DNA from: an uncultured Spirochaetia bacterium | GTDB lineage: Bacteria > Spirochaetota > Spirochaetia > CAKZLE01 | Length of the DNA stretch: 64,000 bases | Assembly: GCA_937125225.1 (NCBI GenBank) | Contig: CAKZLE010000031.1 | Coordinates: 1 to 64,000 of the forward strand | Direction: 5' to 3' | Part shown: positions 1 through 64,000 of the stretch, in pieces | Layout of the letters: the number at the start of each line of letters is the position of its first letter | Numbering within the stretch: position 1 is the first letter of the stretch | Notes under the pieces: model-generated | The model's input: the letters and a program-made list of their open reading frames with translations, nothing else | Told to the model about the DNA's origin: nothing | Databases searched by the model: none | Program-made: the position numbers and the translations under genes

Positions 1-113
1 TGCTTCTCTCGATCGATCGCACTCACGTTTCCCCAGGTATAGATCACCAGTCCTCGTCTGACTAGCTCTAGGTTCGCATCATAGACGATCTGTTTCAGTT
101 CCGGTAATTCCAT
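1..113 (-). CDS. L-ribulose-5-phosphate 4-epimerase family protein (AraD/UlaF/SgbE type), N-terminal part only
   Basis: Only the first 37 codons lie in the window; the gene continues past base 1. The visible N-terminus (starting [17 protein letters not shown], then [16 protein letters not shown]) matches the start of class II aldolase-fold pentulose-5-phosphate 4-epimerases, including the TWGNVS segment that begins the phosphate-binding region. These enzymes convert L-ribulose-5-phosphate to D-xylulose-5-phosphate in arabinose or ascorbate catabolism. The ATG at 111-113 is preceded by AGAGGTG at a 7-base distance. It sits 12 bases downstream of ulaG and is clearly co-transcribed. In the E. 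coli ula pathway UlaF does this final step, so UlaF is the likeliest role; AraD and SgbE cannot be separated from 37 residues. Confidence 0.85.
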
Positions 114-125
114 GCTTCGCCACCT

Positions 126-1211
126 CTATAAGAATGATTTGAACGGTACGTTTGGCTCATCCAGTTCGAATGCGTCAGTGAAGCCTCGTTCAAACATGAA
201 TCTTCTCTTGTTCTTGTCGTCTGGATAGACATACCCACCACCGACTTCCCAGAGGAAGGTTGAGAACTTGTAATCAAGTCTATTCTTTCGGTATTCATAT
301 ACCATCTCGACTTCTCTCGGATCTCCTAGCATATTTGACCAGATGTCATAATGGAAAGGAATGAGTACCTTTGCTTGGAGGTTCTCTGCGATTCGGCAAC
401 AGTCAACTGATGTGACCTTGTCTGAGCATCCGATGGGGTTCTCACCATAAGATACCAGTACTACGTCGATATCATGATCCTTACCATGTTTCACATAATA
501 GTTAGACATGTGTGAATCACCACTATGGTAGAGGTTCCCACCAGGTGTCTTTATGATATAGTTGACCGCTCTCTCGTCCATATCATCTGTGAGTCTTCCT
601 CGGATATCACCTGCTGGTGGTGCCGTGATCAGTGCGGTCCTGTCAAAGGAGTCTACAGCGACTATCTCGATATCTTTGATCTTGACCGTATCGCCAGGTC
701 TCACAACAGTGATCCTATCCTCTGGAACACCCCATTTTCTCCAGATGTTCGCACTGAACTCTGGACCGATGAAAGGTGCATCAGTGTTCTTCACGATCGC
801 AGCTGCCACGTAGGGATCGATATGATCTCGGTGGAAGTGTGTTGAGAGGACCGCGTCCATCTTCTTGATCGCAAACGGGTCGATGACCATTGGTGAGGAT
901 CGTGCATTCGGTTGGAATTCTCTTGATCCAACCATTCGCGCCATCTGAAAATCGATTCCCTGTCCCCATTCTGGAGGTGCTGGGAATTTTCTTGTCTGCT
1001 TTCCTGTATCGAGCCACAGGTCGATAATGATATTACAGTCTTCTGGGGTCTTCACCCAGATTCCGGTACATCCAAGCCACCACATGGCAAAAGTATCGGG
1101 TTTCACATCTTTAGCTTCAATAGCCTCATTAAGGAATGTTCCCCATTCTGGGAATACATTATTGATCCAGGTCTGTCGGTCTAGATCTTTGATATCTACA
1201 TCGTTTATCAT
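126..1211 (-). CDS. ulaG: L-ascorbate-6-phosphate lactonase-like metallo-hydrolase UlaG
   Basis: A 361-residue metallo-beta-lactamase-fold protein that closely follows E. coli UlaG (about 354 aa) end to end. Landmarks are the N-terminal TWINNVFPEWG, FAMWWLGCTGIW, the metal ligands HFHRDH, FDRTALIT, YHSGDSH and the identical C-terminal PFKSFL. UlaG opens the lactone ring of L-ascorbate-6-phosphate in the cytoplasm. The start at 1211 is chosen because AGGAGGG lies just upstream; a longer in-frame extension of 22 residues to 1277 overlaps tctA and looks non-native. It sits between tctA and a 4-epimerase gene. No ascorbate PTS (UlaABC) is in view, so the source of a phosphorylated substrate is unclear and the natural substrate may be another sugar-acid lactone. 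Confidence 0.93.
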   Translation of the reverse strand: MINDVDIKDLDRQTWINNVFPEWGTFLNEAIEAKDVKPDTFAMWWLGCTGIWVKTPEDCNIIIDLWLDTGKQTRKFPAPPEWGQGIDFQMARMVGSREFQPNARSSPMVIDPFAIKKMDAVLSTHFHRDHIDPYVAAAIVKNTDAPFIGPEFSANIWRKWGVPEDRITVVRPGDTVKIKDIEIVAVDSFDRTALITAPPAGDIRGRLTDDMDERAVNYIIKTPGGNLYHSGDSHMSNYYVKHGKDHDIDVVLVSYGENPIGCSDKVTSVDCCRIAENLQAKVLIPFHYDIWSNMLGDPREVEMVYEYRKNRLDYKFSTFLWEVGGGYVYPDDKNKRRFMFERGFTDAFELDEPNVPFKSFL

Positions 1212-1221
1212 TTGAACCCTC

Positions 1222-2718
1222 CTAGGTTTTTTCTTTTCTAAATCTCTTGAACTTATCTCTATTCGCTCTGAAAGCACTATAGATAAGAAGTGCTACCCCA
1301 AGGTAGACGAACAGTGTCCCAATCGAGACTTGCTGCATACTCTCTATAAAACTTCCATAATAGGTGATCGATCTTCTTAGGTTATCCTCAACGATTCCAC
1401 CTAGGACGAATGCCAGAATAAAGGGAGAAAGTGGATAATCGTTCTTATCGAGGATATATCCGATGACGACGAAGCCCATCAGATAGATAAGGTCGAACAT
1501 ATTGTTGTTCAGACTGATGACACCTGCTACACAGAACATGGTGATCAATGGGAACAGATAGTATTTTGGTACTTCTACGATCTTCGCCATATATTTGATA
1601 GTGAAGATCTGATACACGAACATGAAGATATTCGCAACGAATACTGCAAAGATGATCGATTTGAAGATCACCGGCTGGTTCATACTCAGAAGTGGTCCAG
1701 CTGAGATTCCCTGCAGTGTTAGAGCACCCATGATGATAGCAGTGACCGTATCACCGGGAACTCCAAGCGCGAGCATCGGTATCAGGGCACCACCGGTCGT
1801 AGCGTTATTAGCACTCTCACAGCAGAAGATACCTTCAGCACAACCGGTCCCGAACTTCTCAGGAGTCTTCGAAGTCTTCTTCGCCTGTGCATAGGAGATA
1901 AGGCTTGCCGCCCCTCCACCCATACCCGGAAGGATACCGATCGCTGTTCCGATCACAGATCCCCGGAACATGGTACCAAGCTGTTCTTTGATATCCTTCC
2001 ATGAAGGTATATAGAAGAGTTTGTTCTTTATCTTGGCAGGTTTCACTACTACCTTCAGTTTTCCGATCGAATTGATGATCTCAGGGAATGCGAAGACACC
2101 GATGATCACTACGATCAGGTTGAACCCATTCTCTAGGCTGTAGTTGCCGAAGGTGAAGCGTGCGGCCACACCATCAATAGGGCTCATACCAACCGTCTTG
2201 AGCAGAAGTCCAATACAGACTGCGATCAACCCCTTGAGGGTCTTACCACTCATCATGACACAGACGATGATCAGTGAGAGCGCTGCAGTCCCGAAGTACT
2301 CCCAAGGACCGAACCCGATCGCGATGTTCGCAAGTACCGGTGCTAAGGCAAGAAGGACGATACAGCTGAAGATACCACCAAAGAATGATGCGAATGCACC
2401 ATAGGAGAGGGCCTCAGTCCCGCGCCCCTGTTGGGCCATTGGATACCCGTCAAAGGTAGTAGCAACTGATGCTGCAGTACCCGGGATCCTCAATAATACA
2501 GCGGATACCAACCCACCGGACACACATCCCATATAAAGACCCATGATCAGGCTGATCGAGGGTAATAATTCCATATTAAAGGTGAAAGGTAATGCCAATG
2601 CGACCGCGATTGGTGCATTCAATCCAGGAATACACCCAAATACATTACCGATGGCTACACCGAGCAGAATCAATGAGAGATTCTGTAGTGTAAGAATATT
2701 AGCAAATACTTCTAGCAT
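1222..2718 (-). CDS. tctA: Tripartite tricarboxylate transporter, large membrane subunit TctA (copy 1)
   Basis: A 498-residue polytopic membrane protein of the TctA family (about 500 aa, 10-12 helices), the translocating subunit of TTT secondary transporters. It shows the two internally repeated Gly/Pro-rich signatures of the family: FGCIPGLNAPIAVALALPFTF near the N-terminus and GTAIGILPGMGGGAASLISY in the middle, plus the LIPMLALGVPGDTVTAI stretch. An AGGAGGTT sequence precedes the ATG at 2718. It follows tctB by 16 bases. Substrates of TTT systems are carboxylates; the link to ulaG and a 4-epimerase points to a sugar acid. Confidence 0.95.
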   Translation of the reverse strand: MLEVFANILTLQNLSLILLGVAIGNVFGCIPGLNAPIAVALALPFTFNMELLPSISLIMGLYMGCVSGGLVSAVLLRIPGTAASVATTFDGYPMAQQGRGTEALSYGAFASFFGGIFSCIVLLALAPVLANIAIGFGPWEYFGTAALSLIIVCVMMSGKTLKGLIAVCIGLLLKTVGMSPIDGVAARFTFGNYSLENGFNLIVVIIGVFAFPEIINSIGKLKVVVKPAKIKNKLFYIPSWKDIKEQLGTMFRGSVIGTAIGILPGMGGGAASLISYAQAKKTSKTPEKFGTGCAEGIFCCESANNATTGGALIPMLALGVPGDTVTAIIMGALTLQGISAGPLLSMNQPVIFKSIIFAVFVANIFMFVYQIFTIKYMAKIVEVPKYYLFPLITMFCVAGVISLNNNMFDLIYLMGFVVIGYILDKNDYPLSPFILAFVLGGIVEDNLRRSITYYGSFIESMQQVSIGTLFVYLGVALLIYSAFRANRDKFKRFRKEKT

Positions 2719-2734
2719 ATTATGAGAACCTCCT

Positions 2735-3217
2735 CTATAGGAATCCGAGAATCCCCTGCGGTAGCAGGATACTCAAGACTCTTGTGAAAAACAGATACAT
2801 ACCCAGGGATATAAGGACCCCAGAAGCGAATATGATACCGTTTCTCTGTAATGACATGATCGAATCCTTCTGTTTGAAATACATGAAATTCGCCATTCCG
2901 AATAGATACACACTCGTGGTAATAACAAAGCCTAATGGTTCGACGAGCAGAATATAAACTAATGTTCCCAACAGGTAGACTAACCGTGCTCCTCTGAACA
3001 TCTCGAAGAATACAAAGACCTTCTCTCTCTCCTCTTTATTCCGAAGAACGATCACTGTCCTGATGATCATAAAGAACAGCAGTAAGACTATGACGATTCT
3101 AGGGAACAGGGAGGCACCACCTGATTTGTCTATGATACTCACCGGGAAGGACCCCGAAACAAAAAACATAAAGACAGCTATCACCGCGATGATAGCCATA
3201 AAAATCAACTCACCCAT
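2735..3217 (-). CDS. tctB: Tripartite tricarboxylate transporter, small membrane subunit TctB (copy 1)
   Basis: A 160-residue protein with four predicted membrane helices, as expected for TctB. After the first helix comes the family-typical SGSFPVSIIDKSGGASLFPRI region. The ATG at 3217 has AGAAGGAGA a few bases upstream; a 17-residue upstream extension (to 3268) would overlap the intergenic hairpin and is rejected. It lies between tctC and tctA as in most TTT operons. TctB is poorly conserved, so the call depends partly on context. Confidence 0.9.
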   Translation of the reverse strand: MGELIFMAIIAVIAVFMFFVSGSFPVSIIDKSGGASLFPRIVIVLLLFFMIIRTVIVLRNKEEREKVFVFFEMFRGARLVYLLGTLVYILLVEPLGFVITTSVYLFGMANFMYFKQKDSIMSLQRNGIIFASGVLISLGMYLFFTRVLSILLPQGILGFL

Positions 3218-3240
3218 GGTTTCTCCTTCTGAAACTAAGA

Positions 3241-3265
3241 ATAGGGACTGTTTACCAGTCCCTAT
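3241..3265 (-). other. Intergenic hairpin between tctC and tctB (copy 1)
   Basis: A perfect inverted repeat with 10-base arms (ATAGGGACTG / CAGTCCCTAT) and a 5-base loop lies directly after the binding-protein gene and before the tctB ribosome site. No run of U follows it in the direction of transcription. It therefore looks like a 3'-end stabiliser or partial attenuator that lets tctC be made in excess, not a simple terminator. Confidence 0.8.
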
Positions 3266-3285
3266 CATCTTCAGTTCACTTCAAT

Positions 3286-4278
3286 CTAGTTTCCAACGAT
3301 TGCCTTTGCAACGTCCTGGAACTTAGCATAGGTTGTTTCCATGTTCTTGGTATATTGAGCTACAGAGTTGTGTGCAGGAGCAATTCCTAATGCATTCATC
3401 TCTTCAATACACTCTGCATCTTCAGATGCAAGCTTGATCAGATTATTGATATACTCAACGACTTCAGCTGGTGTTCCCTTAGGAGCCCAAAGACCGAATG
3501 CCTGTTTAAGATACTCATAACCTGTGAAACCAGCCTCTGTGAAAGTTGGGATCTCTTCATATCCTTTGATCTTCACATCGGTGATGATACCAAGGCATCT
3601 GAACTGTCCGCTCTCTACATACTGTTTGATCGCACCGAATCCATCAATATATCCATCAATTCTATTACTTAAGAGCTCTGGAGCTTTTGAAGCACCTGAA
3701 AGGTCTACTTTGTTGAACTCTACATCTTTCTGCATCTCAATCTCAATGGTTGCGAAAGTAGGGAGTGTTCCGGTCACAGAACCCATCTTGATAGTTCCTG
3801 GAGCTGCATCTGCTGCTGCCACGAGATCATCCATTGACATATATGAGGAATCTGCATTAACGACTACTGCGAGTGTCGAATCCAACCACTGTCCGATAGG
3901 AGCGAAATCTTCATAGGTGAATTCAGCTACACCAAGTGAATACTGCATAGGGTATCCTACTGGTTGCATGATCAACATCGATCCATCAGGATCAGCTTTC
4001 ATGACCTCTCGAGCACCAGCTTTTCCACCAGCACCGACGATATTAGTAACTTTCACTTCAACGTCTGAATACTTTGTCATGTACTTAGCAAAGATCCTTG
4101 CTGGGATATCACTGTTTCCACCAGCTGAGAATGGCACTACAAAGGTAATATCCTTAGTAGGGACATATGGTCCATCTGCAACTTCCGCTGCAGGTGCAGC
4201 CTCTTCCTGATCTCCACCTGCAAATGCGAATGCAGGAATCATCATCAAAACGACTAACAACAATAAAACTTTCTTCAT
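3286..4278 (-). CDS. tctC: Tripartite tricarboxylate transporter substrate-binding protein TctC (Bug family, copy 1)
   Basis: A 330-residue exported protein. A hydrophobic signal peptide (MKKVLLLLVVLMMIPAFAFA) is followed by GGDQEE, a spirochaete-style mature N-terminus. The core shows Bug-family features: ITFVVPFSAGGNSDIPAR near residue 50 (substrate carboxylate binding loop) and NIVGAGGKAGAREV. It would capture a carboxylate in the periplasm and hand it to TctBA. It follows the beta-propeller gene and precedes a hairpin. The ligand cannot be read from the sequence. Confidence 0.94.
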   Translation of the reverse strand: MKKVLLLLVVLMMIPAFAFAGGDQEEAAPAAEVADGPYVPTKDITFVVPFSAGGNSDIPARIFAKYMTKYSDVEVKVTNIVGAGGKAGAREVMKADPDGSMLIMQPVGYPMQYSLGVAEFTYEDFAPIGQWLDSTLAVVVNADSSYMSMDDLVAAADAAPGTIKMGSVTGTLPTFATIEIEMQKDVEFNKVDLSGASKAPELLSNRIDGYIDGFGAIKQYVESGQFRCLGIITDVKIKGYEEIPTFTEAGFTGYEYLKQAFGLWAPKGTPAEVVEYINNLIKLASEDAECIEEMNALGIAPAHNSVAQYTKNMETTYAKFQDVAKAIVGN

Positions 4279-4307
4279 CTTCTCACTACCTCTCTTGTTT
4301 TTTATAT

Positions 4308-5348
4308 CTACTTACCTTTTGTGAAGGTATACAACGCAAATGTGTCTCTCTGACGATTCGCTGAGAATGCGACACTCGCCTCACCGTCTTCGAAGACGAG
4401 CAACTGGCTTGGTCCGACATCCCCATCGATCTTGGAGACTAGATAAGCTCCATCCTTACAGGTGATCAATTCGATCAGACAATCGTCTCTTCTACTTCCT
4501 ACGATGAATGAAGGTTCCCCGAGAATCTTTCCACCCCAGATAACATGCCCGAAAGCTATTGGATGGGTGAACACTTTCTTATACTCACCATCAATCATCT
4601 TGTTTATCGCAAGTTCATTACCATGGAACATCTCGATAGTCGCTATCTCATATGCACCATCACCGTCGATATCGACGATCGCCATATCACTGATCTCTCG
4701 ATCAATGATCTTCTCGATGACTAGTCCATCCTCTATTCTCTGTGGAAGAGTCACTTCGAACAGACCCTCAACTCCGGAGACGAAGAATCGATCCTCTTCT
4801 CTTTGTAGACAATACCCATGATGTTTGGTTATTCCCTCATAAAAGGTCTTGATCTCCCATTCATCAGTGATGTTCTCTGGTATCTCTGCAAACACAAGAG
4901 AACCTGAAGTACTCCAATCCTGAACCTCAGTCTTGTTCTGACAGAGTTTACCACCTACGAACAGAAGGCTCCCATCAATATCGATCACATCGAAACGGTG
5001 AAGGTAGGGTACTTTACAGACCTCTGTCAGATCCCATCTCTTATTCTCTCTATCATATGTTCCGTAGACGACTACCGACTCTTTTGCATCGAATACTGGA
5101 AAGAAGTTCTGAGTAGCGAAGATCTCACCATTCCTACCAGGAATAGGGACGATACTCATCGTTCCACCGGGTTCTTCCCAGACGACCTCTTTCTCTAATG
5201 ATTCATAATCATACATGTAACAGGGGCCTTGGCCTTCTGCAGCAGCGAACAGCTTTCGCTTTCCATCTATCTCACAGGTAGCGATTGCATATCCCTTCTC
5301 TATGGTTGCAAAATTCTCTCTTGTTATTCTTAGTCCAGTCTCTGACAA
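4308..5348 (-). CDS. FG-GAP/VCBS-like beta-propeller protein of unknown function, first gene of the TTT-ula operon
   Basis: A 346-residue protein without signal peptide or membrane helix. It consists of repeated beta-strand units, several carrying acidic DIDGDG-type calcium-loop-like motifs (FDVIDIDGS, MAIVDIDGDGAYEIATIE), suggesting a cytosolic seven-bladed-type propeller. I do not recognise a defined family. The start is taken as TTG at 5346-5348, because GGAG lies 7 bases upstream; a TTG six codons further up would lie inside the operator. It is the promoter-proximal gene of the operon, so a role in sugar-acid metabolism (lactonase, epimerase or sensor) is an inference. Confidence 0.75.
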   Translation of the reverse strand: MSETGLRITRENFATIEKGYAIATCEIDGKRKLFAAAEGQGPCYMYDYESLEKEVVWEEPGGTMSIVPIPGRNGEIFATQNFFPVFDAKESVVVYGTYDRENKRWDLTEVCKVPYLHRFDVIDIDGSLLFVGGKLCQNKTEVQDWSTSGSLVFAEIPENITDEWEIKTFYEGITKHHGYCLQREEDRFFVSGVEGLFEVTLPQRIEDGLVIEKIIDREISDMAIVDIDGDGAYEIATIEMFHGNELAINKMIDGEYKKVFTHPIAFGHVIWGGKILGEPSFIVGSRRDDCLIELITCKDGAYLVSKIDGDVGPSQLLVFEDGEASVAFSANRQRDTFALYTFTKGK

Positions 5349-5361
5349 ATCTTCACTCCGT

Positions 5362-5379
5362 ACCAATAGGTCTATTGGT
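5362..5379. promoter_or_regulatory. Operator-like palindrome 2 (GntR/FadR type)
   Basis: An 18-base perfect palindrome, ACCAATAG-GT-CTATTGGT, in the leader just upstream of the TTG start. Its half-sites (ATTGGT/ACCAAT) are those of the second palindrome at 5390-5404. It probably contributes to repression or looping by the same regulator. Confidence 0.6.
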
Positions 5380-5389
5380 TTAATGGTTA

Positions 5390-5404
5390 ATTGGTATTAC
5401 CAAT
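5390..5404. promoter_or_regulatory. Operator-like palindrome 1 (GntR/FadR type, ExuR/UxuR-like)
   Basis: A 15-base palindrome, ATTGGTA-T-TACCAAT, immediately downstream of and touching the -10 hexamer. It matches the TGGTnnnACCA pattern bound by FadR-subfamily GntR repressors and closely resembles the ATTGGTATACCAAT core of hexuronate regulators such as ExuR/UxuR. That agrees with a sugar-acid operon. The regulator gene is not in the window. Confidence 0.7.
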
Positions 5405-5431
5405 ACTAAACTGAGATGGTTGATCTGTCAA
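5403..5431 (-). promoter_or_regulatory. Sigma-70 promoter of the propeller-tctCBA-ulaG operon
   Basis: On the minus strand TTGACA (5426-5431) is separated by 17 bases from TAGTAT (5403-5408), a near-consensus vegetative promoter. The palindrome at 5390-5404 overlaps the end of the -10 and the start site, so repressor binding would block transcription. Confidence 0.8.
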
Positions 5432-5475
5432 GTTTTTATTAGGAGATTAGTGGTATTTCCAAGTATCTCTTTTTA

Positions 5476-6186
5476 TTATAAGAAGGTACGAAGAAGATTC
5501 ACTACTGCTGTGAGGAATATCGCAGCACCGACATATCGTTTGTATTGAGATTCTGGAATTAACCTATGGATGAAATATCCGATAAGTATAGCTCCCAAGA
5601 GAAAAGGTGCAGCGATAAGAGAGATTCTCATCCCCTCTGCAGTAAGTACTCCATTAGCAAAATAGAGAGGGACCCTGAATAGTGCGGTGATCGTCCATAA
5701 GAAACCAAGACTCGCACGGAAGCTCCTCTGGTTCCCGAGTTCTGATCCAATGATCGGGATAAAGAAGACACCCAGACTAGTAGCTCCGATCACAAAGCCT
5801 GCTACCACATAAAGAGGTTTCCTCAAACGTGCTGGGACTGTTGGATCCTTCCCACCGATAAGATTGATCCCGTAAATAAGAATGATAACCAAAATGAAGA
5901 TCTTGAAAGTAGTCTCTGGGACCTGACCCATGAAGAGTGTTCCCAGTATCAGCCCGGGAATAGCAAAAAGAGATATTCTACCTATGACTCTCCAGTTCAC
6001 AGACTTAAGATCGCTTAGTACGATGAAGATACTCCCTACCAATGCAAAGACAGGAAGCATACTCACAGCCTCTTTTGCCGGGATGTTCTGTGTCAATAAC
6101 AGGAAGGTGATGATCGAGCCACCGAACCCGAAGATACTCTCTGCAGCATAACCAAGGGATGCACATATAATGATGAATGGGGACAT
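5476..6186 (-). CDS. TauE/SafE family membrane permease (COG0730)
   Basis: A 236-residue membrane protein with 7-8 helices and the family-typical GFGGSIITFLLL in helix 1 and the LGNQRSFRASLGFLW segment in the second half repeat. Members export sulfite, sulfoacetate or other sulfonates, or have unknown anion substrates. It lies upstream of the ula-like operon on the same strand but beyond that operon's promoter, so it is probably a separate unit. An export role for sulfite or sulfate released elsewhere is only a guess. Confidence 0.85.
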   Translation of the reverse strand: MSPFIIICASLGYAAESIFGFGGSIITFLLLTQNIPAKEAVSMLPVFALVGSIFIVLSDLKSVNWRVIGRISLFAIPGLILGTLFMGQVPETTFKIFILVIILIYGINLIGGKDPTVPARLRKPLYVVAGFVIGATSLGVFFIPIIGSELGNQRSFRASLGFLWTITALFRVPLYFANGVLTAEGMRISLIAAPFLLGAILIGYFIHRLIPESQYKRYVGAAIFLTAVVNLLRTFL

Positions 6187-6302
6187 ATCCTCTCCATATG
6201 ATATTCATAATCTCTTATGCCTAGATATGATGATAAATCAGCTCAAAGGTCAAGGGATAAGTCGTCTATGGAATATAAGATGTAAGATCAACATCAGCTA
6301 CT

Positions 6303-6754
6303 ATGGCTATGTATAAAAGAACACTGAATATCTGGGAACTAGCTAAGAATGAATCGTTCTTTCTCTTTGGTCCAAGAAGAACAGAAAAGACGGCGCTACT
6401 GTTCAATCAATTTCAAGGTCACCCCATACTAACACTGCTTTCTAGTAAGATCCCCTTTCCATTATCAGAGAACCCATCCTTACTAAGAGAGATCGTGAAC
6501 AGTAGCTAAGAACAGATCCTATCATAATCATTGATGAGATACAGAAGGTTCCCGCACATTCAACAGGTAACAAAAAGCATTTGAAAGGATTACGTGCTTT
6601 AAAAGAGGAGAACCTCTTCTCCCTCTAGTATCTTTTCTCCTTCGCTCCTCTAGACCGGATCACTGAGGTTGTAATCCAATGCCTGCGTCACACGAGCTTT
6701 CTTAAGCTATTGTGGGAGAATGATCCTAGCTTTCTGATACATTCAGGAGTATGA
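6303..6754 (+). pseudogene. Decayed AAA-family ATPase (DUF4143-type) remnant
   Basis: The first 68 codons read like the start of DUF4143-type ATPases: KRTLNIWELAKNESFFLFGP, but the Walker A is damaged (GPRRTEKT instead of GPRGTGKT). LSENPSLLREIV follows, then a stop at 6507-6509. A different frame from 6515 resumes the family with DPIIIIDEIQKVP (Walker B), then jumps by a large internal deletion to KGLRALKEENLFSL. It meets an in-frame TAG at 6626 and continues with PLDRITEVV and TSFLKLLWEN, the usual C-terminus. One frameshift, one deletion of most of the centre and one nonsense codon make function impossible. Confidence 0.88.
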
Positions 6755-6772
6755 TGATAGAAAGGATCTCTC

Positions 6773-7750
6773 ATGATAATACTGAGAAAACGTTTTTTAA
6801 GAAACACTATTCTTTCCATCCTCCTCCTCTCTTCATCAATATACCTCTATTCCTTAGACATTCAGGCCCATAGAGGAGGAAGGGATCTCCTTCCTGAGAA
6901 TACGCTGAGTGCATTCAGGAATGCGGCAGCACTTGGGGTGACGACTCTTGAACTCGATACAGCCATGACAGCTGATGGGATCATCGTCATCAGTCATGAT
7001 CCCTATCTTGCCAACAAGCTTGTCAGAGACAGCGATGGGAAATATGTAGGAGAGTACCCCAAGCTATTTATCAAGGATCTTTCACTAGCCGAGCTCTGGA
7101 CCTACCGTGTGGGGAAGATCAAACCCTATACCTCCTATGCGAAATCACACAAGAATCAGAAGTCCGTACTCACTGAGCATATCCCGACTCTTACTGAACT
7201 CTTTGAATTGATGGATGAACTCGGCAATGATTCGATCAGGTATAATATTGAGATCAAGACCTACCCGGAGTTCCCTGAACATACTCATGATATCACCATG
7301 ATCAGTGAAGCGCTGCTCCAGGTGATCGAGAACTACGGGAAAGCTGAATACTGCACGATACAGTCCTTTGATTGGAGATCCCTCACCTTTATCAAAGAGC
7401 ATGCCCCCGATATCGAAATAGCATGCCTAGTTTCTGAGAATCTGAAGTTCGAAGGGACGACTTTCAATCTGAGACTTGGTAAGAGCGGACCATCTCCCTG
7501 GCTCGATGGTTATGATGCTGATGAATTCTCCACCACCGCAGATCTCGTCTCAACTTTTGGTGCTGATATCATATCGCCTTATTATAAAGATATAACAGAG
7601 GCTGATATCTCACGAGCCCATGCGTTGGGACTGAAGGTGATCCCCTGGACAGTCAATAAGACAGACTTGATGAAACAGTACATCTCTTGGGGGGTGGATG
7701 GACTCATCACCGATAGACCCGATCTCCTCCTGAAGCTGATTGATCAATAA
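6773..7750 (+). CDS. Exported glycerophosphodiester phosphodiesterase (GDPD)
   Basis: A 325-residue protein with an N-terminal signal sequence (basic MIILRKRFLRNT then a hydrophobic stretch) followed by the GDPD TIM barrel. Catalytic elements are visible: QAHRGGRDLLPENTLSAF (HR pair, E/N), LELDTAMTADGIIVISHDP (metal-binding E/D and the second His), NIEIKTYPE and the C-terminal GVDGLITDRPDLL. It would hydrolyse glycerophosphodiesters to glycerol-3-phosphate plus alcohol outside the cytoplasm, resembling GlpQ. It lies upstream of a second, cytosolic GDPD and a Ugp transporter, giving a coherent phosphodiester scavenging set. Confidence 0.93.
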   Translation: MIILRKRFLRNTILSILLLSSSIYLYSLDIQAHRGGRDLLPENTLSAFRNAAALGVTTLELDTAMTADGIIVISHDPYLANKLVRDSDGKYVGEYPKLFIKDLSLAELWTYRVGKIKPYTSYAKSHKNQKSVLTEHIPTLTELFELMDELGNDSIRYNIEIKTYPEFPEHTHDITMISEALLQVIENYGKAEYCTIQSFDWRSLTFIKEHAPDIEIACLVSENLKFEGTTFNLRLGKSGPSPWLDGYDADEFSTTADLVSTFGADIISPYYKDITEADISRAHALGLKVIPWTVNKTDLMKQYISWGVDGLITDRPDLLLKLIDQ

Positions 7751-7801
7751 TATATATGAGAAGAACACTCATAGTCATAATGGCAGATTTGTTTTAATTT
7801 G

Positions 7802-7831
7802 TTGCAAACACTCACCAACATGTTGTATAAT
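7802..7831 (+). promoter_or_regulatory. Sigma-70 promoter of the GDPD-ugp operon
   Basis: TTGCAA (7802-7807), an 18-base spacer and a consensus TATAAT (7826-7831) lie 28 bases before the ATG of the cytosolic GDPD gene. This suggests that gene and ugpBAE are transcribed separately from the exported GDPD. Confidence 0.7.
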
Positions 7832-7859
7832 GAGTATTGCTTAACAAAGAGGCAATGCT

Positions 7860-8552
7860 ATGATCTGTATTGGACACAGAGGGGCTGCCGGCTGGGAACC
7901 CCAGAATACCTGTCTTGCTTTTGACAAGGCCATCACTTTGGGTTGTGATTACATTGAGACCGATATACATATATGTAAATCAGGGGAGATGGTCCTATGT
8001 CATGATGCTAGGATCGATTCGACCTCTGATGGAAAGGGCTTCATCAGAGACCTGACCCTCAAAGAACTTCTCACCTTTGATTTCGGTAAGAATCAACAGA
8101 TCATGACCCTTGAAGAGCTCCTTGAACAATGTAGAGGGAAGATCAATCTCAATCTTGAATTAAAGAGTACGGGATCCGGGGCTGCAGTTGCAGCAACACT
8201 CACCAGGGAGATACAATCAGGGAATTGGAATCCTTCTCAACTTCTCATAACCTCCTTCAATCACTTAGAGCTGCAGAGCTTTCATTCATTAGCTTCCTCA
8301 ATACCAACTGGAGCACTCATCAAATCAGTACTCATAGGTCAAGCAGATTATATAAGGAGCTTGGGATGTGACACCCTTGTCGGTAGTCTGGAGTTCGCCT
8401 CAAAAGAGCTGGTGAGAAGCATGCATACAGCTGGTATTCAGATTCTTGTCTATACAGTTAACGATCCAAGAGATATCGATCATATGATCGAGATAGGTGT
8501 TGATGGGATCATCAGCAACTATCCCGATAGGGTTTTGAATAAGATAATATAG
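7860..8552 (+). CDS. ugpQ: Cytosolic glycerophosphodiester phosphodiesterase, UgpQ-like
   Basis: A compact 230-residue GDPD without signal peptide, the size of UgpQ. It starts directly with ICIGHRGAAGWEPQNT (catalytic HR and E/N), followed by YIETDIHICKSGEMVLCHDA (metal ligands and second His), LNLELKS and the terminal IGVDGIISNYPDR. It would cleave imported glycerophosphodiesters into glycerol-3-phosphate and an alcohol. It is 59 bases upstream of ugpB and behind its own promoter. In E. coli ugpQ is also part of the ugp operon. Confidence 0.93.
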   Translation: MICIGHRGAAGWEPQNTCLAFDKAITLGCDYIETDIHICKSGEMVLCHDARIDSTSDGKGFIRDLTLKELLTFDFGKNQQIMTLEELLEQCRGKINLNLELKSTGSGAAVAATLTREIQSGNWNPSQLLITSFNHLELQSFHSLASSIPTGALIKSVLIGQADYIRSLGCDTLVGSLEFASKELVRSMHTAGIQILVYTVNDPRDIDHMIEIGVDGIISNYPDRVLNKII

Positions 8553-8611
8553 TTTTGAGTGATGTTCTTATGGTTTTTACGCCTTCAGGCGATAAACAAA
8601 AGGAGTGTTTT

Positions 8612-9952
8612 ATGAAAAGATTTTTAATTGTCTTACTTGTACTCATGCTTGGTTCTTCATTCATCTTTGGAGCTGGGCAGCAGGAGGTGTCTCTTGTTGA
8701 TGAGGATGCGAATGTCACTATCGACTTCTGGCATGCTATGTCGGGAACTCGTATCGAACTGATCCAGAGCATTGTTGATGACTTCATGGCACAGAATCCG
8801 AATATCACCGTCAATGTTCAATACACTGGTTCATACAATGACACCTTGAATAAGGCTGTTTCTGCTCATAAAGCTGGGAATGCACCACATGTATTCCACT
8901 CCTATGAGATAGGGACTTTAGGTATGATCAACAGTGGGATGATCTCCCCTGTAGATCAATTAGCGGATCGGTATGATATAGAGATTCCTTGGGATGACTT
9001 CTTCGTACCTGTTCAGAGTTATTACAAATACCAAGGAAGACACTATTCCATGCCTTTCAACTCTTCCACACCTTTGATCTTCTACAATAAGACTTTGTTC
9101 GAAAAAGCAGGATTGGATCCTGAGAACCCACCTAAGACCTATGAGGGAATCAGAGAAGCCGCAATTGCTTTGAAAGCCTCAGGAATAGATACCCCAGTCA
9201 CCTGGAACCTTCACAGCTGGTATTTTGAGCAGATGTGCTGTCTCCAAGATGCGCCGTTCGTGAACAATGACAATGGTCGAGGTAAAGAACTTCCTACAGC
9301 AGTCCTTTTCAATGGTGCAGCAGGAAATAAGGCTCTCGATTGGTGGATCGGTATGTATGATGATGGCCTTTTCATGGATGTAGGACCTGGATGGTCAAAC
9401 CACAGAGCAGCTTTCGGTGCAGGAGAGGTCGCAATGGTCATGTCTTCCTCCTCAGATGTCAATCTGCTAACAAAGTCTCTAGCTGAGAAGGGCTGGGAGA
9501 TGGGAACAGGCTTCATTCCTCGACCTGAAGGTGCAACCGGTGGGGTCGCTATCGGTGGTGGATCTTTATGGATGACCAATAACCATCCAGCTGAAGAAGA
9601 ACTTGCAGCTCTAAAACTTGTTGAATTCATCTCTAGTGATGAACCTCAGATGGCATGGCACAAAGGTACAGGGTACTTCCCAGTTCGAAAGACCGCTATG
9701 GATAAGTTAGAGAAAGAGGGTTGGTTCATAGAGAACCCAAATTACCTGACAGCTTTTGAGCAGCTATTGGTAAGTCCTGAGACTTTGAATACTGCAGGAA
9801 GCCTCTTAGGTGTCTTCCCCGAGACAAGAGCAATCATCCAGTCAGAGATTCAGGAATGTTATGCAGGAAAGGATGTCTCCAAAGCATTGGATGACGCGGC
9901 AGCACAGGTCAATGATCTCATCACAGAGTGGAATGAGTTGATCGACCTCTAG
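8612..9952 (+). CDS. ugpB: UgpB-like glycerol-3-phosphate/glycerophosphodiester ABC binding protein
   Basis: A 446-residue exported binding protein: signal peptide MKRFLIVLLVLMLGSSFIFG and spirochaete-style AGQQE mature start. It contains UgpB-like segments ITVNVQYTGSYNDTLNKAV, FNSSTPLIFYNKTLFEKAGL, WHKGTGYFPVR and the late NTAGSLLGVFPETRAI. The start at 8612 follows AGGAGTG; a 19-residue upstream extension is unlikely. The ligand would be glycerol-3-phosphate, glycerophosphocholine or a related diester, consistent with the two GDPD genes before it. A perfect hairpin follows the gene. Confidence 0.92.
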   Translation: MKRFLIVLLVLMLGSSFIFGAGQQEVSLVDEDANVTIDFWHAMSGTRIELIQSIVDDFMAQNPNITVNVQYTGSYNDTLNKAVSAHKAGNAPHVFHSYEIGTLGMINSGMISPVDQLADRYDIEIPWDDFFVPVQSYYKYQGRHYSMPFNSSTPLIFYNKTLFEKAGLDPENPPKTYEGIREAAIALKASGIDTPVTWNLHSWYFEQMCCLQDAPFVNNDNGRGKELPTAVLFNGAAGNKALDWWIGMYDDGLFMDVGPGWSNHRAAFGAGEVAMVMSSSSDVNLLTKSLAEKGWEMGTGFIPRPEGATGGVAIGGGSLWMTNNHPAEEELAALKLVEFISSDEPQMAWHKGTGYFPVRKTAMDKLEKEGWFIENPNYLTAFEQLLVSPETLNTAGSLLGVFPETRAIIQSEIQECYAGKDVSKALDDAAAQVNDLITEWNELIDL

Positions 9953-9966
9953 ACATTATTAACAAC

Positions 9967-9996
9967 ACAGCCCTATACGAATTCGTATAGGGCTGT
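9967..9996 (+). other. Perfect 30-base palindrome between ugpB and ugpA
   Basis: ACAGCCCTATACG and its complement face each other around AATT, giving a 13-base-pair RNA stem with a 4-base loop. It is followed by TCTATACTT, not a U tract. It sits 14 bases after the ugpB stop codon and about 20 bases before the ugpA start, the same place as the other binding-protein hairpins in this window. Confidence 0.85.
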
Positions 9997-10015
9997 TCTA
10001 TACTTGGAGAACACT

Positions 10016-10885
10016 ATGAAACAGGCAGGTTTTTCTTCAAAATACCTACCCTATCTCTTATTGGTACCAACCTTCGCAGTACTGATCATCTTCCTATTCT
10101 ACCCGGCATTCGAGACTTTCAGGCTCACCTTCTATAAGGTTCACCCCTATTCAGGAGCTGAGAAATTCGCCGGTCTCTATAATCTGAAGAAGATCTTCAC
10201 GAACCCAGATTACCTGAGCAGTTTCTGGACTTCAGCGATCTTTGCTATTGCAGTCATCGGGTTCGGACTACTCACCTCTTTACTGCTTGCACTTCTGTTA
10301 AATCAGAATATAAAGGGCGCCAAGATCTATCGCTCCCTTCTTATCTGGCCCTATGCCCTCTCTCCCGCGATAGCAGGAGCTCTATTCAATTTCCTTTTTA
10401 ATCCAGCTAATGGAATCATAGGTTATTTCACAGGAATCAGGACATGGATGACTAACGGGTCAACTGCCCTGTTCGTGGTCATCATCGCTGCAGTCTGGAA
10501 GAACCTCGGTTATAATATCATATTCTACCTGACTGCTCTCAGGAATATACCAAAGGATGCTCTTGAAGCTGCTGAACTTGATGGAGCAGGACCTGTACGC
10601 AGATTCTTCTCCATCACATTCGCCTTTCTCTCCCCAATGACCTTCTTCCTTCTTGTCATGAACACCACCTATGCCTACTTCAGTGCATTCGGTCTCATTG
10701 ATGTCCTGACCGAAGGTGGACCAGCAGAATCTACGAATGTCTTGATCTATCAACTCTATAAGGACTTCTTCGTGAACTCTCGAATCGGATATGCAGCTGC
10801 AGAGAGTTTCATCCTATTCATGATCGTGGTATTGATCACTGTCATGCAGTTTCAGACTACTGAGAAAAAAGTCTATTACCAATAG
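10016..10885 (+). CDS. ugpA: UgpA-like ABC transporter permease
   Basis: A 289-residue CUT1 permease with six predicted helices. The cytoplasmic EAA loop is present as ALEAAELDGAGPVRRFFSITF. The N-terminal PYLLLVPTFAVLIIFLFYPA and IWPYALSPAIAGALFNFLFN match UgpA. The start at 10016 follows GGAGA at 6-7 bases; an upstream TTG overlaps that ribosome site. It pairs with UgpE. No ugpC ATPase gene is present in the operon, so a shared MsmX/UgpC-type ATPase encoded elsewhere is implied. Confidence 0.93.
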   Translation: MKQAGFSSKYLPYLLLVPTFAVLIIFLFYPAFETFRLTFYKVHPYSGAEKFAGLYNLKKIFTNPDYLSSFWTSAIFAIAVIGFGLLTSLLLALLLNQNIKGAKIYRSLLIWPYALSPAIAGALFNFLFNPANGIIGYFTGIRTWMTNGSTALFVVIIAAVWKNLGYNIIFYLTALRNIPKDALEAAELDGAGPVRRFFSITFAFLSPMTFFLLVMNTTYAYFSAFGLIDVLTEGGPAESTNVLIYQLYKDFFVNSRIGYAAAESFILFMIVVLITVMQFQTTEKKVYYQ

Positions 10886-10899
10886 GAGGCAAAGAGTAA

Positions 10900-11724
10900 A
10901 TGATACGTTCAAAAAGAAAGACAACGGCAATCCATCTATTGCTGATCATCTCAGTACTCATCGTCTGCCTCCCGGTATTATTAGCTTTGGTCATCAGTTC
11001 ACAGACGGAAACAGAGGTCCTAGCCTACCCTCCAAAACTGACCTTCTCTACAAACTGGGTCTCCAATTATACTACGGCCTGGCAGAGGATCAACTTAGGG
11101 AGGATGATGTTCAATTCAGCATTCATAGCGATCATGGTCACCATAGGCAAAGTCATCATGAGTCTGTTAGCAGCTTTTGCCTTCACCCATTTCGATTTCA
11201 AAGGGAAACAGATTCTATTCTTCTTAGTGATAGTGACTCTTTTACTACCGGTACCTGTACGGATCGTAGCACTCTTTGAAGTCGTCAGATCCTTTGGTTG
11301 GATCAATACCTATGCAGGACTGATCATACCCTTCTGGGCCAGTGCGACAGGGACATTCCTCTTCATCCAAAGATTCAAGACCGTTCCTTCAGAATTGATC
11401 GATGCATCCAAGATGGATGGCTGCAGACCTATGCAGTATTTCTTCAAAGTACTGCTTCCGTTGACCAAGAGTACCATAGGGGCCTTGGTTGTCATCGAGT
11501 TCATCTATATCTGGAACCAGTACCTATGGCCTCTTATGGCAACTAATACAGATAACATGAGAGTAGTCCAGATAGGGATCAAGATGCTGATGAATGCAGA
11601 ATCATCAAACAATTGGGGTGTCATCATGGCTGGTGTCATCATGACAATGATCCCACCACTATTGGTATTCTTCATCCTTCAGGAAAGCTTTATGAAAGGC
11701 TTTGCACTACAGAGTGAGAAATAG
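10900..11724 (+). CDS. ugpE: UgpE-like ABC transporter permease
   Basis: A 274-residue MalG-type permease with six helices; the EAA loop reads PSELIDASKMDGCRPMQYFF. LLPVPVRIVALFEVVRSFGWI and the C-terminal QESFMKGFALQSEK are typical of UgpE. It begins 14 bases after ugpA with AGGAGGCAAAG upstream of the ATG, and the next gene begins 7 bases after its stop. Confidence 0.93.
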   Translation: MIRSKRKTTAIHLLLIISVLIVCLPVLLALVISSQTETEVLAYPPKLTFSTNWVSNYTTAWQRINLGRMMFNSAFIAIMVTIGKVIMSLLAAFAFTHFDFKGKQILFFLVIVTLLLPVPVRIVALFEVVRSFGWINTYAGLIIPFWASATGTFLFIQRFKTVPSELIDASKMDGCRPMQYFFKVLLPLTKSTIGALVVIEFIYIWNQYLWPLMATNTDNMRVVQIGIKMLMNAESSNNWGVIMAGVIMTMIPPLLVFFILQESFMKGFALQSEK

Positions 11725-11731
11725 GAGTCAT

Positions 11732-12679
11732 ATGATTATGAGTAGATCTCAGGCAATCGGGAGAGCCTTTGGAAAGGTGATCCTCATCGGTGATCAATTC
11801 GTCATACAAGGAGTCCCCGCAGTCCTAGCAGCACTCCCCTTCGAGACGATCTGTACTGTTACCTATGATCCGGAAGGAATACCAGGCTGGTCTATGGCAG
11901 ATCACCGAGTAGAGGTTCCTGGGTATAAAGAGGCTAAGATAGCTGACCAGCAGGAGGCCATGGATACCATGACCAAAGAGATGGGATTAGCACAGTACTC
12001 CCTCTCGATAGAACTGACTGGAGACCTCCTAGCAGGAAGTGGGGTCGGAGCAAGTGCAGCGAACTGTGTCTCCTATGCGAGGGCCTGCAGTGAACTCTTC
12101 GATCTTGGGTATGATGATCCAACGGTGAACTACTTTGCCTGGCGAGGAGAGTTCGGGTATCATGGACTCCCTTCAGGACTTGATAACACCGTCTCGACCT
12201 TTGGGGGGACTATTCTCTATGAACTTCATGACCAAAAGAAGTCCTTCGCGACTTTGAATCTGAAGAGACCCATCGAAGTCGTCATGGGAAACAGTGGGAT
12301 CACAGCCGATACTTCGAAACTCAAAGGGTTTCTTGAAGCACAGAGAGATCTAGACCCAAGACTATTCACCGACCGATTGGAGATGGTACGAGCTCAAGTA
12401 TATGCCTTGAAAGAGGCTTTGGAATCAGATGATCTGAAAAAAGTCGGAACGATCATGAATGAGAATCATCACCTTCTCATAGAGATGGGACTCTCTCATC
12501 CGAGACTGATCGAACTATGTGATCAGGCCTGTTCCCTTGGAGCCTATGGTGCGAAGGTCACTGGAGGGGGACGTGGTGGTTATATGGTAGCATTGACACC
12601 GGGGAAGGCCCTTCAAGATAAGGTAGCCAGTGCATTCGAAGAACAGGGCATCTCAACGATCAGAGGAGTGATACGCTAA
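11732..12679 (+). CDS. GHMP-family kinase, mevalonate-kinase-like, in the ugp operon
   Basis: A 315-residue cytosolic GHMP kinase. Motif 1 is GKVILIGDQFVIQGVPAVLA, motif 2 (ATP loop) LLAGSGVGASAA at about 99-110, then HGLPSGLDNTVSTFGG, which is the mevalonate-kinase signature, and motif 3 VTGGGRGGYMVAL near the C-terminus. Mevalonate kinase phosphorylates mevalonate with ATP, but no other mevalonate-pathway gene is nearby. AGGAG precedes two possible starts, ATG 11732 (used here) and ATG 11738. The 7-base gap to ugpE implies co-transcription, so it may phosphorylate a product of imported glycerophosphodiesters; this is inference. Confidence 0.8.
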   Translation: MIMSRSQAIGRAFGKVILIGDQFVIQGVPAVLAALPFETICTVTYDPEGIPGWSMADHRVEVPGYKEAKIADQQEAMDTMTKEMGLAQYSLSIELTGDLLAGSGVGASAANCVSYARACSELFDLGYDDPTVNYFAWRGEFGYHGLPSGLDNTVSTFGGTILYELHDQKKSFATLNLKRPIEVVMGNSGITADTSKLKGFLEAQRDLDPRLFTDRLEMVRAQVYALKEALESDDLKKVGTIMNENHHLLIEMGLSHPRLIELCDQACSLGAYGAKVTGGGRGGYMVALTPGKALQDKVASAFEEQGISTIRGVIR

Positions 12680-12705
12680 GATACCCATATAAGTGAAAGC
12701 ATTCA

Positions 12706-14109
12706 TCAGCGATTATAGGCTTCCCAGAATCTCTGACTGACAGGGGTCTGGGTATCATCCCAGAGCTCTCTTTGGTGCAATAACTCCTGTCTCAAATCAT
12801 CAAGGAGCTCTTTATGATCTTCATGTTCAGCTAGATCGTTCTTCTCAAAAGGATCATCTTCAATATTGAAGAGTTGGGTATGCTTTCCGTGTTCTCCAGC
12901 ATATTCGATAAGTTTATAGCCTCCCCTCTTTACTCCTCGCAGTAGCTCTGCATAGGCGAAGTAGAGCGTATCCCTTATGTCATCCTTTAGCATCTCCTCA
13001 CCTGAGATCTGAGAATAGAGGCTATTCCCCTCGATCCCATCAGGTTTATCGATAGCTAATGCATCACAGATCGTTGGGAAGATATCAAGAAGGTAGCAGG
13101 GATCTGAACAAAGCTTGTTCGCTTTGATCTGTGGACCAGAGAAGATCAGAGGTACTCTCACACTGTGTTCATAGGCACTCTGCTTACCGAACAAGCCATG
13201 TTGCCCAAGAGCTAGACCGTTATCACCAGCTAAGATGATAATGGAGTTCTCATACTCCCCGATACTCTTCAGCTTTTCTATGATCCTACCAATCTGATCA
13301 TCAAGATGAGTGATCATGCCATAGTACTCTGCTAGATGTGTCCTCACCTCATGCTCAGTCCTCGGATAGGGGGCAAGTACCTCGTCTCTCACATTTCTGA
13401 TACCATATTCAAACAGATGCTCTTCTCTGAAATTCTCAGGCAAGCTCACCGTCTCAGGTTCATACATCTTCAGGTACTTCTCAGGCATGGTCCTCGGATC
13501 ATGCGGTGCCATGAATGCTGTATAGAGGAAAAAGGGGTTATCGCCTCTCTGGCTATCAAGCCAGTTCACCGCATAGTCTGCGAAAAGATTACTTGAATGC
13601 TTTCCCGGATTAATATGATCTGAGATCATATTATTGACGACCCGTGAATGAAAGGCATCAGTTGTATAGGGTACTGAATAATCATATTCACCACTCGGAT
13701 CAAAGTCACATGCAGGAATATTCCAATGATCCCACATACCACCGAAGAAGATCTCCCCGCCGGAGGTGAAACTTCTCGCATAAGCTGCAGGACTATTATG
13801 CCACTTGCCTATACCACAGGTATCATACCCTGCCTTCTGAAGAACCTCTCCCAATAGGATGTGGTCTTCGGGGATATAGGAGCCGTTGTCTGCAAGATGA
13901 AAAAGGGTCTTACCCGTATGGATCATAGCTCTAGAAGGCATACAGACAGCCCCACAGGTACCACCAGGAATATGAGCATTGGTAAAGGCTACCCCGCTCG
14001 ACACTAGTAGATCCATATAAGGAGTCTTTACTTCTTTGTTCCCCAAAGCTCCAATGGTATCAAACCGCTGATCATCGGTCAGTATGAAAACGATATTAGG
14101 TTTCTTCAT
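12706..14109 (-). CDS. Formylglycine-dependent sulfatase (family S1), cytosolic, linked to TTT system 2
   Basis: A 467-residue type I sulfatase. It begins KKPNIVFILTDDQRFDT (metal-binding DD) and carries the maturation motif Cys56-Met-Pro-Ser-Arg60 (C-x-P-x-R), followed by HTGKTLF. GIGKWHN, AGDNGLALGQHGLFGK and the C-terminal FNIEDDPFEKNDLAEH are the expected sulfatase blocks. There is no signal peptide, so it acts in the cytoplasm and needs a cytosolic FGE or anSME, which is not in this window. It is the last gene of the tctC2-tctB2-tctA2 unit (22 bases after tctA2), suggesting that the imported anion is a small organosulfate. Confidence 0.93.
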   Translation of the reverse strand: MKKPNIVFILTDDQRFDTIGALGNKEVKTPYMDLLVSSGVAFTNAHIPGGTCGAVCMPSRAMIHTGKTLFHLADNGSYIPEDHILLGEVLQKAGYDTCGIGKWHNSPAAYARSFTSGGEIFFGGMWDHWNIPACDFDPSGEYDYSVPYTTDAFHSRVVNNMISDHINPGKHSSNLFADYAVNWLDSQRGDNPFFLYTAFMAPHDPRTMPEKYLKMYEPETVSLPENFREEHLFEYGIRNVRDEVLAPYPRTEHEVRTHLAEYYGMITHLDDQIGRIIEKLKSIGEYENSIIILAGDNGLALGQHGLFGKQSAYEHSVRVPLIFSGPQIKANKLCSDPCYLLDIFPTICDALAIDKPDGIEGNSLYSQISGEEMLKDDIRDTLYFAYAELLRGVKRGGYKLIEYAGEHGKHTQLFNIEDDPFEKNDLAEHEDHKELLDDLRQELLHQRELWDDTQTPVSQRFWEAYNR

Positions 14110-14131
14110 GATATTCTCTTTCCTGTTTATC

Positions 14132-15634
14132 CTATCTATTTTGCAATTTTCTGGCCTGTATGACTGAGATCACCAACGAGATCGCTGAGATCAACAGGAA
14201 GACCAGAGATATTGGCTTCTGTATGAAGATCATCAAGGATCCTCTGGAGATGATAAGAGCCTGTCTGAAACTCGTCTCTGCAAGGGGGCCGAGTACCAAA
14301 GCCAATACCATAGGTACCAATGGGAAATCAAACTTCAAGAAGAAGTAGCCCACTATCCCGAAGACCAACATAGCGAAGACATCGAACATCGAACTGTTGA
14401 CGGCAAAAGCGCCAACTGCACAGAAGATCAATAGCAACGCAACGAACAGTTTCTTATTGATGTTCCTGATCTTCACGAACAGTTTGATATAGACCTTTGC
14501 CTGTAGGAACATGATGATGTTCACAAAGAACAGTCCGATGATGATCGCATAGGTCAATGGTGCATGATCACTGAAAAGTGCTGGTCCTACGGGTAATCCA
14601 TGCATGATCAAAGCACCCATCATGACTGCTGTTACCACATCTCCAGGTATTCCCAAAGTCATCATTGGTATCAGGGTCGCACCAGTGATACCATTATTTC
14701 CGGCCTCAGTAGCTGCTACACCTTCTAAAGCACCATGTCCGAACTCCTCTGGATGTTTCGAAGATCTCTTTGCTTCATTATAACTCGCAAAGGAGGAGAG
14801 GATCGCACCAGTTCCTGGAACAGCCCCTATGAACGTTCCGATGAATGAAGATTTTATGATAGTCTTCATGCAATCGAGCAGCTCCCCTCGAGTTAGTTTT
14901 TCACCTTCTATAGCGTTACTGATCTCAAAGCTATCATCCTCATGGTTCTTCCATTTCTTCCAGAAGTCCTCACAGATATTCATCAACTCAGAAATCGAGA
15001 AGACTCCGACTAGGGCAGGGACCAGATTGATCCCACTCATCATGTTATAACTACCAAAAGATAATCTTGCAGTTCCCATGATAGGATCTATCCCTATCAT
15101 ACTGATGTAGATACCGATGAGACCCGAGACTAAACCTTTGAGTAAGTTCTTCGAACTTACCGATATGATGATACTCAATCCGAAAATGGCTAGAGCAAAG
15201 AACTCTGCAGGTCCGAACTTTACTGCGAAAGTCGCAATGATCGGCGCAACGAATAGTAGAACTACAGTACTGATCAATCCTGCGATAACAGAAGCTATCA
15301 GTGCCATGTTCAAGGCTTTGACAGCCTTACCTTTCTTTGTCAGAGGATACCCCTCTATCAGGGTAGCTGCTGCAGCTGGTGTTCCTGGAGTATTGATGAG
15401 GATCGCAGTGATGGATCCTGCATAGTTACCGGCACAGTAGGCTCCAAGAAGCAGGATCATACCTGCAAGAGGATCCATACCGAAGGTTATCGGTAACAGA
15501 AGTACAATAGCCATCAAGACAGTTAGTCCTGGAATCGAACCAAAGATCAATCCGGCGAGAACTCCAAGATTCATCATAGCGAACACTTTAAGAGAGAGGA
15601 TACCTATAAAGCCACTTAGTATATTGGTTAACAT
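14132..15634 (-). CDS. tctA: Tripartite tricarboxylate transporter, TctA (copy 2)
   Basis: A 500-residue TctA with about 11-12 helices. Family signatures are LIFGSIPGLTVLMAIVLLLP, INTPGTPAAAATLIEGYPL, FIGTFIGAVPGTGAILSSF and LIPMMTLGIPGDVVTAVMMG. It is clearly related to but diverged from copy 1 (1222-2718); for example, it has a charged insertion around residues 225-250 (KKWKNHEDDSFEI). The ATG at 15634 is five bases after GGAGG. It lies between tctB2 and the sulfatase. Confidence 0.95.
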   Translation of the reverse strand: MLTNILSGFIGILSLKVFAMMNLGVLAGLIFGSIPGLTVLMAIVLLLPITFGMDPLAGMILLLGAYCAGNYAGSITAILINTPGTPAAAATLIEGYPLTKKGKAVKALNMALIASVIAGLISTVVLLFVAPIIATFAVKFGPAEFFALAIFGLSIIISVSSKNLLKGLVSGLIGIYISMIGIDPIMGTARLSFGSYNMMSGINLVPALVGVFSISELMNICEDFWKKWKNHEDDSFEISNAIEGEKLTRGELLDCMKTIIKSSFIGTFIGAVPGTGAILSSFASYNEAKRSSKHPEEFGHGALEGVAATEAGNNGITGATLIPMMTLGIPGDVVTAVMMGALIMHGLPVGPALFSDHAPLTYAIIIGLFFVNIIMFLQAKVYIKLFVKIRNINKKLFVALLLIFCAVGAFAVNSSMFDVFAMLVFGIVGYFFLKFDFPLVPMVLALVLGPLAETSFRQALIISRGSLMIFIQKPISLVFLLISAISLVISVIQARKLQNR

Positions 15635-15643
15635 CAACGCCTC

Positions 15644-16120
15644 CTATATGATCCCGAACAGACCGATTTTTGGTAGTGGGATATTCAAGACGACATCCAT
15701 GATCAAATAGACCAAGACCACTATTGCTAACAGTATCAGATAGTTCTTATAGTTCCTCTCTTTCAAGATGAACATGATGAGCGGTAGGATGGTCAAGGAT
15801 GCAATGAAATAACCTGCAAAGACCATGACTACTGCATATGCAACCATCAACAAAAAGATGGTGAATGGAAATCGGTGAAATACTACAGAGGATCTCACAT
15901 GATCAGCCTCTCCCCTCTCCTTCTGATAGAACACGATTGCCTGGATCAACATGATCAAAGCCATAATGATCACCCCTCTCGATACCATGATTGGTACGGC
16001 TCTTGGGGATACACCAGCAAGCGAAGCCTCCTGTATCTGGGTGATCGCAAAGATATGCATCACGATACCTGTAAACAGAATGATCAGACTCAACATGAAT
16101 TTCTCTACATAAAGCTTCAT
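15644..16120 (-). CDS. tctB: Tripartite tricarboxylate transporter, TctB (copy 2)
   Basis: A 158-residue protein with four helices in the usual TctB arrangement (helix 1, loop with SPRAVPIMVSRGVII, helices 2-4). The start at 16120 follows GGAG at 5 bases; the upstream GTG is less likely. It ends 9 bases before tctA2. Confidence 0.88.
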   Translation of the reverse strand: MKLYVEKFMLSLIILFTGIVMHIFAITQIQEASLAGVSPRAVPIMVSRGVIIMALIMLIQAIVFYQKERGEADHVRSSVVFHRFPFTIFLLMVAYAVVMVFAGYFIASLTILPLIMFILKERNYKNYLILLAIVVLVYLIMDVVLNIPLPKIGLFGII

Positions 16121-16135
16121 ATACACTCCAAATGA

Positions 16136-16167
16136 ATAGCGGTTGATCTATTATAATCAACCGCTAT
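16136..16167 (-). other. Intergenic hairpin between tctC2 and tctB2
   Basis: Twelve-base perfect arms (ATAGCGGTTGAT / ATCAACCGCTAT) around an 8-base loop lie between the binding-protein gene and tctB2. No U tract follows in the direction of transcription. It has the same position and form as the hairpin after tctC copy 1. Confidence 0.8.
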
Positions 16168-16181
16168 CATATTCTCATCTA

Positions 16182-17108
16182 TTAGTTGAAGTAACTTTCG
16201 AAGAAGGCTGCTTCAGATCTTACTTTCTTCTCTAAAGAAGCTTTATCAGCACCATAGATATCGATCTTGGAATTCTTAGTGAATTCCTTGAAAGAATCTG
16301 CATTCAGAAGTTTTTCAAATCCTGCAGCGAGTGTATCGACTACATCGTCTGGAGTATCTTTTGGAGCATATAGTCCATTATATGATTCAAGTACTACATC
16401 ATATCCAAGCTCTTTTGCCGTAGGAACTCCAGGAAGAAGTTCTGATCGTTTTGAGCTGAGGATACACAGTACTCTGAGGTCTTCCATACTATCAACGATC
16501 GTCGTTCTTGAGTCTGAGATATCAACATGTCCACCGAGTGCTGCAACACTTGACTCATTAGATCCTGAGAAAGGTACATGGTCTGCCTGTATTCCCATCT
16601 TGTCCATCAGCATGCCCAAAGCAGCTGCAGGTCCACTACTGGCACCAGGAGATCCATAAGTCACTGAACCCATGTTCTTAAGATCGTCTAAGCTCTCGAT
16701 TCCAGAGTCTTTCCCGGTTACTACGAGAGTATGCTCCAAAGTGATTCCCAATACTGGTTTGAAGTCATCAATCGAGTAATCTACTGCGATATTCTGTGGT
16801 GTAAGGGTGAATTGTCCACCAGAAGCCCACATCACGGTATAACCATCTGCCTTAGCCATCTTTGAGGCCATCGCACTCTTTGTACCGGTTGCACCCGATT
16901 TATCGACGATCACTACAGGAACACCGAAGACATCCTCTGCTCCTTCGATCAACACTCTAGCCTGAGTATCTGAAGATCCTCCTGGAGGCCATGACATATT
17001 CATTTCGATCGCTTTTGAAGGAAATACTTTCTGTTCACTTGCACCCTGTGCAAAAACCGATCCACCAACGAGAGATAGGATCATCAGGATCACTAAACCT
17101 TTTTTCAT
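16182..17108 (-). CDS. tctC: TTT substrate-binding protein TctC (Bug family, copy 2)
   Basis: A 308-residue exported binding protein with signal peptide MKKGLVILMILSLVGGSVFA and mature QGASEQ. Bug-family landmarks are IEMNMSWPPGGSSDTQAR, VVIVDKSGATGTKSAMA and GSPGASSGPAAALGMLMDKM. It is only distantly similar to copy 1, so a different ligand is likely. It is the first gene after a strong promoter, and its operon ends with a sulfatase. Confidence 0.93.
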   Translation of the reverse strand: MKKGLVILMILSLVGGSVFAQGASEQKVFPSKAIEMNMSWPPGGSSDTQARVLIEGAEDVFGVPVVIVDKSGATGTKSAMASKMAKADGYTVMWASGGQFTLTPQNIAVDYSIDDFKPVLGITLEHTLVVTGKDSGIESLDDLKNMGSVTYGSPGASSGPAAALGMLMDKMGIQADHVPFSGSNESSVAALGGHVDISDSRTTIVDSMEDLRVLCILSSKRSELLPGVPTAKELGYDVVLESYNGLYAPKDTPDDVVDTLAAGFEKLLNADSFKEFTKNSKIDIYGADKASLEKKVRSEAAFFESYFN

Positions 17109-17229
17109 TTTTCAAACTCCTTTGATTAAGCATACTGCTTTACATAATGATGATAGTTGTTTTATCTACTTATTTTCACAATGAAATTAAGTATACAAAT
17201 AAGAACTTTCATCTGTTAATGATTTTTTA

Positions 17230-17258
17230 ATTCTAACCTTGAATTTTTCAGCTGTCAA
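17230..17258 (-). promoter_or_regulatory. Sigma-70 promoter of tctC2-tctB2-tctA2-sulfatase
   Basis: TTGACA (17253-17258), 17 bases, TAGAAT (17230-17235) on the minus strand. The leader to tctC2 is long (about 115 bases) and AT-rich and contains a small palindrome TTTCA-CAA-TGAAA at 17174-17186, a possible operator for the neighbouring ROK repressor. Confidence 0.78.
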
Positions 17259-17271
17259 TCAAAAATTTCAA

Positions 17272-18495
17272 CTATTTTATCGAGTAGTCTAACACACCCT
17301 CTAACACCAGAGCGATAGAGCCTTTCACGACTGCATCATCGATGTTCTCGGATTTTAGAAGGCGAATCTCTCTAGGAACACCCCGGAGCCCATGAGCAGA
17401 GAAACTCTTACGGACTTCTGAAAAGAAAAAATCCGATTTACTGATCTTTCCACCAATGATCACAGCTTCAGGGTTTAGGATATTTGAGATATTCGCAATA
17501 CTGATCCCAAGCATATCGCCCGCTTCAGATAGGATCTTTCGGGCGAACTCATCGCCGAATTTTGCTGCTTGCGCTATCATCTTTGCAGTGATCCTCTCAG
17601 GTTTGTTATCACACATAGGTAATAACAGAGACTCAGGATATCGGTCTATCTTTCGTTTGGCTGTGCGAGCTATACCTCTTCCTGAGACGAACTCAGCAAG
17701 GCAGTTCATCTTTCCACAGAAACACAATCTATCCTGATACCCTTCAGGGGGTGTGATATAGATATGCCCGAACTCTCCGGTGAACCCATCATAACCCTGG
17801 GCAACCTTACCCTCATGAAGAATACCTGCACCAATACCATAGTCGATCGAAATATAGAGGAGTTCGTTGATATCACGACCGACTCCATAGAGGTATTCTC
17901 CCAAAGTCGCCACTCTTGAAAGATAATCGAGTATGACCGGAATCCCAAACTCTTTCTCGATCGGCTTACTCACATCGATATTATGCCATTTCTGGACTGG
18001 AGAGAATTCGATGGTACCGGTACGTTTATTGACATACCCGGCTACAGCAATACCGATCCCTTTTACCATATCACGGTTCAGCGTACCCTCAGCAAGTAGA
18101 TCATGAATGAGATCGATGACAAGTTTGAGATCTATCTCAAACTCTGAAGAGAGTTCATATTCGATACTCTTGGAGACCAGGTTCTCACCGTTGAGATCTG
18201 CAATGACCCCATTGATCTGGGTCAGCCCCCACTCAATGCCGATCACATAACAACTCTTAGCATTGAATTCTAAGATCACAGGAGGTCTTCCCCCACTAGA
18301 ACCACCAATACCGATATTCCTGACTAATCCCTCAGCGATCAACTGATTGACGATACGGGTGACTGTTGGTGAACTGATTCCCGTCACTGAAGTGATATCG
18401 GCCCTAGAGATCTCTTTAGCATCTCTTATAGCCTTTAGAATCACACTCTTATGGGTATTTCTCACTGTCTGTAGGGTAGACTCTGATCTCTTCAT
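17272..18495 (-). CDS. ROK-family transcriptional repressor (NagC/XylR type)
   Basis: A 407-residue protein: N-terminal winged helix-turn-helix (about residues 20-60; ISRADITSVTGISSPTVTRIVNQL), then a ROK domain. The structural zinc motif reads Cys258-Phe-Cys-Gly-Lys-Met-Asn-Cys265, preceded by EFGHIYI. The position of the kinase catalytic Asp (NDANVAALGE in true ROK kinases) is changed here to DYLSRVATLGE, which fits a sugar-sensing repressor and not an enzyme. It lies directly upstream of, and on the same strand as, the tctC2 promoter, so it probably controls that operon and itself. Confidence 0.9.
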   Translation of the reverse strand: MKRSESTLQTVRNTHKSVILKAIRDAKEISRADITSVTGISSPTVTRIVNQLIAEGLVRNIGIGGSSGGRPPVILEFNAKSCYVIGIEWGLTQINGVIADLNGENLVSKSIEYELSSEFEIDLKLVIDLIHDLLAEGTLNRDMVKGIGIAVAGYVNKRTGTIEFSPVQKWHNIDVSKPIEKEFGIPVILDYLSRVATLGEYLYGVGRDINELLYISIDYGIGAGILHEGKVAQGYDGFTGEFGHIYITPPEGYQDRLCFCGKMNCLAEFVSGRGIARTAKRKIDRYPESLLLPMCDNKPERITAKMIAQAAKFGDEFARKILSEAGDMLGISIANISNILNPEAVIIGGKISKSDFFFSEVRKSFSAHGLRGVPREIRLLKSENIDDAVVKGSIALVLEGVLDYSIK

Positions 18496-18690
18496 AGCTC
18501 CCTATCATACATGGGGTTCGTTCTACTGTAAAGAGATGACCATTAATGTGAGCATCCCTTCGGTATCAGCAGGAACTATTCAGATCTCCCGTTTCGCTGA
18601 GTTCTCACACTGATTGGTTCTTGTCTCTCGCTTGTCATAGGTAAAGAAGTATCGTATATTACCATTTGAGTGCAATATCTTGGAGCGATC

Positions 18691-18912
18691 ATGAAAGTCA
18701 TAAGGGCCATGAAGACCTATATCACCGATATCAAGAATCTGATAGTTCATGGAGTCATTGGCATAGGAATTCTACTTGCTGCCTACTTCCTGCCGGTTTC
18801 TGCACCAATAAGGATCGGGATCCTTTTACTGGTCGTGGCAGGGAACACTCTGAGAATGAGAATTGCGAAGAGTAAGAGAGTCGATGACTCAACAGAAGGA
18901 GAGACTATATGA
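18691..18912 (+). CDS. Small membrane protein of unknown function
   Basis: A 73-residue protein with two predicted helices (around VHGVIGIGILLAAYFLPV and IRIGILLLVVAGNTL) and a charged C-terminus. The start at 18691 has TTGGAG about 6 bases upstream; an extra 7-residue upstream start is less likely. Its TGA overlaps the ATG of the next gene by 4 bases, so the two are translationally coupled. No family recognised. Confidence 0.65.
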   Translation: MKVIRAMKTYITDIKNLIVHGVIGIGILLAAYFLPVSAPIRIGILLLVVAGNTLRMRIAKSKRVDDSTEGETI

Positions 18913-19625
18913 GCGAGACGATGTTAATGATTCTAGAGGTCTCTTTTGATATCCTCTATCTACTGATCATTTGGACTATGGTCGTGATCATGTTCAAGCG
19001 AAGACGGAACCATCCGAAACCTGAAACATCAATCTGGCTAGCAGGGTTCTTCCTTCTAGCCTTCGGTGATACCGGTCATGTCGGATTCAGAGTCGCAGCC
19101 TATGCTCTTGGTGATATCTCATCGGCTCTTACCATAGGTTCAAGTAGCATTATATTAGTTGGTATCGGTTCCCTAGCGACCGCCTATACGATCACCGTCC
19201 TCTACATGCTCCTAATGGAAGCTTGGGCTTCACGTAATGAGGTGAAGAAGGGAATGACCTACAAGGTAGTCATGCTCCTTGGAATTGCTCGTATGATCAT
19301 CATGATCTTTCCCGGTAATGCCTGGAACAGCATGTACACCCCCTACACCTGGTCACTGCTGAGAAACACTCCTCTTACTATCATGGGGATCATCATCGCG
19401 GTCTCATTTCTTAGATCAGGGAAGAAACACTCGGATGTATTTCAGAAGAGACTTGCCTGGTGTATATTCGTATCATTCGGATTCTACCTACCGGTGATCC
19501 TCTTTGTCAGATTCATCCCCATGCTTGGCATGCTCATGATGCCAAAAACCGTTGCCTATCTCTTCATGGCAGGATATGCCCTCAAAGAGGTCTTTCCTAA
19601 TAGTCAGAAGTCTTCGCTCTCTTAA
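18909..19625 (+). CDS. Seven-helix membrane protein of unknown function
   Basis: A 238-residue polytopic protein with about seven helices. After helix 1 there is a basic loop (FKRRRNHPKPE), then helix 2 with the motif LLAFGDTGHVGFR, which looks conserved or functional because of its charged and polar residues in a membrane segment. I do not recognise the family. It is translationally coupled to the small membrane protein upstream, and its last 29 bases overlap the end of the convergent gene at 19597-20004. Confidence 0.7.
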   Translation: MSETMLMILEVSFDILYLLIIWTMVVIMFKRRRNHPKPETSIWLAGFFLLAFGDTGHVGFRVAAYALGDISSALTIGSSSIILVGIGSLATAYTITVLYMLLMEAWASRNEVKKGMTYKVVMLLGIARMIIMIFPGNAWNSMYTPYTWSLLRNTPLTIMGIIIAVSFLRSGKKHSDVFQKRLAWCIFVSFGFYLPVILFVRFIPMLGMLMMPKTVAYLFMAGYALKEVFPNSQKSSLS

Positions 19626-20004
19626 GTCTTAATTTACCTAGCATGATGATCAATCCCAATATCTCCCATATGATCAAGGGAGCTATGAGCAGGGCCGCTA
19701 TTGGCAAGAAAGTAAACGTATAAAGACAGACATAGAAAGCAGAGATAACAACAAGAATATTTCCAGCTATCCCTAATATCAATGAGGTGAATCCCAAAGT
19801 ATAGAGGGGATACAACCAGATGATAATAATCAGATAGAGGATTCTATAGGTATATTGATTCCAAGTATGATCTTCTTCAAGGATCACTAGATAGAAAGCT
19901 AAGAATATCAGCAGTGTCAAAAAGACCCAGACTGGCATGATCACGCGATCTATCCAAGAAAGTCTCTTCACTACCTTGGCACCATTTATCAATTCAGTCT
20001 TCAT
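19597..20004 (-). CDS. Hypothetical membrane protein
   Basis: A 135-residue protein with four predicted helices and a basic C-terminus (KLRLKRAKTSDY). It overlaps the tail of the convergent gene. No good ribosome site is visible before the ATG, which lowers confidence, but the hydrophobic pattern and absence of a competing frame support a real gene. Function unknown. Confidence 0.55.
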   Translation of the reverse strand: MKTELINGAKVVKRLSWIDRVIMPVWVFLTLLIFLAFYLVILEEDHTWNQYTYRILYLIIIIWLYPLYTLGFTSLILGIAGNILVVISAFYVCLYTFTFLPIAALLIAPLIIWEILGLIIMLGKLRLKRAKTSDY

Positions 20005-20057
20005 CTACATAAGATACAGATCTTTTTGGCAGATGGCTATAACTTTCAAGTACCTCG

Positions 20058-20765
20058 TTAGAACAGCCTTCGATTCTTCCAAACAGGCACCTCAAGGAAT
20101 CTGGACAAAGTATCTGCATCCCTGAATACGGTTCGCTGTTTCCCATGATCTACAACATTCAATCGTGTGGCATCCGCTAGAACAAGATTGATCTCATAAC
20201 TGTAGTAGGGAGTACTTCTCGTATCACTTGAAGAAGAGGAGCTATCTCTCACATATTCAGAGATGATCTGGATGGCCTTGATCTCTGAGAGCCTGCAGCT
20301 ATCATCTAACTGTTCGATCTGTGCCGGATCACTATTTTCTATCTTTCCTTTGTAGTAATACCCAAGTCCCTTATCGAAGACGATTGGTTTAGTAGAGTAA
20401 CGATACATTACGAAGCCCACTACGAAAAAGACTATTCCTATCCCGACTCCGATCAGCGTTCCCAAGTTGAAGTTCCCACCAACTACAGCACTGATGAGCA
20501 TGGACAGGGGGACGATACTACCTATAGCCATGAACACTCCGGCAAAGAGAATGTTACCCTTTGTTGGCTTGAAACCAGCTACCCCATTAGCCTCATAATA
20601 TTCATGAGTCTGGAAATTCGAACCACCTCTCTTTAGAGGGAGCCATTCTATCTCTCTAGCAAGAGGATCATCATACATCTCACCATTCGACTTGATGTTC
20701 TCTTCAATAGCATCCCCGATCCCTTCGACTGTTTGTGCCAGTTTCTTTGTAAAATCTTCAAACAT
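20058..20765 (-). CDS. Hypothetical membrane protein with two central helices
   Basis: A 235-residue protein with a hydrophilic N-terminal 75 residues, two adjacent membrane helices (about residues 77-122, FAGVFMAIGSIVPLSMLISA and LIGVGIGIVFFVVGFVMY) and a cytosolic C-terminal domain with a serine-rich loop (DSSSSSSDTRS) followed by YYSYEINLVLADATRLNVVDHG. That last part resembles membrane-anchored PH-like or DUF3592-type domains, but I cannot assign it. GAGGGGTTGGT precedes the ATG. Confidence 0.7.
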   Translation of the reverse strand: MFEDFTKKLAQTVEGIGDAIEENIKSNGEMYDDPLAREIEWLPLKRGGSNFQTHEYYEANGVAGFKPTKGNILFAGVFMAIGSIVPLSMLISAVVGGNFNLGTLIGVGIGIVFFVVGFVMYRYSTKPIVFDKGLGYYYKGKIENSDPAQIEQLDDSCRLSEIKAIQIISEYVRDSSSSSSDTRSTPYYSYEINLVLADATRLNVVDHGKQRTVFRDADTLSRFLEVPVWKNRRLF

Positions 20766-20941
20766 ACCAACCCCTCAAACTTAAAATCATAATTAAAAAA
20801 GTGGTTCTCTTTCTCAGAGTTTTCACTATCTATCTAGTTGTATCATCGCATATGTTCAACAGTTATGAAAGAGAAATAATCTCCTAGATTACAACTTGCC
20901 TCAAGCAGTATCCCATAGTATTTTTACCAAGAGAGGTATCA

Positions 20942-21631
20942 ATGGAAAAGAGTAGTTTCAACGGATTCAAAGCTGAGACACTGCAGTTCTTCAGCATGTT
21001 GGAGCATAATAACAACAAGGAATGGTTCAAGGGCAACAAGAGTTTCTATACTGAACGGGTATTGGACCCTGCAAAGAGTTTCATCATAGAGATGGGTAGT
21101 AGCCTTTCAAAGCTCTATCCTACTTTATATTGGGGGACTCAGGCTAATGGTTCGGGTTCTCTCATGAGAATATATCGGGATGTCAGATTCTCAAAAGACA
21201 AGAGACCCTTAAAGGAGAATCTTGGGATCATCTTTCCCTTGAGAGAGGGGAAGAAGGTAGAACAGCCCTGTTTCTATTTTCATATAGATACAAGTAGTAG
21301 TTTCTTCTATGGTGGACAGCATAGATTCTCCAAAGAGATCCTTGAGAGATACCGTGAAGCTGTTGCCGATGAGAAAAAGGGTAAAGAGCTTGTACTGATA
21401 CTCCAACGACTCTCAGATGTAGGCTATACCCTTATGGAGGAACCTCATTACAAGCGGGTCCCTAGAGAATATGATAAAGATCATCCTCGAGAGAGGCTAC
21501 TAAGACAAGTCGGTCTTGGTATAGGCTACAATCTAAAAGAGGAGGATCTTCTCGGTTCAGAGCTCATAAGTGATTGCCTGCAGTTCGCACATTTGATTCA
21601 ACCTTTGATGAGCTGGTTATTGGCACTATAG
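20942..21631 (+). CDS. DUF2461 family protein (TIGR02453)
   Basis: A 229-residue protein matching the DUF2461 family along its length: FKAETLQFFSMLEHNNNKEW near the N-terminus (the FLxxLxxNNxKEWF signature), LMRIYRDVRFSKDKRPLKEN in the middle and DVGYTLMEEPHYKRVPREYD in the C-terminal half. The function of the family is unknown; it is cytosolic. AGAGGT precedes the ATG. Stands alone. Confidence 0.9.
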   Translation: MEKSSFNGFKAETLQFFSMLEHNNNKEWFKGNKSFYTERVLDPAKSFIIEMGSSLSKLYPTLYWGTQANGSGSLMRIYRDVRFSKDKRPLKENLGIIFPLREGKKVEQPCFYFHIDTSSSFFYGGQHRFSKEILERYREAVADEKKGKELVLILQRLSDVGYTLMEEPHYKRVPREYDKDHPRERLLRQVGLGIGYNLKEEDLLGSELISDCLQFAHLIQPLMSWLLAL

Positions 21632-21870
21632 AGACACAGTCCCCTAATGACGCTAATGATCAAGTAATAGATTCAGGTAAACTCGCACCTCCGAATTCAC
21701 CAGTAATGAACCTACAGTCAGGTAAAATCCAATCTCTAAGCAGGTATCGTCTAGCATATATTATGATAAAACAGCGTTATAAGGTTTAATATCACATTTT
21801 ACCATGCTATCATGTCTATACGTGCCATATTATCATGAGGAATAAGCAACTTACTTATACGGAGGAAATG

Positions 21871-22905
21871 ATGAGACGTTATTTTTTGATCTCGGGATTG
21901 ATCTTGAGTGTATTACTACTCACCACTGGCTGTAACCTGTTCTCTTCTCTATCTGGAGGAGATGACGGTCCGCACTATCACCACTTCTATGGGATGGTCG
22001 AAGCAAACGACACCCTCTATATATCAGCATTTGAGGCTGATAAGGTAACCACAGTAGCAATGGGAGAAGATATCAACCCTGAAGACTTCCATGCTTTCGA
22101 GTATCCTCATGGTCTCGCGTATGGTGGGGGTTCAAGTCCAGATACGAATATCTGGGTATGTGACCTCAATGACCAATCGATCAAATCCTATACGGGAGGA
22201 TCTCTAGATTCCACGACCATGATCGGGACTGAACCAGTCAATATGATCTTCCTCCCAGCGCAGGACAACAGACGCAGTGCTGGACTCCCACGCAGGATCC
22301 TCGTAGCAGACAGGATGGAGAATTGTCTCCACATACTCAGTTTCAATAATGATGGGACCACACTATCCCAAAATGAGATTGCTACCAAGATCGACCTCTC
22401 TTCATATATGGAGGAATCAGCGGTAGCCTATATCGATATGTACCTAGAGGGAGACCTTGTATATATCGTTAGTAATGAGTTCTTTGGTTTCCTTACGATA
22501 GATATATATGATTCAGACCCTGTATTGACACACCATCCCTTCACAGGGACGCAAAGTATCACGGAGATAGGTACCGATATGGGTGGCATGGGAATAGCTG
22601 TTCATGATTCACTGGTATATGTGAACACAGGGGGCCGAATCATAAGATCATCACCTACCGGAACAGATGCTGAAGTCCTCTGCTCCCTATCGGATCTCTA
22701 TCCAGATAATACCGGATACTATATCGATATGGTCATCAGTGACTCAGTAAGAAATGAGGGATACACACCAAGGTTTATATCCCCACCAACATATATATAT
22801 GTTGCCAGTGGTCTCTTCTGGGACAGTCCTGAAGTCGCGACTCATCTTGTTAGATGTGGACTTGATGGAAGTAATCCCATGACACTCGAACTCGATAATC
22901 TATAG
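21871..22905 (+). CDS. Lipoprotein with beta-propeller-like repeats, unknown function
   Basis: A 344-residue protein with a lipoprotein signal: RRYFLISGLILSVLLLTTGC, where Cys21 follows a good lipobox (LTTG-C). The start at ATG 21871 is 5 bases after GGAGG; an ATG one codon earlier is too close. The mature part is made of short beta-rich units (NDTLYISAFEADKVT, NIWVCDLNDQSIKSY, RILVADRMENCLHI) like an NHL or YncE-type propeller. It would be anchored on the cell envelope. It ends two bases before the convergent pseudouridine synthase gene. Confidence 0.78.
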   Translation: MRRYFLISGLILSVLLLTTGCNLFSSLSGGDDGPHYHHFYGMVEANDTLYISAFEADKVTTVAMGEDINPEDFHAFEYPHGLAYGGGSSPDTNIWVCDLNDQSIKSYTGGSLDSTTMIGTEPVNMIFLPAQDNRRSAGLPRRILVADRMENCLHILSFNNDGTTLSQNEIATKIDLSSYMEESAVAYIDMYLEGDLVYIVSNEFFGFLTIDIYDSDPVLTHHPFTGTQSITEIGTDMGGMGIAVHDSLVYVNTGGRIIRSSPTGTDAEVLCSLSDLYPDNTGYYIDMVISDSVRNEGYTPRFISPPTYIYVASGLFWDSPEVATHLVRCGLDGSNPMTLELDNL

Positions 22906-22906
22906 A

Positions 22907-24205
22907 TCAGAATTCAGGATCACAGGTGAACATCATCCTTTCACCGGAAACCGGGTGGTTGAATGATAAGAGGGCAGCGTGTAAGAGAAGACGTTGGCCC
23001 TCCTCTTTCCTTCCGTAGAGCCTGTCTCCGACAATAGGGTGTCCAAGTCCCAGTTCATGAGCACTATGCACCCTTAACTGGTGGGTCCTCCCTGTTTCTG
23101 GGGTAAAGTGTATCCGTGTGACGAGTCTGTCTTTCTGAAGGTAATCGACCTGAACCTTCTTCCATCGAGTGATACCCATCTTTCCCTGCTGAGGATCATA
23201 GATCTGATAAGGTCTATGATCAACATCAAGCCTGAAGGGAAGTTCGATAATTCCTGAGTTCTCTTTGATCACCCCTTCTACGACTGCAATATATTCTTTA
23301 TGAACCTCTTTCTTGATGAACTGAATAGAGAGGTTCCTATGTACCTCCTTAGTCAATGCATATACGATCAGACCCGAGGTATCCATATCAAGACGATGGA
23401 CTGCAGGTTGTTTGATCGTATCAGGGAAGAGGTCTTTGACTCTTGCCTCTGCACAATCCTTGACAAACCGCCCAGGGACCGATAGCATCCCTGATGCTTT
23501 ATTGACGACGATCAGACACTCATCACAGTAGATGATATCAAGCCCGAGCATATGTTTGAGGAGCGGTTCACACCTCTGATCACAAGGACCATAGAACTGT
23601 CTATGTTCTTTCGTCTTTGATCGATTAGTATCTCCATAGTAGAACTCAGACATGCTTATTGGTCTCAGACCATTCTTGAAAGCATGATTTAGGAGTTTCG
23701 GAGCACAGCAGTCACCGGTACCGGTAGGAGGGAGTTCATCTCCAAAGATGGAGGAAAGACAGATGTCAGATCCATCAATACATCGAAAGAGATACAATTC
23801 ATACAACTTTTTGAGAGACTCCCTTGAGAGGTCCCCTCTCTTCTTTTGTATTGCAGCAGCCTCTTCTTTTGAAGCAGAACCTAGTATATCTGTCAGTATA
23901 TGGATCTCTTTATCAGACTGTTTCACAATGGTGTTGAATCGTGCAATATCGCAGACTGGGGGTACCCATCCATCGATGAGCCAATTCCCCTGATACTGCC
24001 CTGAGAAGGCTTTCAATACCACCTCATGTCCTTCAGGATCCTGACAGACAAGTACCCCGAACATCTGACCACCTGCAGGGATAAAGAGGGGGGCTGTAGA
24101 TATACACATCTTCCCCTCATAATCGAGACAGCCATGAGTATCAAGTGAATGCATCAGCTCTCTGCTGTGATCTTGTGCTAGAGTCGTAGGTAAGGGACTA
24201 TTCAA
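22907..24205 (-). CDS. RluA-family pseudouridine synthase with extended N-terminal domain
   Basis: A 432-residue protein. The C-terminal half (about 220-432) is a RluA/RsuA-type catalytic domain, with the catalytic Asp in HRLDMDTSGLIVYA (270-283) and the GRTHQLRVHSA motif. The N-terminal 215 residues are an extra domain (with GTGDCCAPKLLNHA at about 162-175) also found in long RluA-like proteins of gamma-proteobacteria and others; its role is unknown. It isomerises uridines in rRNA or tRNA. The start is a TTG at 24205 supported by AGGATG six bases upstream. Confidence 0.9.
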   Translation of the reverse strand: MNSPLPTTLAQDHSRELMHSLDTHGCLDYEGKMCISTAPLFIPAGGQMFGVLVCQDPEGHEVVLKAFSGQYQGNWLIDGWVPPVCDIARFNTIVKQSDKEIHILTDILGSASKEEAAAIQKKRGDLSRESLKKLYELYLFRCIDGSDICLSSIFGDELPPTGTGDCCAPKLLNHAFKNGLRPISMSEFYYGDTNRSKTKEHRQFYGPCDQRCEPLLKHMLGLDIIYCDECLIVVNKASGMLSVPGRFVKDCAEARVKDLFPDTIKQPAVHRLDMDTSGLIVYALTKEVHRNLSIQFIKKEVHKEYIAVVEGVIKENSGIIELPFRLDVDHRPYQIYDPQQGKMGITRWKKVQVDYLQKDRLVTRIHFTPETGRTHQLRVHSAHELGLGHPIVGDRLYGRKEEGQRLLLHAALLSFNHPVSGERMMFTCDPEF

Positions 24206-24507
24206 AGTGCTACATCCTAATAGAGTTTTATTGTTACCTGTTTACTAACCATATTCTATACAATCTCATTCTTTCTGGCTACAAGGATCGGACCACAGAT
24301 CGCGCTTAGGCATAATAGAGGATCTTCGAATAGGAATTCACATAGATCTATCATCCCCTTCATACATTGTAGAACTTCATAGAGAATGAGTGATGAACAC
24401 TGATTTATAAAAGATAAAGAGTGTAAAAAGATCTCTCTACCTCATCACTACGAATGATTACCAGAAGAGGAGTCATTCGTAGTGTACAAGTAGTTCAGAA
24501 AAGGTGA
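24206..24507. other. Intergenic region with one strong hairpin
   Basis: About 300 bases separate the pseudouridine synthase start from the end of the S10 peptidase gene. At 24446-24484 there is a perfect inverted repeat, CACTACGAATGA / TCATTCGTAGTG, with a 15-base loop; read on the minus strand it lies 24 bases after the peptidase stop and is followed within about 15 bases by TTTTT, so it may be that gene's terminator. The rest would hold the promoter of the synthase gene; no reading frame stands out. Confidence 0.55.
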
Positions 24508-25986
24508 TTACCTCTGATAGAATTCTCTTATATCTCTGAAGAACTCTTTTCTACTCTCCTTACGAGTGTAGAACATATGTCCTCCAATATAGTATTTTAC
24601 AGTCATCTGTGCTTTTTGGGCAGTTGTGAGATTCATCAGGTGAGTGATTCGTTCTGATGAGAACCAAGGGGTCACCAGATCATAGATACCATGGGTCAGA
24701 TAGACCTTCATATCTGGATTGAGACTCATACCATAACGAAGATCATCTGTAGCACCGACTTGAGAATCAAGAGCATGTTCTTTCGTATCGACTTTCCAAC
24801 TCTTATTGACATCCAGACTGATAAGATCATATTCCCGATCGGTATCTAACCCTATGTTCTTTCTCAACTGAGTATTGATACCTGCAGAGAAGACTCTCTC
24901 GAGTTGATGGAGTGTCGGATCCGGCCCTTCCCAATTCTCCTTTCCAGGATAGGGATCAGTAACCGTTAGACATCCATCATAGAGGCCAAGATGAAGCCGT
25001 TCTTCTCTGAGAAGATTCTTTACGAAGTACTCAATAGTCACTCGGCCATTTTTGACCTTCATGACATCTCGAGGGATCCCAATGAAATCTGCTGCCTGAT
25101 TGAGCACATTCACACGGCTCTTCTCACCATACATATCGCCTACAGCAAGTACCGGTAGTAGCTGTTTGATCGCAAACTCTGCTGCACGTGCTCGATAGGT
25201 ATCAGAGGCTTCACCTTCTCTATGTTTTCTACTTTTCCCATGTTCTTTAGCGATGACTGCCATAGTCGGGAACACGTCTATCCACATGAGAACATCATAA
25301 TCAGACCCATCAAGGAGAGTGAACTCCATCGCAGGTGATATGATGATAGTCCCACTCAAAGGAACGCCATAGTCCTGTTGGACTATCTTTGCTAGTTTAG
25401 CAGCCCTGAAGCCACCATAACTCTCTCCTGCTATATAGATCTTACTCTCCCAACGGTGGTTGGTACTCAGGTATCTTCTGATGAACTCTCCAAGGGATTC
25501 AAGGTCACGTTTCACCTGCCAGTATTCAGACTCTTTCTTCTTCTCAGCAGGCTTCTCTTCCTTACCCTCCACAGCTTTCTTCTTGATCATTCTACTGAAG
25601 CCAGTCCCTACAGGATCGATGAAGACCAAATCAGTGAACTGCAGCCAGGACTCAGGGTTATCAACGAGGGGATAAGGAGGAGGCCCAGGTTGTCCATTCT
25701 CCAGACTCTCGATCCTCCGTGGTCCCAATGCACCTAGATGCAGATAGACCGAAGAGGCACCAGGACCACCATTGAACACGAATGTGAGGGGACGTTGCCC
25801 TTCACTGTCTACGGAATAACTCACATAGAACATCTCAGCTGTTGGCTCTTCATCTTTTCTTAAGATGATCCAATCTGCTTTCGCGGTGTATTCGAGACGT
25901 GTACCCCCTATATTCAGGAGATCACTCTTCATGGCCGTTGAAGGCTTCACATATGCATCTATTGTTTCTTTAGTGTTTTCATTCAT
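24508..25986 (-). CDS. Serine carboxypeptidase-like protein (peptidase family S10)
   Basis: A 492-residue alpha/beta-hydrolase of family S10. It shows NGGPGASSVYLHLGALGPR (72-90; substrate carboxylate binding and oxyanion region), the nucleophile in GESYGG with Ser189, and late THGIYDLVTP (Asp) and GGHMFYT (His). The family removes C-terminal residues from peptides, usually in acidic or extracytoplasmic compartments. Here no signal peptide is visible, so a cytosolic role is implied. A Lys/Glu-rich insertion lies at about 134-153. Stands alone, with a hairpin downstream. Confidence 0.9.
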   Translation of the reverse strand: MNENTKETIDAYVKPSTAMKSDLLNIGGTRLEYTAKADWIILRKDEEPTAEMFYVSYSVDSEGQRPLTFVFNGGPGASSVYLHLGALGPRRIESLENGQPGPPPYPLVDNPESWLQFTDLVFIDPVGTGFSRMIKKKAVEGKEEKPAEKKKESEYWQVKRDLESLGEFIRRYLSTNHRWESKIYIAGESYGGFRAAKLAKIVQQDYGVPLSGTIIISPAMEFTLLDGSDYDVLMWIDVFPTMAVIAKEHGKSRKHREGEASDTYRARAAEFAIKQLLPVLAVGDMYGEKSRVNVLNQAADFIGIPRDVMKVKNGRVTIEYFVKNLLREERLHLGLYDGCLTVTDPYPGKENWEGPDPTLHQLERVFSAGINTQLRKNIGLDTDREYDLISLDVNKSWKVDTKEHALDSQVGATDDLRYGMSLNPDMKVYLTHGIYDLVTPWFSSERITHLMNLTTAQKAQMTVKYYIGGHMFYTRKESRKEFFRDIREFYQR

Positions 25987-26003
25987 TCTCTCAGTATAAC
26001 AAA

Positions 26004-27056
26004 CTATTCGAAATCCTGCACAGTTTTAATCAGAGAGAGGATGTTCTCTCTTGGTGTATGTGCTTGAGCGAAGTGGCAGGAACAGGGGATATACCCTTCA
26101 GGCCCTAGCTCTTCTAGACACATCTTCGTCTCTGCTACCACCTCTTCAGAGGTTCCGAAAGGTATCGTATGCTGATTCTCAACACCACCATGAAAGATGA
26201 GTTTATCACCATATTTTTCCTTCAGTTCTTCACAATCCATCCCAGGGCAGATATGCTGAATTGGGTTCAGAACATCGACGCCAGCCTCGATAAGTCTTGG
26301 TATGATCGGCTCACAGGCACCATCTGTATGAAAGAAGACCTTTGCTCCATAGGAGTGGATCATCTCACACCAGTCCTTGATCCGGGGAAAGAGAAACTCG
26401 TCAAAAGAGGCTGGAGACATGAGCATACTGTTCTGAGATCCCATATCATCACTCAAGAAGACCATATCGATCGCTCCATCTGCAGCTTCCAAGAAACGCC
26501 TCACCATCTCACCCTGAGAGGCTCCGATATGATCAAGGGCTCTATGGAGTAATTCAGGATTCATCACCGTATCCATGAGAGCCTGCTCCAATCCACGCAT
26601 CTGACAGTAGACCTCAAACAAGGATATCCAAGGCCCTAATGTCACGAACTCTTTTGAGAGTTCTTTCGCCTCAGCTGCAGCCCCCTCATAATCGAACTCA
26701 TCAGGATCAGGCCAGGGATAGGCGTCTAGCTCTTCTAACGTCTCGATCTCCTTTAAAGGATTGAAGGATACCTCTCCATACTCTACACCCTCATTAGCCT
26801 CGACCTGTTCGAATTTTACACCCCAGTGGTTCACCTCTTGATGTTCGTTTGGATCCTTGAGTATCACCCCCTTATAGGCGATACCGAGCCAAACGATCTT
26901 ATCGATATCGAGCTTTCGATAGATATCGAGTTCATCAGTCACTCCAAGATATTCTTTGAACTGCTCGACAAGCTCTGGAACGAGCCACATATCTACAGGG
27001 ACTCTGTCAGTCTTCTCTCTATTCAATACTGCCATCACTCGTTCTCTTGCGTTCAT
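26004..27056 (-). CDS. Uroporphyrinogen decarboxylase (URO-D) family protein, probably a cobamide-type methyltransferase
   Basis: A 350-residue TIM-barrel protein of the URO-D superfamily. It begins MNARERVMAVLNREKTDRVPVD, typical of the methyltransferase-like branch (MtaA/CmuA) and not of haem-pathway HemE. HTDGACEPIIPRLIEAGVDVLNPIQ and IFHGGVENQHTIPFGT contain the conserved metal-site His/Asp region, and CSCHFAQAHTP gives a C-x-C-H element suitable for zinc. True HemE is unlikely because the N-terminal arginine signature is absent. It is divergent from an AraC regulator, which probably controls it. Substrate unknown. Confidence 0.85.
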   Translation of the reverse strand: MNARERVMAVLNREKTDRVPVDMWLVPELVEQFKEYLGVTDELDIYRKLDIDKIVWLGIAYKGVILKDPNEHQEVNHWGVKFEQVEANEGVEYGEVSFNPLKEIETLEELDAYPWPDPDEFDYEGAAAEAKELSKEFVTLGPWISLFEVYCQMRGLEQALMDTVMNPELLHRALDHIGASQGEMVRRFLEAADGAIDMVFLSDDMGSQNSMLMSPASFDEFLFPRIKDWCEMIHSYGAKVFFHTDGACEPIIPRLIEAGVDVLNPIQHICPGMDCEELKEKYGDKLIFHGGVENQHTIPFGTSEEVVAETKMCLEELGPEGYIPCSCHFAQAHTPRENILSLIKTVQDFE

Positions 27057-27138
27057 GGTTTTATTCCTCTCTGTTTTTTCTTATGATAAAGATAACATAA
27101 GCCTTCTAATTTCATATATCTTGGTCTATATTTATATA

Positions 27139-28038
27139 ATGAATAGCGAATCTTTACAGATACTCAAACGTCCGAATATCCCATCAAGCAGAGAACGTCT
27201 AAAGAAGACTGGAATCGCACTTGATTACTTCAAGGCATTCGAACAGGACTCTCATGACTTTCACAGCCATGAGTTCGTTGAGATACTCTTTGTTTTGAAT
27301 GGTAGCTTCAGACATATCACAGCAGACAGGACCTATGATGAGTTTACCGGTGGACTTACCATCTTAAACTATAATCAATATCATTCACTCAAGACCCCTG
27401 ATGGTCCTGTAGAGCTCATGAACATCTATATCGATCCTGAACGATACCCGTTTCCTGACCTACCCGAGACAATGACTCATAGACTCCAGAGGTTGATCCC
27501 CCTGCACCCGGAACTCGGGAACAGGATGAATCGTATCCATCACCTGATCGTACCTGATCCAGGAAAACTATCCCAGATCCTGAAGATGATGTTCATTGAG
27601 CAGACCTCTTATGAGATCAGTAGTGAATTTGCCCTTGAGGCTCTATTTCGCCTATTCCTCCTCGAGATCTGCCGTGCAGTCCCGGTTGAACAGGAGGAAC
27701 CCTCGAAAGAGAAGAATCGCCGTATGGAACGGGTCATCGAATACCTTGAAAGAAGCTATACACAGCAGATCAGGCTCGATGAGTTATGTAGGATCTGTAA
27801 TCTTAATAAAGCTAATCTCTGTAGAAGGTTCAAAGAGTACACCGGTATGAGCACTGGTGACTATCTGAGACAGCGTAGACTCGCAGCAGCTCTTCAGAGA
27901 CTTCGTACTACCGATGATAAGATACTTACTGTCTGTCTTGAATCAGGTTTTCCCGATATATCACGTTTCAATCGGATATTTAAAGCCGCTTTTGGATATA
28001 CTCCCTCTGAATACAGAAAGAAAAACTCCTTGATCTGA
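27139..28038 (+). CDS. AraC-family transcriptional regulator
   Basis: A 299-residue regulator: an N-terminal cupin-like domain (HDFHSHEFVEILFVLNGSF) and a C-terminal double helix-turn-helix with IRLDELCRICNLNKANLCRRF and the family signature ending FNRIFKAAFGYTPSEYRKK. The start is placed at 27139; a longer frame upstream overlaps the divergent gene and translates to nonsense. No ribosome site is visible, and a TATAAT-like stretch runs into the ATG. It probably senses a small sugar-like molecule and controls the divergent URO-D-family gene. Confidence 0.88.
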   Translation: MNSESLQILKRPNIPSSRERLKKTGIALDYFKAFEQDSHDFHSHEFVEILFVLNGSFRHITADRTYDEFTGGLTILNYNQYHSLKTPDGPVELMNIYIDPERYPFPDLPETMTHRLQRLIPLHPELGNRMNRIHHLIVPDPGKLSQILKMMFIEQTSYEISSEFALEALFRLFLLEICRAVPVEQEEPSKEKNRRMERVIEYLERSYTQQIRLDELCRICNLNKANLCRRFKEYTGMSTGDYLRQRRLAAALQRLRTTDDKILTVCLESGFPDISRFNRIFKAAFGYTPSEYRKKNSLI

Positions 28039-28059
28039 TCTGATAAAAAGATCAGTTTT
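28035..28059 (+). terminator. Terminator of the AraC gene, convergent with hipA
   Basis: CTGATCT / AGATCAG arms with a 7-base loop followed by TTTT. The stem includes the stop codons of both convergent genes (AraC on plus, hipA on minus), so it probably works in both directions; the minus strand also has a run of T in the loop. Confidence 0.6.
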
Positions 28060-29362
28060 CAGCAAGTATGGATAACCTCAAGTTCTGTTCAACAGTCTTA
28101 CACAGCTCTTCAGGTAGTTCGTAATGTTTTGCCAAATGAGAGAATCCCAAGAAAGCCTCACCTACCTGTTCAATGATCTCACGAATCTTTCTCTCTCTCA
28201 GATTACAGAAACGGCCAAATCGCAGTAGATCCTTATAGGTGAAATCATGGTTCTTTTTATTCAACCAACATTGATGATTACGAGTAAAACGTCCTTTTGG
28301 ATCATAGGAATAGGTCAGGTCAAAGGCAGGAGAGAGTCTCCAAGTTCCAGATCGATCCATTAAGAACCCGGTATTCTTAGTATGATCATCCTGATTCCTT
28401 CCAATGATGTTAAAAACCGCTCTACGGAATATCTCCATCTCAGTTGCTGCCCCCAATCTCATCTTTCGAGAGATGAGGACTAACTGTTCATATGAGTTGA
28501 TCCCATCTCGATCAGCATGATCAAGACCGGACCAAGAGACATAATGAAGCTTATCCAGTTTATTCTTAACGATGATACGATCAAATCTCTCAATCAGAAA
28601 GTGAGTATCCTCACCATCGAAGATCAGATCGGTATGAGGTATCTCAATACCAACCTCTCTTGCGATCTTACTGTAGATATATTCAAGGATAGGCATCCCC
28701 TTAGGATCAGAAGAATCTCTATCTCTATTAGTGACACTATCGAATTTCAAAAGCCAATAGGTATAGTCAGGCCCATGGTTCACGGTACCATCAAAGAAGT
28801 TCCCCCTCTTTGATAGAGCCACCAGTGCTTTTGACCGAGCCCCTCCTGCACTTGACCCGATTCTGATCATCGATAGTGCAGTCGCTCTATCAGAAGTTGA
28901 TAATAGTTTATCATGAAGCCTCTCTTTACTCTCCTGAACCAGATTAGCGAGTTCATTAAGCTCAGTCAGATCAAATGCCGTCCTCTTCAAAGGAAGCGTT
29001 TCCCCTGGGTGATATTCCAGAGCTCCCATTCCTCGATTTGAAACATAGTTCAGTCTATCAAGAGCGGTAACCTCATTGGGTAGGATAGTGTGCTGAGACA
29101 AATAGATATCGATCAACTGGTTTCCAAAAGAGTCTGGGAGAGAGTCTGCTATGAAACCTGGTAATCCATAGAATGTGTTATAAGGTAGTTGGTTGAAGGT
29201 AAAAAGACTTGGAGGATATGCTACTTGTAGGGGAGAGACCTGAACCCCTGTCTTTAAAAAATCCGGGTCATATTCGAAAGTAGCGAAACTCCTTTGTTTT
29301 GGAGCATACCCTAAATAGCCAATGGTCGTACCCCAGAGATTTACCTTTACTACCCCTCTCAT
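28052..29362 (-). CDS. hipA: HipA-like serine/threonine kinase toxin
   Basis: A 436-residue full-length HipA. The N-terminal subdomain (VNLWGTTIGYLGYAP; LPGFIADSLPDSFGNQLID), the nucleotide-binding SSAGGARSKALVALS, HFLIERFDR and the catalytic region IGRNQDDHTKNTGFL with SPAFDLTYSYDP (kinase Asp residues) are all present. In E. coli HipA phosphorylates glutamyl-tRNA synthetase and induces persistence. It overlaps the antitoxin gene by 4 bases. It appears intact. Confidence 0.93.
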   Translation of the reverse strand: MRGVVKVNLWGTTIGYLGYAPKQRSFATFEYDPDFLKTGVQVSPLQVAYPPSLFTFNQLPYNTFYGLPGFIADSLPDSFGNQLIDIYLSQHTILPNEVTALDRLNYVSNRGMGALEYHPGETLPLKRTAFDLTELNELANLVQESKERLHDKLLSTSDRATALSMIRIGSSAGGARSKALVALSKRGNFFDGTVNHGPDYTYWLLKFDSVTNRDRDSSDPKGMPILEYIYSKIAREVGIEIPHTDLIFDGEDTHFLIERFDRIIVKNKLDKLHYVSWSGLDHADRDGINSYEQLVLISRKMRLGAATEMEIFRRAVFNIIGRNQDDHTKNTGFLMDRSGTWRLSPAFDLTYSYDPKGRFTRNHQCWLNKKNHDFTYKDLLRFGRFCNLRERKIREIIEQVGEAFLGFSHLAKHYELPEELCKTVEQNLRLSILAEN

Positions 29363-29697
29363 TTCTCATCTCCCCAGACGAAGCCCCTATCAACAGATCG
29401 CTTATCTCTTACCCGCTTCGCGAGTTCTGATGAGTTTCCGCCTCTCGGCCTATACTCATCGGTCTCCGGGAACATCAATTGCAGTCTATCTATTTCATCA
29501 ATGGATCGAAGCAAACGTATAAAATACCTGAGACTGAAACCGGTAGCTCCTTTTTTGAAGTTATACAGGGTCTTCTGTGATATCCCAGTTGCTTCACAGA
29601 TACTAGATTCCTTGATCTGATGTGATATACGAAGTCTCTCAACTCTTTGTGCAATATCTCTGATTATATCCTCATCTGACATCATATCATAATTCAT
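29359..29697 (-). CDS. hipB: HipB-like antitoxin / XRE-family repressor
   Basis: A 112-residue protein with a helix-turn-helix (HQIKESSICEATGISQKTLYNF) in the first half and a basic, probably disordered tail. It directly precedes and overlaps hipA by four bases (ATGA), the usual antitoxin-toxin order. AGAGG lies six bases before the ATG at 29697. It would neutralise HipA and repress the operon. Confidence 0.88.
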   Translation of the reverse strand: MNYDMMSDEDIIRDIAQRVERLRISHQIKESSICEATGISQKTLYNFKKGATGFSLRYFIRLLRSIDEIDRLQLMFPETDEYRPRGGNSSELAKRVRDKRSVDRGFVWGDEK

Positions 29698-29727
29698 AGA
29701 AACCTCTTATTGGTAATATTTTTCTTA

Positions 29728-29740
29728 TTATACCATATAA
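29728..29740. promoter_or_regulatory. Palindrome overlapping the hipBA -10 element
   Basis: TTATACCATATAA is a 13-base palindrome (arms TTATA/TATAA) covering a consensus TATAAT on the minus strand about 31 bases before hipB. A binding site for HipB itself is likely. The same TATACCATA core recurs in the promoter of the flavoprotein gene at 29901-29913. Confidence 0.5.
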
Positions 29741-29900
29741 TTCTATTTATATTGTAATTTTTTACACTTTATGATATCTTTCCTCTTAAATGAATATAAA
29801 GAACCATGCCTTATGATCATAGAGACAGCCTTATTAATCCTTTTCTCTGATCTGATGAAGACTGACGATCCGATCAATAGAGCTTTTTTATCCCACCATG

Positions 29901-29913
29901 ACTATGGTATAGT
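29901..29913. promoter_or_regulatory. Palindrome overlapping the flavoprotein gene -10 element
   Basis: ACTAT-GGT-ATAGT, a 13-base palindrome containing the -10-like TATAGT (29908-29913) of the plus-strand flavoprotein gene. Its core TATGGTATA is identical to the hipBA palindrome core on the other strand. Confidence 0.4.
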
Positions 29914-29951
29914 TTAGCAGGTTCAATCACAGATACTCAGGAGAGAATCAG

Positions 29952-30584
29952 ATGAAAGTAGTTGCCTTCAACGGAAGTCCAAATAGAGAGGGAAATACCT
30001 TTTCAGCGATCAAGCTGGTTGCTGAGGTCTTAGCAGAGAACGGTATAGAGGTAGAGATCATCCATGTCGGTAACAAGACCATCAGAGGTTGTCTTGCCTG
30101 TAACAGGTGCGTAAAGAATCAGGATGAGAGATGCATCCTTGATGATGAGGTCAATGTCTGGATACAGAAGATCAAAGATGCTGATGGGGTCATCCTAGGT
30201 TCCCCTACTCACTTCTCAGCGATCGGTGGGACGATGAAATCATTTCTTGATCGTGCCTTCTACGTCGCAGGAGTCAATGGGAATCTCTTCAGACATAAAG
30301 TCGGAGCCTCAGTTGTGGCGGTAAGAAGATCAGGAGGGGTTCCAACCTTCAATCAGCTCAATAACTATCTCAACTATTGTGAGATGATCCTTCCAACTTC
30401 CAACTACTGGAACGTGATCCATGGCACACGCCCTGGAGACACGGTCAACGACCTAGAAGGGGTTCAGATCATGAGAGTACTAGGTAAAAATATGGCTATG
30501 GTCTTAGCACAGCGAGAAGCAACCAAAGAGCTCATGGAAGAGAATCCAAAGGTCAGGAAGAGACTGACAAACTTCATCCGTTAG
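29952..30584 (+). CDS. Iron-sulfur flavoprotein / NADPH-dependent FMN reductase family
   Basis: A 210-residue flavodoxin-fold protein. VVAFNGSPNREGNTFSAIKL gives the FMN phosphate loop; GCLACNRCVKNQDERC supplies C-x2-C-x2-C-x7-C, the compact cluster-binding motif of archaeal-type iron-sulfur flavoproteins (Isf), and GSPTHFSAIGGTMKSFLDR is the second FMN segment. It would transfer electrons between ferredoxin-like donors and small acceptors in the cytoplasm. AGGAGAG precedes the ATG. It converges with a polyferredoxin gene, overlapping by four bases. Confidence 0.88.
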   Translation: MKVVAFNGSPNREGNTFSAIKLVAEVLAENGIEVEIIHVGNKTIRGCLACNRCVKNQDERCILDDEVNVWIQKIKDADGVILGSPTHFSAIGGTMKSFLDRAFYVAGVNGNLFRHKVGASVVAVRRSGGVPTFNQLNNYLNYCEMILPTSNYWNVIHGTRPGDTVNDLEGVQIMRVLGKNMAMVLAQREATKELMEENPKVRKRLTNFIR

Positions 30585-31222
30585 GATCTCTGTACGGAAC
30601 AAGCATCTTTCGGGCAGCATTCAATACACTCATAGCACATCAGACATTCATGGTGTATGATCTCTCTCTTGCCATCTTCAGCGGTGATGATGGCATCTGA
30701 GGGACACTCTTTCTGACAGATCCCACAGGAGATGCAACCCTCTTTATCTATATCGACGACTGTTTTCGCAGATCTAGAACTGATACTGAGTATCGTGCCA
30801 AAGGGGCAGACATGTCTATGCCAGAAGGACTCCTCAAAGAAGAGTGTCACTATCACCGAAAGGATGATCACATAGAGAAGAACATTGATCTTTATTTGGA
30901 ATATTCTCATAGAGACCATAGCGATCACGAACAGTGCAAGGAATGCATATCGCACCCAAGTCTTTGAAAGAAAAGCCGGAGTCTTAAGTCGTCTGATATG
31001 AAGCTTTCGATAGATCCAGTCGATAGGTCTAAATAGGGTATTCATCGGACAGATCCATCCACAGAAGAAGCGACCGAACCGGAGGGAGATAATGACCCCT
31101 AACAAGAATACGCCTAACCACATCTGCAGTTTTTGCTGAGAGGTAAGGATTATGACGGCAAGAAGAGCAGGAATCTCTGTGATCAATCGATAATATGCAT
31201 AGGTTCTCTTTTGTTTACCCAT
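30581..31222 (-). CDS. NapH/CcoG-type membrane polyferredoxin
   Basis: A 213-residue membrane protein with about four helices, the membrane motifs FFCGWICPMNTL and RHVCPFGTIL (C-x3-CP type) and two C-terminal cytosolic [4Fe-4S] sites: CISCGICQKECPSDAI and CLMCYECIECCPKDA. Such proteins pass electrons to or from quinones or periplasmic reductases. No partner reductase is adjacent; the convergent iron-sulfur flavoprotein or the Tat-flavoprotein module at 36-40 kb are possible partners, unproven. Confidence 0.88.
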   Translation of the reverse strand: MGKQKRTYAYYRLITEIPALLAVIILTSQQKLQMWLGVFLLGVIISLRFGRFFCGWICPMNTLFRPIDWIYRKLHIRRLKTPAFLSKTWVRYAFLALFVIAMVSMRIFQIKINVLLYVIILSVIVTLFFEESFWHRHVCPFGTILSISSRSAKTVVDIDKEGCISCGICQKECPSDAIITAEDGKREIIHHECLMCYECIECCPKDACSVQRS

Positions 31223-31318
31223 ATTCTACACAGCTCCTAATTCATTTGATATTAATAATCATAGTACCCCTTTAAGGGAATTTGCTGTGATATGGATCAC
31301 ATATTTTCGAGTTACTTA

Positions 31319-32089
31319 CTATTGGAGGACCTTATTGACAATCTTATCGAACCTACTATCCATACAGACACTCACATCTGTTGTGATGAACTGCCCCTCA
31401 TAGAACAGCGAGAAGATTGTTGCTGGTGTGGGAGACTTCTGAGCCTGCTCCATAGTCTCTAGCTTGATGATGGTCATCTTCAGGTCTCTGTTCTTCACCG
31501 TCTCTGAGAGAGCCTGTCTCACATAATATTCAGTAAAAGGACATCTATTGGAATAGTAGACAGAGAAACCTTCTGTACTAGGAGAGTCTCCTGTTTTTGC
31601 TCTAGGATCAAACCGTGGGAGTTCATCAGAATCATTGAAACGTAATACGAGAAGAAGAAACCCTGAAGAACTCTCATCACAGACTTCAAAACCTTGTCGC
31701 AATAACCATTTACCATCACTCATGAAGTGATTCTTTTTCTTCCCCACCACCGCTACGAGTCCATTCTTTCCCTGCTCCTTTGCAGCTTCAACAACCTCTT
31801 TAAGAAGGGCCTTCCCATGTCCATTCCCCTTATACTTCCCAGAGACCCAAAAACAACCGAGAACCAGATAGTGGGGAGCAGTCACCGGCACCCAGGCCTG
31901 CTCTGCAGGACCATATTCTATAAATACTTTTGCTCTCTCATCTAGCCGTTTGAATACATAACCTTGCTCAAAGGAGTCTTTCAACCACGCTTTCTTGAGA
32001 GCATAGCCTTCAACACTCTTCTTATTGGAGAAGCCACAACAAATATGCTCATGATCGATCGTTTCCGTAGTAAGCTTGATATAGTCCAT
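31319..32089 (-). CDS. GNAT acetyltransferase with C-terminal YoaP-like domain
   Basis: A 256-residue protein. The N-terminal half is a GNAT domain: LVLGCFWVSGKYKGNGHGKA shows beta-4 and the acetyl-CoA pyrophosphate loop (KGNGHGKALL). The C-terminal part (from about 170; EGFSVYYSNRCPFTEYYVRQ) is a YoaP-like, thioredoxin-fold-like domain. The acetyl acceptor is not known. Stands alone on the minus strand. Confidence 0.85.
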   Translation of the reverse strand: MDYIKLTTETIDHEHICCGFSNKKSVEGYALKKAWLKDSFEQGYVFKRLDERAKVFIEYGPAEQAWVPVTAPHYLVLGCFWVSGKYKGNGHGKALLKEVVEAAKEQGKNGLVAVVGKKKNHFMSDGKWLLRQGFEVCDESSSGFLLLVLRFNDSDELPRFDPRAKTGDSPSTEGFSVYYSNRCPFTEYYVRQALSETVKNRDLKMTIIKLETMEQAQKSPTPATIFSLFYEGQFITTDVSVCMDSRFDKIVNKVLQ

Positions 32090-32132
32090 GATTCACCCTA
32101 TGGATTCTAAACACATACTCTATTCTTTAGTC

Positions 32133-32849
32133 CTACCTGATAAATGGAGCAGTTCCATCGATCAATAGAGCCATATAACTGTAATAGAGTAGTAGTATCA
32201 CTATCAGAAAGAGAAACAGGGTCTTCTTCTCCTTTGGTCTCTCCCGGTCCCATCCAGCTCCCATTCGCCAGAGTACGAGGCCATCTGAAATGGTCAAGAT
32301 CATTGCTGCGTAGCCAAGATGGCCAGGATCATACAGAAGTACCGAGATCGTCCCCGCTGCCAGGATCATCAGTCCGACTGCATAGATCCTGATCTGAAGT
32401 AGTACGTTCTTATTCTGTGAATAGGTTCTCCCTAATATCATCACCATTCCTGCTATTCCAAAGATCCCGACGAAGATTCCAACGAATCTTGCAGTGAATC
32501 CTTGTGCTCTAGACAATAAGACTATTCCAAGACCGACATTGACTAACAGGAATAGGACACCTGCTGCAGTGACCAACCATGAGGTATGTCCTGTTTCATC
32601 ACCTTTCTTGGATTCTACTACCTGAGACCCTTCGATACCTATCTCACCGAGTCCCATAGCGATGAGAATCAGAGATTCAACTAGAGGAAACTTATTGGTT
32701 GAGATGATGATGACGAGAAAGGCCCCGAAAAGCATCAATGGAGTGGTGATCCGCTTAGCAAGATAGAGTCTCTCACTAGGAGCAAGGAAGTAACGAATCT
32801 GGATGATCAGATTAGCTATGATCAATAGGAGCCAAAACATATGTACCAT
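32133..32849 (-). CDS. Polytopic membrane protein, possibly YhhN family
   Basis: A 238-residue protein with eight predicted helices and little else. The beginning (ANLIIQIRYFLAPSERLYLA, then KRITTPLMLFGAFLVIII) resembles the YhhN/lysoplasmalogenase family, in which a similar Lys-Pro-Thr segment precedes helix 2, but the acidic membrane motifs of proven lysoplasmalogenases are not clear. Either ATG (32849 or 32840) could be the start. Function uncertain. Confidence 0.6.
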   Translation of the reverse strand: MVHMFWLLLIIANLIIQIRYFLAPSERLYLAKRITTPLMLFGAFLVIIISTNKFPLVESLILIAMGLGEIGIEGSQVVESKKGDETGHTSWLVTAAGVLFLLVNVGLGIVLLSRAQGFTARFVGIFVGIFGIAGMVMILGRTYSQNKNVLLQIRIYAVGLMILAAGTISVLLYDPGHLGYAAMILTISDGLVLWRMGAGWDRERPKEKKTLFLFLIVILLLYYSYMALLIDGTAPFIR

Positions 32850-32945
32850 AGGTGATTATACCCCTGCAGGTTTTCAGGTGTCCATCATATATACGCACTA
32901 CTAGACTATTCCATAAGGGAAATGAGTTAAAATATAAAATCTTGA

Positions 32946-32974
32946 TTGCATGAATAATCTAGGTAACGTATCAT
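32946..32974 (+). promoter_or_regulatory. Probable promoter of pyk
   Basis: TTGCAT (32946-32951), 17 bases, TATCAT (32969-32974), twenty bases before the pyruvate kinase ATG. Matches are moderate, so this is tentative. Confidence 0.4.
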
Positions 32975-32993
32975 AATCTATAAGGGGTTTATC

Positions 32994-34445
32994 ATGAAAG
33001 AGAATACTACAAATGCTAAGATTGTTGCTACCATTGGTCCTGCCTCACGTAATTATGAGATGATCAGAGATATCATAAAGGCTGGGGCACGGGTGATTCG
33101 TCTCAATTTCAGCCATGGTGATAAGAAAGAGCACCAGCTCACAGTAGATCTGGCGAGAAGAGTCTCAGAAGAACTGGATATGCCCATTGCCATCTTTCAG
33201 GACCTTCAAGGTCCGAAGATCAGAGTCGGACAACTCGAGGTGGAAAATTTCGAAATACGCAAGGGAGAGACTCTCAAGATCTCTACGACCCCCTGCGTTG
33301 GAAACCGTGAGATGATCAGTATCGATTATCCCTATCTTCATGATGAGGTATCTCCTGGAGACAGGATCCTTATCGATGACGGATTGATCGCATTACAGGT
33401 AACAGCTGTCGAAGGAAAAACCATCTCTACTGAGGTGATCGATGGAGGAATGATCAAACCTCGAAAAGGGGTCAACCTTCCCAATATCGCTCTTGCTCAC
33501 CTCTCCTCCTACACTAAGAAAGATGAGAAAGATATCTTCTTTGCTTTTGATAATAACCTCGATTTTGTTGCGCTCTCCTTTGTTAGAAGTGCTCAAGATG
33601 TCATAGCTTTGAAGAAGTTCATGTATAAGAACTTCGGTAGAGAGATCCCTATCATCTCCAAGATCGAAAAACCTGAGGCTGTCGAAGATATCGATAATAT
33701 CATAGAGGAGACAAGTGTCATCATGGTCGCTCGTGGGGACCTCGGAGTCGAGACCTCCCCGGAAGAGGTCCCGGTAATACAGAAGACAATCATAAGAAAA
33801 TGTAATCTTGCAGGCCTACCGGTCATCACAGCTACTCAGATGCTGGAATCGATGATCCAGAATCCAAGACCTACTAGAGCAGAGGCCGGAGATGTTGCCA
33901 ATGCTATCCTTGATGGCACGAGTGCAGTGATGCTCTCTGGTGAGACTGCTGCAGGAGACTATCCACTTCAGGCAGTGGAGATCATGAAGAGGATCATCAC
34001 CCATACAGAGGCAAGTCTCACTTATCATAGGCTGGTACTAGATCAAAGATTGAATCAGGAAGATATAGAGATTAATAGGAAGAAGAGTACGACAGAGGCC
34101 GTCGGTGTTGCGACACGAGAGCTTGCTATGGAGATCAAAGCAGCCTATATTGCCTGCTTCACCCACTCTGGTGGTTCTGCACGACTTATATCCAAGTTCA
34201 GACCTGGGGTACCGATCATCGCATTCAGTCCCATAAAGCAGACAGCTCAACAGCTTGCGCTCTCCTGGGGTGTCACCCCGATCATTATCCCCTCCTTGAA
34301 CTCTTTGGATCAACTCCTCGAGATTGCTCCGAATTATCTTCAGACGATCGGCTATATCAAGAAAGGGGATACTATAGTCATCACTGCAGGAGTACCCGTT
34401 GGAGCCCCTGGTAGAACGAATATGATCAAGGTCGTAGAACTCTGA
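32994..34445 (+). CDS. pyk: Pyruvate kinase
   Basis: A 483-residue cytosolic pyruvate kinase (phosphoenolpyruvate + ADP to pyruvate + ATP), of usual length without the extra C-terminal PEP-utiliser domain. Signatures: AKIVATIGPASRNYEMI, VIRLNFSHG, FQDLQGPKIRVGQ, the active-site IISKIEKPEAVEDIDNI, MVARGDLGVE and TATQMLESMIQNPRPTRAE. The C-terminal allosteric domain begins around residue 350. AAGGGG precedes the ATG. Confidence 0.97.
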   Translation: MKENTTNAKIVATIGPASRNYEMIRDIIKAGARVIRLNFSHGDKKEHQLTVDLARRVSEELDMPIAIFQDLQGPKIRVGQLEVENFEIRKGETLKISTTPCVGNREMISIDYPYLHDEVSPGDRILIDDGLIALQVTAVEGKTISTEVIDGGMIKPRKGVNLPNIALAHLSSYTKKDEKDIFFAFDNNLDFVALSFVRSAQDVIALKKFMYKNFGREIPIISKIEKPEAVEDIDNIIEETSVIMVARGDLGVETSPEEVPVIQKTIIRKCNLAGLPVITATQMLESMIQNPRPTRAEAGDVANAILDGTSAVMLSGETAAGDYPLQAVEIMKRIITHTEASLTYHRLVLDQRLNQEDIEINRKKSTTEAVGVATRELAMEIKAAYIACFTHSGGSARLISKFRPGVPIIAFSPIKQTAQQLALSWGVTPIIIPSLNSLDQLLEIAPNYLQTIGYIKKGDTIVITAGVPVGAPGRTNMIKVVEL

Positions 34446-34486
34446 TCAATATAAGAAGTAAACTCATAATAAGAAAACATCTACTC

Positions 34487-35158
34487 ATGGTATCTCTGCT
34501 TCTCCTCTCACTGGTATCTCACCTCGATGCCGATCCTCTTTGGGATGAGGCAGTCTCATTCTTTTCACACTCTGATGATTGGACCCCTTTCCAAATGGAG
34601 ATGGTATCAAGGCAACTAGCCCCTGATGGTAGTCTCAAAGAGCTTTGGGAGATGAAATTCATCCTGCCACCTGGTGGTGAAGAAGATGATTGGGAAATGA
34701 TCGAAGCTATCAAGGATGGTCACCCCGCAACTGAGAAAGAGCTCAAGAAAAGAGATAGTGCTATGCAAAATGGCCCCCCGGGTGGATACTTCGAAGGGGT
34801 GGATACCTTAGTATTAGATCCTAACGAGGCTCAAAGGGTCCGCCCCGTTAATACCGGTAAGACGGTTCAGATCGATGGAGAGAGTTGTCTTGTTTATTCC
34901 TTCACCCATACCTATGAGAGTGGGGCAAAAACAGCCGGAGAGGTGTTCATCACTCAGGAAGGGTTTCCCCTTCAATTGAACTATTCCTTTACCAATCTCC
35001 CCTTCTATATGAAGAAGATGAGTAATAGGTTCTCATTCACCCGGAAAGAAGATACCGCTCTTGTGGAAACTATGTGGATGGAGGGTAAGGTCACTTTCAT
35101 CTTCTTACATATGAACTTCCTGACCCGGATAGCCTTCAGAGACTACCAGGTAAAGTAA
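34487..35158 (+). CDS. Exported protein of unknown function (outer-membrane lipoprotein-sorting-like)
   Basis: From ATG 34487 the frame gives 223 residues beginning with a hydrophobic VSLLLLSLVSHLDA signal-like stretch but lacking a basic N-region. Reading upstream in frame adds KLIIRKHLL, which would complete a normal signal peptide, so translation may begin at a non-ATG codon (for example ATA at 34466, after AAGAAG). The mature protein has a Pro/Gly spot (QNGPPGGYFEG) and a beta-rich C-terminus with YESGAKTAGEVFITQEG, reminiscent of LolA/LolB-like or DUF4412-type folds. Function unknown. It follows pyk by 41 bases. Confidence 0.65.
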   Translation: MVSLLLLSLVSHLDADPLWDEAVSFFSHSDDWTPFQMEMVSRQLAPDGSLKELWEMKFILPPGGEEDDWEMIEAIKDGHPATEKELKKRDSAMQNGPPGGYFEGVDTLVLDPNEAQRVRPVNTGKTVQIDGESCLVYSFTHTYESGAKTAGEVFITQEGFPLQLNYSFTNLPFYMKKMSNRFSFTRKEDTALVETMWMEGKVTFIFLHMNFLTRIAFRDYQVK

Positions 35159-35176
35159 CAACTTTATTATGGGTTC

Positions 35177-35869
35177 TTAATTCAGAGCTTTTTTTGCAGC
35201 ATATTCAGCATGTAACAATGTAGTGTCGAATACCGGGATACTCACGTCCTCAGCTTTGATAAGGAGCGGGATCTCCGTACATCCAAGAACGACCCCTTCT
35301 GCTCCTGCAGCTGCCATCTGTTCAATGATACGTTTGAACTCATTTCGTGAAGATTCTTTGAGGATGCCATTACAGAGTTCCCCATAAATGGTGTTATGGA
35401 CGATTTCCCTATCTTCATCGTTTGGGATGAGGACCTCTATCCCATGAGTGTTTTTCAGTCTCCCCTTATAGAAGTCCTGTTCCATGGTGAATCTCGTCCC
35501 AAGAAGACCTACTTTTCTCTTATTCTGTCGTTGTATCTCAAAAGCTGCAGCATCTGCAATATGGAGGAACGGAACGTTGATAGCCTCAGCTACCTCGTCT
35601 GCCATCTTATGCATCGTATTGGTACAGATGAGGATCATCTCAGCGCCTGCCTGTTCAAGGTTCTTCGCAGACTCTACCATGATAGAGGTAAGGGAGTCCC
35701 AATCGCCCTGATGCTGGAGCACTTCGATCTCTCCGAAATCAACTGAATACAGGAGTATCTTTGCTGAATGCAATCCTCCTAGTTCCTCTTTGATTCTCTC
35801 ATTGAGCAATCGGTAGTATTCTACTGTCGACTCCGGGCTCATCCCACCTATCAATCCGATGCATTTCAT
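35177..35869 (-). CDS. Aspartate/glutamate racemase family protein (RacD type)
   Basis: A 230-residue PLP-independent racemase. KCIGLIGGMSPESTVEYYRL at the N-terminus and the two catalytic cysteines in LICTNTMHK (first half) and VVLGCTEIPLLI (second half) are diagnostic of YgeA/RacD proteins. It interconverts L- and D-amino acids, classically aspartate; substrate range in this family is broad. AGGAGGC precedes the ATG. Confidence 0.92.
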   Translation of the reverse strand: MKCIGLIGGMSPESTVEYYRLLNERIKEELGGLHSAKILLYSVDFGEIEVLQHQGDWDSLTSIMVESAKNLEQAGAEMILICTNTMHKMADEVAEAINVPFLHIADAAAFEIQRQNKRKVGLLGTRFTMEQDFYKGRLKNTHGIEVLIPNDEDREIVHNTIYGELCNGILKESSRNEFKRIIEQMAAAGAEGVVLGCTEIPLLIKAEDVSIPVFDTTLLHAEYAAKKALN

Positions 35870-36110
35870 CTTAAAGCCTCCTGACCTGTTCGTCGTAACA
35901 TAATATCATAGAATCGAGTATTATGTAGCTTACAGAGCATAGCGATTAAATAGTGAGAGATCCCATTAGTGAAGGTTGTTCCCCGTTCGCAACAGGATTC
36001 ACGCAATCTGCATCTATGCAGTACTATTATGAACGGAGAACTTTGGCCTTTCTAGCTTTCTAAAGAGTTTTCTGTAAGTGAAAAAGGGTAAGTCCAATCT
36101 TAGAACAAGA

Positions 36111-36287
36111 CTAATTTACTTTTTTCTCAGCCTCGGCCTCTGACTTGATATCCTTGGCCTCTTTCATCCCCATCTCGAACTCTTTACGAGCTTTTCCGAT
36201 GCTCCGTGCGAACTTAGGGAGAGCTGATGCCCCGAATAACAGGATAACTACTCCACTGATAATAATAATCTCTGGTGTACCGATCAT
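36111..36287 (-). CDS. tatA: Twin-arginine translocase subunit TatA
   Basis: A 58-residue protein below the usual annotation length cutoff. It has one N-terminal helix (EIIIISGVVILLFGASALP), the FG-x-SALPKFARSIGKA hinge and amphipathic helix characteristic of TatA/E, and a charged tail (KEFEMGMKEAKDIKSEAEAE). TatA oligomerises to open the path for folded proteins. Its ATG overlaps the TGA of the upstream tatB-like gene by 4 bases, and it ends the module that starts at 40505. Confidence 0.93.
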   Translation of the reverse strand: MIGTPEIIIISGVVILLFGASALPKFARSIGKARKEFEMGMKEAKDIKSEAEAEKKVN

Positions 36288-36571
36288 CTTACGACTCCTT
36301 TGATACGTCTCTTCGTACCGTTTTTGATCAAATCACTCTTCATACCAGATCTCACACTGGAATCCGAGCCTTTGATCTCTATCTCTTTGGCTACTGTATC
36401 GACCTCTTTCTCAAAGTCGCTGTAGGTCCTCTTTACCGCATTGATCTGTTTCATGATCTGTCCATAGATCTGCCCGATCTTCCTGACGATAGCAGGAAGC
36501 TCTTTCGGATTGATCAGTACAAGGATCACGATCACTAATGTTATAGTCTCTGATATACCGAAATCGAACAT
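36284..36571 (-). CDS. tatB: Twin-arginine translocase subunit TatB-like
   Basis: A 95-residue TatA/B-family protein: an N-terminal helix FDFGISETITLVIVILVLI, the hinge NPKELPAIVRKIGQIYGQIM, and a longer charged helical tail than the TatA next to it. TatB-like length and the NPKELP motif suggest the receptor role with TatC. ATG 36571 overlaps the tatC stop. Confidence 0.88.
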   Translation of the reverse strand: MFDFGISETITLVIVILVLINPKELPAIVRKIGQIYGQIMKQINAVKRTYSDFEKEVDTVAKEIEIKGSDSSVRSGMKSDLIKNGTKRRIKGVVR

Positions 36572-37308
36572 CACTCTTCTCCAAATTTAAAGATCTTCGC
36601 CACAAGTATGGTAAGGAAGTAAAGACCGGTCATCGGTAACGCCAGGCCCACCTGTGTGACGAAATCAGGAGGGGTGATGATAGCCGCTATGAAGAAGAAC
36701 AGCACGATCACATATCGTCCTGCCAACAACAGGGTCTTCCGTTTCACCGTATTGAGCATGAGCAGCATCTCGAGGACTATTGGTAGCTGAAAAACCACGA
36801 GGGCCATCAACATGAACTGCAGAATATAGAAGATATTATCTCCAAAATTCAGCAGCATCCCCGTATTCTCGGGAATGAATCCCTTACTCGTCAAAAATGT
36901 GATCGAGACGGGGATGATGCTGTAATAGCTATAGAAGAAACTTGCTACGATGAAGATGAAACTGACAACCATCGTGATGATGATTATCCTCTTCTCCTTC
37001 TTCAGGAGACCCGGGAATATGAACGCTAAAAAGTTCACCAGATGTACCGGGCTCGAGATGATGAAACCGGCTAATGCCGAGATCTTCATTCGTACAAGGA
37101 AGCCCTCTGCGAAGGTAGTCACATAGAGGATATCATCCCCTTCTGAGACCAACCCCATCAGGGGTTCAAAAAGAAAGTCTATGATGTAATCGTAGAGACT
37201 CAACGAGATAGCGAACCCTGCAATGAGCGCAATGATCGATATGACCACACAGCGCCTGAGTTCGGTCAAGTGTGCAAGTAACGGCATCACATCATGATTC
37301 TCTTTCAT
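36571..37308 (-). CDS. tatC: Twin-arginine translocase subunit TatC
   Basis: A 245-residue protein with six helices. HLTELRRCVVISIIALIAGF is the TatC N-terminal signature, LMGLVSEGDDILYVTTFAEGF the first periplasmic loop and FQLPIVLEMLLMLNTV the helix 5 region. TatC recognises twin-arginine signal peptides. AGGAAGAG precedes the ATG. It follows the Tat-signal flavoprotein gene by 9 bases and is co-transcribed with it. Confidence 0.96.
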   Translation of the reverse strand: MKENHDVMPLLAHLTELRRCVVISIIALIAGFAISLSLYDYIIDFLFEPLMGLVSEGDDILYVTTFAEGFLVRMKISALAGFIISSPVHLVNFLAFIFPGLLKKEKRIIIITMVVSFIFIVASFFYSYYSIIPVSITFLTSKGFIPENTGMLLNFGDNIFYILQFMLMALVVFQLPIVLEMLLMLNTVKRKTLLLAGRYVIVLFFFIAAIITPPDFVTQVGLALPMTGLYFLTILVAKIFKFGEE

Positions 37309-37317
37309 CTTCTCTTC

Positions 37318-39114
37318 CTATTGAGCAGGCCAAGCATCAAAGAGCTGCTTCTCTAGTCTCATCTGTCCATCCGTACCTTTATAGATATTGATCCATGCCT
37401 GCCAGTTCTTATAATCTACATCCGGATAGTCTAACCGATAATGACTGCATCTACTTTCAGTACGCATCAGAGAGGCTCTCAACTTCATCTCAGCACTCAC
37501 GATCATATTGGCTGTCTCATGTGCGAGTCTCAGTTCATGGAGGTTCGCAGCCCTTAGCATCGGTAAGTGGTGATCACGAAGTTCTTCTATATAGGCAAGA
37601 GCCGCCTGCATCAGATTCTCCTTCTTGATATAGAGGATGAAGTTCGGGATCATGATCCCCTGTAGTGTCTGAGTCACCCACGCAGGACCATATCCAGAAT
37701 CTCTATTCAAGGGAGCGAGCATCGATTCTTTTATACTGCTGATCGTGCTCGTAGATATACTCGGTTGACTTATCCCCTTCACATATTCTGCAGCTGCCTC
37801 AGATACGATAGCACCCTGGACTGCAGATCCTGCAAGAGAAGAACCGATTTGTGTATAGATTCCTCCAGCCATATAAGAACCTAGCGCATCACCGGCTGCA
37901 TAGAGCCCAGGTATATTGGATTCACCCTTCTCATTGATCGGAACGAGTCCCTCTGACTTATGGATCGCCATACCGGCAGAGGCACCACCGGAGGAGGCAC
38001 TTGCTGCCATACCCGGAGCACCACCCTCATCTCCACTGGGAGGTCCTCCATCTTCACCTGGAGGTGGACCACTAGGTCTCTCTCCGTCGTCCTCTCCACT
38101 AGGTGCACCACTCGGAGCACCGCTTTCTTCCATCTCTCGGTCAAACCCGTCAGGAACATAGGGTCCACCTTCAGCTGAAACAGAACCAGGGCCACTTGAT
38201 ACGGGATTACCCAATACATAGGCCGAATAGTTACCTTCCATACCCAGATCATGATGAACATCGATAGTGTTAGTACTCGGAGCCATATCGAACATACCAT
38301 GCCAGCCGTCATAACAGGCAGCAGGATTATCCATTGAGCCTGAATGGCCATCATTCCACTCTTTTCCCGTAACCTTCGCACCGATCTCATAGGCCATGAC
38401 GGTACCGTCATGGGTCAGATCACAGATGGGGAAACCATTAGGTTTGAAACCACCTGCTCCGGTACACAGGACTACTGATTTTGCCTTGAAGATGTGGATC
38501 TTCGTCTCATCGAGACTGAAGCCTGCAGCTCCGGCTATCTTGCCATTCTCCTTGATCAGGTGAGTGATCATGATCCTCTCCATTACTGGGATATTCCGTT
38601 CATCGATCGGCTTGGAGAATGCTTTATTGTAGAGAGGTGAATCAAAGAATCCCCACTCTTTCAAATCATTGACTCTTTCCAGTGAATGTTCTGCCATCTG
38701 TCTCGTATAGACTGGATTATTCGTATTGATTGCTGAAGCTGTGACAGTATCGGTAAACTCATCAAGGCTCATACTCTCTTTTGCGGCATCATAAGCAAAG
38801 ATACCCTTTGCGAAAGGGGTCTGACCGGATGAACCGAGACGACCTTTCGAGACCATGAGGACCTTTGCTCCTGCATCATGTCCCTTGACTGCTGCGAAGA
38901 GTCCAGCCATTCCTCCACCGATGACGAGGATATCTGTCTCTGCTATTGAAGACGAGAAATTCTCTAGGTCGATCTCACGTTCGTTCGTGTTCCACTGAAC
39001 CTTCATACCTATGGTGGTAAGTGCTGCTGCCCCTACTACACCACCGGCAAGCCCGAGGAACTGTCTTCTCGACAGCCCCCTCTTCTCTTTATCTTGTTTC
39101 TCTTTATTACTCAT
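37318..39114 (-). CDS. Tat-exported FAD-dependent oxidoreductase (SdhA/FrdA/AprA superfamily)
   Basis: A 598-residue flavoprotein. A Tat signal is obvious: Ser15-Arg16-Arg17-Gln-Phe-Leu-Gly followed by a hydrophobic stretch. DILVIGGGMAGLFAAV (61-76) is the Rossmann FAD site, SSGQTPFAKGIFAY the covalent/isoalloxazine region and IPGLYAAGDALGSYMAGG (401-418) the C-terminal FAD motif. A low-complexity Gly/Pro/Ser/Glu insertion at about 330-380 interrupts the fold where the capping domain ends. It belongs to the fumarate-reductase/APS-reductase-type superfamily, but the substrate is not evident. It lies between a haem-b-like membrane protein (8-base overlap) and tatC. Confidence 0.9.
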   Translation of the reverse strand: MSNKEKQDKEKRGLSRRQFLGLAGGVVGAAALTTIGMKVQWNTNEREIDLENFSSSIAETDILVIGGGMAGLFAAVKGHDAGAKVLMVSKGRLGSSGQTPFAKGIFAYDAAKESMSLDEFTDTVTASAINTNNPVYTRQMAEHSLERVNDLKEWGFFDSPLYNKAFSKPIDERNIPVMERIMITHLIKENGKIAGAAGFSLDETKIHIFKAKSVVLCTGAGGFKPNGFPICDLTHDGTVMAYEIGAKVTGKEWNDGHSGSMDNPAACYDGWHGMFDMAPSTNTIDVHHDLGMEGNYSAYVLGNPVSSGPGSVSAEGGPYVPDGFDREMEESGAPSGAPSGEDDGERPSGPPPGEDGGPPSGDEGGAPGMAASASSGGASAGMAIHKSEGLVPINEKGESNIPGLYAAGDALGSYMAGGIYTQIGSSLAGSAVQGAIVSEAAAEYVKGISQPSISTSTISSIKESMLAPLNRDSGYGPAWVTQTLQGIMIPNFILYIKKENLMQAALAYIEELRDHHLPMLRAANLHELRLAHETANMIVSAEMKLRASLMRTESRCSHYRLDYPDVDYKNWQAWINIYKGTDGQMRLEKQLFDAWPAQ

Positions 39115-39751
39115 TGTTCCCTCCCTTCAGCTGTGGCTGAAGAAAATAGAGCCGAAGCAGGAAGAATATCCCGGTTGCTGCCATGATGATCATATAGGTA
39201 GACATGATCACATCCGTATGTCTGCCAAGATCGATCGCATGCCAGGTAGCGAGTATCACGAAGATGATCGAAAGGAGCCCGTGAGAGAGTCTCCATGCTC
39301 TGTAGGAGATCTTCATCCTCTTTCTGAGCATCGACGTGATCCCCAGGAGGACCATCAATGCCATGGCGATGAGTCCGATAATGATCCCTGAACTTTGAAA
39401 AGTCGTTATCATAGTCATGAAGGCATCGTAGGGGGTCACCCCTGCCTCGAAATATCGTGGTACTACGACGAGAAACGGATGAAGCATGAGGACAGGTATG
39501 AAAACATACCCGATAACCTTATGCTTCCCGATTACTTTTGTGAACTTGTTTCCCTTGAGGGTCACCTTGTTAATACGTGTCAGGTAGAACTGACCAAGCA
39601 TCAGAAAGAAGGCGCCGATCGTGAGAAATGAGATGCCATCTTTCAAGGTCGTCCTTTCTGGAAAATCTGCAAGAAACAGATAGAGAAAAGGTATGACTAG
39701 ATAGAACAATGCCCCGATCAGAAGATACGGTGTCCTTTTTTTTGTTTCCAT
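39107..39751 (-). CDS. Haem-b-like ferric-reductase-type membrane protein
   Basis: About 214 residues with six helices. Histidines sit in pairs in two helices: GKHKVIGYVFIPVLMLHPF and WRLSHGLLSIIFVILATWHA, with a further HAIDLGRH; this spacing fits bis-histidine b-type haem binding as in ferric-reductase-like domains. It would move electrons across the membrane to the exported flavoprotein. The start is taken at 39751 (GGGGGT upstream); an ATG at 39766 is an alternative that overlaps the ferredoxin stop. Confidence 0.82.
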   Translation of the reverse strand: METKKRTPYLLIGALFYLVIPFLYLFLADFPERTTLKDGISFLTIGAFFLMLGQFYLTRINKVTLKGNKFTKVIGKHKVIGYVFIPVLMLHPFLVVVPRYFEAGVTPYDAFMTMITTFQSSGIIIGLIAMALMVLLGITSMLRKRMKISYRAWRLSHGLLSIIFVILATWHAIDLGRHTDVIMSTYMIIMAATGIFFLLRLYFLQPQLKGGNNE

Positions 39752-39756
39752 ATTCT

Positions 39757-39972
39757 CTACCCCCATGATATTACTACTGGAATGGACTTCTCAGGAGCGA
39801 TCGTTATTGCATCGACTGGACAGTACATCCTACATAAGTGACAGATCTGGCAGTCAGCCGGATAGGCTATCACCGCCTTTCCTGTCTTCTCGTTAAGTCG
39901 TATCACGTCAGTGGGGCAGCTCTGAACACATGTCCCACAACCGATACAACCGCTTATACTATTGATTGACAT
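39757..39972 (-). CDS. 2[4Fe-4S] ferredoxin
   Basis: A 71-residue ferredoxin with two classic cluster motifs: CIGCGTCVQSCPTDVI and CQICHLCRMYCPVDAI (C-x2-C-x2-C-x3-C-P twice). Cytosolic, no signal. GGAAG lies before the ATG. It sits 11 bases after the LTxxQ-protein gene and just before the membrane protein, and would be the electron donor or entry subunit of the module. Confidence 0.93.
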   Translation of the reverse strand: MSINSISGCIGCGTCVQSCPTDVIRLNEKTGKAVIAYPADCQICHLCRMYCPVDAITIAPEKSIPVVISWG

Positions 39973-39983
39973 AGCTTACTTCC

Positions 39984-40505
39984 TTACTTTATCTCTTCTA
40001 ATCCATCTATCAACTGTGATAGAAGCTCAACAGGATCTAACATCTGAGGTCTTTCAGCGCTATTTCCTTCTGGTCTCTCAACACTCTTCCCTTGAGGTCT
40101 TTCTCCCTTTTCTCCTGCTGGTGGACCCTGCATCTGCATATTGAGTTCATTCTGTTCAGCTGTCAGGACCTTTGAGACCTTTGAAGCATAAGAGCTGATA
40201 TCAGCGTTGAGATCTTTCTGGATCTCACTCTTCCAGTCTTCAAGGATCACGATGATCTTCTCAGCCTGTTCAGAGGTCAGAGCAACATCAGCGTCCTTAT
40301 CAGGGATCATAACCAGGCTCTGAACCTTCATGAGGATCATTGCCTCTTCTGCAGGTTCAGGCAGGTTCTCTCCTGAAACCTGTTTCTCAACTTGTGGTCT
40401 TGTTGGTGGCTCTTCTTCCTGTTTTCCACCTGCAAAACATACTGCTGAAGAAAGCGCGAACATTATCATAGTCGTCAGTAGGATATATCTCTGTTTTACT
40501 CTCAT
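39984..40505 (-). CDS. Exported LTxxQ-motif (CpxP/Spy-like) protein with Pro/Gly/Glu-rich tail
   Basis: A 173-residue exported protein: signal RYILLTTMIMFALSSAVCFA, then GGKQEEE. Two LTxxQ motifs, LTSEQ at 76-80 and LTAEQ at 114-118, lie in predicted long helices, as in Spy/CpxP-type periplasmic proteins. A low-complexity stretch (about 126-153; QGPPAGEKGERPQGKSVERP) follows. The start at 40505 has GGAG seven bases upstream. It is the first gene of the Tat-flavoprotein operon. A metal-sensing or chaperone role is inferred only from the motif. Confidence 0.7.
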   Translation of the reverse strand: MRVKQRYILLTTMIMFALSSAVCFAGGKQEEEPPTRPQVEKQVSGENLPEPAEEAMILMKVQSLVMIPDKDADVALTSEQAEKIIVILEDWKSEIQKDLNADISSYASKVSKVLTAEQNELNMQMQGPPAGEKGERPQGKSVERPEGNSAERPQMLDPVELLSQLIDGLEEIK

Positions 40506-40574
40506 TGTTATCTCCATTCATATCTGGTTTTGATTTTCTATCTGATAAATCTAGACAATAAAAAGAGTTGTTAG

Positions 40575-40601
40575 GTAAACTAGACGTAAAGCGGATGTAA
40601 A
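40575..40601 (-). promoter_or_regulatory. Three GTAAA direct repeats, OmpR/CpxR-type operator
   Basis: GTAAA occurs at 40575, 40586 and 40597, i.e. three copies at exactly 11-base steps (one helical turn), 70-96 bases before the first gene of the Tat-flavoprotein module. Head-to-tail half-sites at 11 bases are typical of OmpR-family response regulators; GTAAA-N6-GTAAA is the CpxR pattern. No OmpR-type regulator gene is in the window. Confidence 0.6.
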
Positions 40602-40706
40602 CATATATTAACTGTTTGTTAAATATGTAAAAGATGGGTTAATGAGTTATGAATAACTGTGGAAATACATATTTCCTACATATTCTTATGGATTTTATGG
40701 CCTTTC

Positions 40707-42206
40707 TTAAAAACTGTCCTGCAGTAACCTGCTCAATTCCACTTCATGATTCCGTTCATATCCTGGAATATTCGGCAGACTCTTCTCCACATCCTGAAAG
40801 AGTAGGAGTTCATCAAGTTCCTGTGGAACCGAAGGTTTTGCGTACTCTTTAAAGCCATCGCAGTCGAAGGGTTCATTGTATCCTTCACTCTGATAGAAGG
40901 AGATTAGAGCATCTCTCATAGCTTTCGTATGTTTCGTATAGAAAGGATTCCCCGCCTTGTTATGGGTCTCTCCGGGATCTGTCTTCAGATCGAAGAGCCA
41001 CTCTTTCCTGTCCGGTACGGAGTATATATACTTGAACTCTTTCGATACAGCCATATAGAGGGCCTTATCGAAATGGTGATATTGACCGTAAATGATTTTT
41101 CTATCAATTTCATTTTCATAGATATCTTTCAAGCTCTCTCCACAGAAGTCCTGTTCATCCGTAATTTCTGCAAACTGCAGCATCGTGGGAAGAACATCCA
41201 TCAGTGATACCGGTTTTTCTGTAGAACAGCCCTTCGGTAGATCGGGATGAACCATGAGCATAGGGATTCGAGAAGCAGAATCGAGAAAGCATCGTTTCCC
41301 GACACAGTCATAATCTCCAAGCAACTCCCCATGGTCCGAGGAGAAAAGGATCAAGGTATTATCATAGAGCTTCTGTTCTTTGAGATATTCGAGGAGTCTG
41401 CCGATCTGGTAATCGATAAATGAGATTGTAGAATAGTAGGCTGCCTTCATCGTTCGAACTGCATGTTCTGATATACCCCGATCGAAATACTTGTATCGGT
41501 TCTGGAAGTCATTCCAATAGGTTGTCAGTTTCTCAGCTGTTATAGGATGTTTAGGAAGAGGCATCTCAGGCCCTCGATAGAGTTTATTCCAGGGTGTCGG
41601 AGTCTCGAATGGTGGATGAGGTTTTATGAAACTCGTCATAAGCATGAAGGGAGACTTCCTATCCCTTCTATCGAGAAAATCTATACTCTTATCAACGACC
41701 CAGGAGGAGTTATGAAGCTTTGCCGGTAGTTGTGAAGGTTGCGGGGTATAGTACATGTCACCACGAATCCCATGAGGATCATGGACATGACTATAGGAAT
41801 TCTCTTCTAGATAATGTGAATAGTCATCAGGTGATCCAAGTTCCTCACTGACATCTCTTGAGTCAAAGCCCCAGAGGATCGAGTTATCCTCCCCCTCGAA
41901 GGTGAAATGCATCTTCCCCACCCCGTGAGTCTGATACCCATGATCTGAAAGAATCTCCATGAAACTTCTGTTTCCTTCGGGCATGATGTCATTATATACA
42001 CAGTCGGTCTCATGAGGCATGAGTCCAGTGTGCATCGCATACCGTGCAGGGATACAGACTGGACAGGGAGAATAGGCTCTCTTAAAAGAGACTCCATTCC
42101 TTACCATTGAGTCTAGGGCTGGTGTCTTAATCACGGGATTCCCGTGAGCTGCAATCGTATCGAAACGTTGTTGATCTGTGAAGATCAATAAGATATTCTT
42201 CTGCAT
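40707..42206 (-). CDS. Formylglycine-dependent sulfatase, cytosolic, rhamnan locus (sulfatase A)
   Basis: A 499-residue family S1 sulfatase. QKNILLIFTDQQRFDT carries the metal Asp, the maturation motif is Cys51-Ile-Pro-Ala-Arg55, and GVGKMHF, FSSDHGELLGDYDCVGKRCF and FDLKTDPGETHN complete the fold. No signal peptide, so the substrate must be desulfated inside the cell. ATG 42206 is chosen (GGAGG 7 bases upstream) over an ATG two codons earlier. It overlaps the end of the GH78 rhamnosidase gene, so the two are coupled. Confidence 0.94.
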   Translation of the reverse strand: MQKNILLIFTDQQRFDTIAAHGNPVIKTPALDSMVRNGVSFKRAYSPCPVCIPARYAMHTGLMPHETDCVYNDIMPEGNRSFMEILSDHGYQTHGVGKMHFTFEGEDNSILWGFDSRDVSEELGSPDDYSHYLEENSYSHVHDPHGIRGDMYYTPQPSQLPAKLHNSSWVVDKSIDFLDRRDRKSPFMLMTSFIKPHPPFETPTPWNKLYRGPEMPLPKHPITAEKLTTYWNDFQNRYKYFDRGISEHAVRTMKAAYYSTISFIDYQIGRLLEYLKEQKLYDNTLILFSSDHGELLGDYDCVGKRCFLDSASRIPMLMVHPDLPKGCSTEKPVSLMDVLPTMLQFAEITDEQDFCGESLKDIYENEIDRKIIYGQYHHFDKALYMAVSKEFKYIYSVPDRKEWLFDLKTDPGETHNKAGNPFYTKHTKAMRDALISFYQSEGYNEPFDCDGFKEYAKPSVPQELDELLLFQDVEKSLPNIPGYERNHEVELSRLLQDSF

Positions 42207-42208
42207 TG

Positions 42209-44572
42209 TCATGCCTCCATAGCTATCTTCATCCGTATACAGTTCTTTTCAAATCGTTTGCCGTTTGGGAGCGTTATGATGAGTTCCAACTTATCAGGAT
42301 TTTTAATCGTCAAAATAGACTGTCCATTCTTTTCTCTCATATTCACATAGAGCGTACCCCCTCTAGTTACCACTGAACCTTGAATCTCCTTCACAGAAGT
42401 TCTTTGTGGTACAATAAGGATTCTGTCTGAAGTGATACTCTCAGGTCTCACACCTAGGAGTTCAGCGGTAAATTCATACAGGGGTATCGCTCCCCAGGCA
42501 TGACAATCACTTCTCTGAGTCACAGGGTCCTCGTTCCAGGTCGTGAGATTCATTTCAATCATCCTCTTCCACCCTCTCCATGGATCTTCATTCTCTCCAT
42601 AGATACCAGCTAAAGATAGAGACCGCATAAGAAAGAACGCCATTGAATAGGAAACTTGTGAAAGAGAATCGTCATGAATGGTCTTTCGCATCAGCTCTGC
42701 ACCACCCTTTCCTGTGATGGTTCCTGATAGGATTGCCCAGATCTGGGTATGCTGACTAAAATAGTGTGATCCTGGGCCGTCACTAAAAAGATTACGCTCA
42801 GTAGACCAACAGGTGCTCCTAATAATATCAAGCAATCTCTCCGACCGCTTTTCATACTCATGTGCCGTCCCAATACGTCCTAGAACTGTGCATAACTCTG
42901 CTGCCCTCTGGAGCCCCACAGCATAGAGTAGGTTTGTCACAGTCAGTGGACCATCAGAAGCAGCAGTCGGAACACCCCGACCAGCTCTCCATTGGTCTAC
43001 CCAGTCGACAAATTGCCAGTACTGGCTTGGTATATTATCCACCAGACCATCTTCATTGAGTTGTCTATCGAACCATCCAAGTACCGAATCGATCGTGGGG
43101 AGGTAACGCTTTACCAGATGCTCATCCCTGAAGTAGAGATAGTGATCAAAGACCATAAGGATCCAATAGATATTGAATCCTGGAATTATCTGAGATTCTA
43201 TCGAAGGGAATCTGCTCTGAAGCAGTCCTTGAGGTATCTGAGAGCAGTGATAGTCATGGATGGCCTTACGTGCCAGACGATCATCGCCTGAGATCTGATA
43301 GGTGAAGAGCATCTGCAAATAGGTATCCATAGTATATTGGAACTGTTCATAATAGGGACAATCCTCATAGCTCTCATGCATGCATCGCCTCAGGGTCCTG
43401 AGGCTGATATCCCACATGGAATTGAGATCGTTATCTGAGGAATTGAAATCTGCTTTGACTTCCAGCGGATAGCCGGTCTCCCGATAGGAGATATTACGGA
43501 ATAGGCAGGAATCATCTCCCACAGTGAGTGATACCCGTATGAACCTGAAGGTCTTGAACCAGAAAGGTTCATAGACTTCCGGATCTTCTTTGGTCCCTAC
43601 TCCTGCAAGTTCATATCGTGCTGAGTCTCCATAGAGAGAACCCTCTTCTGCATCATCTCGTATGCCCTTATCACGTTCCCAGGGAACTTCGATCGGTTCA
43701 TGCTCATAGCACTCTGCATAGAGGATCTCGACAATCGTCCCTTCTCCACCGGAGAATGTGAAGACCGGGAATCCAGTAGTCAATTCACCGGCATCTATCT
43801 CGATGGTCAATCGGGTCCCTGCCGGGATCAGGCAGCCGGGATCACATTCGGTATCGATTATCGCTTCTATCGAGGTTCCAGAGAGGATATCCCCTCGAGA
43901 TGCCACGATCTTCTTGAAAGTCTGTTCTCTTTCATAGAGAATCGGGATCTCACGTGGATAAAGCTGCCAGGGTTCGAGGACGCCGGTCGTAGTATCAACA
44001 AGATCATAGATACAACAGGATTCCCACTGAGAATCGTCATAGCCGAGCTCTTTCCAGCCGAACGGACGACAGGTACCGTCGACCTGTTCAGTACCACCGA
44101 GGAACATGGTATTGTACTCACCAGCCTTGAAGGAGATCGATTCATCCATCCGACAGAGCCAGGACTCATCACTGATGACAGTCCCAATAAGCTCATCCTG
44201 GTCATCATAGCAGGTTGCCTCGAAGATGAGCATACCATAGGGCGAACGGAATATTGAGAGATTCTCACCACTTATCGGGTAATGGAGAACCTTAACCGCA
44301 ATCTGATTGATCCCATCATTCAGGTATTCAGATATTTCAAGAGTCTCAAAGTACCAGCGGAAGTCTGATCCCTTACAGGGACCGAAGAGTACCATCTTAC
44401 CATTTACGTAGAGACGGTATCTGCTGTCTGCCGATATTCTCACGACACAACGTTCGAAACCTGTTTCGAAGAGAATCTGTTTCCTGAAATATAGGATCTC
44501 TGTCTCATCCGAGAATCTCTTCTCTTGATCCCTCCAGATGAAATTCCCTTCGAAAGGACGTTCTTTAACCAT
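42209..44572 (-). CDS. Alpha-L-rhamnosidase-like glycoside hydrolase (GH78), cytosolic
   Basis: A 787-residue protein of GH78 layout. An N-terminal beta-sandwich domain contains RISADSRYRLYVNGKMVLFG; then an (alpha/alpha)6 barrel holds YEDCPYYEQFQYTMDTYLQM, the GH78 catalytic-region signature (Asp/Glu cluster), and later DCHAWGAIPLYEFTAELLG. It would remove terminal alpha-L-rhamnose. No signal peptide is present, so it acts on imported oligosaccharides. Its ATG overlaps the end of the preceding permease gene by one base. Confidence 0.88.
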   Translation of the reverse strand: MVKERPFEGNFIWRDQEKRFSDETEILYFRKQILFETGFERCVVRISADSRYRLYVNGKMVLFGPCKGSDFRWYFETLEISEYLNDGINQIAVKVLHYPISGENLSIFRSPYGMLIFEATCYDDQDELIGTVISDESWLCRMDESISFKAGEYNTMFLGGTEQVDGTCRPFGWKELGYDDSQWESCCIYDLVDTTTGVLEPWQLYPREIPILYEREQTFKKIVASRGDILSGTSIEAIIDTECDPGCLIPAGTRLTIEIDAGELTTGFPVFTFSGGEGTIVEILYAECYEHEPIEVPWERDKGIRDDAEEGSLYGDSARYELAGVGTKEDPEVYEPFWFKTFRFIRVSLTVGDDSCLFRNISYRETGYPLEVKADFNSSDNDLNSMWDISLRTLRRCMHESYEDCPYYEQFQYTMDTYLQMLFTYQISGDDRLARKAIHDYHCSQIPQGLLQSRFPSIESQIIPGFNIYWILMVFDHYLYFRDEHLVKRYLPTIDSVLGWFDRQLNEDGLVDNIPSQYWQFVDWVDQWRAGRGVPTAASDGPLTVTNLLYAVGLQRAAELCTVLGRIGTAHEYEKRSERLLDIIRSTCWSTERNLFSDGPGSHYFSQHTQIWAILSGTITGKGGAELMRKTIHDDSLSQVSYSMAFFLMRSLSLAGIYGENEDPWRGWKRMIEMNLTTWNEDPVTQRSDCHAWGAIPLYEFTAELLGVRPESITSDRILIVPQRTSVKEIQGSVVTRGGTLYVNMREKNGQSILTIKNPDKLELIITLPNGKRFEKNCIRMKIAMEA

Positions 44573-45402
44573 CAGAACTTCAAAGCTCCTGAGGTCAGGT
44601 TCGTGATCATCTTCTTCTGTGCGATGATGAAGAATATCAGGATGGGGATGAGGGTAAGCAGCAATCCTGCAAAGAACTCATTCCAGTAGGTCACGAATTC
44701 ACCTTTTGCGAAGATGATCGCAAGAGGTATAGTCCTCTTCGCTACTCCCTGTAGGATGATAAGTGGGAATAGGAGGTTATTCCAGGTATCAACGGTATTG
44801 AGCGTCACGAGGGTGACGATCGCTGGATTGAGGATCGGAATAGCAATCTTCCAGTAGACCATGAATGGACTCGCACCATCAATGATCGCAGACTCTTCGA
44901 GCTCTATCGGTACAGTCTTCATGAATTGTGAGATCAAGAAGATCCCATAGGATGCGAAAGCCCCGACGAATACCAGTACGAGTCCGAATCTGGTATTGTT
45001 TATACCCATTGAGGTCAACCAGGGTACTATAGTCGTTACGACAGACTGAGGAGGCAGGGTCATTCCGACTACGAACAGGACGAGAATGCTAGAGAAGACC
45101 CATCTATGTTGTTTTGCTCTACAGATTGCATATCCTGCCATGGTATAAGAAATGATACCTATAAGAACAGCAATAGTTGTGACAAATATACTATTGTAGG
45201 TTGCGACAACATAGTCCATTCTCTCAAAGGCCAATTTGAAGTTCTCAAGATGAATCGAAGTCGTTATTCCAAGGGGGTTACTGATCATCTCGTTCGTAGT
45301 CTTCAATGAGATGTTCACTAGATTGAATAATGGGTAGATCATGATCACAGTAAAGATGATCATAAGGATCTCTATTCCCAGGGTTTTTCTCTTTGCTGCC
45401 AT
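44572..45402 (-). CDS. CUT1 sugar ABC transporter permease (MalG type), system 1
   Basis: A 276-residue permease with six helices; the EAA loop is VPIELEESAIIDGASPFMVY. The end LTSGALKF is a common MalG-type C-terminus. Start 45402 is one base into the stop of the partner permease; an ATG six codons upstream is possible. No ATPase gene is in the operon. Confidence 0.92.
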   Translation of the reverse strand: MAAKRKTLGIEILMIIFTVIMIYPLFNLVNISLKTTNEMISNPLGITTSIHLENFKLAFERMDYVVATYNSIFVTTIAVLIGIISYTMAGYAICRAKQHRWVFSSILVLFVVGMTLPPQSVVTTIVPWLTSMGINNTRFGLVLVFVGAFASYGIFLISQFMKTVPIELEESAIIDGASPFMVYWKIAIPILNPAIVTLVTLNTVDTWNNLLFPLIILQGVAKRTIPLAIIFAKGEFVTYWNEFFAGLLLTLIPILIFFIIAQKKMITNLTSGALKF

Positions 45403-46310
45403 CAGACTCTCTTCTCCCATTGACCGAACCCGAATACGAGCGATCTGTTAACGATAAGAATGCAGATTACCAGAAGTACTGAACCTGCAGCCGCATACCC
45501 GTTATAGCCCTGTCTCACGAGTTTGATGATGTAGGTACCAAGAGTCTCTGTTACTCCTGCGGGACCTCCATCGGTCATACCATAGATGATATCAAACACT
45601 TTCAAAGAACCCATGAACGAAGTGATCACATTAACTGAGAATGACGGTGCCATCATAGGAAGGATGATATGTGTCAGTCTCCTCCACCAACCGGCACCAT
45701 CTATCATAGCAGCCTCTTTCATACTTGATGGAATAGTTGCCAGATTTGCAGTGAATAGCAGGGATGCCCGCCCTATAAAACGCCAAACATGAGCAATGAT
45801 AACCGCATACATGGCAGTATTCACCTGTCCTAGCCAAGGTTGGACAAGCTGGTCCAACCCAACACTCTCCAGGAGGGTATTAAAAAAACCACCCATCGAA
45901 TACATATAGGTCCAGAGATACGCTACGACTACACCAGGGATCAATGAGGGGAGAAACAGTAGTGCTGTATAAAGAGCACCGTACTTCAGCTTCTCATGTA
46001 GCAACATCGCAACAAGAAATCCGAGGATATTCTGTATCAGGATCACAAGGATCGAGAATACGAATGTATTGATCAGACTCTGGATGAACTGTGGATCTGT
46101 GATCATCATCCGGTAATTTCTCAAACCTACGAACTTGTAGTTCATATTGATCCCGTTGAAATTCGTGAAGGAATACCCGAAACTCCCGATAACCGGTAAG
46201 AGAAAGAAGATTACATAGATGACCAGAGCTGGCAACAACATGAGCAAAAAGACGTAGAAACCATCATATGTAGTCTTGATCTTGCGTTTAGGTATGGATT
46301 CTATTTCCAT
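45402..46310 (-). CDS. CUT1 sugar ABC transporter permease (MalF type), system 1
   Basis: A 302-residue permease with six helices; YVIFFLLPVIGSFGYSFTNF near the N-terminus and the EAA loop IPSSMKEAAMIDGAGWWRRL. Start 46310 follows AGGAG by ten bases; the longer frame to 46352 runs into the intergenic hairpin and is rejected. Confidence 0.92.
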   Translation of the reverse strand: MEIESIPKRKIKTTYDGFYVFLLMLLPALVIYVIFFLLPVIGSFGYSFTNFNGINMNYKFVGLRNYRMMITDPQFIQSLINTFVFSILVILIQNILGFLVAMLLHEKLKYGALYTALLFLPSLIPGVVVAYLWTYMYSMGGFFNTLLESVGLDQLVQPWLGQVNTAMYAVIIAHVWRFIGRASLLFTANLATIPSSMKEAAMIDGAGWWRRLTHIILPMMAPSFSVNVITSFMGSLKVFDIIYGMTDGGPAGVTETLGTYIIKLVRQGYNGYAAAGSVLLVICILIVNRSLVFGFGQWEKRV

Positions 46311-46336
46311 GGTGATTATACTCCTAATAGATACGA

Positions 46337-46364
46337 ATCGGCTGAAAATCACTCTTCAGCCGAT
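46337..46364 (-). other. Intergenic hairpin after binding-protein gene, ABC system 1
   Basis: ATCGGCTGAA / TTCAGCCGAT, 10-base perfect arms with an 8-base loop, between the binding-protein stop (46385) and the permease start (46310). No U tract follows. Confidence 0.78.
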
Positions 46365-46384
46365 CATGTATTCATTGACTCTGA

Positions 46385-47647
46385 TTACTGGTTGAGAAGT
46401 AGTTTCCGCTTGTAGTACTCTCCAAACTCAACAGCCATCTCTTGTGGAGTTGTAACCCCGATGATGAGCTTGCTCAGGTTATCTCTCCAGTCATTGAGAC
46501 AGACATTCCTGAACTGAGGCCATAGGAAAACGTTCCCGTCAGCGATCGTCTGAGCGAATTCGCTTCCGATAGGATTATCTGAACTGATACCCCCCTGAAG
46601 CGTGGTATAGGTTCCCCATGAGAGTGCGAGTCTTCCGAGATTCTCTTTCTCAAAGAGGAACTCAACGAACTTGATAGCCTCTTCTTTGTGCTCTGATGCA
46701 TCATTGACTCCGATGAATCGGTCAACAAGCATATGAGCCTGTGGAGGAAGTGGGGCATCCTGGATAGGGGATGCAACGAATACGAACTCAAATCCTTCTG
46801 GTGCTGCATCTGAAAGTAACTGGATATGGGATGCGATACCGTACATGAAAGCACCTTCACTATTGACGAACTGGGTGAATCCCTCATCGTTCCAGGTAAT
46901 CGAAGCTGATTCTTCGGGGTTGATATATCCACGATCGATGAGCGTCTGGATCTTCTCCATCTGTGGAAGCCAGATCTCAGAGATTGATACTTCGTCATTC
47001 ATGACTCGTTTCTCAAGATCACTGGTTGGAAGATTCTCTGCGAACATGTTATTCTCGAAAGAATGGTAGGCAGACCATGTCCTTGATTTATTACCCATGA
47101 TCCAGGGAAGGTAGCCGTGGTTTTTTACCTTCTCAGAAGCCGCGAGGAACTCATCCCAGTTCAGGGGGATCGAATCCACTCCGCACTCTTCAAGAATCTT
47201 AGTATTAACGAACATTCCCAGACCGTTTCCTGCAGAACTCAGTGCATAGACATTCCCATCCACGGTTCCTGAATCAAGTACTGCAGGGAGCATATTTTGA
47301 GCTGCTACAGTATCATCAAGAACTGCAAGTCGACCTGCATCTGCAAAGTCCTTCAAATCTGCAGTCATGACGAAGAATGCATCGAGCTGTTGTCCAGCAA
47401 CAAGACGTGTCTTATAGACATCAGTGTATCGGTCGACACCGATACCTTCTACAGCTACCGTGATACCGGGGTTCTTAGCCTCGAACTCTTCAATAAGTTC
47501 AGGTAAAGCCCCGACCTCTTTATCTAACATGTAATGAAGGAACACCAGTTCCGTCTTCTTATTCTCATCTGCTTCTGCCTGCCCTCCAGCAAACAGTGGA
47601 GTCATTGCCAACAGTACTGCCAGTACCATAACGATTACTCTTTTCAT
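46385..47647 (-). CDS. CUT1 sugar ABC transporter substrate-binding protein, system 1
   Basis: A 420-residue exported binding protein; signal MKRVIVMVLAVLLAMTPLFA then GGQAEADENK. The SBP-1 fold appears from LVFLHYMLDKEVGALPELIE onward, with YALSSAGNGLGMFVNTKILE and SEGAFMYGIASHIQLL typical of oligosaccharide binders. The linked GH78 and sulfatase genes suggest a sulfated rhamno-oligosaccharide ligand. It lies immediately downstream of a NarL-type two-component pair on the same strand. Confidence 0.92.
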   Translation of the reverse strand: MKRVIVMVLAVLLAMTPLFAGGQAEADENKKTELVFLHYMLDKEVGALPELIEEFEAKNPGITVAVEGIGVDRYTDVYKTRLVAGQQLDAFFVMTADLKDFADAGRLAVLDDTVAAQNMLPAVLDSGTVDGNVYALSSAGNGLGMFVNTKILEECGVDSIPLNWDEFLAASEKVKNHGYLPWIMGNKSRTWSAYHSFENNMFAENLPTSDLEKRVMNDEVSISEIWLPQMEKIQTLIDRGYINPEESASITWNDEGFTQFVNSEGAFMYGIASHIQLLSDAAPEGFEFVFVASPIQDAPLPPQAHMLVDRFIGVNDASEHKEEAIKFVEFLFEKENLGRLALSWGTYTTLQGGISSDNPIGSEFAQTIADGNVFLWPQFRNVCLNDWRDNLSKLIIGVTTPQEMAVEFGEYYKRKLLLNQ

Positions 47648-47686
47648 AATTTTCCTCTTTTTAATGTATTCCCGTAGGTGATTTCG

Positions 47687-47706
47687 AGTATAGGGGATAG
47701 AATCCC
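47687..47706 (-). promoter_or_regulatory. Possible activator-dependent promoter of ABC system 1
   Basis: On the minus strand a -10-like TATACT (47687-47692) has no good -35 at 17 bases. Directly upstream is a 13-base palindrome, GGGAT-AGA-ATCCC (47694-47706), where an activator would sit. The adjacent NarL-type response regulator is the obvious candidate. Confidence 0.4.
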
Positions 47707-47730
47707 ATCCGTGGGCTTATCAAAGTACTC

Positions 47731-47756
47731 CTGAAGAGTACTTTAGTACTCTTCAG
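47731..47756 (-). terminator. Hairpin at the end of the response-regulator gene
   Basis: CTGAAGAGTAC / GTACTCTTCAG, 11-base arms and a 4-base loop, includes the stop codon of the NarL-type regulator. It has no U tract, so it may only attenuate or protect the transcript. Confidence 0.5.
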
Positions 47757-48412
47757 ATAAGATTCTGATGAGAACTGTACTCAGGAAAGACTTCGAGGAT
47801 CGTTCGGATTGCCTGGAAACGATTATTGACCTTCATTTCACCATAGATCCTACTTATATAATTCTTAACCGTCTGTTTCCCAAGATTCATCTCTTTAGCT
47901 ATCTCATCATTCGAGTATCCTTGGGATATGAGCCTGAGGATATGGATATCACGCTGACTGAGATGATCCACCCATTTAGGGCGTTTCTTCGACCTTTTTG
48001 AACCACCCCCCTTCGAAGTGATCTTGGAGATGATGAAGTTATCCTTTGAAGCATTCGTGATGGCCCTAGTGAGCTCATCCATACTCACATCTTTGAGGAG
48101 GATCCCTGATGCACCGATATTCATCGCCTTCTGTACATAATCATCGTATCCGAAGGCGGTCAACATCAGGATGATGATATCAGGGTACAGTTTGAGAATC
48201 TTCTCGGAGATAGTAAAACCATCTAGATGCTTGAGATGGATATCCATAAGAATGACCCCAGGTCTGAACTCTCCTACCATCTTCATGATTTCAGGTTCTG
48301 AGGCTGAAGTCTCATAGGCAACACGTGTGAACTCCTCGAAAACCAGAGCCCGCTTTAAGGTCTCTGCAAAAAGCTGCTGATCATCAACAATCAATACTCT
48401 ATGTCTATTCAT
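47753..48412 (-). CDS. NarL/FixJ-family response regulator
   Basis: A 219-residue response regulator: receiver with Asp10-Asp11 and phosphorylation site Asp57 (VILMDIHL), and a LuxR-type helix-turn-helix (LSQRDIHILRLISQGYSNDE then IAKEMNLGKQTVKNYI). Overlaps its kinase gene by 8 bases. Placed just upstream of ABC system 1, probably activating it in response to a carbohydrate or envelope signal. Confidence 0.94.
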   Translation of the reverse strand: MNRHRVLIVDDQQLFAETLKRALVFEEFTRVAYETSASEPEIMKMVGEFRPGVILMDIHLKHLDGFTISEKILKLYPDIIILMLTAFGYDDYVQKAMNIGASGILLKDVSMDELTRAITNASKDNFIISKITSKGGGSKRSKKRPKWVDHLSQRDIHILRLISQGYSNDEIAKEMNLGKQTVKNYISRIYGEMKVNNRFQAIRTILEVFPEYSSHQNLI

Positions 48413-49661
48413 GCTTTGCCTCCTGATTCAAAGGGATCTCTACCCTTACCTGATATCCCTGCTGGTTCCTCTGGAATCGAATATATCCATCTACTTTGGC
48501 AAGTCGCTCCTCCATACTCGTCTGTCCAAGCCCTTTATGGCCGCTCTTAAGAGTCTTCATCCCATTATCCTGGATTGTCACCGTAATCAGATCCTCTGAT
48601 TCCCAGAAACTTATCTGTATAGCCTTTGCCTTTCCATGCCGTAATGCATTGACCAGTGATTCCTGTATGATATAGTAGATCACTTTATCGATGAGAAGAC
48701 CGTAACTGTTTCGAGCATTGGCCCAGACGATATTCACCTCGACATGAGTCGAACTGCTAAACGGACCGGCAAGATCACTGATCGAGGAGAGTCTGATAGG
48801 TTCTTCCTTGATAGATGATCGCAGGTCATAGAGAACCTTCCTGATCTCATAGAGTCCATACCGACTCTGCTCCCCAACCCACTTGAAGATCTCGCGGAGT
48901 TCATCAGGATCATCAGGAGGGTTTCGGTCATTCGCCTCCATCATCATGATGATATCGGTGAACGTCTTCCCAATGATATCATGGAGCTCACGAGTGATTC
49001 GTTTCCTCTCATCAATGCTTGAAGACTCTTCAGCATCTGCCGCATATTTAAGAAAGTGTGAGCTCTCAGCAGTAAGCTGTTCAATTGTATTCACGAGGGT
49101 TTCAAACACGTTCTGTGTCTCCAGATGTTGTGATACCCCATAACGGGCAAGATAATGGAGAACCGAGAAGGACCCATAAAAACAGATGAACATGAGGATA
49201 TCAGCATACCCAAGCAGTATTCCAAAATGATGATAAGCAGGGATGATCTTCACAGTCAGATAGAGTATCCCGTATATGAGGGTGATCACCGGAGTATAGG
49301 ATACTTTGAATATAGAGATCAGGCTCAGATATAATCCGGTGACGAGAAAACTGTCAATGAAAACACTATCGGGATAGGGTACGATTGTAAGGGTGATCAC
49401 TACGGCTCGGAAGAGGATGATCCAGACCAGATATTTCTTTGTGGTGAACACCCTCTCAAGAAGGATGAGCAGGGTGTTGATCCCAATGAGGATCTTGAAA
49501 TCAAGATCCCAATCATATTGATGAGTGAAGGTAGTGATCCTTGAATATAGAAGGGCCAAAACAATGAAACAGAAAAAGATATTGATTAGGAGTGTCGCAT
49601 ACTGCAATATATGATAGATCGGTTGAGAGGAGAATCTCACCCTACCATTGTCTCCATTCAT
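48405..49661 (-). CDS. Sensor histidine kinase (HisKA_3 / NarX-DegS type), membrane-bound
   Basis: A 418-residue kinase with about six N-terminal membrane helices (residues 15-180), a coiled linker, the HisKA_3 motif ERKRITRELHDIIGK (phospho-accepting His) and a C-terminal ATPase domain with IIQESLVNALRHGKA (N box) and GHKGLGQTSMEERL. The sensor part is a set of helices without a large periplasmic domain, suggesting detection within the membrane or of an interacting transporter. Partner of the regulator at 47753-48412. Confidence 0.93.
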   Translation of the reverse strand: MNGDNGRVRFSSQPIYHILQYATLLINIFFCFIVLALLYSRITTFTHQYDWDLDFKILIGINTLLILLERVFTTKKYLVWIILFRAVVITLTIVPYPDSVFIDSFLVTGLYLSLISIFKVSYTPVITLIYGILYLTVKIIPAYHHFGILLGYADILMFICFYGSFSVLHYLARYGVSQHLETQNVFETLVNTIEQLTAESSHFLKYAADAEESSSIDERKRITRELHDIIGKTFTDIIMMMEANDRNPPDDPDELREIFKWVGEQSRYGLYEIRKVLYDLRSSIKEEPIRLSSISDLAGPFSSSTHVEVNIVWANARNSYGLLIDKVIYYIIQESLVNALRHGKAKAIQISFWESEDLITVTIQDNGMKTLKSGHKGLGQTSMEERLAKVDGYIRFQRNQQGYQVRVEIPLNQEAKHE

Positions 49662-49796
49662 CTATATATCCTCACTATTTCTCTCTTAAAGCTCTTCACC
49701 TACATTATAGCATTGTTAAAATTATAAGATCGGATCCTTCACAAAGGAATATGCAAAACCACACAGATGATGGACATAACCTGTTATTTCAAACTT

Positions 49797-51143
49797 TCAA
49801 AATGGGATCGCTCCTTTATCATCTACTTGATAATCCCATCTGCTCAGCAGTTCCGCTGAAGATAGGAACCCATCACCCAGTTCTCCTAATTCCTGATCCA
49901 GACGTTCATCTAGTCGTTTCAATAAAGTACTAGCTTCAGGCACGTCGATAAGATTGTTCAATTGGAAAGGATCTTCCCTGTTATCAAAGAGTAGCCAAGG
50001 ACCTTTCAGTTCCCTCACATAGGTATACCTTTGGGTCCTGATCCCTCGATACTCTCGTCCTCCTCGCTCGAAACACCAGTCGGCAAATGGAGAGTAACCG
50101 GCAAGCAGGACCGCATCACGACCAATATTCTCTTCTTGCTTGATAAGACGACTATAATCGATCCCTTCCACGGTGTCAGGGACCTCTTTACCACATATCC
50201 CTAGAAGAGTCGGCATAAGGTCAGGTGAAGCAATCAAAGCATCTTCCATTCGTGGTTCTAGTCCAGGTCCTTCGATCAGAAACGGGACGAGGATCGACTC
50301 CTCATAGGGTCGTTGTTTATTGATCCAGGGAGTATCAGGATCGCATTGTGATTCTATAGAATCCCCATGATCAGAGGTGAAGATAAGATAGGTATCCTCT
50401 TTGAGATCTTCTGCCCTTAATACCTCTTCCACTCTGGCAACACAATCATCCAAGGCACTGATATGGGCATAATAGCCATGGAGCTCATCCCTGCAGTTCG
50501 TATCAAGACCTGGATCAACATTATCCCTCAGGATAAAGGATTCCTTGTCGTAGAGATCAAGATACTCTTTGGGGGCGGTATCATAGGGATTATGGGGAGT
50601 TCCTAAAGAGAGGAAGAGGATGAAGGGTCTATTAATATCCTTACGACCTCTGAGCCAATCAAGCGCATCTGCTGTTTGGGCGAAAGCATCATAGCCCTCC
50701 CATCGCCTTCTCTCATCAGAGTCATTCGCATAATAATCTGACTCCCAATAGTCATGGGTACATTCGAGTACTTTCCAATAATCGAAGCCTTGATGACGCT
50801 CTGGCGGTATGAATTGATCTCTACCATGACCGTCGAGGTGCCATTTACCAACATAGGCTGTATCATAGCCATCTCTTTTAAGCACCTGAGCAATAGAGTT
50901 CCCGTTATCAGGAAGGCAGAGATCATTCATAAAAAGCCCATGAGTCAGGGGATACTGTCCTGTCAACAGACAGGCCCGGTATGGGGTACAGATCGGGCAG
51001 ACTGATATCATGTTGGTCATATTCACACTACGTTCTGCCATACCGTCAAGAAAGGGGGTCTTCACATTAGGGTCTCCGGCATAACCAGTTGCATGACCAC
51101 GCATCTGGTCTGTGAGGATAAACACGATATTCGGTCTACTCAT
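49797..51143 (-). CDS. Formylglycine-dependent sulfatase, cytosolic (sulfatase B)
   Basis: A 448-residue family S1 sulfatase: RPNIVFILTDQMRGHATG, maturation motif Cys52-Thr-Pro-Tyr-Arg56, VGKWHLDGHGRD, FTSDHGDSIESQ and the C-terminal FDNREDPFQLNNLID. No signal peptide. Its start overlaps the end of sulfatase C by 8 bases and it ends the operon driven from ABC system 2. Confidence 0.94.
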   Translation of the reverse strand: MSRPNIVFILTDQMRGHATGYAGDPNVKTPFLDGMAERSVNMTNMISVCPICTPYRACLLTGQYPLTHGLFMNDLCLPDNGNSIAQVLKRDGYDTAYVGKWHLDGHGRDQFIPPERHQGFDYWKVLECTHDYWESDYYANDSDERRRWEGYDAFAQTADALDWLRGRKDINRPFILFLSLGTPHNPYDTAPKEYLDLYDKESFILRDNVDPGLDTNCRDELHGYYAHISALDDCVARVEEVLRAEDLKEDTYLIFTSDHGDSIESQCDPDTPWINKQRPYEESILVPFLIEGPGLEPRMEDALIASPDLMPTLLGICGKEVPDTVEGIDYSRLIKQEENIGRDAVLLAGYSPFADWCFERGGREYRGIRTQRYTYVRELKGPWLLFDNREDPFQLNNLIDVPEASTLLKRLDERLDQELGELGDGFLSSAELLSRWDYQVDDKGAIPF

Positions 51144-52569
51144 CAGGGGACCCCTTTTGGTAATATACCGGTAAACTGCTCATATGGTTCAGAAGATCCT
51201 TCGTCATTTGGTTTCTTATATCGTCAAAGTTCTCATTGGAGAAGAGATCTTTCCATTCACGGGGATCTTTACTCAGATCATAGAATTCTCCACCGATGAT
51301 ATCATCTGCACGATACTCAGAAATTGTTGCCTTCCGTTCGAAGAAGATAATCAGCTTATAGTCCTTGTCCCTCCACATGAAGGAGGCCTCTCCTTTTCGT
51401 TCATGTAAAGCAGAGAAGGATCCGCTTCTCTGCCATGATGTATCCAGAAGGTCTGCACCCACGTTCTTCTTGGGGACCTTGATCCCTGAGAAGGTGAGGA
51501 GAGTGGTATACATATCGGTAAGTTCGGTATTCCTCTCGTCCACAGTTCCTTTGAACTGTTCAGGGAGCGCGCTCCCTGAGAGGATCATGGGAACTCTGAC
51601 ACTTGATTCATAGAGACAGTACTTGTTGAATCGGTAATAACGTTCTCCGAGCATCTCACCATGGTCTGAAAGATAGACGATCAGGGAATTCTCCAAAAGA
51701 CCTTTCTCTTTGAGTAGCTCCATCACCCTACCGAACATCGAATCGATCCAAGTACAGTTCGCTTTATACCGCAGAGTCATCTTCTTCCATTGATCACTGG
51801 AGGCCTCGCTCCAGAATGGGATATACATATCATTCCGATTGTTCCCTTCAGCATGAGGTGATACATCAATACCCCACGGAGGCTGTTCAGGAATCTCAAT
51901 ATCATCCTCATCATAGAGCTCTTCAAAGCCGGTCGGTACATTATGGCCTGCATGGGGTTTGAGATATGAGAGGTAGAGAAACAGTGGTCTCTCATCATCC
52001 CTTCTCTCAAGATAATCAAGACATTGTCTTGTCACCCATCCATCACGATGACAGATCTCATCGATCCCGCTCGTTCGTCCGAGATACCCGTTGTTGTTCT
52101 CTTCACCGGCACCATAATCAGCCGTCTCCTCACTGTAGAGTCGCTTCAGTTCAGGATCCTTATCAGCCATCATAACAGCACCGATCTCTGGACATTCCCC
52201 GATATAACGGGTCTCGAACCCCCTGGTTCCACATTCGATCTCCCAATGGGTCTTCCCGAATCCTGCAGTCTCATATCCGGCAGTACGATAGTGCTCTACG
52301 AGCGGGAGATTTGGAAGTCTGTCATCAGGGATACCCTCCTCGTTCCGCAGGACATCGATCTGATTAGGATAGAGCCCAAGCATCATCGAATTCCTGCTCG
52401 CGATACACATCGGGGCCTGACAGACCGTCTGGGAGAAGTGAACTCCTTCCTGCGATAGTCGATCAAGAGTAGGTGTTTTGGTCACCCCGTCGATGCAACT
52501 GAAGGCATCATGACGATGCTGATCGTCCATCAGGAATATGATATTGGGCTTTTCCGTATTGTTTTTCAT
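51136..52569 (-). CDS. Sulfatase with variant maturation motif C-x-A-S-R (sulfatase C)
   Basis: A 477-residue family S1 sulfatase: EKPNIIFLMDDQHRHDAFS, GFGKTHWEIE and YLSDHGEMLGERYYRFNKYC. The maturation site is Cys55-Ile-Ala-Ser-Arg59, so Pro is replaced by Ala; C/S-x-A-x-R sites are known to be handled by anaerobic radical-SAM maturases (anSME), less well by FGE. No signal peptide. It lies between the GH106-like enzyme and sulfatase B. Confidence 0.93.
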   Translation of the reverse strand: MKNNTEKPNIIFLMDDQHRHDAFSCIDGVTKTPTLDRLSQEGVHFSQTVCQAPMCIASRNSMMLGLYPNQIDVLRNEEGIPDDRLPNLPLVEHYRTAGYETAGFGKTHWEIECGTRGFETRYIGECPEIGAVMMADKDPELKRLYSEETADYGAGEENNNGYLGRTSGIDEICHRDGWVTRQCLDYLERRDDERPLFLYLSYLKPHAGHNVPTGFEELYDEDDIEIPEQPPWGIDVSPHAEGNNRNDMYIPFWSEASSDQWKKMTLRYKANCTWIDSMFGRVMELLKEKGLLENSLIVYLSDHGEMLGERYYRFNKYCLYESSVRVPMILSGSALPEQFKGTVDERNTELTDMYTTLLTFSGIKVPKKNVGADLLDTSWQRSGSFSALHERKGEASFMWRDKDYKLIIFFERKATISEYRADDIIGGEFYDLSKDPREWKDLFSNENFDDIRNQMTKDLLNHMSSLPVYYQKGSPDE

Positions 52570-52586
52570 AGGTATGTATCCTTACA

Positions 52587-54710
52587 CTATTTAGAGAATA
52601 TGATCACTGATCCAACAGCTCCTACCGTAAAGAGGGCTTCAGTCTGGGTATGCCCAATGATCCTCTGCTTAGGTAATGTGATATCACCGGTCTGTGGATC
52701 CCAAAGTTCTACCTCTTTGCATCCCCGAAGAGAGACCACACAATCATTTGAACAAGATGCTGTATTTACGATGAGATAGACATCTTTGCCGTCAATCCTC
52801 TTATGGGTATAGGTAAGCCCCTCGTTCTCTGTTCTGCTGAACTCAAGGTCTGGGATGTCGATCCCTGAAGAGATTGCCTCTGCAAATGCTGTGAGCTCTC
52901 CATCCTCGATAAAATAGGCTTTACCCATCTGCCCACCATGCTTATTTAAGAAGATCGAATCGATGATAGCCCTCACCTCTTCATCTCCATAGAACTCAGC
53001 AGCATGTCGAGGGAGCATTCTCGATGCGATGATCGTTCCTCCGCTCTCATAGAAAGACTGAAGCAGTCTGAGATTCGAGAGGGATATAGTACTCATTCCC
53101 GGTATGATAATCACTTTGAAAGTCCCAGAGAACTTTCCATTATCGAACTCAAGATGTCCATTCTCTGCACTACAGCATTCATCAAGGATCTCCGGATGGA
53201 GAAACTGAAAATCTTTTTTAAGATCGGTGAATACCATCTCTCCGATGTCCTGATAATCATCGTATTCTGTGACAGGTCCACCCTTATAGGCTTCATAACT
53301 ATCGAATCGATAGGTCGATTGCAGACTATGAATCGGGTAGAGTATCCCGATATCTGCCACATGATACCCCTGTTGCATGACTGAACTGAGCCGGGCAGCC
53401 AATATGTTGAGTTCTTTCAGGCTATTCCCGAACTTGTTACTTCGATAGGAGAGTTCAGGGGGGAAGAGGATATTCTCAGGATCATCATCAAGCCACATGG
53501 CATGAGGGTTGAAATAATTCACCCCCTTCACGAACTGTTCAAGGATCTCTGAACGCATCTGATCGATTGTGAGAGTCTCTCCCATAGCTCCGAAGGTCTC
53601 ACTCATCACAATGGATTTTCCCCAGTTGTAGGCACTTGAGCTGACGATCTTATAGACCTTTCTCGCCCTTCTTGGGAAGAATATCTCATCAACACCGGGC
53701 ATAGCCTGGTATTTGAAGGATTTCATGAGATCCCCGGTGATTCCCACTGGATTGATGACCTCCTCTTGCTCCACATGTCCGGTAAGTCTCACATCATGGG
53801 CTTCACACCAATCATTGCATACTTTTGGGAACCCGTTCGCATAGAGGTCTGCACGAAAACCGAGTAGAGCATTCCTCGCTGCAGCCGTCTCTGCTCCTAT
53901 ATCATGCCACAGAGCAGGATAGAGCAACACCGGTGAGTAACCGAAATTATCTTCAAAACGTCTATTGAAACTATCTGTCCAGGCCCTACCCTTAGGTCGA
54001 TAGAGACCAGGTTCATCATAGAAGACGCTGTCGATGACTTGAGGGAAGTATTCTGCGAATCTCTTATAGTATCTATCGTGAGTCAACTCAATGAACTTCC
54101 CAACCGCTTCAGGATCGAGATAATCCACAAGATCATCCCCATCGAGTAGGCAGATGAAGACCATGATCTTCCACTCCCCCTCTGGGACCTCCCATTGGAG
54201 GTATCCATCCTGGATACAGGCTGAGATATCACGTCTCTCGAGAGTCTGATTGTTCATGGCTACCACACTCATGAGCGTACCCGCAGGGGTATCATCAGCC
54301 TGATATATATTCACCGGTTGTCGGTATAAGATTGGTCCGAGAACATCGGTCTCTATCTTATCGAGACGTTTGGCACAGTGCTGGGGATAGATCTTCTGCA
54401 TCTGTCCACCGACTGAACCACTGGGGAATTCCCATTCATCATAGAGACAGACTCCCATTCCGAGAGCTTTCGCCTCTTTGAGGACAACCTCATAGATATC
54501 GAAATACTCTTCACTCATGTACTCGAGAGAACATCTCCCGAACGGGATGATATGAAATCCACCATAGCCAGATTGGTCACGACTCTCTCTCATGATCGTC
54601 TTTACCAATTCCTCATCTGGGGTATCATTCCACATCCATAGAGGTCTTGGTCGTATTGATACTGGTGGGTTCTTAAAAGCATCTCTGAGTCTTGAATTCT
54701 TCATATGCAT
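52587..54710 (-). CDS. GH106-like glycoside hydrolase (probable alpha-L-rhamnosidase), cytosolic
   Basis: A 707-residue protein whose N-terminal region (RPRPLWMWNDTPDEELVKTI, GGFHIIPFGR, CLYDEWEFPSGSVGGQMQKI) matches the TIM-barrel part of GH106-type enzymes, and which has acidic candidates in SVFYDEPGLYRP and TGHVEQEEVINP. It is shorter than the roughly 1000-residue exported GH106 enzymes and lacks a signal peptide and the usual extra C-terminal domains. AGGAAAAC precedes the ATG. Neighbouring sulfatases and ABC importer imply intracellular cleavage of imported rhamnose-containing oligosaccharides. Another family with a similar barrel is possible. Confidence 0.72.
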   Translation of the reverse strand: MHMKNSRLRDAFKNPPVSIRPRPLWMWNDTPDEELVKTIMRESRDQSGYGGFHIIPFGRCSLEYMSEEYFDIYEVVLKEAKALGMGVCLYDEWEFPSGSVGGQMQKIYPQHCAKRLDKIETDVLGPILYRQPVNIYQADDTPAGTLMSVVAMNNQTLERRDISACIQDGYLQWEVPEGEWKIMVFICLLDGDDLVDYLDPEAVGKFIELTHDRYYKRFAEYFPQVIDSVFYDEPGLYRPKGRAWTDSFNRRFEDNFGYSPVLLYPALWHDIGAETAAARNALLGFRADLYANGFPKVCNDWCEAHDVRLTGHVEQEEVINPVGITGDLMKSFKYQAMPGVDEIFFPRRARKVYKIVSSSAYNWGKSIVMSETFGAMGETLTIDQMRSEILEQFVKGVNYFNPHAMWLDDDPENILFPPELSYRSNKFGNSLKELNILAARLSSVMQQGYHVADIGILYPIHSLQSTYRFDSYEAYKGGPVTEYDDYQDIGEMVFTDLKKDFQFLHPEILDECCSAENGHLEFDNGKFSGTFKVIIIPGMSTISLSNLRLLQSFYESGGTIIASRMLPRHAAEFYGDEEVRAIIDSIFLNKHGGQMGKAYFIEDGELTAFAEAISSGIDIPDLEFSRTENEGLTYTHKRIDGKDVYLIVNTASCSNDCVVSLRGCKEVELWDPQTGDITLPKQRIIGHTQTEALFTVGAVGSVIIFSK

Positions 54711-54716
54711 GTTTTC

Positions 54717-55559
54717 CTATCCTTTGACACTACCACTAGTCAGACCTTTCACAAAATATTTCTGCAAGAAGATGAATGAGAGGAAGAGCGGAATAACGAC
54801 CATACAGACTGCAGCGGTCAATCTTGGCCAATCAGTACCATACTGATCCTGAAAGTTGATAAGTCCCACGGTGAGAGGAATACCTTTACTAGTCAGTAAA
54901 GTGGTGATCCTTGCCCACATCAACTCACCCCATACAAAGATGAAGTTGAATACCATGACTGTAGCCATTGCACTCTTCATGAGAGGAAGTACGATCCTCA
55001 CCATGGTGGAGACCTCCCCTGAACCATCGATCCTTGCCGCTTCGATCAGTTCTGCCGGGATCGTCTCGAAGAAGTTCTTGAGGATGATGATCGATCCAGG
55101 TAGGGACCATCCAATATAACCAAGCATAGTCGCAATGAAAGGGATTCTCATGATCCCTGCCTTAGACAAGGTGATATATAACGGGATGATGATCGATTCC
55201 TTTGGGAGAATATTGATCAGAAAGAGTCCTAATATGAAATAATTACTTCCAGGTATCTTCAGTCTTGATAATGCATAGGCAGCAGAAAGAGCTAGGAACT
55301 GTATCGAAGCGAGGGTTACCACAGCGATAAAGAAACTATTAAGGAAGTATTCACCGATCTGTCCGGTAACGAATGCCTCAATATAGTTAGTGAACAACAG
55401 GTGTTCAGGAAGTGCCCAGATACTGGTATAGAACTCGTTCAGAGTCTTGAACGATGTATTTAATGCAAAGATCACCGGAAAGACGAACACACTAGCTAAA
55501 AAGATCAATACGATCCTTACCGGGATATTCCCTAGGTTGAGACTTCTCTTAGTATTCAT
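54717..55559 (-). CDS. CUT1 sugar ABC transporter permease (MalG type), system 2
   Basis: A 280-residue permease with six helices; EAA loop IPAELIEAARIDGSGEVSTM, C-terminal KYFVKGLTSGSVKG. Start 55559 follows AGAGGTGAT; a GTG three codons upstream is less likely. Overlaps the partner permease by 11 bases. Confidence 0.93.
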   Translation of the reverse strand: MNTKRSLNLGNIPVRIVLIFLASVFVFPVIFALNTSFKTLNEFYTSIWALPEHLLFTNYIEAFVTGQIGEYFLNSFFIAVVTLASIQFLALSAAYALSRLKIPGSNYFILGLFLINILPKESIIIPLYITLSKAGIMRIPFIATMLGYIGWSLPGSIIILKNFFETIPAELIEAARIDGSGEVSTMVRIVLPLMKSAMATVMVFNFIFVWGELMWARITTLLTSKGIPLTVGLINFQDQYGTDWPRLTAAVCMVVIPLFLSFIFLQKYFVKGLTSGSVKG

Positions 55560-56454
55560 AGGTATCACCTCTCAGTACAAATCTGGTGATTATCACAAGT
55601 GATCCCACGATAAGGGTCAAGATAACACCCATAGCGGCCGCGTAACCAAACTTATTGAAGGTGAATCCCACAGTTATCATACGTAGTGGAACGGTCGTTG
55701 AGTAGTCTCCGGGACCTCCCTTAGTCATAGATAATACGATATCATAGGTTGCAAAGGCCCAGATGAACGCTAGGGAGAGTACGAGTTTGATCTTCGCCTT
55801 CATCAGTGGCAGGATGATATACCGGATATCCTGCAGAAAGTGTGCTCCTTCGAGCTTGGAAGTTTCGAAGAAGGATTGGGGGATTCCTAGCATCGCTGTA
55901 TAAAAGAGCATCATAGAGGTGCCGCTGAACTTCCATCCTGCGACTCCTGCGATACTTTTTAATACGGTATCAGTCCCTCCAAGCCAACCCCGAGTCTGTG
56001 AAGAGAGTCCAATGAAATTGAGGATATTATTGAGAAGTCCCTCCTGCTCTGCAAAGACAAAGACGAAGAGAAGACCTATAACAGTCATGGGCATCATACT
56101 CGGGCAGAAGAAGATGAATCTGAAGAAAGCACTCTCTCGTTTTCCCAGTCGGTAGATGAGAAGAGCAAGAAGCATTCCGAGAACGATACAGATTATGATG
56201 GAGATAACACCGATATAACAGGAATTCAGGATCGCTGATTTCGCTGCACGGTCGGTGAATATCTTCGCATAGTTCTTCATACCGACGAATTTGGCAGAAG
56301 AATTCACATTCCATTTATGGAATGAAAGATAGATATTCCAGAACACCGGGAAGATCGTGGTGATTGTCATGATCAGAAATGCCGGTAGAAGGAACATGAA
56401 ACTCACTAAGACCAATCGTTTGGAATAGGTCTGTTTTTTTATAGGTTTCCCCAT
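55549..56454 (-). CDS. CUT1 sugar ABC transporter permease (MalF type), system 2
   Basis: A 301-residue permease with six helices: MFLLPAFLIMTITTIFPVFW in the first and the EAA loop around FFETSKLEGAHFLQDIRY. Start 56454 has AAGGAAAT upstream; the longer frame runs into the hairpin. Confidence 0.92.
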   Translation of the reverse strand: MGKPIKKQTYSKRLVLVSFMFLLPAFLIMTITTIFPVFWNIYLSFHKWNVNSSAKFVGMKNYAKIFTDRAAKSAILNSCYIGVISIIICIVLGMLLALLIYRLGKRESAFFRFIFFCPSMMPMTVIGLLFVFVFAEQEGLLNNILNFIGLSSQTRGWLGGTDTVLKSIAGVAGWKFSGTSMMLFYTAMLGIPQSFFETSKLEGAHFLQDIRYIILPLMKAKIKLVLSLAFIWAFATYDIVLSMTKGGPGDYSTTVPLRMITVGFTFNKFGYAAAMGVILTLIVGSLVIITRFVLRGDTYEY

Positions 56455-56485
56455 GATGATTTCCTTGTTTATCTTAAGAATAAAA

Positions 56486-56531
56486 AGGTAATTCTCAAGC
56501 CTCACAAAATGTTGTGAGGCTGGAATTACCT
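56486..56531 (-). other. Long two-step hairpin after binding-protein gene, ABC system 2
   Basis: Inner arms GCCTCACAA / TTGTGAGGC (9 bases, 4-base loop) and outer arms AGGTAATTC / GAATTACCT (9 bases) separated by small internal loops form an 18-base-pair stem. It lies between the binding-protein stop and the permease start, with no U tract. Confidence 0.82.
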
Positions 56532-56551
56532 CTATTGATCAGTGATCAGGA

Positions 56552-57793
56552 CTATTCGATCTCTAATCTCAGAGCTTCGAGGTCCTCGAGCGCCTGGTCT
56601 CCATAGAGGAGGTAGTTGGCAGGACACTGTCCGTTGATATAGTCGAAGAGTTCCGCAGAGGTGTTGATGATCTCTTTTCCAAAGACCTTGAAACTGTCCT
56701 TTCCATACATCATATAGTTAGGGTCAGTAGATACGGCTTCTTTGAAAGGTGCGATAAGACCGGCATCGACCATGAGCTGTATTGACTCTTTGCTGGTGAT
56801 GTACTTAAGCATATCGACAGCGAGATCAGGTTGTTTGGTGTTTGAAGGTATGAACCATCCTGCAGCTCCACCTAGTACATAGTCCATGTTCTCGTTCATT
56901 GCAGGCCAGCTTACTACAGCTACTTCAAAAGAATCTCCGATAGCGTTGGCATCACCCTGAGCTAGAGAGTTGACAGTTGCCAGTAAGGCCGCTTTCCCCT
57001 GTACGAAGGCTGCTAGAGTCTGGTCTCTAGTCGCTACGAGAGCACTCTCACCAGGGTAGAGGTAGTTGTTGTCATAGAGACCTTTGACATTCTCGAACAT
57101 CGCTTTGACTCTTGGGTCGAGAAAACTCACATCTCCTGCGATAAAGCTTCTCAGTTCATCTTCATCATCCCAGATCTGGAGCAGACCATTTCGTACTAAC
57201 CAGGTACCCCATTGCATGTTCACAGAGAGAGGGAATGCATCAGTGTTTGCATCAAGCTGAGCTAAGACAGCTTCAAACTCATCCCAGGTATAGTGCTCTT
57301 TCACTTCAAGACCTGCTTCAGCAAAGATTGATTTGTTCGCTAGGAACATAGGATATACAGAGTCAGAAGGAACACCATAGATCTTATCGTTATAAGTTCC
57401 GATATCGAGAGCTCCATCGAGCCATCGGTTCTTCCATGCAGGATCTGCATCCAGATAAGGGGTAAGGTCAAGGACCATATCAGCTTCTACGAAGGTTCCG
57501 ATCTGGTTTGGCCAGTAGACAGTCAAATCGATCGCTTCACCACCGGCGAAAGCAGTCTTGATGATCTGTGCTGCATCAGGACCATTGAACTGTTTTCTTG
57601 CGAAATCAACATCTGGAAATGCGGCAACTAGTCGTTCAGTCACTGGAGTCATTACCGGAATATTCACGATCTCAGTCATGATCGTCATCTCGATCTTCTC
57701 ATCACTTGTATCGGTTGTTTCCTGAGCTCCCCCGGCAAAAGCCATTGTAGCAGTCACGAGGAGTGCCAGAATTACCATAAAACGTCTTTTCAT
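56552..57793 (-). CDS. CUT1 sugar ABC transporter substrate-binding protein, system 2
   Basis: A 413-residue exported binding protein; signal MKRRFMVILALLVTATMAFA then GGAQETTDTSDE. SBP-1 features are DLTVYWPNQIGTFVEADMVL, GKAALLATVNSLAQGDANAI and the late VLGGAAGWFIPSNTKQPDLA. First gene of the operon with two permeases, the GH106-like enzyme and two sulfatases; ligand probably a sulfated oligosaccharide. Confidence 0.92.
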   Translation of the reverse strand: MKRRFMVILALLVTATMAFAGGAQETTDTSDEKIEMTIMTEIVNIPVMTPVTERLVAAFPDVDFARKQFNGPDAAQIIKTAFAGGEAIDLTVYWPNQIGTFVEADMVLDLTPYLDADPAWKNRWLDGALDIGTYNDKIYGVPSDSVYPMFLANKSIFAEAGLEVKEHYTWDEFEAVLAQLDANTDAFPLSVNMQWGTWLVRNGLLQIWDDEDELRSFIAGDVSFLDPRVKAMFENVKGLYDNNYLYPGESALVATRDQTLAAFVQGKAALLATVNSLAQGDANAIGDSFEVAVVSWPAMNENMDYVLGGAAGWFIPSNTKQPDLAVDMLKYITSKESIQLMVDAGLIAPFKEAVSTDPNYMMYGKDSFKVFGKEIINTSAELFDYINGQCPANYLLYGDQALEDLEALRLEIE

Positions 57794-58048
57794 ATTATTC
57801 TCCTTTTTGTAAATCGTTTAATTAATTATAGCTCCGGTTTTTTTACCCCCGTAATGATTAACTATATAGGAAAACAAGACTTTTATGAGATTTTCTACAA
57901 TCTTGGTAATCTTCTCTGTCTCGCCTCTGATAAATCCTTATACTGTATACCAGTAGGACTACCCATATAGAATCTATCATAATCACTATAGTTTATATGT
58001 TGCCTAAATGCTGCAAAACAGAAGTGAACATGAGGAAAGGATGCAGAT
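57794..58048. other. Divergent regulatory region between ABC system 2 and the aldo/keto reductase
   Basis: About 255 AT-rich bases separate the two divergent starts. A strong ribosome site (AAGGAG) precedes the binding-protein ATG. I found no convincing -35/-10 pair on the minus strand, which would fit activation by an AraC-type response regulator such as the one at 59788-61320. No reading frame. Confidence 0.4.
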
Positions 58049-59032
58049 ATGCAATACAGACGATTGAACCATACAGACCTCTTTGTATCTCCTTTGTGTC
58101 TGGGAACCGGACAGTTCGGTTCGAATATCTCTGAGGATATCGCTAGTCAACAGTTAGATGAATTCCATGACCTCGGTGGGAATCTCATCGATACGGCCCA
58201 TGTCTATGGGAACTGGGTCGAAGAACTCGAATCCCCAAGTGAGAAGATCATTGGGAGATGGATGAAACGATCTGGAAAACGGAATGAAATGATCATCACG
58301 ACAAAGGGTGGACATCCAGAACTTGAGCATATGGATATCTACCGTCTGCAGGAGAAAGAGATCGTAAGAGATATCGAAGAGAGTCTCTCCTACCTGCAGA
58401 CAGATCATATAGACCTGTTTCTCCTCCACCGTGATGATCGGACCATTCCGGTAGAGAGGATCATAGACTGTCTTGATACGTGTGTGGCTCAAGGTAAGAT
58501 CCGATACTATGGATGTTCGAATTGGACACTACCAAGAATACGAGAGGCTTCGATCTATGCGAAGGTAAAAGGTTCAAAGGGATTCGTAGCGAATGAGTTG
58601 ATGTGGAGTCTTGCAGATATCAACCATCAAGGACTCCCTGATGAAGGTTTCGTTCCCATGGATAGGGATACCTATGCATTTCACAGGAGTAAAGGTCTCA
58701 ATACTATGGCCTATATGTCTCTGGCAAAGGGATTCTTCACCAGGAAGGCTGCAGGGGCTGAACTACCACCTCTCATCTCTGCTATCTATGAGAATAGGAC
58801 GAACACCCTGATCTATGAGAGAGCTTGTAGGAGCATGGAAACAGAAGAGTATTCTTTCATTGACCTCTCGTTGCACTATCTCATGAGTATCAAAGATATG
58901 CCAGTGATACCTGTAGCAGGATTCAGGACTATGAATCAGTTTCGTGAGGGTATGAAAACTCTGAACATACAGATACCAGAAAATCTACTGAATGAACTAG
59001 CGGAGATCAAAGAATATGTCTATTGGGAATAA
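58049..59032 (+). CDS. Aldo/keto reductase
   Basis: A 327-residue AKR TIM barrel. YRRLNHTDLFVSPLCLGTGQ begins the fold; NLIDTAHVYGNW includes the catalytic Asp and Tyr, IITTKGG the Lys, and DLFLLHRDD the active-site His. KIRYYGCSNW and VIPVAGFRTMNQFREG are cofactor-side elements. It reduces aldehydes or ketones of sugars with NAD(P)H. It is 17 bases overlapped with the SGNH hydrolase gene downstream and diverges from ABC system 2. Confidence 0.93.
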   Translation: MQYRRLNHTDLFVSPLCLGTGQFGSNISEDIASQQLDEFHDLGGNLIDTAHVYGNWVEELESPSEKIIGRWMKRSGKRNEMIITTKGGHPELEHMDIYRLQEKEIVRDIEESLSYLQTDHIDLFLLHRDDRTIPVERIIDCLDTCVAQGKIRYYGCSNWTLPRIREASIYAKVKGSKGFVANELMWSLADINHQGLPDEGFVPMDRDTYAFHRSKGLNTMAYMSLAKGFFTRKAAGAELPPLISAIYENRTNTLIYERACRSMETEEYSFIDLSLHYLMSIKDMPVIPVAGFRTMNQFREGMKTLNIQIPENLLNELAEIKEYVYWE

Positions 59033-59771
59033 GAGACCACAGGCAAGAGGGAATAGTCAAATAAGAAGAGCATCACTGAGGATCATGCCTTTAGGGGATT
59101 CGATCACTGTAGGATATACTGACAGCTTCACATGGGAAGTACCCTTTTCCTTTGGGTATCGGGCACCTCTCTACCGATCCCTTACTGAAGCAGGATTCTC
59201 TTTTGAATTCGTAGGAGCATCAGAAGAGCCGTTTGATAACCGATTCGGTGTTCCTTCCTGTGAAGACACTAGTCCACCCGTTGTTGATTTTAGGAAGTGC
59301 GGTGCAGATCATCATCGAGGATACGGTGGATATGGAATCGATCAGATCGCTTCTAATATCAAGAGGTGGATCAAAGAGGATATTCCTGATCTCATCCTAC
59401 TCATGATCGGGATCAACGGTATCTGCTCTGAGAGTCCAGCAAAGCTCAAGAGACTAGTCAATATGATCTATACGATCGATCCTAAGGTCAGCATCATCAT
59501 CGCAGAGATCACCCCGCTTATCGAGTATGATGAGAATCTTTTCAGATATAACCACTATATTAGAGAAAAGCTTGTCCCTACGTATCAGGAGAGAGGTTTC
59601 ACTATTCATGGTGTAGATCAATATACACAGTATCTGACTGATCCTTCAGATCCACAATCTATCAATAAAGAGTGTTTCTCCAACAAGATCAATCATCCAA
59701 CGAACAGGTATTATGATATGATTGCGGAGAGATGGTTCGAAGTGATAGTGGCAATATACCCCATTCTGTGA
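59016..59771 (+). CDS. SGNH/GDSL hydrolase-like protein with altered catalytic block V
   Basis: A 251-residue SGNH fold: RIMPLGDSITVGY with the nucleophile Ser29 (block I), HRGYGGYGIDQIASNI (Gly block II), LILLMIGINGI (Asn of block III, but Gly instead of the usual Asp after it) and NKINHPTNRYYDMIA (His of block V; the usual Asp before it is Asn). Similar proteins are carbohydrate acetylesterases. No signal peptide, so it would deacetylate imported sugars. Changed block V may alter or weaken the triad. Translated with the reductase upstream. Confidence 0.8.
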   Translation: MSIGNKRPQARGNSQIRRASLRIMPLGDSITVGYTDSFTWEVPFSFGYRAPLYRSLTEAGFSFEFVGASEEPFDNRFGVPSCEDTSPPVVDFRKCGADHHRGYGGYGIDQIASNIKRWIKEDIPDLILLMIGINGICSESPAKLKRLVNMIYTIDPKVSIIIAEITPLIEYDENLFRYNHYIREKLVPTYQERGFTIHGVDQYTQYLTDPSDPQSINKECFSNKINHPTNRYYDMIAERWFEVIVAIYPIL

Positions 59772-59787
59772 AAGGGCACCCTTAAGT

Positions 59788-61320
59788 TCACCCCTTCTTG
59801 AGTTTCGTAGGCTCATACCCTGTGACCTTTTTGAAGACCTGATAGAAATAGGTATAATCACTGAATCCTACCTGGTCAGCTACCTCGTAGATATATATAT
59901 TACCTTCTCTGATCAACCGTTCAGCCTCTTTAATCCGAAGTCTGTTCACATACTCCTTGAAAGAGACAGCTAGATCCTTCTTGAAGACAGAACTGAAGTA
60001 GTTAGGAGTCTTATTGATCGCAGTTGCCACATCACCTGCTGAGATATTCTCCCTATAGTGCTTGTGGATAAAATCAAGGGCCTGTATAGTCATAATACTC
60101 AATTGTGCACGCTCTTTCTCTACTTCTGCCTCTAGGACTGCTAAAAAGAGTCTCTTCGCATACTCTATGATATCTTCGAGGTAGTAGAGTTCTTTGAGAG
60201 CCTTCGTCGTCCGATTCACATCGAAGAGGCTACTCATACCCTTGCGATGCATGATCATCACTTCACAATCGATGATACTCTTTCGATAGATTGATTGATC
60301 AGTTTCATGATGGGTTACAAACCATTTTCCGAGAAGAGATAGACTTTCAAGCATCTGCTCCCTGTCATAATGAATGAATGACTCAACGATGCTATCCTGT
60401 AGAACTACCCACTCTGAGGGATGACTACCAACAGAGGACTCCAGGTCCTGTTTCATCATAAGCCCACCAGGTCCAAGATAGGAGGTATGTTGGAGCAGTC
60501 GGCAAGAGTGTTTATAAGCAACCGGGATATCCTCGATCGAAAAGAGCTTTGAGAGTCCCCCTGATATGCGGATATCTTCACTGCAAAGTCGTTCATTCAG
60601 GAGCTTGAGTCCATCTCGAACCTGTCTCTCCATTCGAGAGACTCGTGAATTCTCGACCCTTAGTATCATCACGAGTTGTTTCTCTGATTCAAGATAGAGA
60701 TGAAAGCGTAACATGCTCTTGAATTCTGGAAGGATCTGATCCTCGATCTTATTAAAGTCGAGTTCCTGCGAACTATCGATCCTTATCGTAAGAAGGAGGT
60801 AGGTATGATCATCTGATCGGGTGATGAGAGTATTGAAATAGGTAAATACTTCGTTCTTCATCGGTTCAAAACCGAGAAGGACCTTTCTAAGTTGGATCTT
60901 TCTATACTGTCTCAGATGCTCTTCATGCTGTGCTGATTCAAACCGCTCCTGTTTGATGAGTTTTACCGTCTTATGCATGATACTTATCAGTTTCTTGAAT
61001 TTCAACGGTTTAAGTTCATAGTCCTGAGCACCATGTTCGAGGGCCTTCTTGAGATATTCGAAATCCGAGTAGGCACTGATCATGATGACCTTCACCTGAG
61101 GGTGAGACCGTTTGACCTTCTCTAGAAACTCAAGGCCATCCATACCTGGCATACGAACATCACTCAAGATGATATCAGGAGAGAACTCCTTGAGATCCTT
61201 CAGAGCTTTGAGAGCATTCCCGTAGCTCCTGACCTCTGTAACCTCAAGGGACTCCCAATCGATTCCCTCTCGTATTCCTTCACGAATCTGTAGATCATCA
61301 TCAATGATCATCAATCGCAT
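59788..61320 (-). CDS. YesN-type response regulator with AraC DNA-binding domain
   Basis: A 510-residue regulator: receiver with DDD at 7-9 and Asp54 (IILSDVRMPGMDGLEFL), a long linker domain and a C-terminal AraC helix-turn-helix (ISAGDVATAINKTPNYFSSV; FSDYTYFYQVFKKVTGYEP). It forms a pair with the kinase just upstream, overlapping it by 10 bases. AAGGAG precedes the ATG. Such pairs control sugar ABC importers and glycoside hydrolases, here probably ABC system 2. Confidence 0.93.
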   Translation of the reverse strand: MRLMIIDDDLQIREGIREGIDWESLEVTEVRSYGNALKALKDLKEFSPDIILSDVRMPGMDGLEFLEKVKRSHPQVKVIMISAYSDFEYLKKALEHGAQDYELKPLKFKKLISIMHKTVKLIKQERFESAQHEEHLRQYRKIQLRKVLLGFEPMKNEVFTYFNTLITRSDDHTYLLLTIRIDSSQELDFNKIEDQILPEFKSMLRFHLYLESEKQLVMILRVENSRVSRMERQVRDGLKLLNERLCSEDIRISGGLSKLFSIEDIPVAYKHSCRLLQHTSYLGPGGLMMKQDLESSVGSHPSEWVVLQDSIVESFIHYDREQMLESLSLLGKWFVTHHETDQSIYRKSIIDCEVMIMHRKGMSSLFDVNRTTKALKELYYLEDIIEYAKRLFLAVLEAEVEKERAQLSIMTIQALDFIHKHYRENISAGDVATAINKTPNYFSSVFKKDLAVSFKEYVNRLRIKEAERLIREGNIYIYEVADQVGFSDYTYFYQVFKKVTGYEPTKLKKG

Positions 61321-63065
61321 GATTGGACTCCTTCATTCACAGGTATATGCATACACACCTGGAATCCCTTATCAAGCTCACTCGTGATCTTGATTCCAAA
61401 CTCTTCTCCAAAACTCAGCTTCAGACGCTTATCGATATTTCGCAGTGCAAACGCTGAGGAGAGGACATCTCCTGAGTCCATCTTCTCCCTGACTTCATGT
61501 TCATCTGCTCCTACACCATCATCCTTGACAGTGATCAGGAGTTCTTCCCCTTGCGAGCAGATAACGATCGATATCGTACCTCCGTCAACCTTGGATTCAA
61601 GCCCATGTTGTATGGAGTTCTCTACAAGTGGTTGTATGATGAGTTTGGGGATACATTGCATTCCTAGACCCTCTTCAACGGTGATATCAAGGTTGATGCG
61701 ATCCCCATGTCGGGCCTTCAACAGGAGCATATAATCAGTCACGAACTTCAACTCCTCATCGATACTCACATAGTTTCGACCTTCACTCAACACATGTCTG
61801 AAGACATCAGAGAGGGTCTCGATCTGCTCTCCTACCGTATAATCCCTATTCTTGATCGCAAGCCAATGGATAGAGTCGAGAGTATTATAGAGAAAGTGGG
61901 GATTCAACTGAGACAGTAAGGCAGTATAACGAGCCTCCTGTTCATGGATCCTACTGAGATACACCTCATCGATGGTCTGTTTCAAGGTTCCTCTCATCTC
62001 ATCAAAACCTTCAGTGATAGTTCCGATCTCATCCTGGTTGTGAGATCTCTCCTGTATCGAGAAATCACCGGCTTTTACCTTATCCATATCTTCAAGGAGC
62101 TCTCCTAGAGGTCTGATGATGAAACTGTTCTGGATGATCGAGAAGACGATCCCAAAGAGAGCACTCAAAAAGATCGCAAGTCCAATAGTGAAATAGAGTG
62201 CTGACTGTCCTGTTGAGAATACTCTTGCCGGGATGATAGATACTAGGTAGGCATCAATGACTTGGCTCTTCTGGTAGAAGAAGACATCTCCATCATCACC
62301 GATAAGGACACCCCTATCGCCATCGAATGACTCTATCGTCGATTTCATCTGAGTATTGATAAGATGCTTATCATGAGAGGAAAGCACCAATCCATCTCCA
62401 CGAATCAATAGATTACGGGCTTCTCTGTTCTCGTATTGGTTCAAGAGGAGTTTAGCTAAGGACTCCTCCTTGATTGAGATACCGAGGACCGTAAGGGTCT
62501 TATCCATATTCTGAACCTGGTTGATCAGGCAGAAATAGGTCAGGACCTGAGTGTTCTTATCTCTCTCGAAGAAGGCATTATCGAGGGCATAGGTCTCAGT
62601 CCAGAATCCAGAGAGCCCTGTTGCGACTGCTTTTCTAAAGTATTCAGGTTTCTCATAGAGTAGGAACTTGTCATGCTGGAAGATGATCTCCTCTTCTGTC
62701 GAGATGGTGATCGCATGAATATAACTTGCGGTCTGTGTGAGGTCTTGTATCTTCGTAGCTGCGAGGTAGAAATCCTTTGCCTCGGCAGAGCCCTTCACGA
62801 TCTTCTGAATATCGTAGTTCAACTGGAAGATAGTCTTGAGATCACTGACCTGTTCATAGATCAGGTCTATATCATCGATGCTATTCTCCATCAGACTCAA
62901 CTGATTATCGTAGGTGTTGAGCCTCGCCTCTTTCGAGAGATTCTGTCCGATGATCATTGCGATGATAAAGATGGGGAGGATGATACAGAGTATGATGGAT
63001 AGGGCTAACTTGCCTCTAAGAGACAAGTCTCTAAATCTTCTTCTTCTCAGCAGACTCGTATACAT
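61311..63065 (-). CDS. YesM-type sensor histidine kinase
   Basis: A 584-residue membrane kinase: helix 1 at about 22-45 ([20 protein letters not shown]), a large extracytoplasmic dCache-like sensor of about 250 residues, helix 2 near 290-310, a HAMP domain, then [20 protein letters not shown] (phospho-accepting His of the LytS/YesM class) and an ATPase domain with [14 protein letters not shown] and [18 protein letters not shown] precedes the ATG at 63065. It overlaps the isomerase-like gene upstream by 19 bases, so the three are one transcript. Confidence 0.94.
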
Positions 63066-64000
63066 GTTACTCCTAATAGTTCAGATAGCTTACCAATGGT
63101 ATCTGCCAAATGTCCTACACCGATCGCACAATGATGAGCAGGACCGGCCTTGGACCAGGTCTCCGTGAAATCCCTAGCAGAGAGCGCAAACCGGTATCGA
63201 CTATTCGTATTCCCAATCTGCAATGTAGGACCTGCGACTGATTCTCCTTCAGCTATCAACAGGGAGGTTGATCCTCCTGATCCCTGTACGACTGCAAGAA
63301 GTGTGACAGGTCCGTTCTTCACTTCCATCTGTATTGAGAGTCCTTTACCCGGTTTCCCATGATAGACCGGTAGTGGTACAAGTTTCACCGAGCCCTCAGC
63401 GATTGCCGTATGGGCTGGTCCATCATGTCCCCATAATACCACATCATCATTGAAATCCATAGCATAGAGCTCAGAGAAGGATCCACCAGCTCCTAGGGTA
63501 TCAAGGATCTTCATCGCTACGGTATTCTTCACTTCGCACTCACCGGCAACAGGTATATGTTGTGAGGTCAGCAACGTATTCCCTGCGATTACCGAGGTGA
63601 CAATATTCTCATAACTGTTCCCACTTGTACCTTCATAGTAATAGGCCATACCACCAAGTTGGTTCTTATCTACAAGAAGGTCGAGGGCACAAGAAGTCTT
63701 TGCTGCACGTTCGATCTCATAGAGTTCACATTCTTCGGAGATCACGAACGAACTCCCGAATTGTGCGATCTTTTTCTCTATCTGTTCATCAGTGATCGCC
63801 TCACGATATTCGTTGAGTTCGCACATCTCGAGCATCTCAAAATGGCTACCGAAGACTGTTGATAACCTAGTCACATCCGTATAGACATCAAGCATCCCAC
63901 CATAATAGTGGCCGAGGATACCGATCCTACAGGTATTGAGTACACTTCGTACGGTGATAGCATCGATCCAGTTCTCAATCTGCTTCCAGGCATAATCCTC
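63047..64000 (-). CDS. L-arabinose/L-fucose isomerase-like protein, C-terminal part (runs off the window)
   Basis: The frame is open to base 64000, so the N-terminus is missing; 317 residues are visible. [20 protein letters not shown] and [14 protein letters not shown] match the AraA-like branch of the arabinose/fucose isomerase fold, as do [10 protein letters not shown] and the terminal [20 protein letters not shown], which carries the conserved metal-side His. These enzymes interconvert aldoses and ketoses with manganese; in this branch the true substrate is often unproven. Co-transcribed with the YesMN pair. Confidence 0.82.

Follow-up and report, generated by a model that had tools for sequence, protein, structure and literature searches.

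What does a TTT transporter import when its genes are followed by that of a sulfatase? This question is raised by a locus in the window, a 64,000-nucleotide stretch of DNA from an uncultured Spirochaetia bacterium. Algae, mucus and animal glycans are rich in sulfated sugars, yet little is known about the importers that bacteria use for organic sulfate esters. The sulfur-bearing anion 3-sulfolactate is a C-S sulfonate and not a sulfate ester. The known TTT systems TctCBA, BugD/BugE, AdpC, MatC and TphC resemble the system of the window in their three subunits, their Pfam families and the fold of the binding protein. However, according to the available part of a 2018 review the ligands of known systems such as TctCBA mostly carry two carboxylates, whereas the window operon includes a sulfatase (PMC5812351). 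The same part of this review already allows for TTT ligands with "other functional groups such as sulfate and amide" and describes SlcHFG as a TTT system linked to 3-sulfolactate degradation (PMC5812351). SlcHFG would share with the window system a sulfur-bearing anion as ligand, which for the window is a proposal, but no sulfatase is mentioned for it in that part of the review (PMC5812351). Additionally, a TTT system of Vibrio sp. C42 for alginate oligosaccharides indicates that these transporters can import anionic sugars; its ligand is a uronic acid and, in contrast to the window operon, no sulfatase is described with it in the available part of the paper (PMC13390454). A full-text literature search (titles and starts of abstracts, with subscription papers and preprints outside its scope) found, among the papers listed, no report of a TTT system paired with a sulfatase, and this pairing is not described in the available parts of PMC10838667, PMC7029141, PMC6383258, PMC6277516, PMC4454575 and PMC2864759.

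Gene content of the operon

Four genes on the minus strand run in the order TctC-TctB-TctA-sulfatase from 17108 down to 12706, separated by gaps of 55, 6 and 22 bp, and are probably co-transcribed. Their matches to PF03401, PF07331, PF01970 and PF00884 with PF16347 all exceed the curated cut-offs, which confirms the gene set of the original prediction, with homologues of TctC, TctB and TctA as consecutive genes. TctC2 (16182..17108, 308 aa; PF03401, 121 bits) is the periplasmic solute-binding protein and has an N-terminal signal sequence by eye. It is followed by the small membrane subunit TctB2 (15644..16126, 160 aa from a GTG, with an uncertain start codon; PF07331, 56 bits), the large membrane subunit TctA2 (14132..15637, 501 aa; PF01970, 491 bits) and a type S1 sulfatase (12706..14109, 467 aa; PF00884, 170 bits against a cut-off of 25, and PF16347, 66 bits). 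A neighbouring operon at 7860-12679 lies on the opposite strand and converges on the sulfatase gene.

The sulfatase is a predicted type I (S1) formylglycine enzyme with a PF00884 domain, an SGSH_C domain and a Cys-type motif, C56-M-P-S-R, that fits the pattern C/S-x-P/A-x-R. Residues D12, R60, K102, H104, H203 and D296 are invariant among 28 aligned sequences, the window's included. A formylglycine maturase is encoded in the same genome (G000:C18:13336-14427; TIGR03942, 448 bits against a cut-off of 349). The N-terminus of the sulfatase, MKKPNIVFIL, begins 22 bp past the TctA stop and is already the start of the catalytic domain, and no signal peptide was seen on inspection by eye. Both features favor the cytosolic enzyme of the original prediction, although the location itself is deduced from them. 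An AlphaFold (AF2) model of the sulfatase (pLDDT 93) has its best VIA match, Z 43.6, to an S1_25 sulfatase, and carbohydrate sulfatases, S1_25, S1_46 and S1_11 among them, score best in both sequence and structure comparisons, with small differences in Z. The S1_25 (6hr5), S1_46 (7oz8) and S1_11 enzymes share the fold and catalytic motif of the window enzyme at 26-30% identity over the structural alignment; the window enzyme differs from them in that no signal peptide was seen and in that it sits in a TTT operon. Homology of the sulfatase was rejected as a guide to the ligand, because the closest relatives of solved structure comprise several different carbohydrate sulfatases of at most 30% identity. 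A choline-sulfatase identity was rejected (TIGR03417, 166 bits against a cut-off of 433), and matches to the NCBIfam equivalogs for choline-sulfatase, arylsulfatase and PehA all fall far under their cut-offs.

The solved sequences closest to TctC2 are TctC/Bug proteins, and its AF2 model, built from 4 sequences only (pLDDT 79), has Bug27 as best structural match (Z 31.5). The ligand loop, defined by Thr/Ser-Asp after GGx, is present as GGSSD. Reading a substrate from the pocket of this model was rejected, the closest structures binding unrelated ligands.

Recurrence of the pairing in related bacteria

Pairing of TctA with a sulfatase recurs well beyond the window, with P values that are too small in all tallies because near-relatives are counted several times. 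In the genome of the window itself, a PF00884 gene is present within 4 kb for five of seven TctA genes (0.37 expected, P 8e-6), versus 0/9 TRAP permeases (DctM) near a sulfatase. Across 50 further genomes of the class, at least 12 of the 150 TctA listed (178 found) have a sulfatase within 4 kb (1.99 expected, P 7e-7), a floor because the sulfatase list likewise covers 150 of 229 matches and because the control L210 turned out to carry a sulfatase. The count was 7/94 (1.45 expected, P 5e-4) in 20 genomes that were selected because both families occur in them and that include G025 and G091, already known to contain pairs. Different loci place the sulfatase before, between or behind the tct genes, and all 33 of the examined sulfatases within 6 kb of a TctA or TctC gene have C-x-P-x-R (29 by pattern, four by eye). 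One locus in another family, L236, holds an orthologous operon from the ROK regulator to the sulfatase, with identities of 54% for ROK, 79% for TctC, 55% for TctB, 79% for TctA, and 67% and 54% in two pieces for the sulfatase.

Neighboring genes were compared between loci linked to a sulfatase and unlinked loci; 40 unlinked control loci were hand-picked at rough intervals down the list. A sulfatase maturase occurs at 10/49 linked versus 1/62 unlinked loci (663 and 677 kb of DNA, p 0.002), and five of the ten linked-locus maturases were scanned, all exceeding the TIGR03942 cut-off. A maturase-like match was seen at unlinked locus L255. TauE is found at six linked (n=49) and no unlinked loci (n=62), one of the six belonging to TTT1 of the window.

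On the TctA tree, 7 changes explain the distribution of the sulfatase label, of which starred branches force at least 5, versus 22 in shuffles. TctA2 groups with 11 other TctA rows (support 91/67), one of them from Bacillota, and all 12 lie beside a sulfatase. When loci were ranked by a TctA2-like score, with a threshold that was taken from a break in the ranked scores and fixed before those neighborhoods were read, a sulfatase was present at 15/23 top-scoring versus 3/17 lower-scoring loci (p 0.004). The 23 leave out three TctA of at least 640 bits from genomes already used (G025, G045 and G129:C16), known to be without a listed sulfatase nearby, and adding them gives 15/26 (p 0.013). They include L234, whose genome (G066) is also one of the 20 selected above; L222 was counted as linked on a sulfatase located by tblastn; and the lower-scoring group is 17 of 18 loci, with G247:C1 of the same score range left out. 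The sulfatase was absent from the stretch read at 8/23 high-scoring loci, five of which are in one genus (L232, L233, L235, L238 and L241).

Sulfatase linkage is also reflected in the ligand loop. Among TctC proteins with a readable motif, Ala replaces Thr of the GGxTD loop in 22/36 linked versus 8/50 unlinked proteins (p 2e-5), four of these eight belonging to the same subfamily but lacking a sulfatase neighbor. This replacement suggests recognition via the sulfate head group and not a carboxylate, and we tentatively raise the possibility, which we hold to be somewhat doubtful, that one TTT subfamily is specialised for sulfate esters, each transporter with one of several different cytosolic sulfatases. 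Counting against the sulfate-ester import proposed below for the window operon, TctC2 itself has Ser at the loop position and not the Ala of most linked relatives. The aromatic residue before GG was not used as a marker (Trp in 25/36 linked and 25/50 unlinked TctC). If the whole subfamily imports sulfate esters, many "tricarboxylate" labels of TTT systems would be wrong.

Proposed pathway and alternative readings

The same pairing is found in many related bacteria, so import of small sulfated molecules whole, with the sulfate stripped afterwards, is probable. For the window operon the sequence evidence makes it fairly likely that a TTT importer takes up a small organic sulfate ester, probably a carbohydrate sulfate or a sulfated sugar acid, that is desulfated in the cytosol. 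TctC2 would capture the sulfated anion outside the membrane and TctA2/TctB2 would bring it in using an ion gradient. The sulfatase, presumably matured by the anaerobic sulfatase-maturating enzyme of the genome, would then cleave off the sulfate in the cytosol, leaving an organic part for general metabolism and sulfate to be discarded or used. Uptake of a small sulfated compound, the central part of the original proposal, is supported by the recurrence of the pairing, the maturase and TauE neighbors and the L236 operon. If a whole TTT subfamily is specialised in this way, the class and at least one Bacillota lineage would generally take up organosulfates intact and desulfate them in the cytosol, the adjoining sulfatase would be a handle for finding each TTT ligand, and cytosolic desulfation could be tested directly against desulfation outside the cytoplasm.

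A transporter for a common di- or tricarboxylate, with the sulfatase as a mere passenger gene that reached the operon's end by insertion, is in our judgment unlikely. Such an arrangement would agree with a TTT system at C34 of the same genome that lies beside genes read as those of citrate lyase, and with the absence of TctA or TctC in the neighboring DNA examined (under 11 kb for four) at 14/14 close sulfatase relatives other than L236, which are 49-59% identical and comprise L049-L058 in other phyla and L099-L102 in the class; L050 and L100 have ABC transporters instead. Characterised TTT ligands are also mostly dicarboxylates in the available part of the review (PMC5812351). However, a passenger does not readily account for pairing in five of seven TTT systems of one genome and again elsewhere, for a sulfatase that changes its place relative to the tct genes, or for conservation of the entire unit in L236.

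Two further alternatives are each quite improbable. The hydrolase could be a formylglycine-dependent phosphonate monoester or phosphodiester hydrolase, and the import that of a phosphate or phosphonate ester and not a sulfate, as its fold is also that of phosphonate monoester hydrolases, which give good alignments (4uph, Z 39.2), and TctC2 also passes the Pfam cut-off for Phosphonate-bd (32.7 versus 27 bits) and has a fold resembling PhnD/PtxB (Z 15-16); against this, carbohydrate sulfatases are the best matches of the enzyme, if by small differences in Z, and it has an SGSH_C domain. Alternatively, the same machinery could serve sulfur scavenging and not carbon supply, given that the sulfatase would free sulfate inside the cell and that the operon is without a dedicated sugar-catabolic gene. 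However, related clusters carry DUF3604, enolase-like and PdxA genes, which point to catabolism, and TauE, in the clusters that have it, would presumably discard a sulfur oxyanion.

The regulator and the upstream region

A ROK-family transcriptional regulator of 407 aa (17272..18495, minus strand; PF00480, 187 bits, with N-terminal MarR/HTH_24), combining a winged-helix DNA-binding part with a ROK domain, adjoins the operon as predicted; it lies upstream on the same strand and is not divergent. Its orthologue in L236 occupies the same place. ROK is no hallmark of such cassettes, its excess at linked loci being mild (10/49 versus 5/62 unlinked). The ROK-binding region suggested earlier can be narrowed to 17167..17193 (minus strand), where a candidate operator, the 27-bp inverted repeat TACTTAATTTCA-TTG-TGAAAATAAGTA, is kept in the sole orthologous locus found. 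Its sequence is identical at 24/27 positions in the corresponding intergenic region of L236, which 0/60 base shuffles reach, whereas the palindrome on its own is within chance (24/300 shuffles reach it). The repeat was not found at seven other scanned ROK-bearing linked loci (L143, L168, L174, L176, L178, L231 and L240; the scan left out ROK-bearing L104). Through this candidate repeat the regulator probably represses the operon as long as neither the ligand nor its desulfated product is present.

Two promoter-like sites lie between the regulator and TctC2 on the minus strand. The second, TTAACA-18-TATACT (17190..17219), is a 10/12 consensus match only and overlaps the candidate operator by 4 bases. 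The other, TTGACA-17-TAGAAT (17230..17258), matches at 11/12 positions, but such sites occur near chance frequency (22 versus 19.7 expected in 10000-20000), so the site alone proves little. In L236, however, the corresponding intergenic stretch reads TTGACA-17-CATACT.

The operon and its candidate operator

The original prediction described a tripartite tricarboxylate-type (TTT) transporter operon ending in a sulfatase gene next to a ROK regulator gene, and the order TctC2-TctB2-TctA2-sulfatase with an adjoining ROK gene is indeed present, all five products exceeding curated Pfam cut-offs. The minus strand encodes, in order, the ROK regulator (18495-17272), the binding protein TctC2 (17108-16182), the small and large membrane subunits TctB2 (16126-15644) and TctA2 (15637-14132), and the sulfatase (14109-12706), with successive gaps of 55, 6 and 22 bp within tctC-tctB-tctA-sulfatase. 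Since the ROK gene lies 5' of tctC2 in the same direction with a gap of 163 bp, it could either open the unit or be transcribed from its own promoter.

A locus from a different family of the same class (L236) has ROK-TctC-TctB-TctA-sulfatase in identical order, with identities to the window of 54% (ROK), 79% (TctC), 55% (TctB), 79% (TctA) and 67/54% (sulfatase, which is broken up by unknown bases at L236). The ROK-TctC intergenic regions of both loci contain a TTGACA-type promoter-like site and a common 27-bp inverted repeat, the remainder being dissimilar. The repeat is identical at 24 of 27 positions, which none of 60 shuffles equalled (best 19). Weaker copies occur at L236 in the same intergenic region (14.4 bits) and 5' of its ROK gene (13.7 bits), whereas no further site in the window exceeds 9 bits. 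From these two loci, the inverted repeat is the best candidate for a ROK operator.

In a convergent stretch of the window (6773-12679) lie genes for two glycerophosphodiester-phosphodiesterase-like proteins, of which one was scanned, for a UgpB-like binding protein accompanied by a pair of permeases, and for a GHMP kinase slightly below the mevalonate-kinase cut-off.

Recurrence of the transporter-sulfatase pairing

The genome that contains the window has 18 sulfatase-domain matches and 7 TctA genes, and five of these seven are no more than 4 kb from a sulfatase versus 0.37 expected from random placement (P 8e-6); among TRAP DctM genes, used as a control, the count is 0 of 9. Gene order and regulator vary among the five linked clusters, which read (S, sulfatase) ROK, TctCBA-S in the window; ROK, S-TctCBA on contig C3; TctCBA-S-LacI-S on C22; GntR-TctC-UroD-like-TctB-TctA-S-TauE on C18; and S-TctCBA on C24. 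Two TTT systems are sulfatase-free. One, on C34, neighbors what we take to be citrate lyase genes, a setting classical for TTT systems, and the other, TTT1 of the window (1222-4278), neighbors a metallo-beta-lactamase-fold protein and a TauE protein. The stretch at 126-6186 comprises the TctC1-TctB1-TctA1 operon with metallo-beta-lactamase-fold, 352-aa and TauE-type proteins and no sulfatase; TctA of TTT1 groups with that of the sulfatase-linked C24 cluster.

The pairing also recurs across the class. In 20 relatives picked for possessing both TctA and sulfatase families, 7 of 94 TctA genes have a sulfatase no more than 4 kb away (1.45 expected). In 50 other relatives, comprising every one of G098-G197 with a TctC match, at least 12 TctA among the 150 matches listed do so (1.99 expected, P 7e-7), rising to at least 16 among those 150 within 6 kb. 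Because a TctA tree of 29 linked and 39 unlinked rows (68 in all) needs 7 changes of sulfatase label versus about 22 in shuffles, the pairing has changed several times and has otherwise been retained within clades; at least five of the seven changes are forced by strongly supported branches.

TctA2 falls in a 12-row group that is entirely linked and includes one Bacillota row, although its support (91/67) is not firm. These 12 rows supplied a profile for scanning 394 genomes of the class, with about 6 kb read on each side of a locus (less at contig ends). A sulfatase was present at 15 of 23 non-profile loci scoring at least 640 bits, 22 of them from genomes not previously used, versus 3 of 17 scoring 580-610 bits (Fisher p 0.004); adding three high-scoring TctA from already-used genomes gives 15/26 (p 0.013). 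One genus accounts for five of the eight high-scoring loci without a sulfatase. Four of these five members of the linked TTT subfamily (L232, L233, L235 and L238) keep a regulator-like gene, the one that comes after the sulfatase elsewhere, with no sulfatase nearby.

Literature searches returned no description of a recurrent TTT-sulfatase pairing among the matches listed. The transporter and enzyme families are each known in their own right.

Sulfatases and accessory genes

The window sulfatase is of type S1 with the motif C56-M-P-S-R. Among 28 aligned sequences, including this one, D12, R60, K102, H104, H203 and D296 are invariant and C56 is kept in at least 90%. The catalytic domain forms the very start of the protein, and no signal peptide was seen on reading of its sequence. 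An AF2 model (28 sequences, mean pLDDT 93) has carbohydrate sulfatases as its top structural neighbors. The S1_25 module 6hr5 leads at Z 43.6, being 30% identical across 366 residues; chondroitin 4-sulfatase 6j66 scores Z 42.0, enzymes of S1_11 and S1_46 score near Z 40, and phosphonate monoester hydrolases come next (Z 39). A Cys-type sulfatase in an anaerobe requires an anaerobic sulfatase-maturating enzyme, and the genome encodes one above the curated cut-off.

This sulfatase subfamily is not tied to TTT transporters in general, since neither TctA nor TctC was matched in the 4 to 20 kb read around each of ten relatives from other phyla (L049-L058, 49-59% identical) and four within the class (L099-L102), and those at L050 (Marinobacterium) and L100 lie beside ABC transporter genes. 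At L050 these are followed by a protein that, judged from its N-terminus, we take to be a sulfatase maturase.

Accessory genes were tallied at 49 linked (663 kb) and 62 unlinked (677 kb) loci. Nearby sulfatase maturases occur at 10 linked versus 1 unlinked loci, TauE-type proteins at 6 (one being that of TTT1) versus 0, DUF3604 at 10 versus 0, enolase-superfamily (MLE-like) proteins at 7 versus 0, PdxA at 3 versus 0, UroD-like proteins at 6 versus 1 and ROK at 10 versus 5. All five maturases scanned, of the ten, exceed the TIGR03942 cut-off, and all five TauE proteins scanned match PF01925. C-x-P-x-R is present in 33/33 and 25/25 linked sulfatase rows that span the motif (6 of the 58 judged by eye). 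Because the motif types include CMPSR, CSPSR, CGPCR, CMPAR, CQPxR and others, one transporter type seems to be joined with several different sulfatases, as would be expected if the ligands share a sulfate and differ in their organic part.

At seven loci (L160, L170, L175-L179) a sulfatase gene recurs together with DUF3604-like, enolase-superfamily-like and TctCBA genes, and this group may encode a pathway acting on a sulfated sugar acid. Three others (L156, L171, L172) combine TctBA-sulfatase-TctC with PdxA-like dehydrogenases, and L171, which was scanned, also has a xylose-isomerase-like TIM-barrel gene.

Proposed route and the binding protein

As the sulfatase appears to be cytosolic and the importer constitutes the only other products of the operon, the simplest chain would be capture of a sulfated anion by the TTT binding protein, its import, and its desulfation by the sulfatase. 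A TTT system is described for alginate oligosaccharides (PMC13390454); a 2018 review (PMC5812351) covers one for galactarate/glucarate and one linked to sulfolactate, and already names sulfate among possible TTT ligand groups. The alginate, galactarate/glucarate and sulfolactate-linked systems place both anionic sugars and sulfur-bearing acids within the range of compounds open to the family.

In known TTT binding proteins the ligand is held by a GGx(T/S)D loop, and replacing Thr25 or Asp26 by Ala in the alginate TTT-C abolishes binding (PMC13390454). Ala replaces the loop Thr in 22 of 36 linked versus 8 of 50 unlinked TctC with a readable motif (p 2e-5, relatives being counted several times), and four of those eight are sulfatase-less members of the linked subfamily. 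Since Ser occupies this position both in TctC2 and in its L236 orthologue, the Ala signature is informative about the subfamily, not about TctC2 itself.

Elsewhere in the window (40707-52569), three further sulfatase genes, the final two adjacent, lie among large minus-strand genes, possibly a locus for sulfated-glycan utilisation.

Follow-up and report, generated by a model that had tools for sequence, protein, structure and literature searches.

A seven-gene operon of a marine spirochaete, at 36111-40517 of the window (the whole 64,000-nucleotide stretch of DNA that was analysed), is read here with moderate confidence as encoding a self-sufficient extracytoplasmic reductase plus the machine that exports it. 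All seven open reading frames lie on the minus strand, and neighbours overlap by 4-10 bases or stand 9-11 bases apart, a spacing that suggests a single transcript. The seven consecutive genes described in an earlier note on this DNA are present, with open reading frames, spacing and Pfam/NCBIfam matches in agreement, except that the first gene has no Pfam match. When genomes were searched for the same gene order, six to seven of the genes were found to recur in that order in other spirochaete families, hence the operon is not a chance arrangement.

The first gene (39984..40517, minus strand) encodes an exported Gly/Pro-rich protein with two LTxxQ-like motifs and a signal peptide that ends in AVCFA, directly before GGKQEE; its start is probably the ATG at 40505, which was the start chosen in the earlier note and has a good GGAG before it. 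Two further spirochaete cassettes have orthologs of about 30% identity at this position, and a comparison with Pfam returned zero family matches even at E=1, so that the label "LTxxQ" expresses motif resemblance only. Sulfatase-like genes were seen in the window at 12706-14109, 40707-42212, 49797-51143 and 51136-52569 (one Pfam-confirmed), one of them directly before the operon on the same strand, and they adjoin sugar and tripartite tricarboxylate transport genes, which fits a marine polysaccharide degrader. The GC content of the operon is 0.469, compared with 0.446 for the window (4.4-kb windows 0.445, sd 0.011), a difference too small for argument.

The fourth gene (37318..39114, minus strand) encodes an FAD enzyme of the FrdA/SdhA/AprA superfamily, as judged from Pfam, NCBIfam, profile and fold comparisons, and the enzyme is predicted to be exported by Tat. 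Its twin-arginine signal SRRQFLGLAGGVVGAAAL (39013..39075, minus strand), which includes SRRQFLGLAGG, scores 22.7 bits with TIGR01409 (cut-off 16.7), and such a signal is recognisable in the flavoprotein of 75 of the best 80 of 151 relatives. The best solved relatives in the profile search are AprA (4e-32), Sdh1 (4e-29) and the alpha subunit of PAPS reductase (1e-24), and a fold search with the predicted structure (pLDDT 77, pTM 0.82) gives the same folds. The comparison with reductase references proposed in the earlier note thus yields an AprA/PAPS-reductase-like fold and speaks against fumarate reductase, since the positions of MHGSN-RLGGNSL (profile alignment with Sdh1, 7d6v) fall in MAGAIYTQIGSSL of the flavoprotein, where there is neither His nor Arg. 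Identity as a fumarate, succinate or aspartate-oxidase enzyme was rejected, as the scores are far under the curated cut-offs and the catalytic His/Arg segment is missing, and the replacement of this Sdh/Frd segment makes fumarate unlikely as the acceptor. The flavoprotein also falls below the curated AprA model TIGR02061 (71.2 bits, cut-off 641.75), and its middle region, on which a comparison of APS/PAPS-binding residues would depend, does not align in the profile comparison, and it was not filed as a member of AprAB or PAPS reductase. The cap region carries a Gly/Pro-rich low-complexity insert (residues ~325-372, window 38000-38140), of which residues 328-371 are predicted to be disordered; the insert occurs in the relatives aligned, with variable sequence. 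The tail of the LTxxQ-like neighbour resembles this insert.

Between these two genes lie those of the ferredoxin and the membrane protein. The 2[4Fe-4S] ferredoxin (39757..39972, minus strand; 71 aa; Pfam and NCBIfam matches) has no signal peptide and resembles the beta subunit of PAPS reductase, as its residues 1-60, the whole cluster region, match 8a8o_C in a profile search (E 5e-12). No signal peptide was found in the ferredoxins of the relatives inspected, and the few longer open reading frames have an internal start. The membrane protein (39107..39766, minus strand) is a di-haem b protein of ferric-reductase (MsrQ-like) fold, which matches PF01794 Ferric_reduct (E 1.2e-13); the histidines of each of the pairs His82/96 and His162/176 are 14 residues apart, as expected for two b haems, which bears out its earlier description as a bis-histidine membrane protein. 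A NapH-type membrane Fe-S protein (Fer4_5) is encoded elsewhere in the window (30581-31222, minus strand), unlinked and 5 kb from the operon.

Judged from its genes, the pair of ferredoxin and flavoprotein forms a marine module that crosses phyla. Scanning species genomes turned up 151 relatives, and the best 80 of these, at 59-80% identity, come from spirochaetes, Bacteroidota, Desulfobacterota, Rhodobacterales, Vibrionaceae, Campylobacterota and other phyla; many of the hosts are anaerobes or sulfate reducers. Among these 80 loci, the ferredoxin gene is found in 78 and the other two loci end at contig ends, and tatCBA adjoins the module in spirochaetes only, with tatC being present somewhere in the genome of all 20 module-bearing genomes examined. 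The membrane partner varies across the same best 80 of 151 relatives, being PF01794 alone (FRD) in 68, PF01794 with FAD- and NAD-binding domains after it (FRD-FNR) in five, NapH-type in two and lacking nearby in three. The five FRD-FNR loci are gammaproteobacterial (L144, L150, L155, L160 and L161), with the domains identified by Pfam scan in one and by length and sequence in the other four. In the loci L082-L161, neighbours in other phyla are often response regulators, histidine kinases, CotH, Lcl_C/DUF1566, VTC and DUF4956, and Cthe_2159 proteins and small Gly/Pro-rich or EF-hand-like secreted proteins also occur near the module; the recurring ones (two-component systems, CotH, Lcl_C/DUF1566, VTC, DUF4956 and Gly/Pro proteins) gave no substrate clue. 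On a plasmid carrying one relative, the annotation reads merely "FAD-binding protein", "4Fe-4S dicluster" and "ferric reductase-like".

In the mechanism that we propose, the flavoprotein and the small ferredoxin would assemble in the cytoplasm, folded and loaded with cofactors, as an alpha-beta unit resembling that of APS and PAPS reductases. The subunits of those reductases make up an alpha2beta2 complex, with the FAD being fed from the beta clusters (PMC10322725). The twin-arginine signal of the flavoprotein would then take both subunits through the cassette's TatABC, with the ferredoxin as a hitchhiker. Outside, electrons would pass from the di-haem membrane protein to the ferredoxin clusters and on to the FAD, which would reduce a soluble acceptor other than fumarate; in the variant of the source genome, the di-haem protein would probably receive its electrons from quinol. 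Co-export, by which the ferredoxin would relay electrons outside, is probable from homology and gene order: the membrane feed is exchanged, even for one expected to oxidise NAD(P)H itself, while the flavoprotein keeps its ferredoxin, which is therefore best placed as the second, co-exported subunit of the enzyme. What counts against co-export is the position of the FRD gene between the ferredoxin and flavoprotein genes in 68 loci.

The earlier note had drawn another path, in which a cytoplasmic ferredoxin feeds the membrane haem protein and the latter directly reduces the exported flavoprotein. The missing signal peptide of the ferredoxin and the adjacency of its gene to the membrane gene in those 68 loci would suit this path, which is nevertheless unlikely, because the ferredoxin gene is retained immediately upstream of the flavoprotein gene where the membrane protein is FRD-FNR, NapH-type or absent nearby. 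Its resemblance to the PAPS reductase beta subunit and its better conservation (70-87% identity in nearly all loci, against 25-68% for the membrane protein) likewise speak against this path. NapH proteins carry cytosol-facing clusters, which leaves room for a cytosolic ferredoxin in the NapH loci.

Less probable still is the reverse direction, in which the flavoprotein would be a periplasmic dehydrogenase that sends electrons via the ferredoxin and the haems to quinone. The SdhA/FrdA superfamily, to which the flavoprotein belongs, works in both directions, and a quinone-linked membrane haem protein could take up electrons. However, the FNR domains of the five gammaproteobacterial fusions point to electron flow outward from NAD(P)H, in a set-up like that of ferric reductases and NOX, and the many anaerobes and sulfate reducers among the hosts suit a reductase, though they are no proof of it.

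The three last genes of the operon encode the translocase. TatC (36571..37308, minus strand) exceeds the cut-off of TIGR00945 (136.4 bits, cut-off 132.7) and matches PF00902 (155.6), and TatA (36111..36287, minus strand) exceeds those of PF02416 (48.3 bits, cut-off 21) and TIGR01411 (54.1, cut-off 53.9). TatB (36284..36574, minus strand) has TIGR01410 as its best NCBIfam model (E 3e-9), at 37.3 with a cut-off of 56.5; it is of the right size, and every intact cassette has a gene for it between those of TatC and TatA. The claim of the earlier note that the only visible Tat cargo is encoded beside the tat genes was upheld at the scale of the source genome (3.43 Mb, 97% complete), in which the operon's tatC is the only copy and the operon's flavoprotein is the only match to TIGR01409 over the cut-off. 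A screen of the genome for DNA patterns encoding [ST]RRxFL gave at least 149 loose places and 53 tighter places, with codon variants late in the genome being covered by the tighter pattern together with TIGR01409, and none of the 30-odd other [ST]RRxFL sites that were fetched and translated was signal-like, these having a short frame, no hydrophobic stretch or a position inside a protein. The screen is one of HMM and motif rather than of a secretome, so that signals outside [ST]RRxFL may escape it, and TIGR01409 misses some genuine ones. As no other cargo is detectable in the source genome, we infer that its translocase is an accessory of the redox module.

The linkage is kept in relatives. 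Of 148 genomes of the class, only 35 contain tatC, and the sampled member of the same family has none. Close flavoprotein orthologs (71-76%) are found in five genomes, G023, G026, G129, G075 and G100. The gene order is Fd-FRD-Flav-TatCBA in G023, LTxxQ-Fd-Flav-TatCBA-NapH in G026, LTxxQ-Fd-Flav-TatCBA-NapH-FMN_bind in G100, where it is split over two contigs, and Fd-Flav-NapH, without tat, in G129. In G075 (L066 2005-5100), TatCBA accompanies a flavoprotein that lacks its first ~105 residues and with them the Tat signal, a truncation that is either real or an assembly error, and this genome has zero Tat signals over the cut-off. The cassette is also present in L082 (Sphaerochaetaceae), L085 (Pleomorphochaeta) and L091. 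No tatC other than the linked one exists in the genomes of the source, L082, L085, L091, G075 and G100, and dedication of Tat to its neighbour extends to L082, L085, L091 and G100, in which the flavoprotein has the sole Tat signal over the cut-off (the G100 gene being joined across contigs). Two cassette genomes, G023 and G026, hold a second tatC, hence exclusive dedication is not universal. A decaying module is seen in G367 (L201 9600-11543), in which the ferredoxin is intact, no tat genes adjoin, a deletion has fused the beginning of the membrane gene with the body of the flavoprotein gene and thereby removed the Tat signal, and the flavoprotein frame is broken; this genome keeps a different tatC beside another cargo.

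The origin of the cassette was approached by phylogenies of TatC and the flavoprotein, built quickly and with no bootstrapping. All eight TatCs from cassettes group in a single clade (SH-aLRT 100) that lies within a spirochaete TatC clade, and the spirochaete flavoproteins form, with one Omnitrophota MAG, one clade (99) inside a multi-phylum tree. Since the cassette TatCs are a single clade within spirochaete TatC, Tat was recruited once in spirochaetes and not imported with the module; import from another phylum is rejected on the TatC tree, and the module has no linked tat outside spirochaetes. The simplest reading of these trees is that the module came into spirochaetes from outside, took up a spirochaete tatCBA on one occasion and later shed these tat genes in lineages that have another Tat. 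Of the earlier suggestion of a mobile unit carrying its own export device, mobility draws some support from patchy occurrence and differing flanks, but neither a mobility gene nor a border or target site was found, with no integrase or transposase noticed around the operon, and arrival of Tat with the module from other phyla does not stand.

The association of Tat with neighbouring cargo is apparently more general among spirochaetes. Each of the 39 tatC-bearing spirochaete genomes has 0-5 Tat signals over the cut-off (median 1), compared with 10-13 in three module-bearing genomes of other phyla. Such a signal lies within 12 kb of 29 of 45 spirochaete tatC loci, and 30 of 57 signals have a tatC no further than 12 kb away, where ~0.4 would be expected under uniform placement, an expectation that ignores kinship among the genomes and a limit that was chosen after part of the data had been seen. 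Spirochaete Tat systems thus apparently serve few, neighbouring cargos. A second type of cassette comprises a Tat-signal Fe-S protein, an aldehyde ferredoxin oxidoreductase (AFOR_N/AFOR_C) and TatC-TatB-TatA ~4 kb downstream; its gene order was read in L081, L070 and L069, and G030, G043, G067 and G089 were assigned by position. Other cargos beside tatC are a NiFe hydrogenase small subunit (L080 9099-10007), a C_GCAxxG_C_C protein (L218 515-1330), an FMN_bind plus FAD_binding_2 enzyme (L071 4802-6859) and a distant Tat flavoprotein with its own ferredoxin (L065 6647-8923). That the operon's genes are an ordinary housekeeping tat operon merely adjoining redox genes, for which the unremarkable TatC itself and the additional tatC of two cassette genomes could be cited, is very improbable given the lack of any further over-cut-off signal in the source genome, the recurrence of the linkage across spirochaete families with a monophyletic cassette TatC, and the excess of signals near tatC.

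Tat is usually treated as a general exporter. In the source genome, and seemingly in many free-living spirochaetes, it looks instead like the accessory of a single enzyme. This would account for its patchy occurrence in them, and natural pairs of one exporter and one cargo would offer material for studying Tat recognition. The wider proposal, on which our confidence is evenly divided, is that the operon represents an undescribed exported AprAB-like reductase of many marine phyla, which would have an interchangeable membrane feed (haem, NAD(P)H-haem or Fe-S) and reduce a compound that is common outside the cell; in the spirochaetes, which largely lack general Tat export, it would have captured a translocase of its own, and spirochaete Tat systems generally would be accessories for one cargo each, gained and lost together with individual redox enzymes. 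No prior study of the operon or the flavin enzyme was found in the open-licence papers searched, and the conserved cross-phylum redox pair, its capture of a translocase and the spirochaete-wide Tat pattern seem to be new. The acceptor of a predicted extracellular reductase so widely shared in the sea is a directly testable question.

Several known systems share single traits with the operon. In MsrPQ, the periplasmic methionine sulfoxide reductase, a PF01794 di-haem membrane protein feeds a Tat-exported molybdoenzyme, and the spirochaete operon likewise has a PF01794 di-haem protein beside an enzyme with a Tat signal; it differs in having an FAD protein plus a ferredoxin and no molybdopterin MsrP gene. 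Membrane feeds of the NapH-like and MsrQ-like extracytosolic systems are reused in a modular manner, including with fumarate-reductase-like oxidoreductases, according to the available text of PMC8238504, in which these systems are defined by an FMN-binding flavinylated subunit and no description of the ferredoxin-flavoprotein pair was found; such a subunit is not encoded in the spirochaete operon, whereas the relative L067/G100 has FMN_bind. APS reductase AprAB and the PAPS reductase of Methanothermococcus thermolithotrophicus (1jnr, 8a8o; PMC10322725) share with the spirochaete pair an FAD alpha and a 2[4Fe-4S] beta subunit with sequence matches, in contrast to which the spirochaete pair has predicted export, a membrane electron feed and an unmatched cap with a Gly/Pro-rich insert; no sulfate-activation genes were recognised in the 64-kb window.

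With respect to the translocase, the closest parallel is TatAdCd of Bacillus subtilis, for which one cargo, PhoD, is known (PMC6708511); tatC loci and cargo genes have been described in Bacilli (PMC3827258). Both are Tat translocases linked to and serving one cargo, which is predicted from sequence for the spirochaete. However, TatAdCd is a second, minimal TatAC beside a general Tat and has a phosphodiesterase as cargo, whereas the spirochaete system is a TatABC and the only Tat of its genome, and its cargo, a redox module, brings a membrane electron feed of its own. Hitchhiker export by Tat is established for other enzymes, for example hydrogenases and PaoABC (PMC4273604), in which one signal peptide likewise serves a folded enzyme of several subunits, as co-export would require in the spirochaete; unlike in these, the spirochaete exporter is encoded in the operon of its own cargo.

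Follow-up and report, generated by a model that had tools for sequence, protein, structure and literature searches.

Few kinds of organic carbon are degraded as slowly as sulfated polysaccharides. In Gram-negative bacteria, the route to their use that has been studied best is desulfation at the cell surface or in the periplasm. A locus at 40707-57793 of a 64,000-nucleotide stretch of DNA from an uncultured Spirochaetia bacterium (contig CAKZLE010000031.1, hereafter the window) places sulfatases and rhamnosidases beside ABC importers, and so raises the question of where in a diderm cell the sulfate is removed, and from what kind of substrate. Our reading, to which we assign a probability of roughly 0.6, is that two adjacent catabolic units allow this anaerobic-type spirochaete to use sulfated oligosaccharides that carry terminal α-L-rhamnose. 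If so, a diderm would import intact sulfated oligosaccharides and desulfate them in the cytosol via an anaerobic maturase, a selfish and scavenging strategy for anoxic water or sediment. The open-access papers that we searched contained nothing direct on sulfatase/ABC systems of spirochaetes.

Gene content and organization

Thirteen open reading frames, all on the minus strand, occupy the region and fall into two units separated by a gap of 135 bases, with neighbouring genes in both units mostly overlapping or only a few bases apart. Unit A (57793-49797) begins with the CUT1 solute-binding protein SBP2 (56552-57793; PF13416/PF01547), followed by a MalF-type permease (55549-56505; 44% to its counterpart in the Lachnospiraceae locus L107), a MalG-type permease (54717-55568; 55% to the gene of that locus), a GH106-like α-L-rhamnosidase of 707 aa (52587-54710; PF17132, 106.1 bits) and the S1 sulfatases S1c (51136-52569; PF00884, 142.5 bits) and S1b (49797-51143; 183.7 bits). 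Unit B (49661-40707) is headed by a HisKA_3 sensor kinase with N-terminal membrane segments (48405-49661; PF07730, PF02518) and a response regulator with NCBIfam MadR/NarL among its best matches (47753-48412), and continues with the solute-binding protein SBP1 (46385-47647; PF01547/PF13416), MalF-type (45402-46352) and MalG-type (44572-45420) permeases, a GH78-like α-L-rhamnosidase (42209-44572; PF17389, 87.3 bits) and, last, the sulfatase S1a (40707-42212; PF00884, 173.7 bits).

Pfam matches above cut-off comprise three Sulfatase domains, Bac_rhamnosid6H and Bac_rhamnosid_N in the GH78 protein, Glyco_hydro_106, two SBP_bac domains and HisKA_3/HATPase_c. The binding protein and permease set of a CUT1 importer is thus present twice, with no ATPase gene for either importer within the locus. 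These matches bear out the inventory of a preliminary description (two CUT1 importers, GH78 and GH106-like enzymes, three S1 sulfatases and a NarL-type two-component pair), which had nevertheless merged two separate units into a single locus, of which only unit B is conserved in the family. Under random gene order, the chance that at least two of three rhamnosidases would adjoin a sulfatase is P ~0.0005. Promoter and terminator scans of the locus performed no better than shuffles. A hairpin of 13 pairs (window 46365-46336) lies between SBP1 and the MalF-type permease of unit B and possibly lowers downstream expression.

Integrity of the enzymes

The GH78 assignment follows from an (alpha/alpha)6 Bac_rhamnosid domain (PF17389) over cut-off together with the catalytic acidic residues: D404, E409, D416 and E681 are invariant in the alignment with GH78 relatives, and in kind and spacing they match what we take to be the catalytic acidic residues of BsRhaB, the GH78 enzyme of Bacillus sp. 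GL1 (PDB 2okx), which is also the best PDB match of the protein (158 bits, identity ~30%). To our knowledge BsRhaB has not been linked to sulfatases. The GH106-like protein aligns with positions 222-736 of the 743 in PF17132 and retains D91/E92, D232/E233, H312, E316 and E371, all invariant among GH106 relatives, while the C-terminal ~300 residues of typical members are missing; its predicted structure (pLDDT 42) was too poor for a fold comparison with solved GH106 enzymes.

S1a, S1b and S1c classify as S1 (formylglycine) sulfatases by PF00884 scores over cut-off, by a C-x-P/A-x-R motif (CIPAR at C53, CTPYR at C52 and CIASR at C55, respectively) and by the residues that bind metal and sulfate (D, K, H, D, H, K), which all three keep. 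In S1a, K100, H102, H199, D293, H294 and K306 are invariant in the sulfatase alignment, and its predicted model (pLDDT 70) matches solved sulfatases.

Cellular location and maturation of the sulfatases

Export was assessed with a simple hydropathy measure, the maximum over any 11-residue stretch within the first 40 residues. By this measure both binding proteins of the locus carry an N-terminal export signal (3.47 for SBP1 and 2.90 for SBP2; ten binding-protein controls ranged from 2.7 to 3.6) and the three sulfatases and two rhamnosidases carry none (-0.04 to 0.90). The gene junctions are tight, with overlaps or gaps of -4, -1, -8, 17 and 6 bases, and thus leave little space for a hidden N-terminal extension of the enzymes. 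No match to SusD was detected in the genome. The preliminary proposal that the sulfatases and hydrolases lack signal peptides, and that uptake proceeds by ABC import without SusCD, agrees with these results and with the doubled SBP/MalF/MalG set; the scheme of cytosolic sulfatases, cytosolic rhamnosidases and ABC import holds up, insofar as the location of enzymes that appear cytosolic can be judged from their N-termini.

The same measure returned no signal peptide in any of the 18 sulfatases found in the genome, including one (L020) that is cut by a contig end and has a complete N-terminus. Most of the 18 adjoin genes for CUT1 or TTT-type importers, as annotated by reading. It may tentatively be suggested that the whole sulfatase repertoire of this spirochaete family has moved to the cytosol, that the imported unit is the sulfated oligosaccharide and not the desulfated sugar, that many importers (CUT1, TTT) each have a sulfatase of their own, and that the subset bearing rhamnosidases opens sulfated rhamnose glycans to the cell without an outer-membrane SusCD; we regard this broader picture as possible, though short of probable. 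The pairing of sulfatase and importer recurs many times in the genome (L010, L013-L020), and within the window a fourth signal-less sulfatase, at 12706-17108, stands beside TctA/TctB/TctC-like (TTT) transporter genes.

A candidate activating enzyme is an anaerobic sulfatase maturase matching TIGR03942 at 447.9 bits (cut-off 349.45; L009 13309-14553). FGE was considered in the same role. The main FGE-domain match (L175 4023-7937, on G000:C4) is 1304 aa long, combines three FGE-like domains with Big_2 repeats and has a hydrophobic N-terminus; it is probably exported, and is for this reason an unlikely maturase of cytosolic sulfatases; a further FGE-domain match, on contig C35, is weak.

Catabolism of L-rhamnose

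Rhamnose catabolism, on which the preliminary description had made its interpretation depend, appears to be encoded in the genome. The L-rhamnose isomerase RhaA scores over cut-off, and it lies in a run of genes (ADH, RhaB-like kinase, AraC, RhaA, class II aldolase; L005) that keeps the same order in the family relative (L174); a putative rhaB-rhaA-aldolase operon is present in both family genomes. The RhaB-like kinase reaches 475 bits against a cut-off of 528, and the aldolase falls below its curated cut-off, its matches being confined to the class II aldolase portions of enzymes with two functions. RhaA also turned up in each of the four further genomes examined for it (the family relative and three Bacillota), among them Clostridium sp. 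DSM 17811, which has no sulfatase, and its presence alone is consequently weak evidence. On the contig of the rha operon, two GH31 proteins and a sulfatase (L006 112-6518 and 9326-14543) are found, with a CUT2 sugar importer and a RhaM-like mutarotase within a few kb of them.

Conservation and history of the two units

The order to which the organism belongs is represented in our set by two genomes, the present one and the Lake Tobar MAG 'Spirochaetia bacterium isolate Tobar13m-G40'; the relative G001 and the genome of locus L055 (G394) were treated as one genome, as their sulfatase places coincide. The Lake Tobar MAG, which is the one further member of the order in the set, has every gene of unit B in unchanged order, with identities between the present genome and L055 of 50% for the sensor kinase, 65% for the response regulator, 75% for the binding protein, 78% for MalF, 75% for MalG, 55% for GH78 and 62% (60-62%) for S1a. 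The GH78 tree joins the protein and its L055 counterpart as sisters (98/97) inside a group of Bacillota sequences, their next neighbour being Clostridium sp. DSM 17811, a placement consistent with an old transfer of the unit B GH78 gene from Bacillota.

The history of unit A is of another kind. It was not found in G001, a genome 93% complete, and no conserved context for it appeared in any genome sampled. Among ~393 genomes of the phylum, matches to the GH106-like protein were confined to distant GH106 members of ~1000 aa (24-29% identity), and S1c had no close homologue; a scan of genome contigs with the GH106-like protein gave no match, nor did a viral scan. The relative carries a second cluster (L172, G001:C10:1-17000) in the order sulfatase-GH78-GH78-sulfatase, with the start of a further sulfatase, a binding protein and a permease-like ORF. 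Given that unit B is kept, that the relative has this second cluster and that unit A is missing from it, the combination of sulfatase and rhamnosidase is therefore a recurring theme in this spirochaete family, and units A and B differ in history.

The nature of the substrate

Among solved structures, S1a and S1c come nearest to the S1_46 sulfatase BT1918 and to arylsulfatase/PMH-like enzymes, and S1b to yidJ and S1_27-like endo-4-O-sulfatases. As BT1918 acts on 3S-GlcNAc (PMC10154620), one may envisage that rhamnosidases and sulfatases do serve one glycan in which the sulfate sits on other sugars (amino sugars, galactose or uronic acid, in a mucin-, GAG- or EPS-like polymer), rhamnose being only a neutral terminal sugar. 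Identities to these solved relatives are only ~25-35%, below the level that carries specificity, so that no subfamily or specificity can be assigned to the three sulfatases and the choice of nearest structure is not decisive; moreover, neither unit A nor unit B holds a hexosaminidase, a fucosidase or a uronyl hydrolase. We consider such a glycan unlikely, though worth keeping in mind.

The preliminary description had pointed to the sulfated rhamnose of ulvan and other algal rhamnans; in its most specific form, this proposal would have the rhamnose 3-sulfated. Rhamnosidases and sulfatases do occur here together with rhamnose catabolism, and the ulvan rhamnose-3-sulfatase P36_S1_25 (6HR5) and xylose-2-sulfatase P18_S1_7 (6HHM) (PMC9096561) are among the solved relatives of the sulfatases, although they are not the best of them. 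S1_25 stands behind other solved sulfatases for S1a, S1b and S1c alike and is the nearest relative of none. The locus contains no unsaturated uronyl hydrolase of GH88/105, and the sole gene of that type in the genome lies far away, in a glycosyltransferase region; no exported rhamnosidase was found and, among families other than those of the ulvan lyases (PL24/25/28/40), no lyase. Nor is this type of GH78 tied to sulfated substrates, since a sulfatase lies within 10 kb in only 5 of the loci of its 80 nearest relatives, one of the five being the spirochaete MAG; the closest of these relatives belong to Bacillota, and most of them have no sulfatase alongside. Furthermore, the named family relative derives from the sample Tobar13m, and freshwater or saline-lake glycans would fit equally well. 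Calcium spirulan, a cyanobacterial sulfated rhamnan, is an example of such a lake glycan. An ulvan or algal rhamnan is thus not supported as the substrate, and we hold it to be improbable.

A scavenging role for the sulfatase-like enzymes, as relatives of arylsulfatases or of phosphonate/phosphodiester hydrolases that are unrelated to the rhamnosidases and clustered with them for regulation only, is very improbable: the S1a model does match the Mn-dependent arylsulfatase EfAS first and then several phosphonate monoester hydrolases, and EfAS is promiscuous (PMC12421950), but the gene order with GH78 is stable in two genera and the relative holds a second, independent sulfatase-GH78 cluster.

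We accordingly accept an imported sulfated, rhamnose-containing oligosaccharide as the probable substrate class.

A proposed route and its known counterparts

The sequence documents which genes are present and how they are arranged, that export signals are missing, that a maturase and a rhamnose pathway are encoded, and that unit B is conserved. The reading of two catabolic units for rhamnose-terminated sulfated oligosaccharides would connect these findings as follows. Depolymerisation would be the work of other organisms, or of some exported enzyme of the spirochaete. The exported binding proteins would capture the oligosaccharides in the periplasm, and the two CUT1 permease pairs, energized by an ATPase encoded elsewhere, would import them, presumably still sulfated. 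In the cytosol, the radical-SAM maturase would activate the S1 sulfatases and sulfate, which may be located on or next to rhamnose, would be removed; the GH78 and GH106-type rhamnosidases would release L-rhamnose, in an order relative to desulfation that we can only infer, and the RhaA/RhaB/aldolase pathway would consume it. Unit B is probably turned on by the two-component pair encoded at its head, the sensor kinase with the NarL-type regulator.

Clusters of sulfatases with GH78 and GH106 and without SusCD are already known from Verrucomicrobiota, where they are associated with sulfated methyl-pentoses and with microcompartments and the transporter was left open (PMC8857213). The present locus resembles them in joining GH78/GH106 to sulfatases, in the absence of a detected SusD and in the rhamnose metabolism of the same cells, and differs in phylum and in the pairing of CUT1 ABC importers with signal-less sulfatases. 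Signal-less sulfatases beside GH78 also occur in a few Bacillota loci, two of which have ABC permeases as well. The Bacillota loci L107, L092 and L089 share a GH78 of the same clade and ABC permeases with the locus described here, and L107 and L092 have signal-less sulfatases nearby; sulfatases are nevertheless few among such loci (the 5 of 80 noted above, spirochaete MAG included), the gene order is another and the hosts are monoderm.

The ulvan PUL H of Formosa agariphila, a system of Bacteroidota, combines S1_25, S1_7 and S1_8 sulfatases with GH78 (PMC9096561), a likeness that is limited by the different, as yet unassigned branches on which the sulfatases of the spirochaete fall and by the lack of a SusD and of a nearby uronyl hydrolase; more generally, and in contrast to Bacteroidota PUL, the SusD half of a SusC/SusD pair has no match in this genome. 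The anaerobe Pontiella agarivorans has a large set of S1 sulfatases that serve it in the use of algal polysaccharides, and 96% of its sulfatases carry signal peptides (PMC10880615), whereas the count here is 0 of 18. What is unusual in the spirochaete is thus the diderm host, a sulfatase set that appears fully cytosolic and the pairing of importers with sulfatases.

Other features of the window

At 36284-40517, TatA- and TatC-like genes lie beside the gene of a flavoprotein that resembles FAD/fumarate reductases and has a twin-arginine signal and an insert rich in Pro and Gly; a ferric reductase-like membrane protein and a small protein that is exported complete the group. The Tat genes may form an export unit dedicated to a single redox protein. 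The edge of the window (63047-64000, with its continuation in L007 47-1660) encodes a protein whose C-terminal domain is that of L-arabinose isomerase (PF11762), divergently from an AraC regulator.
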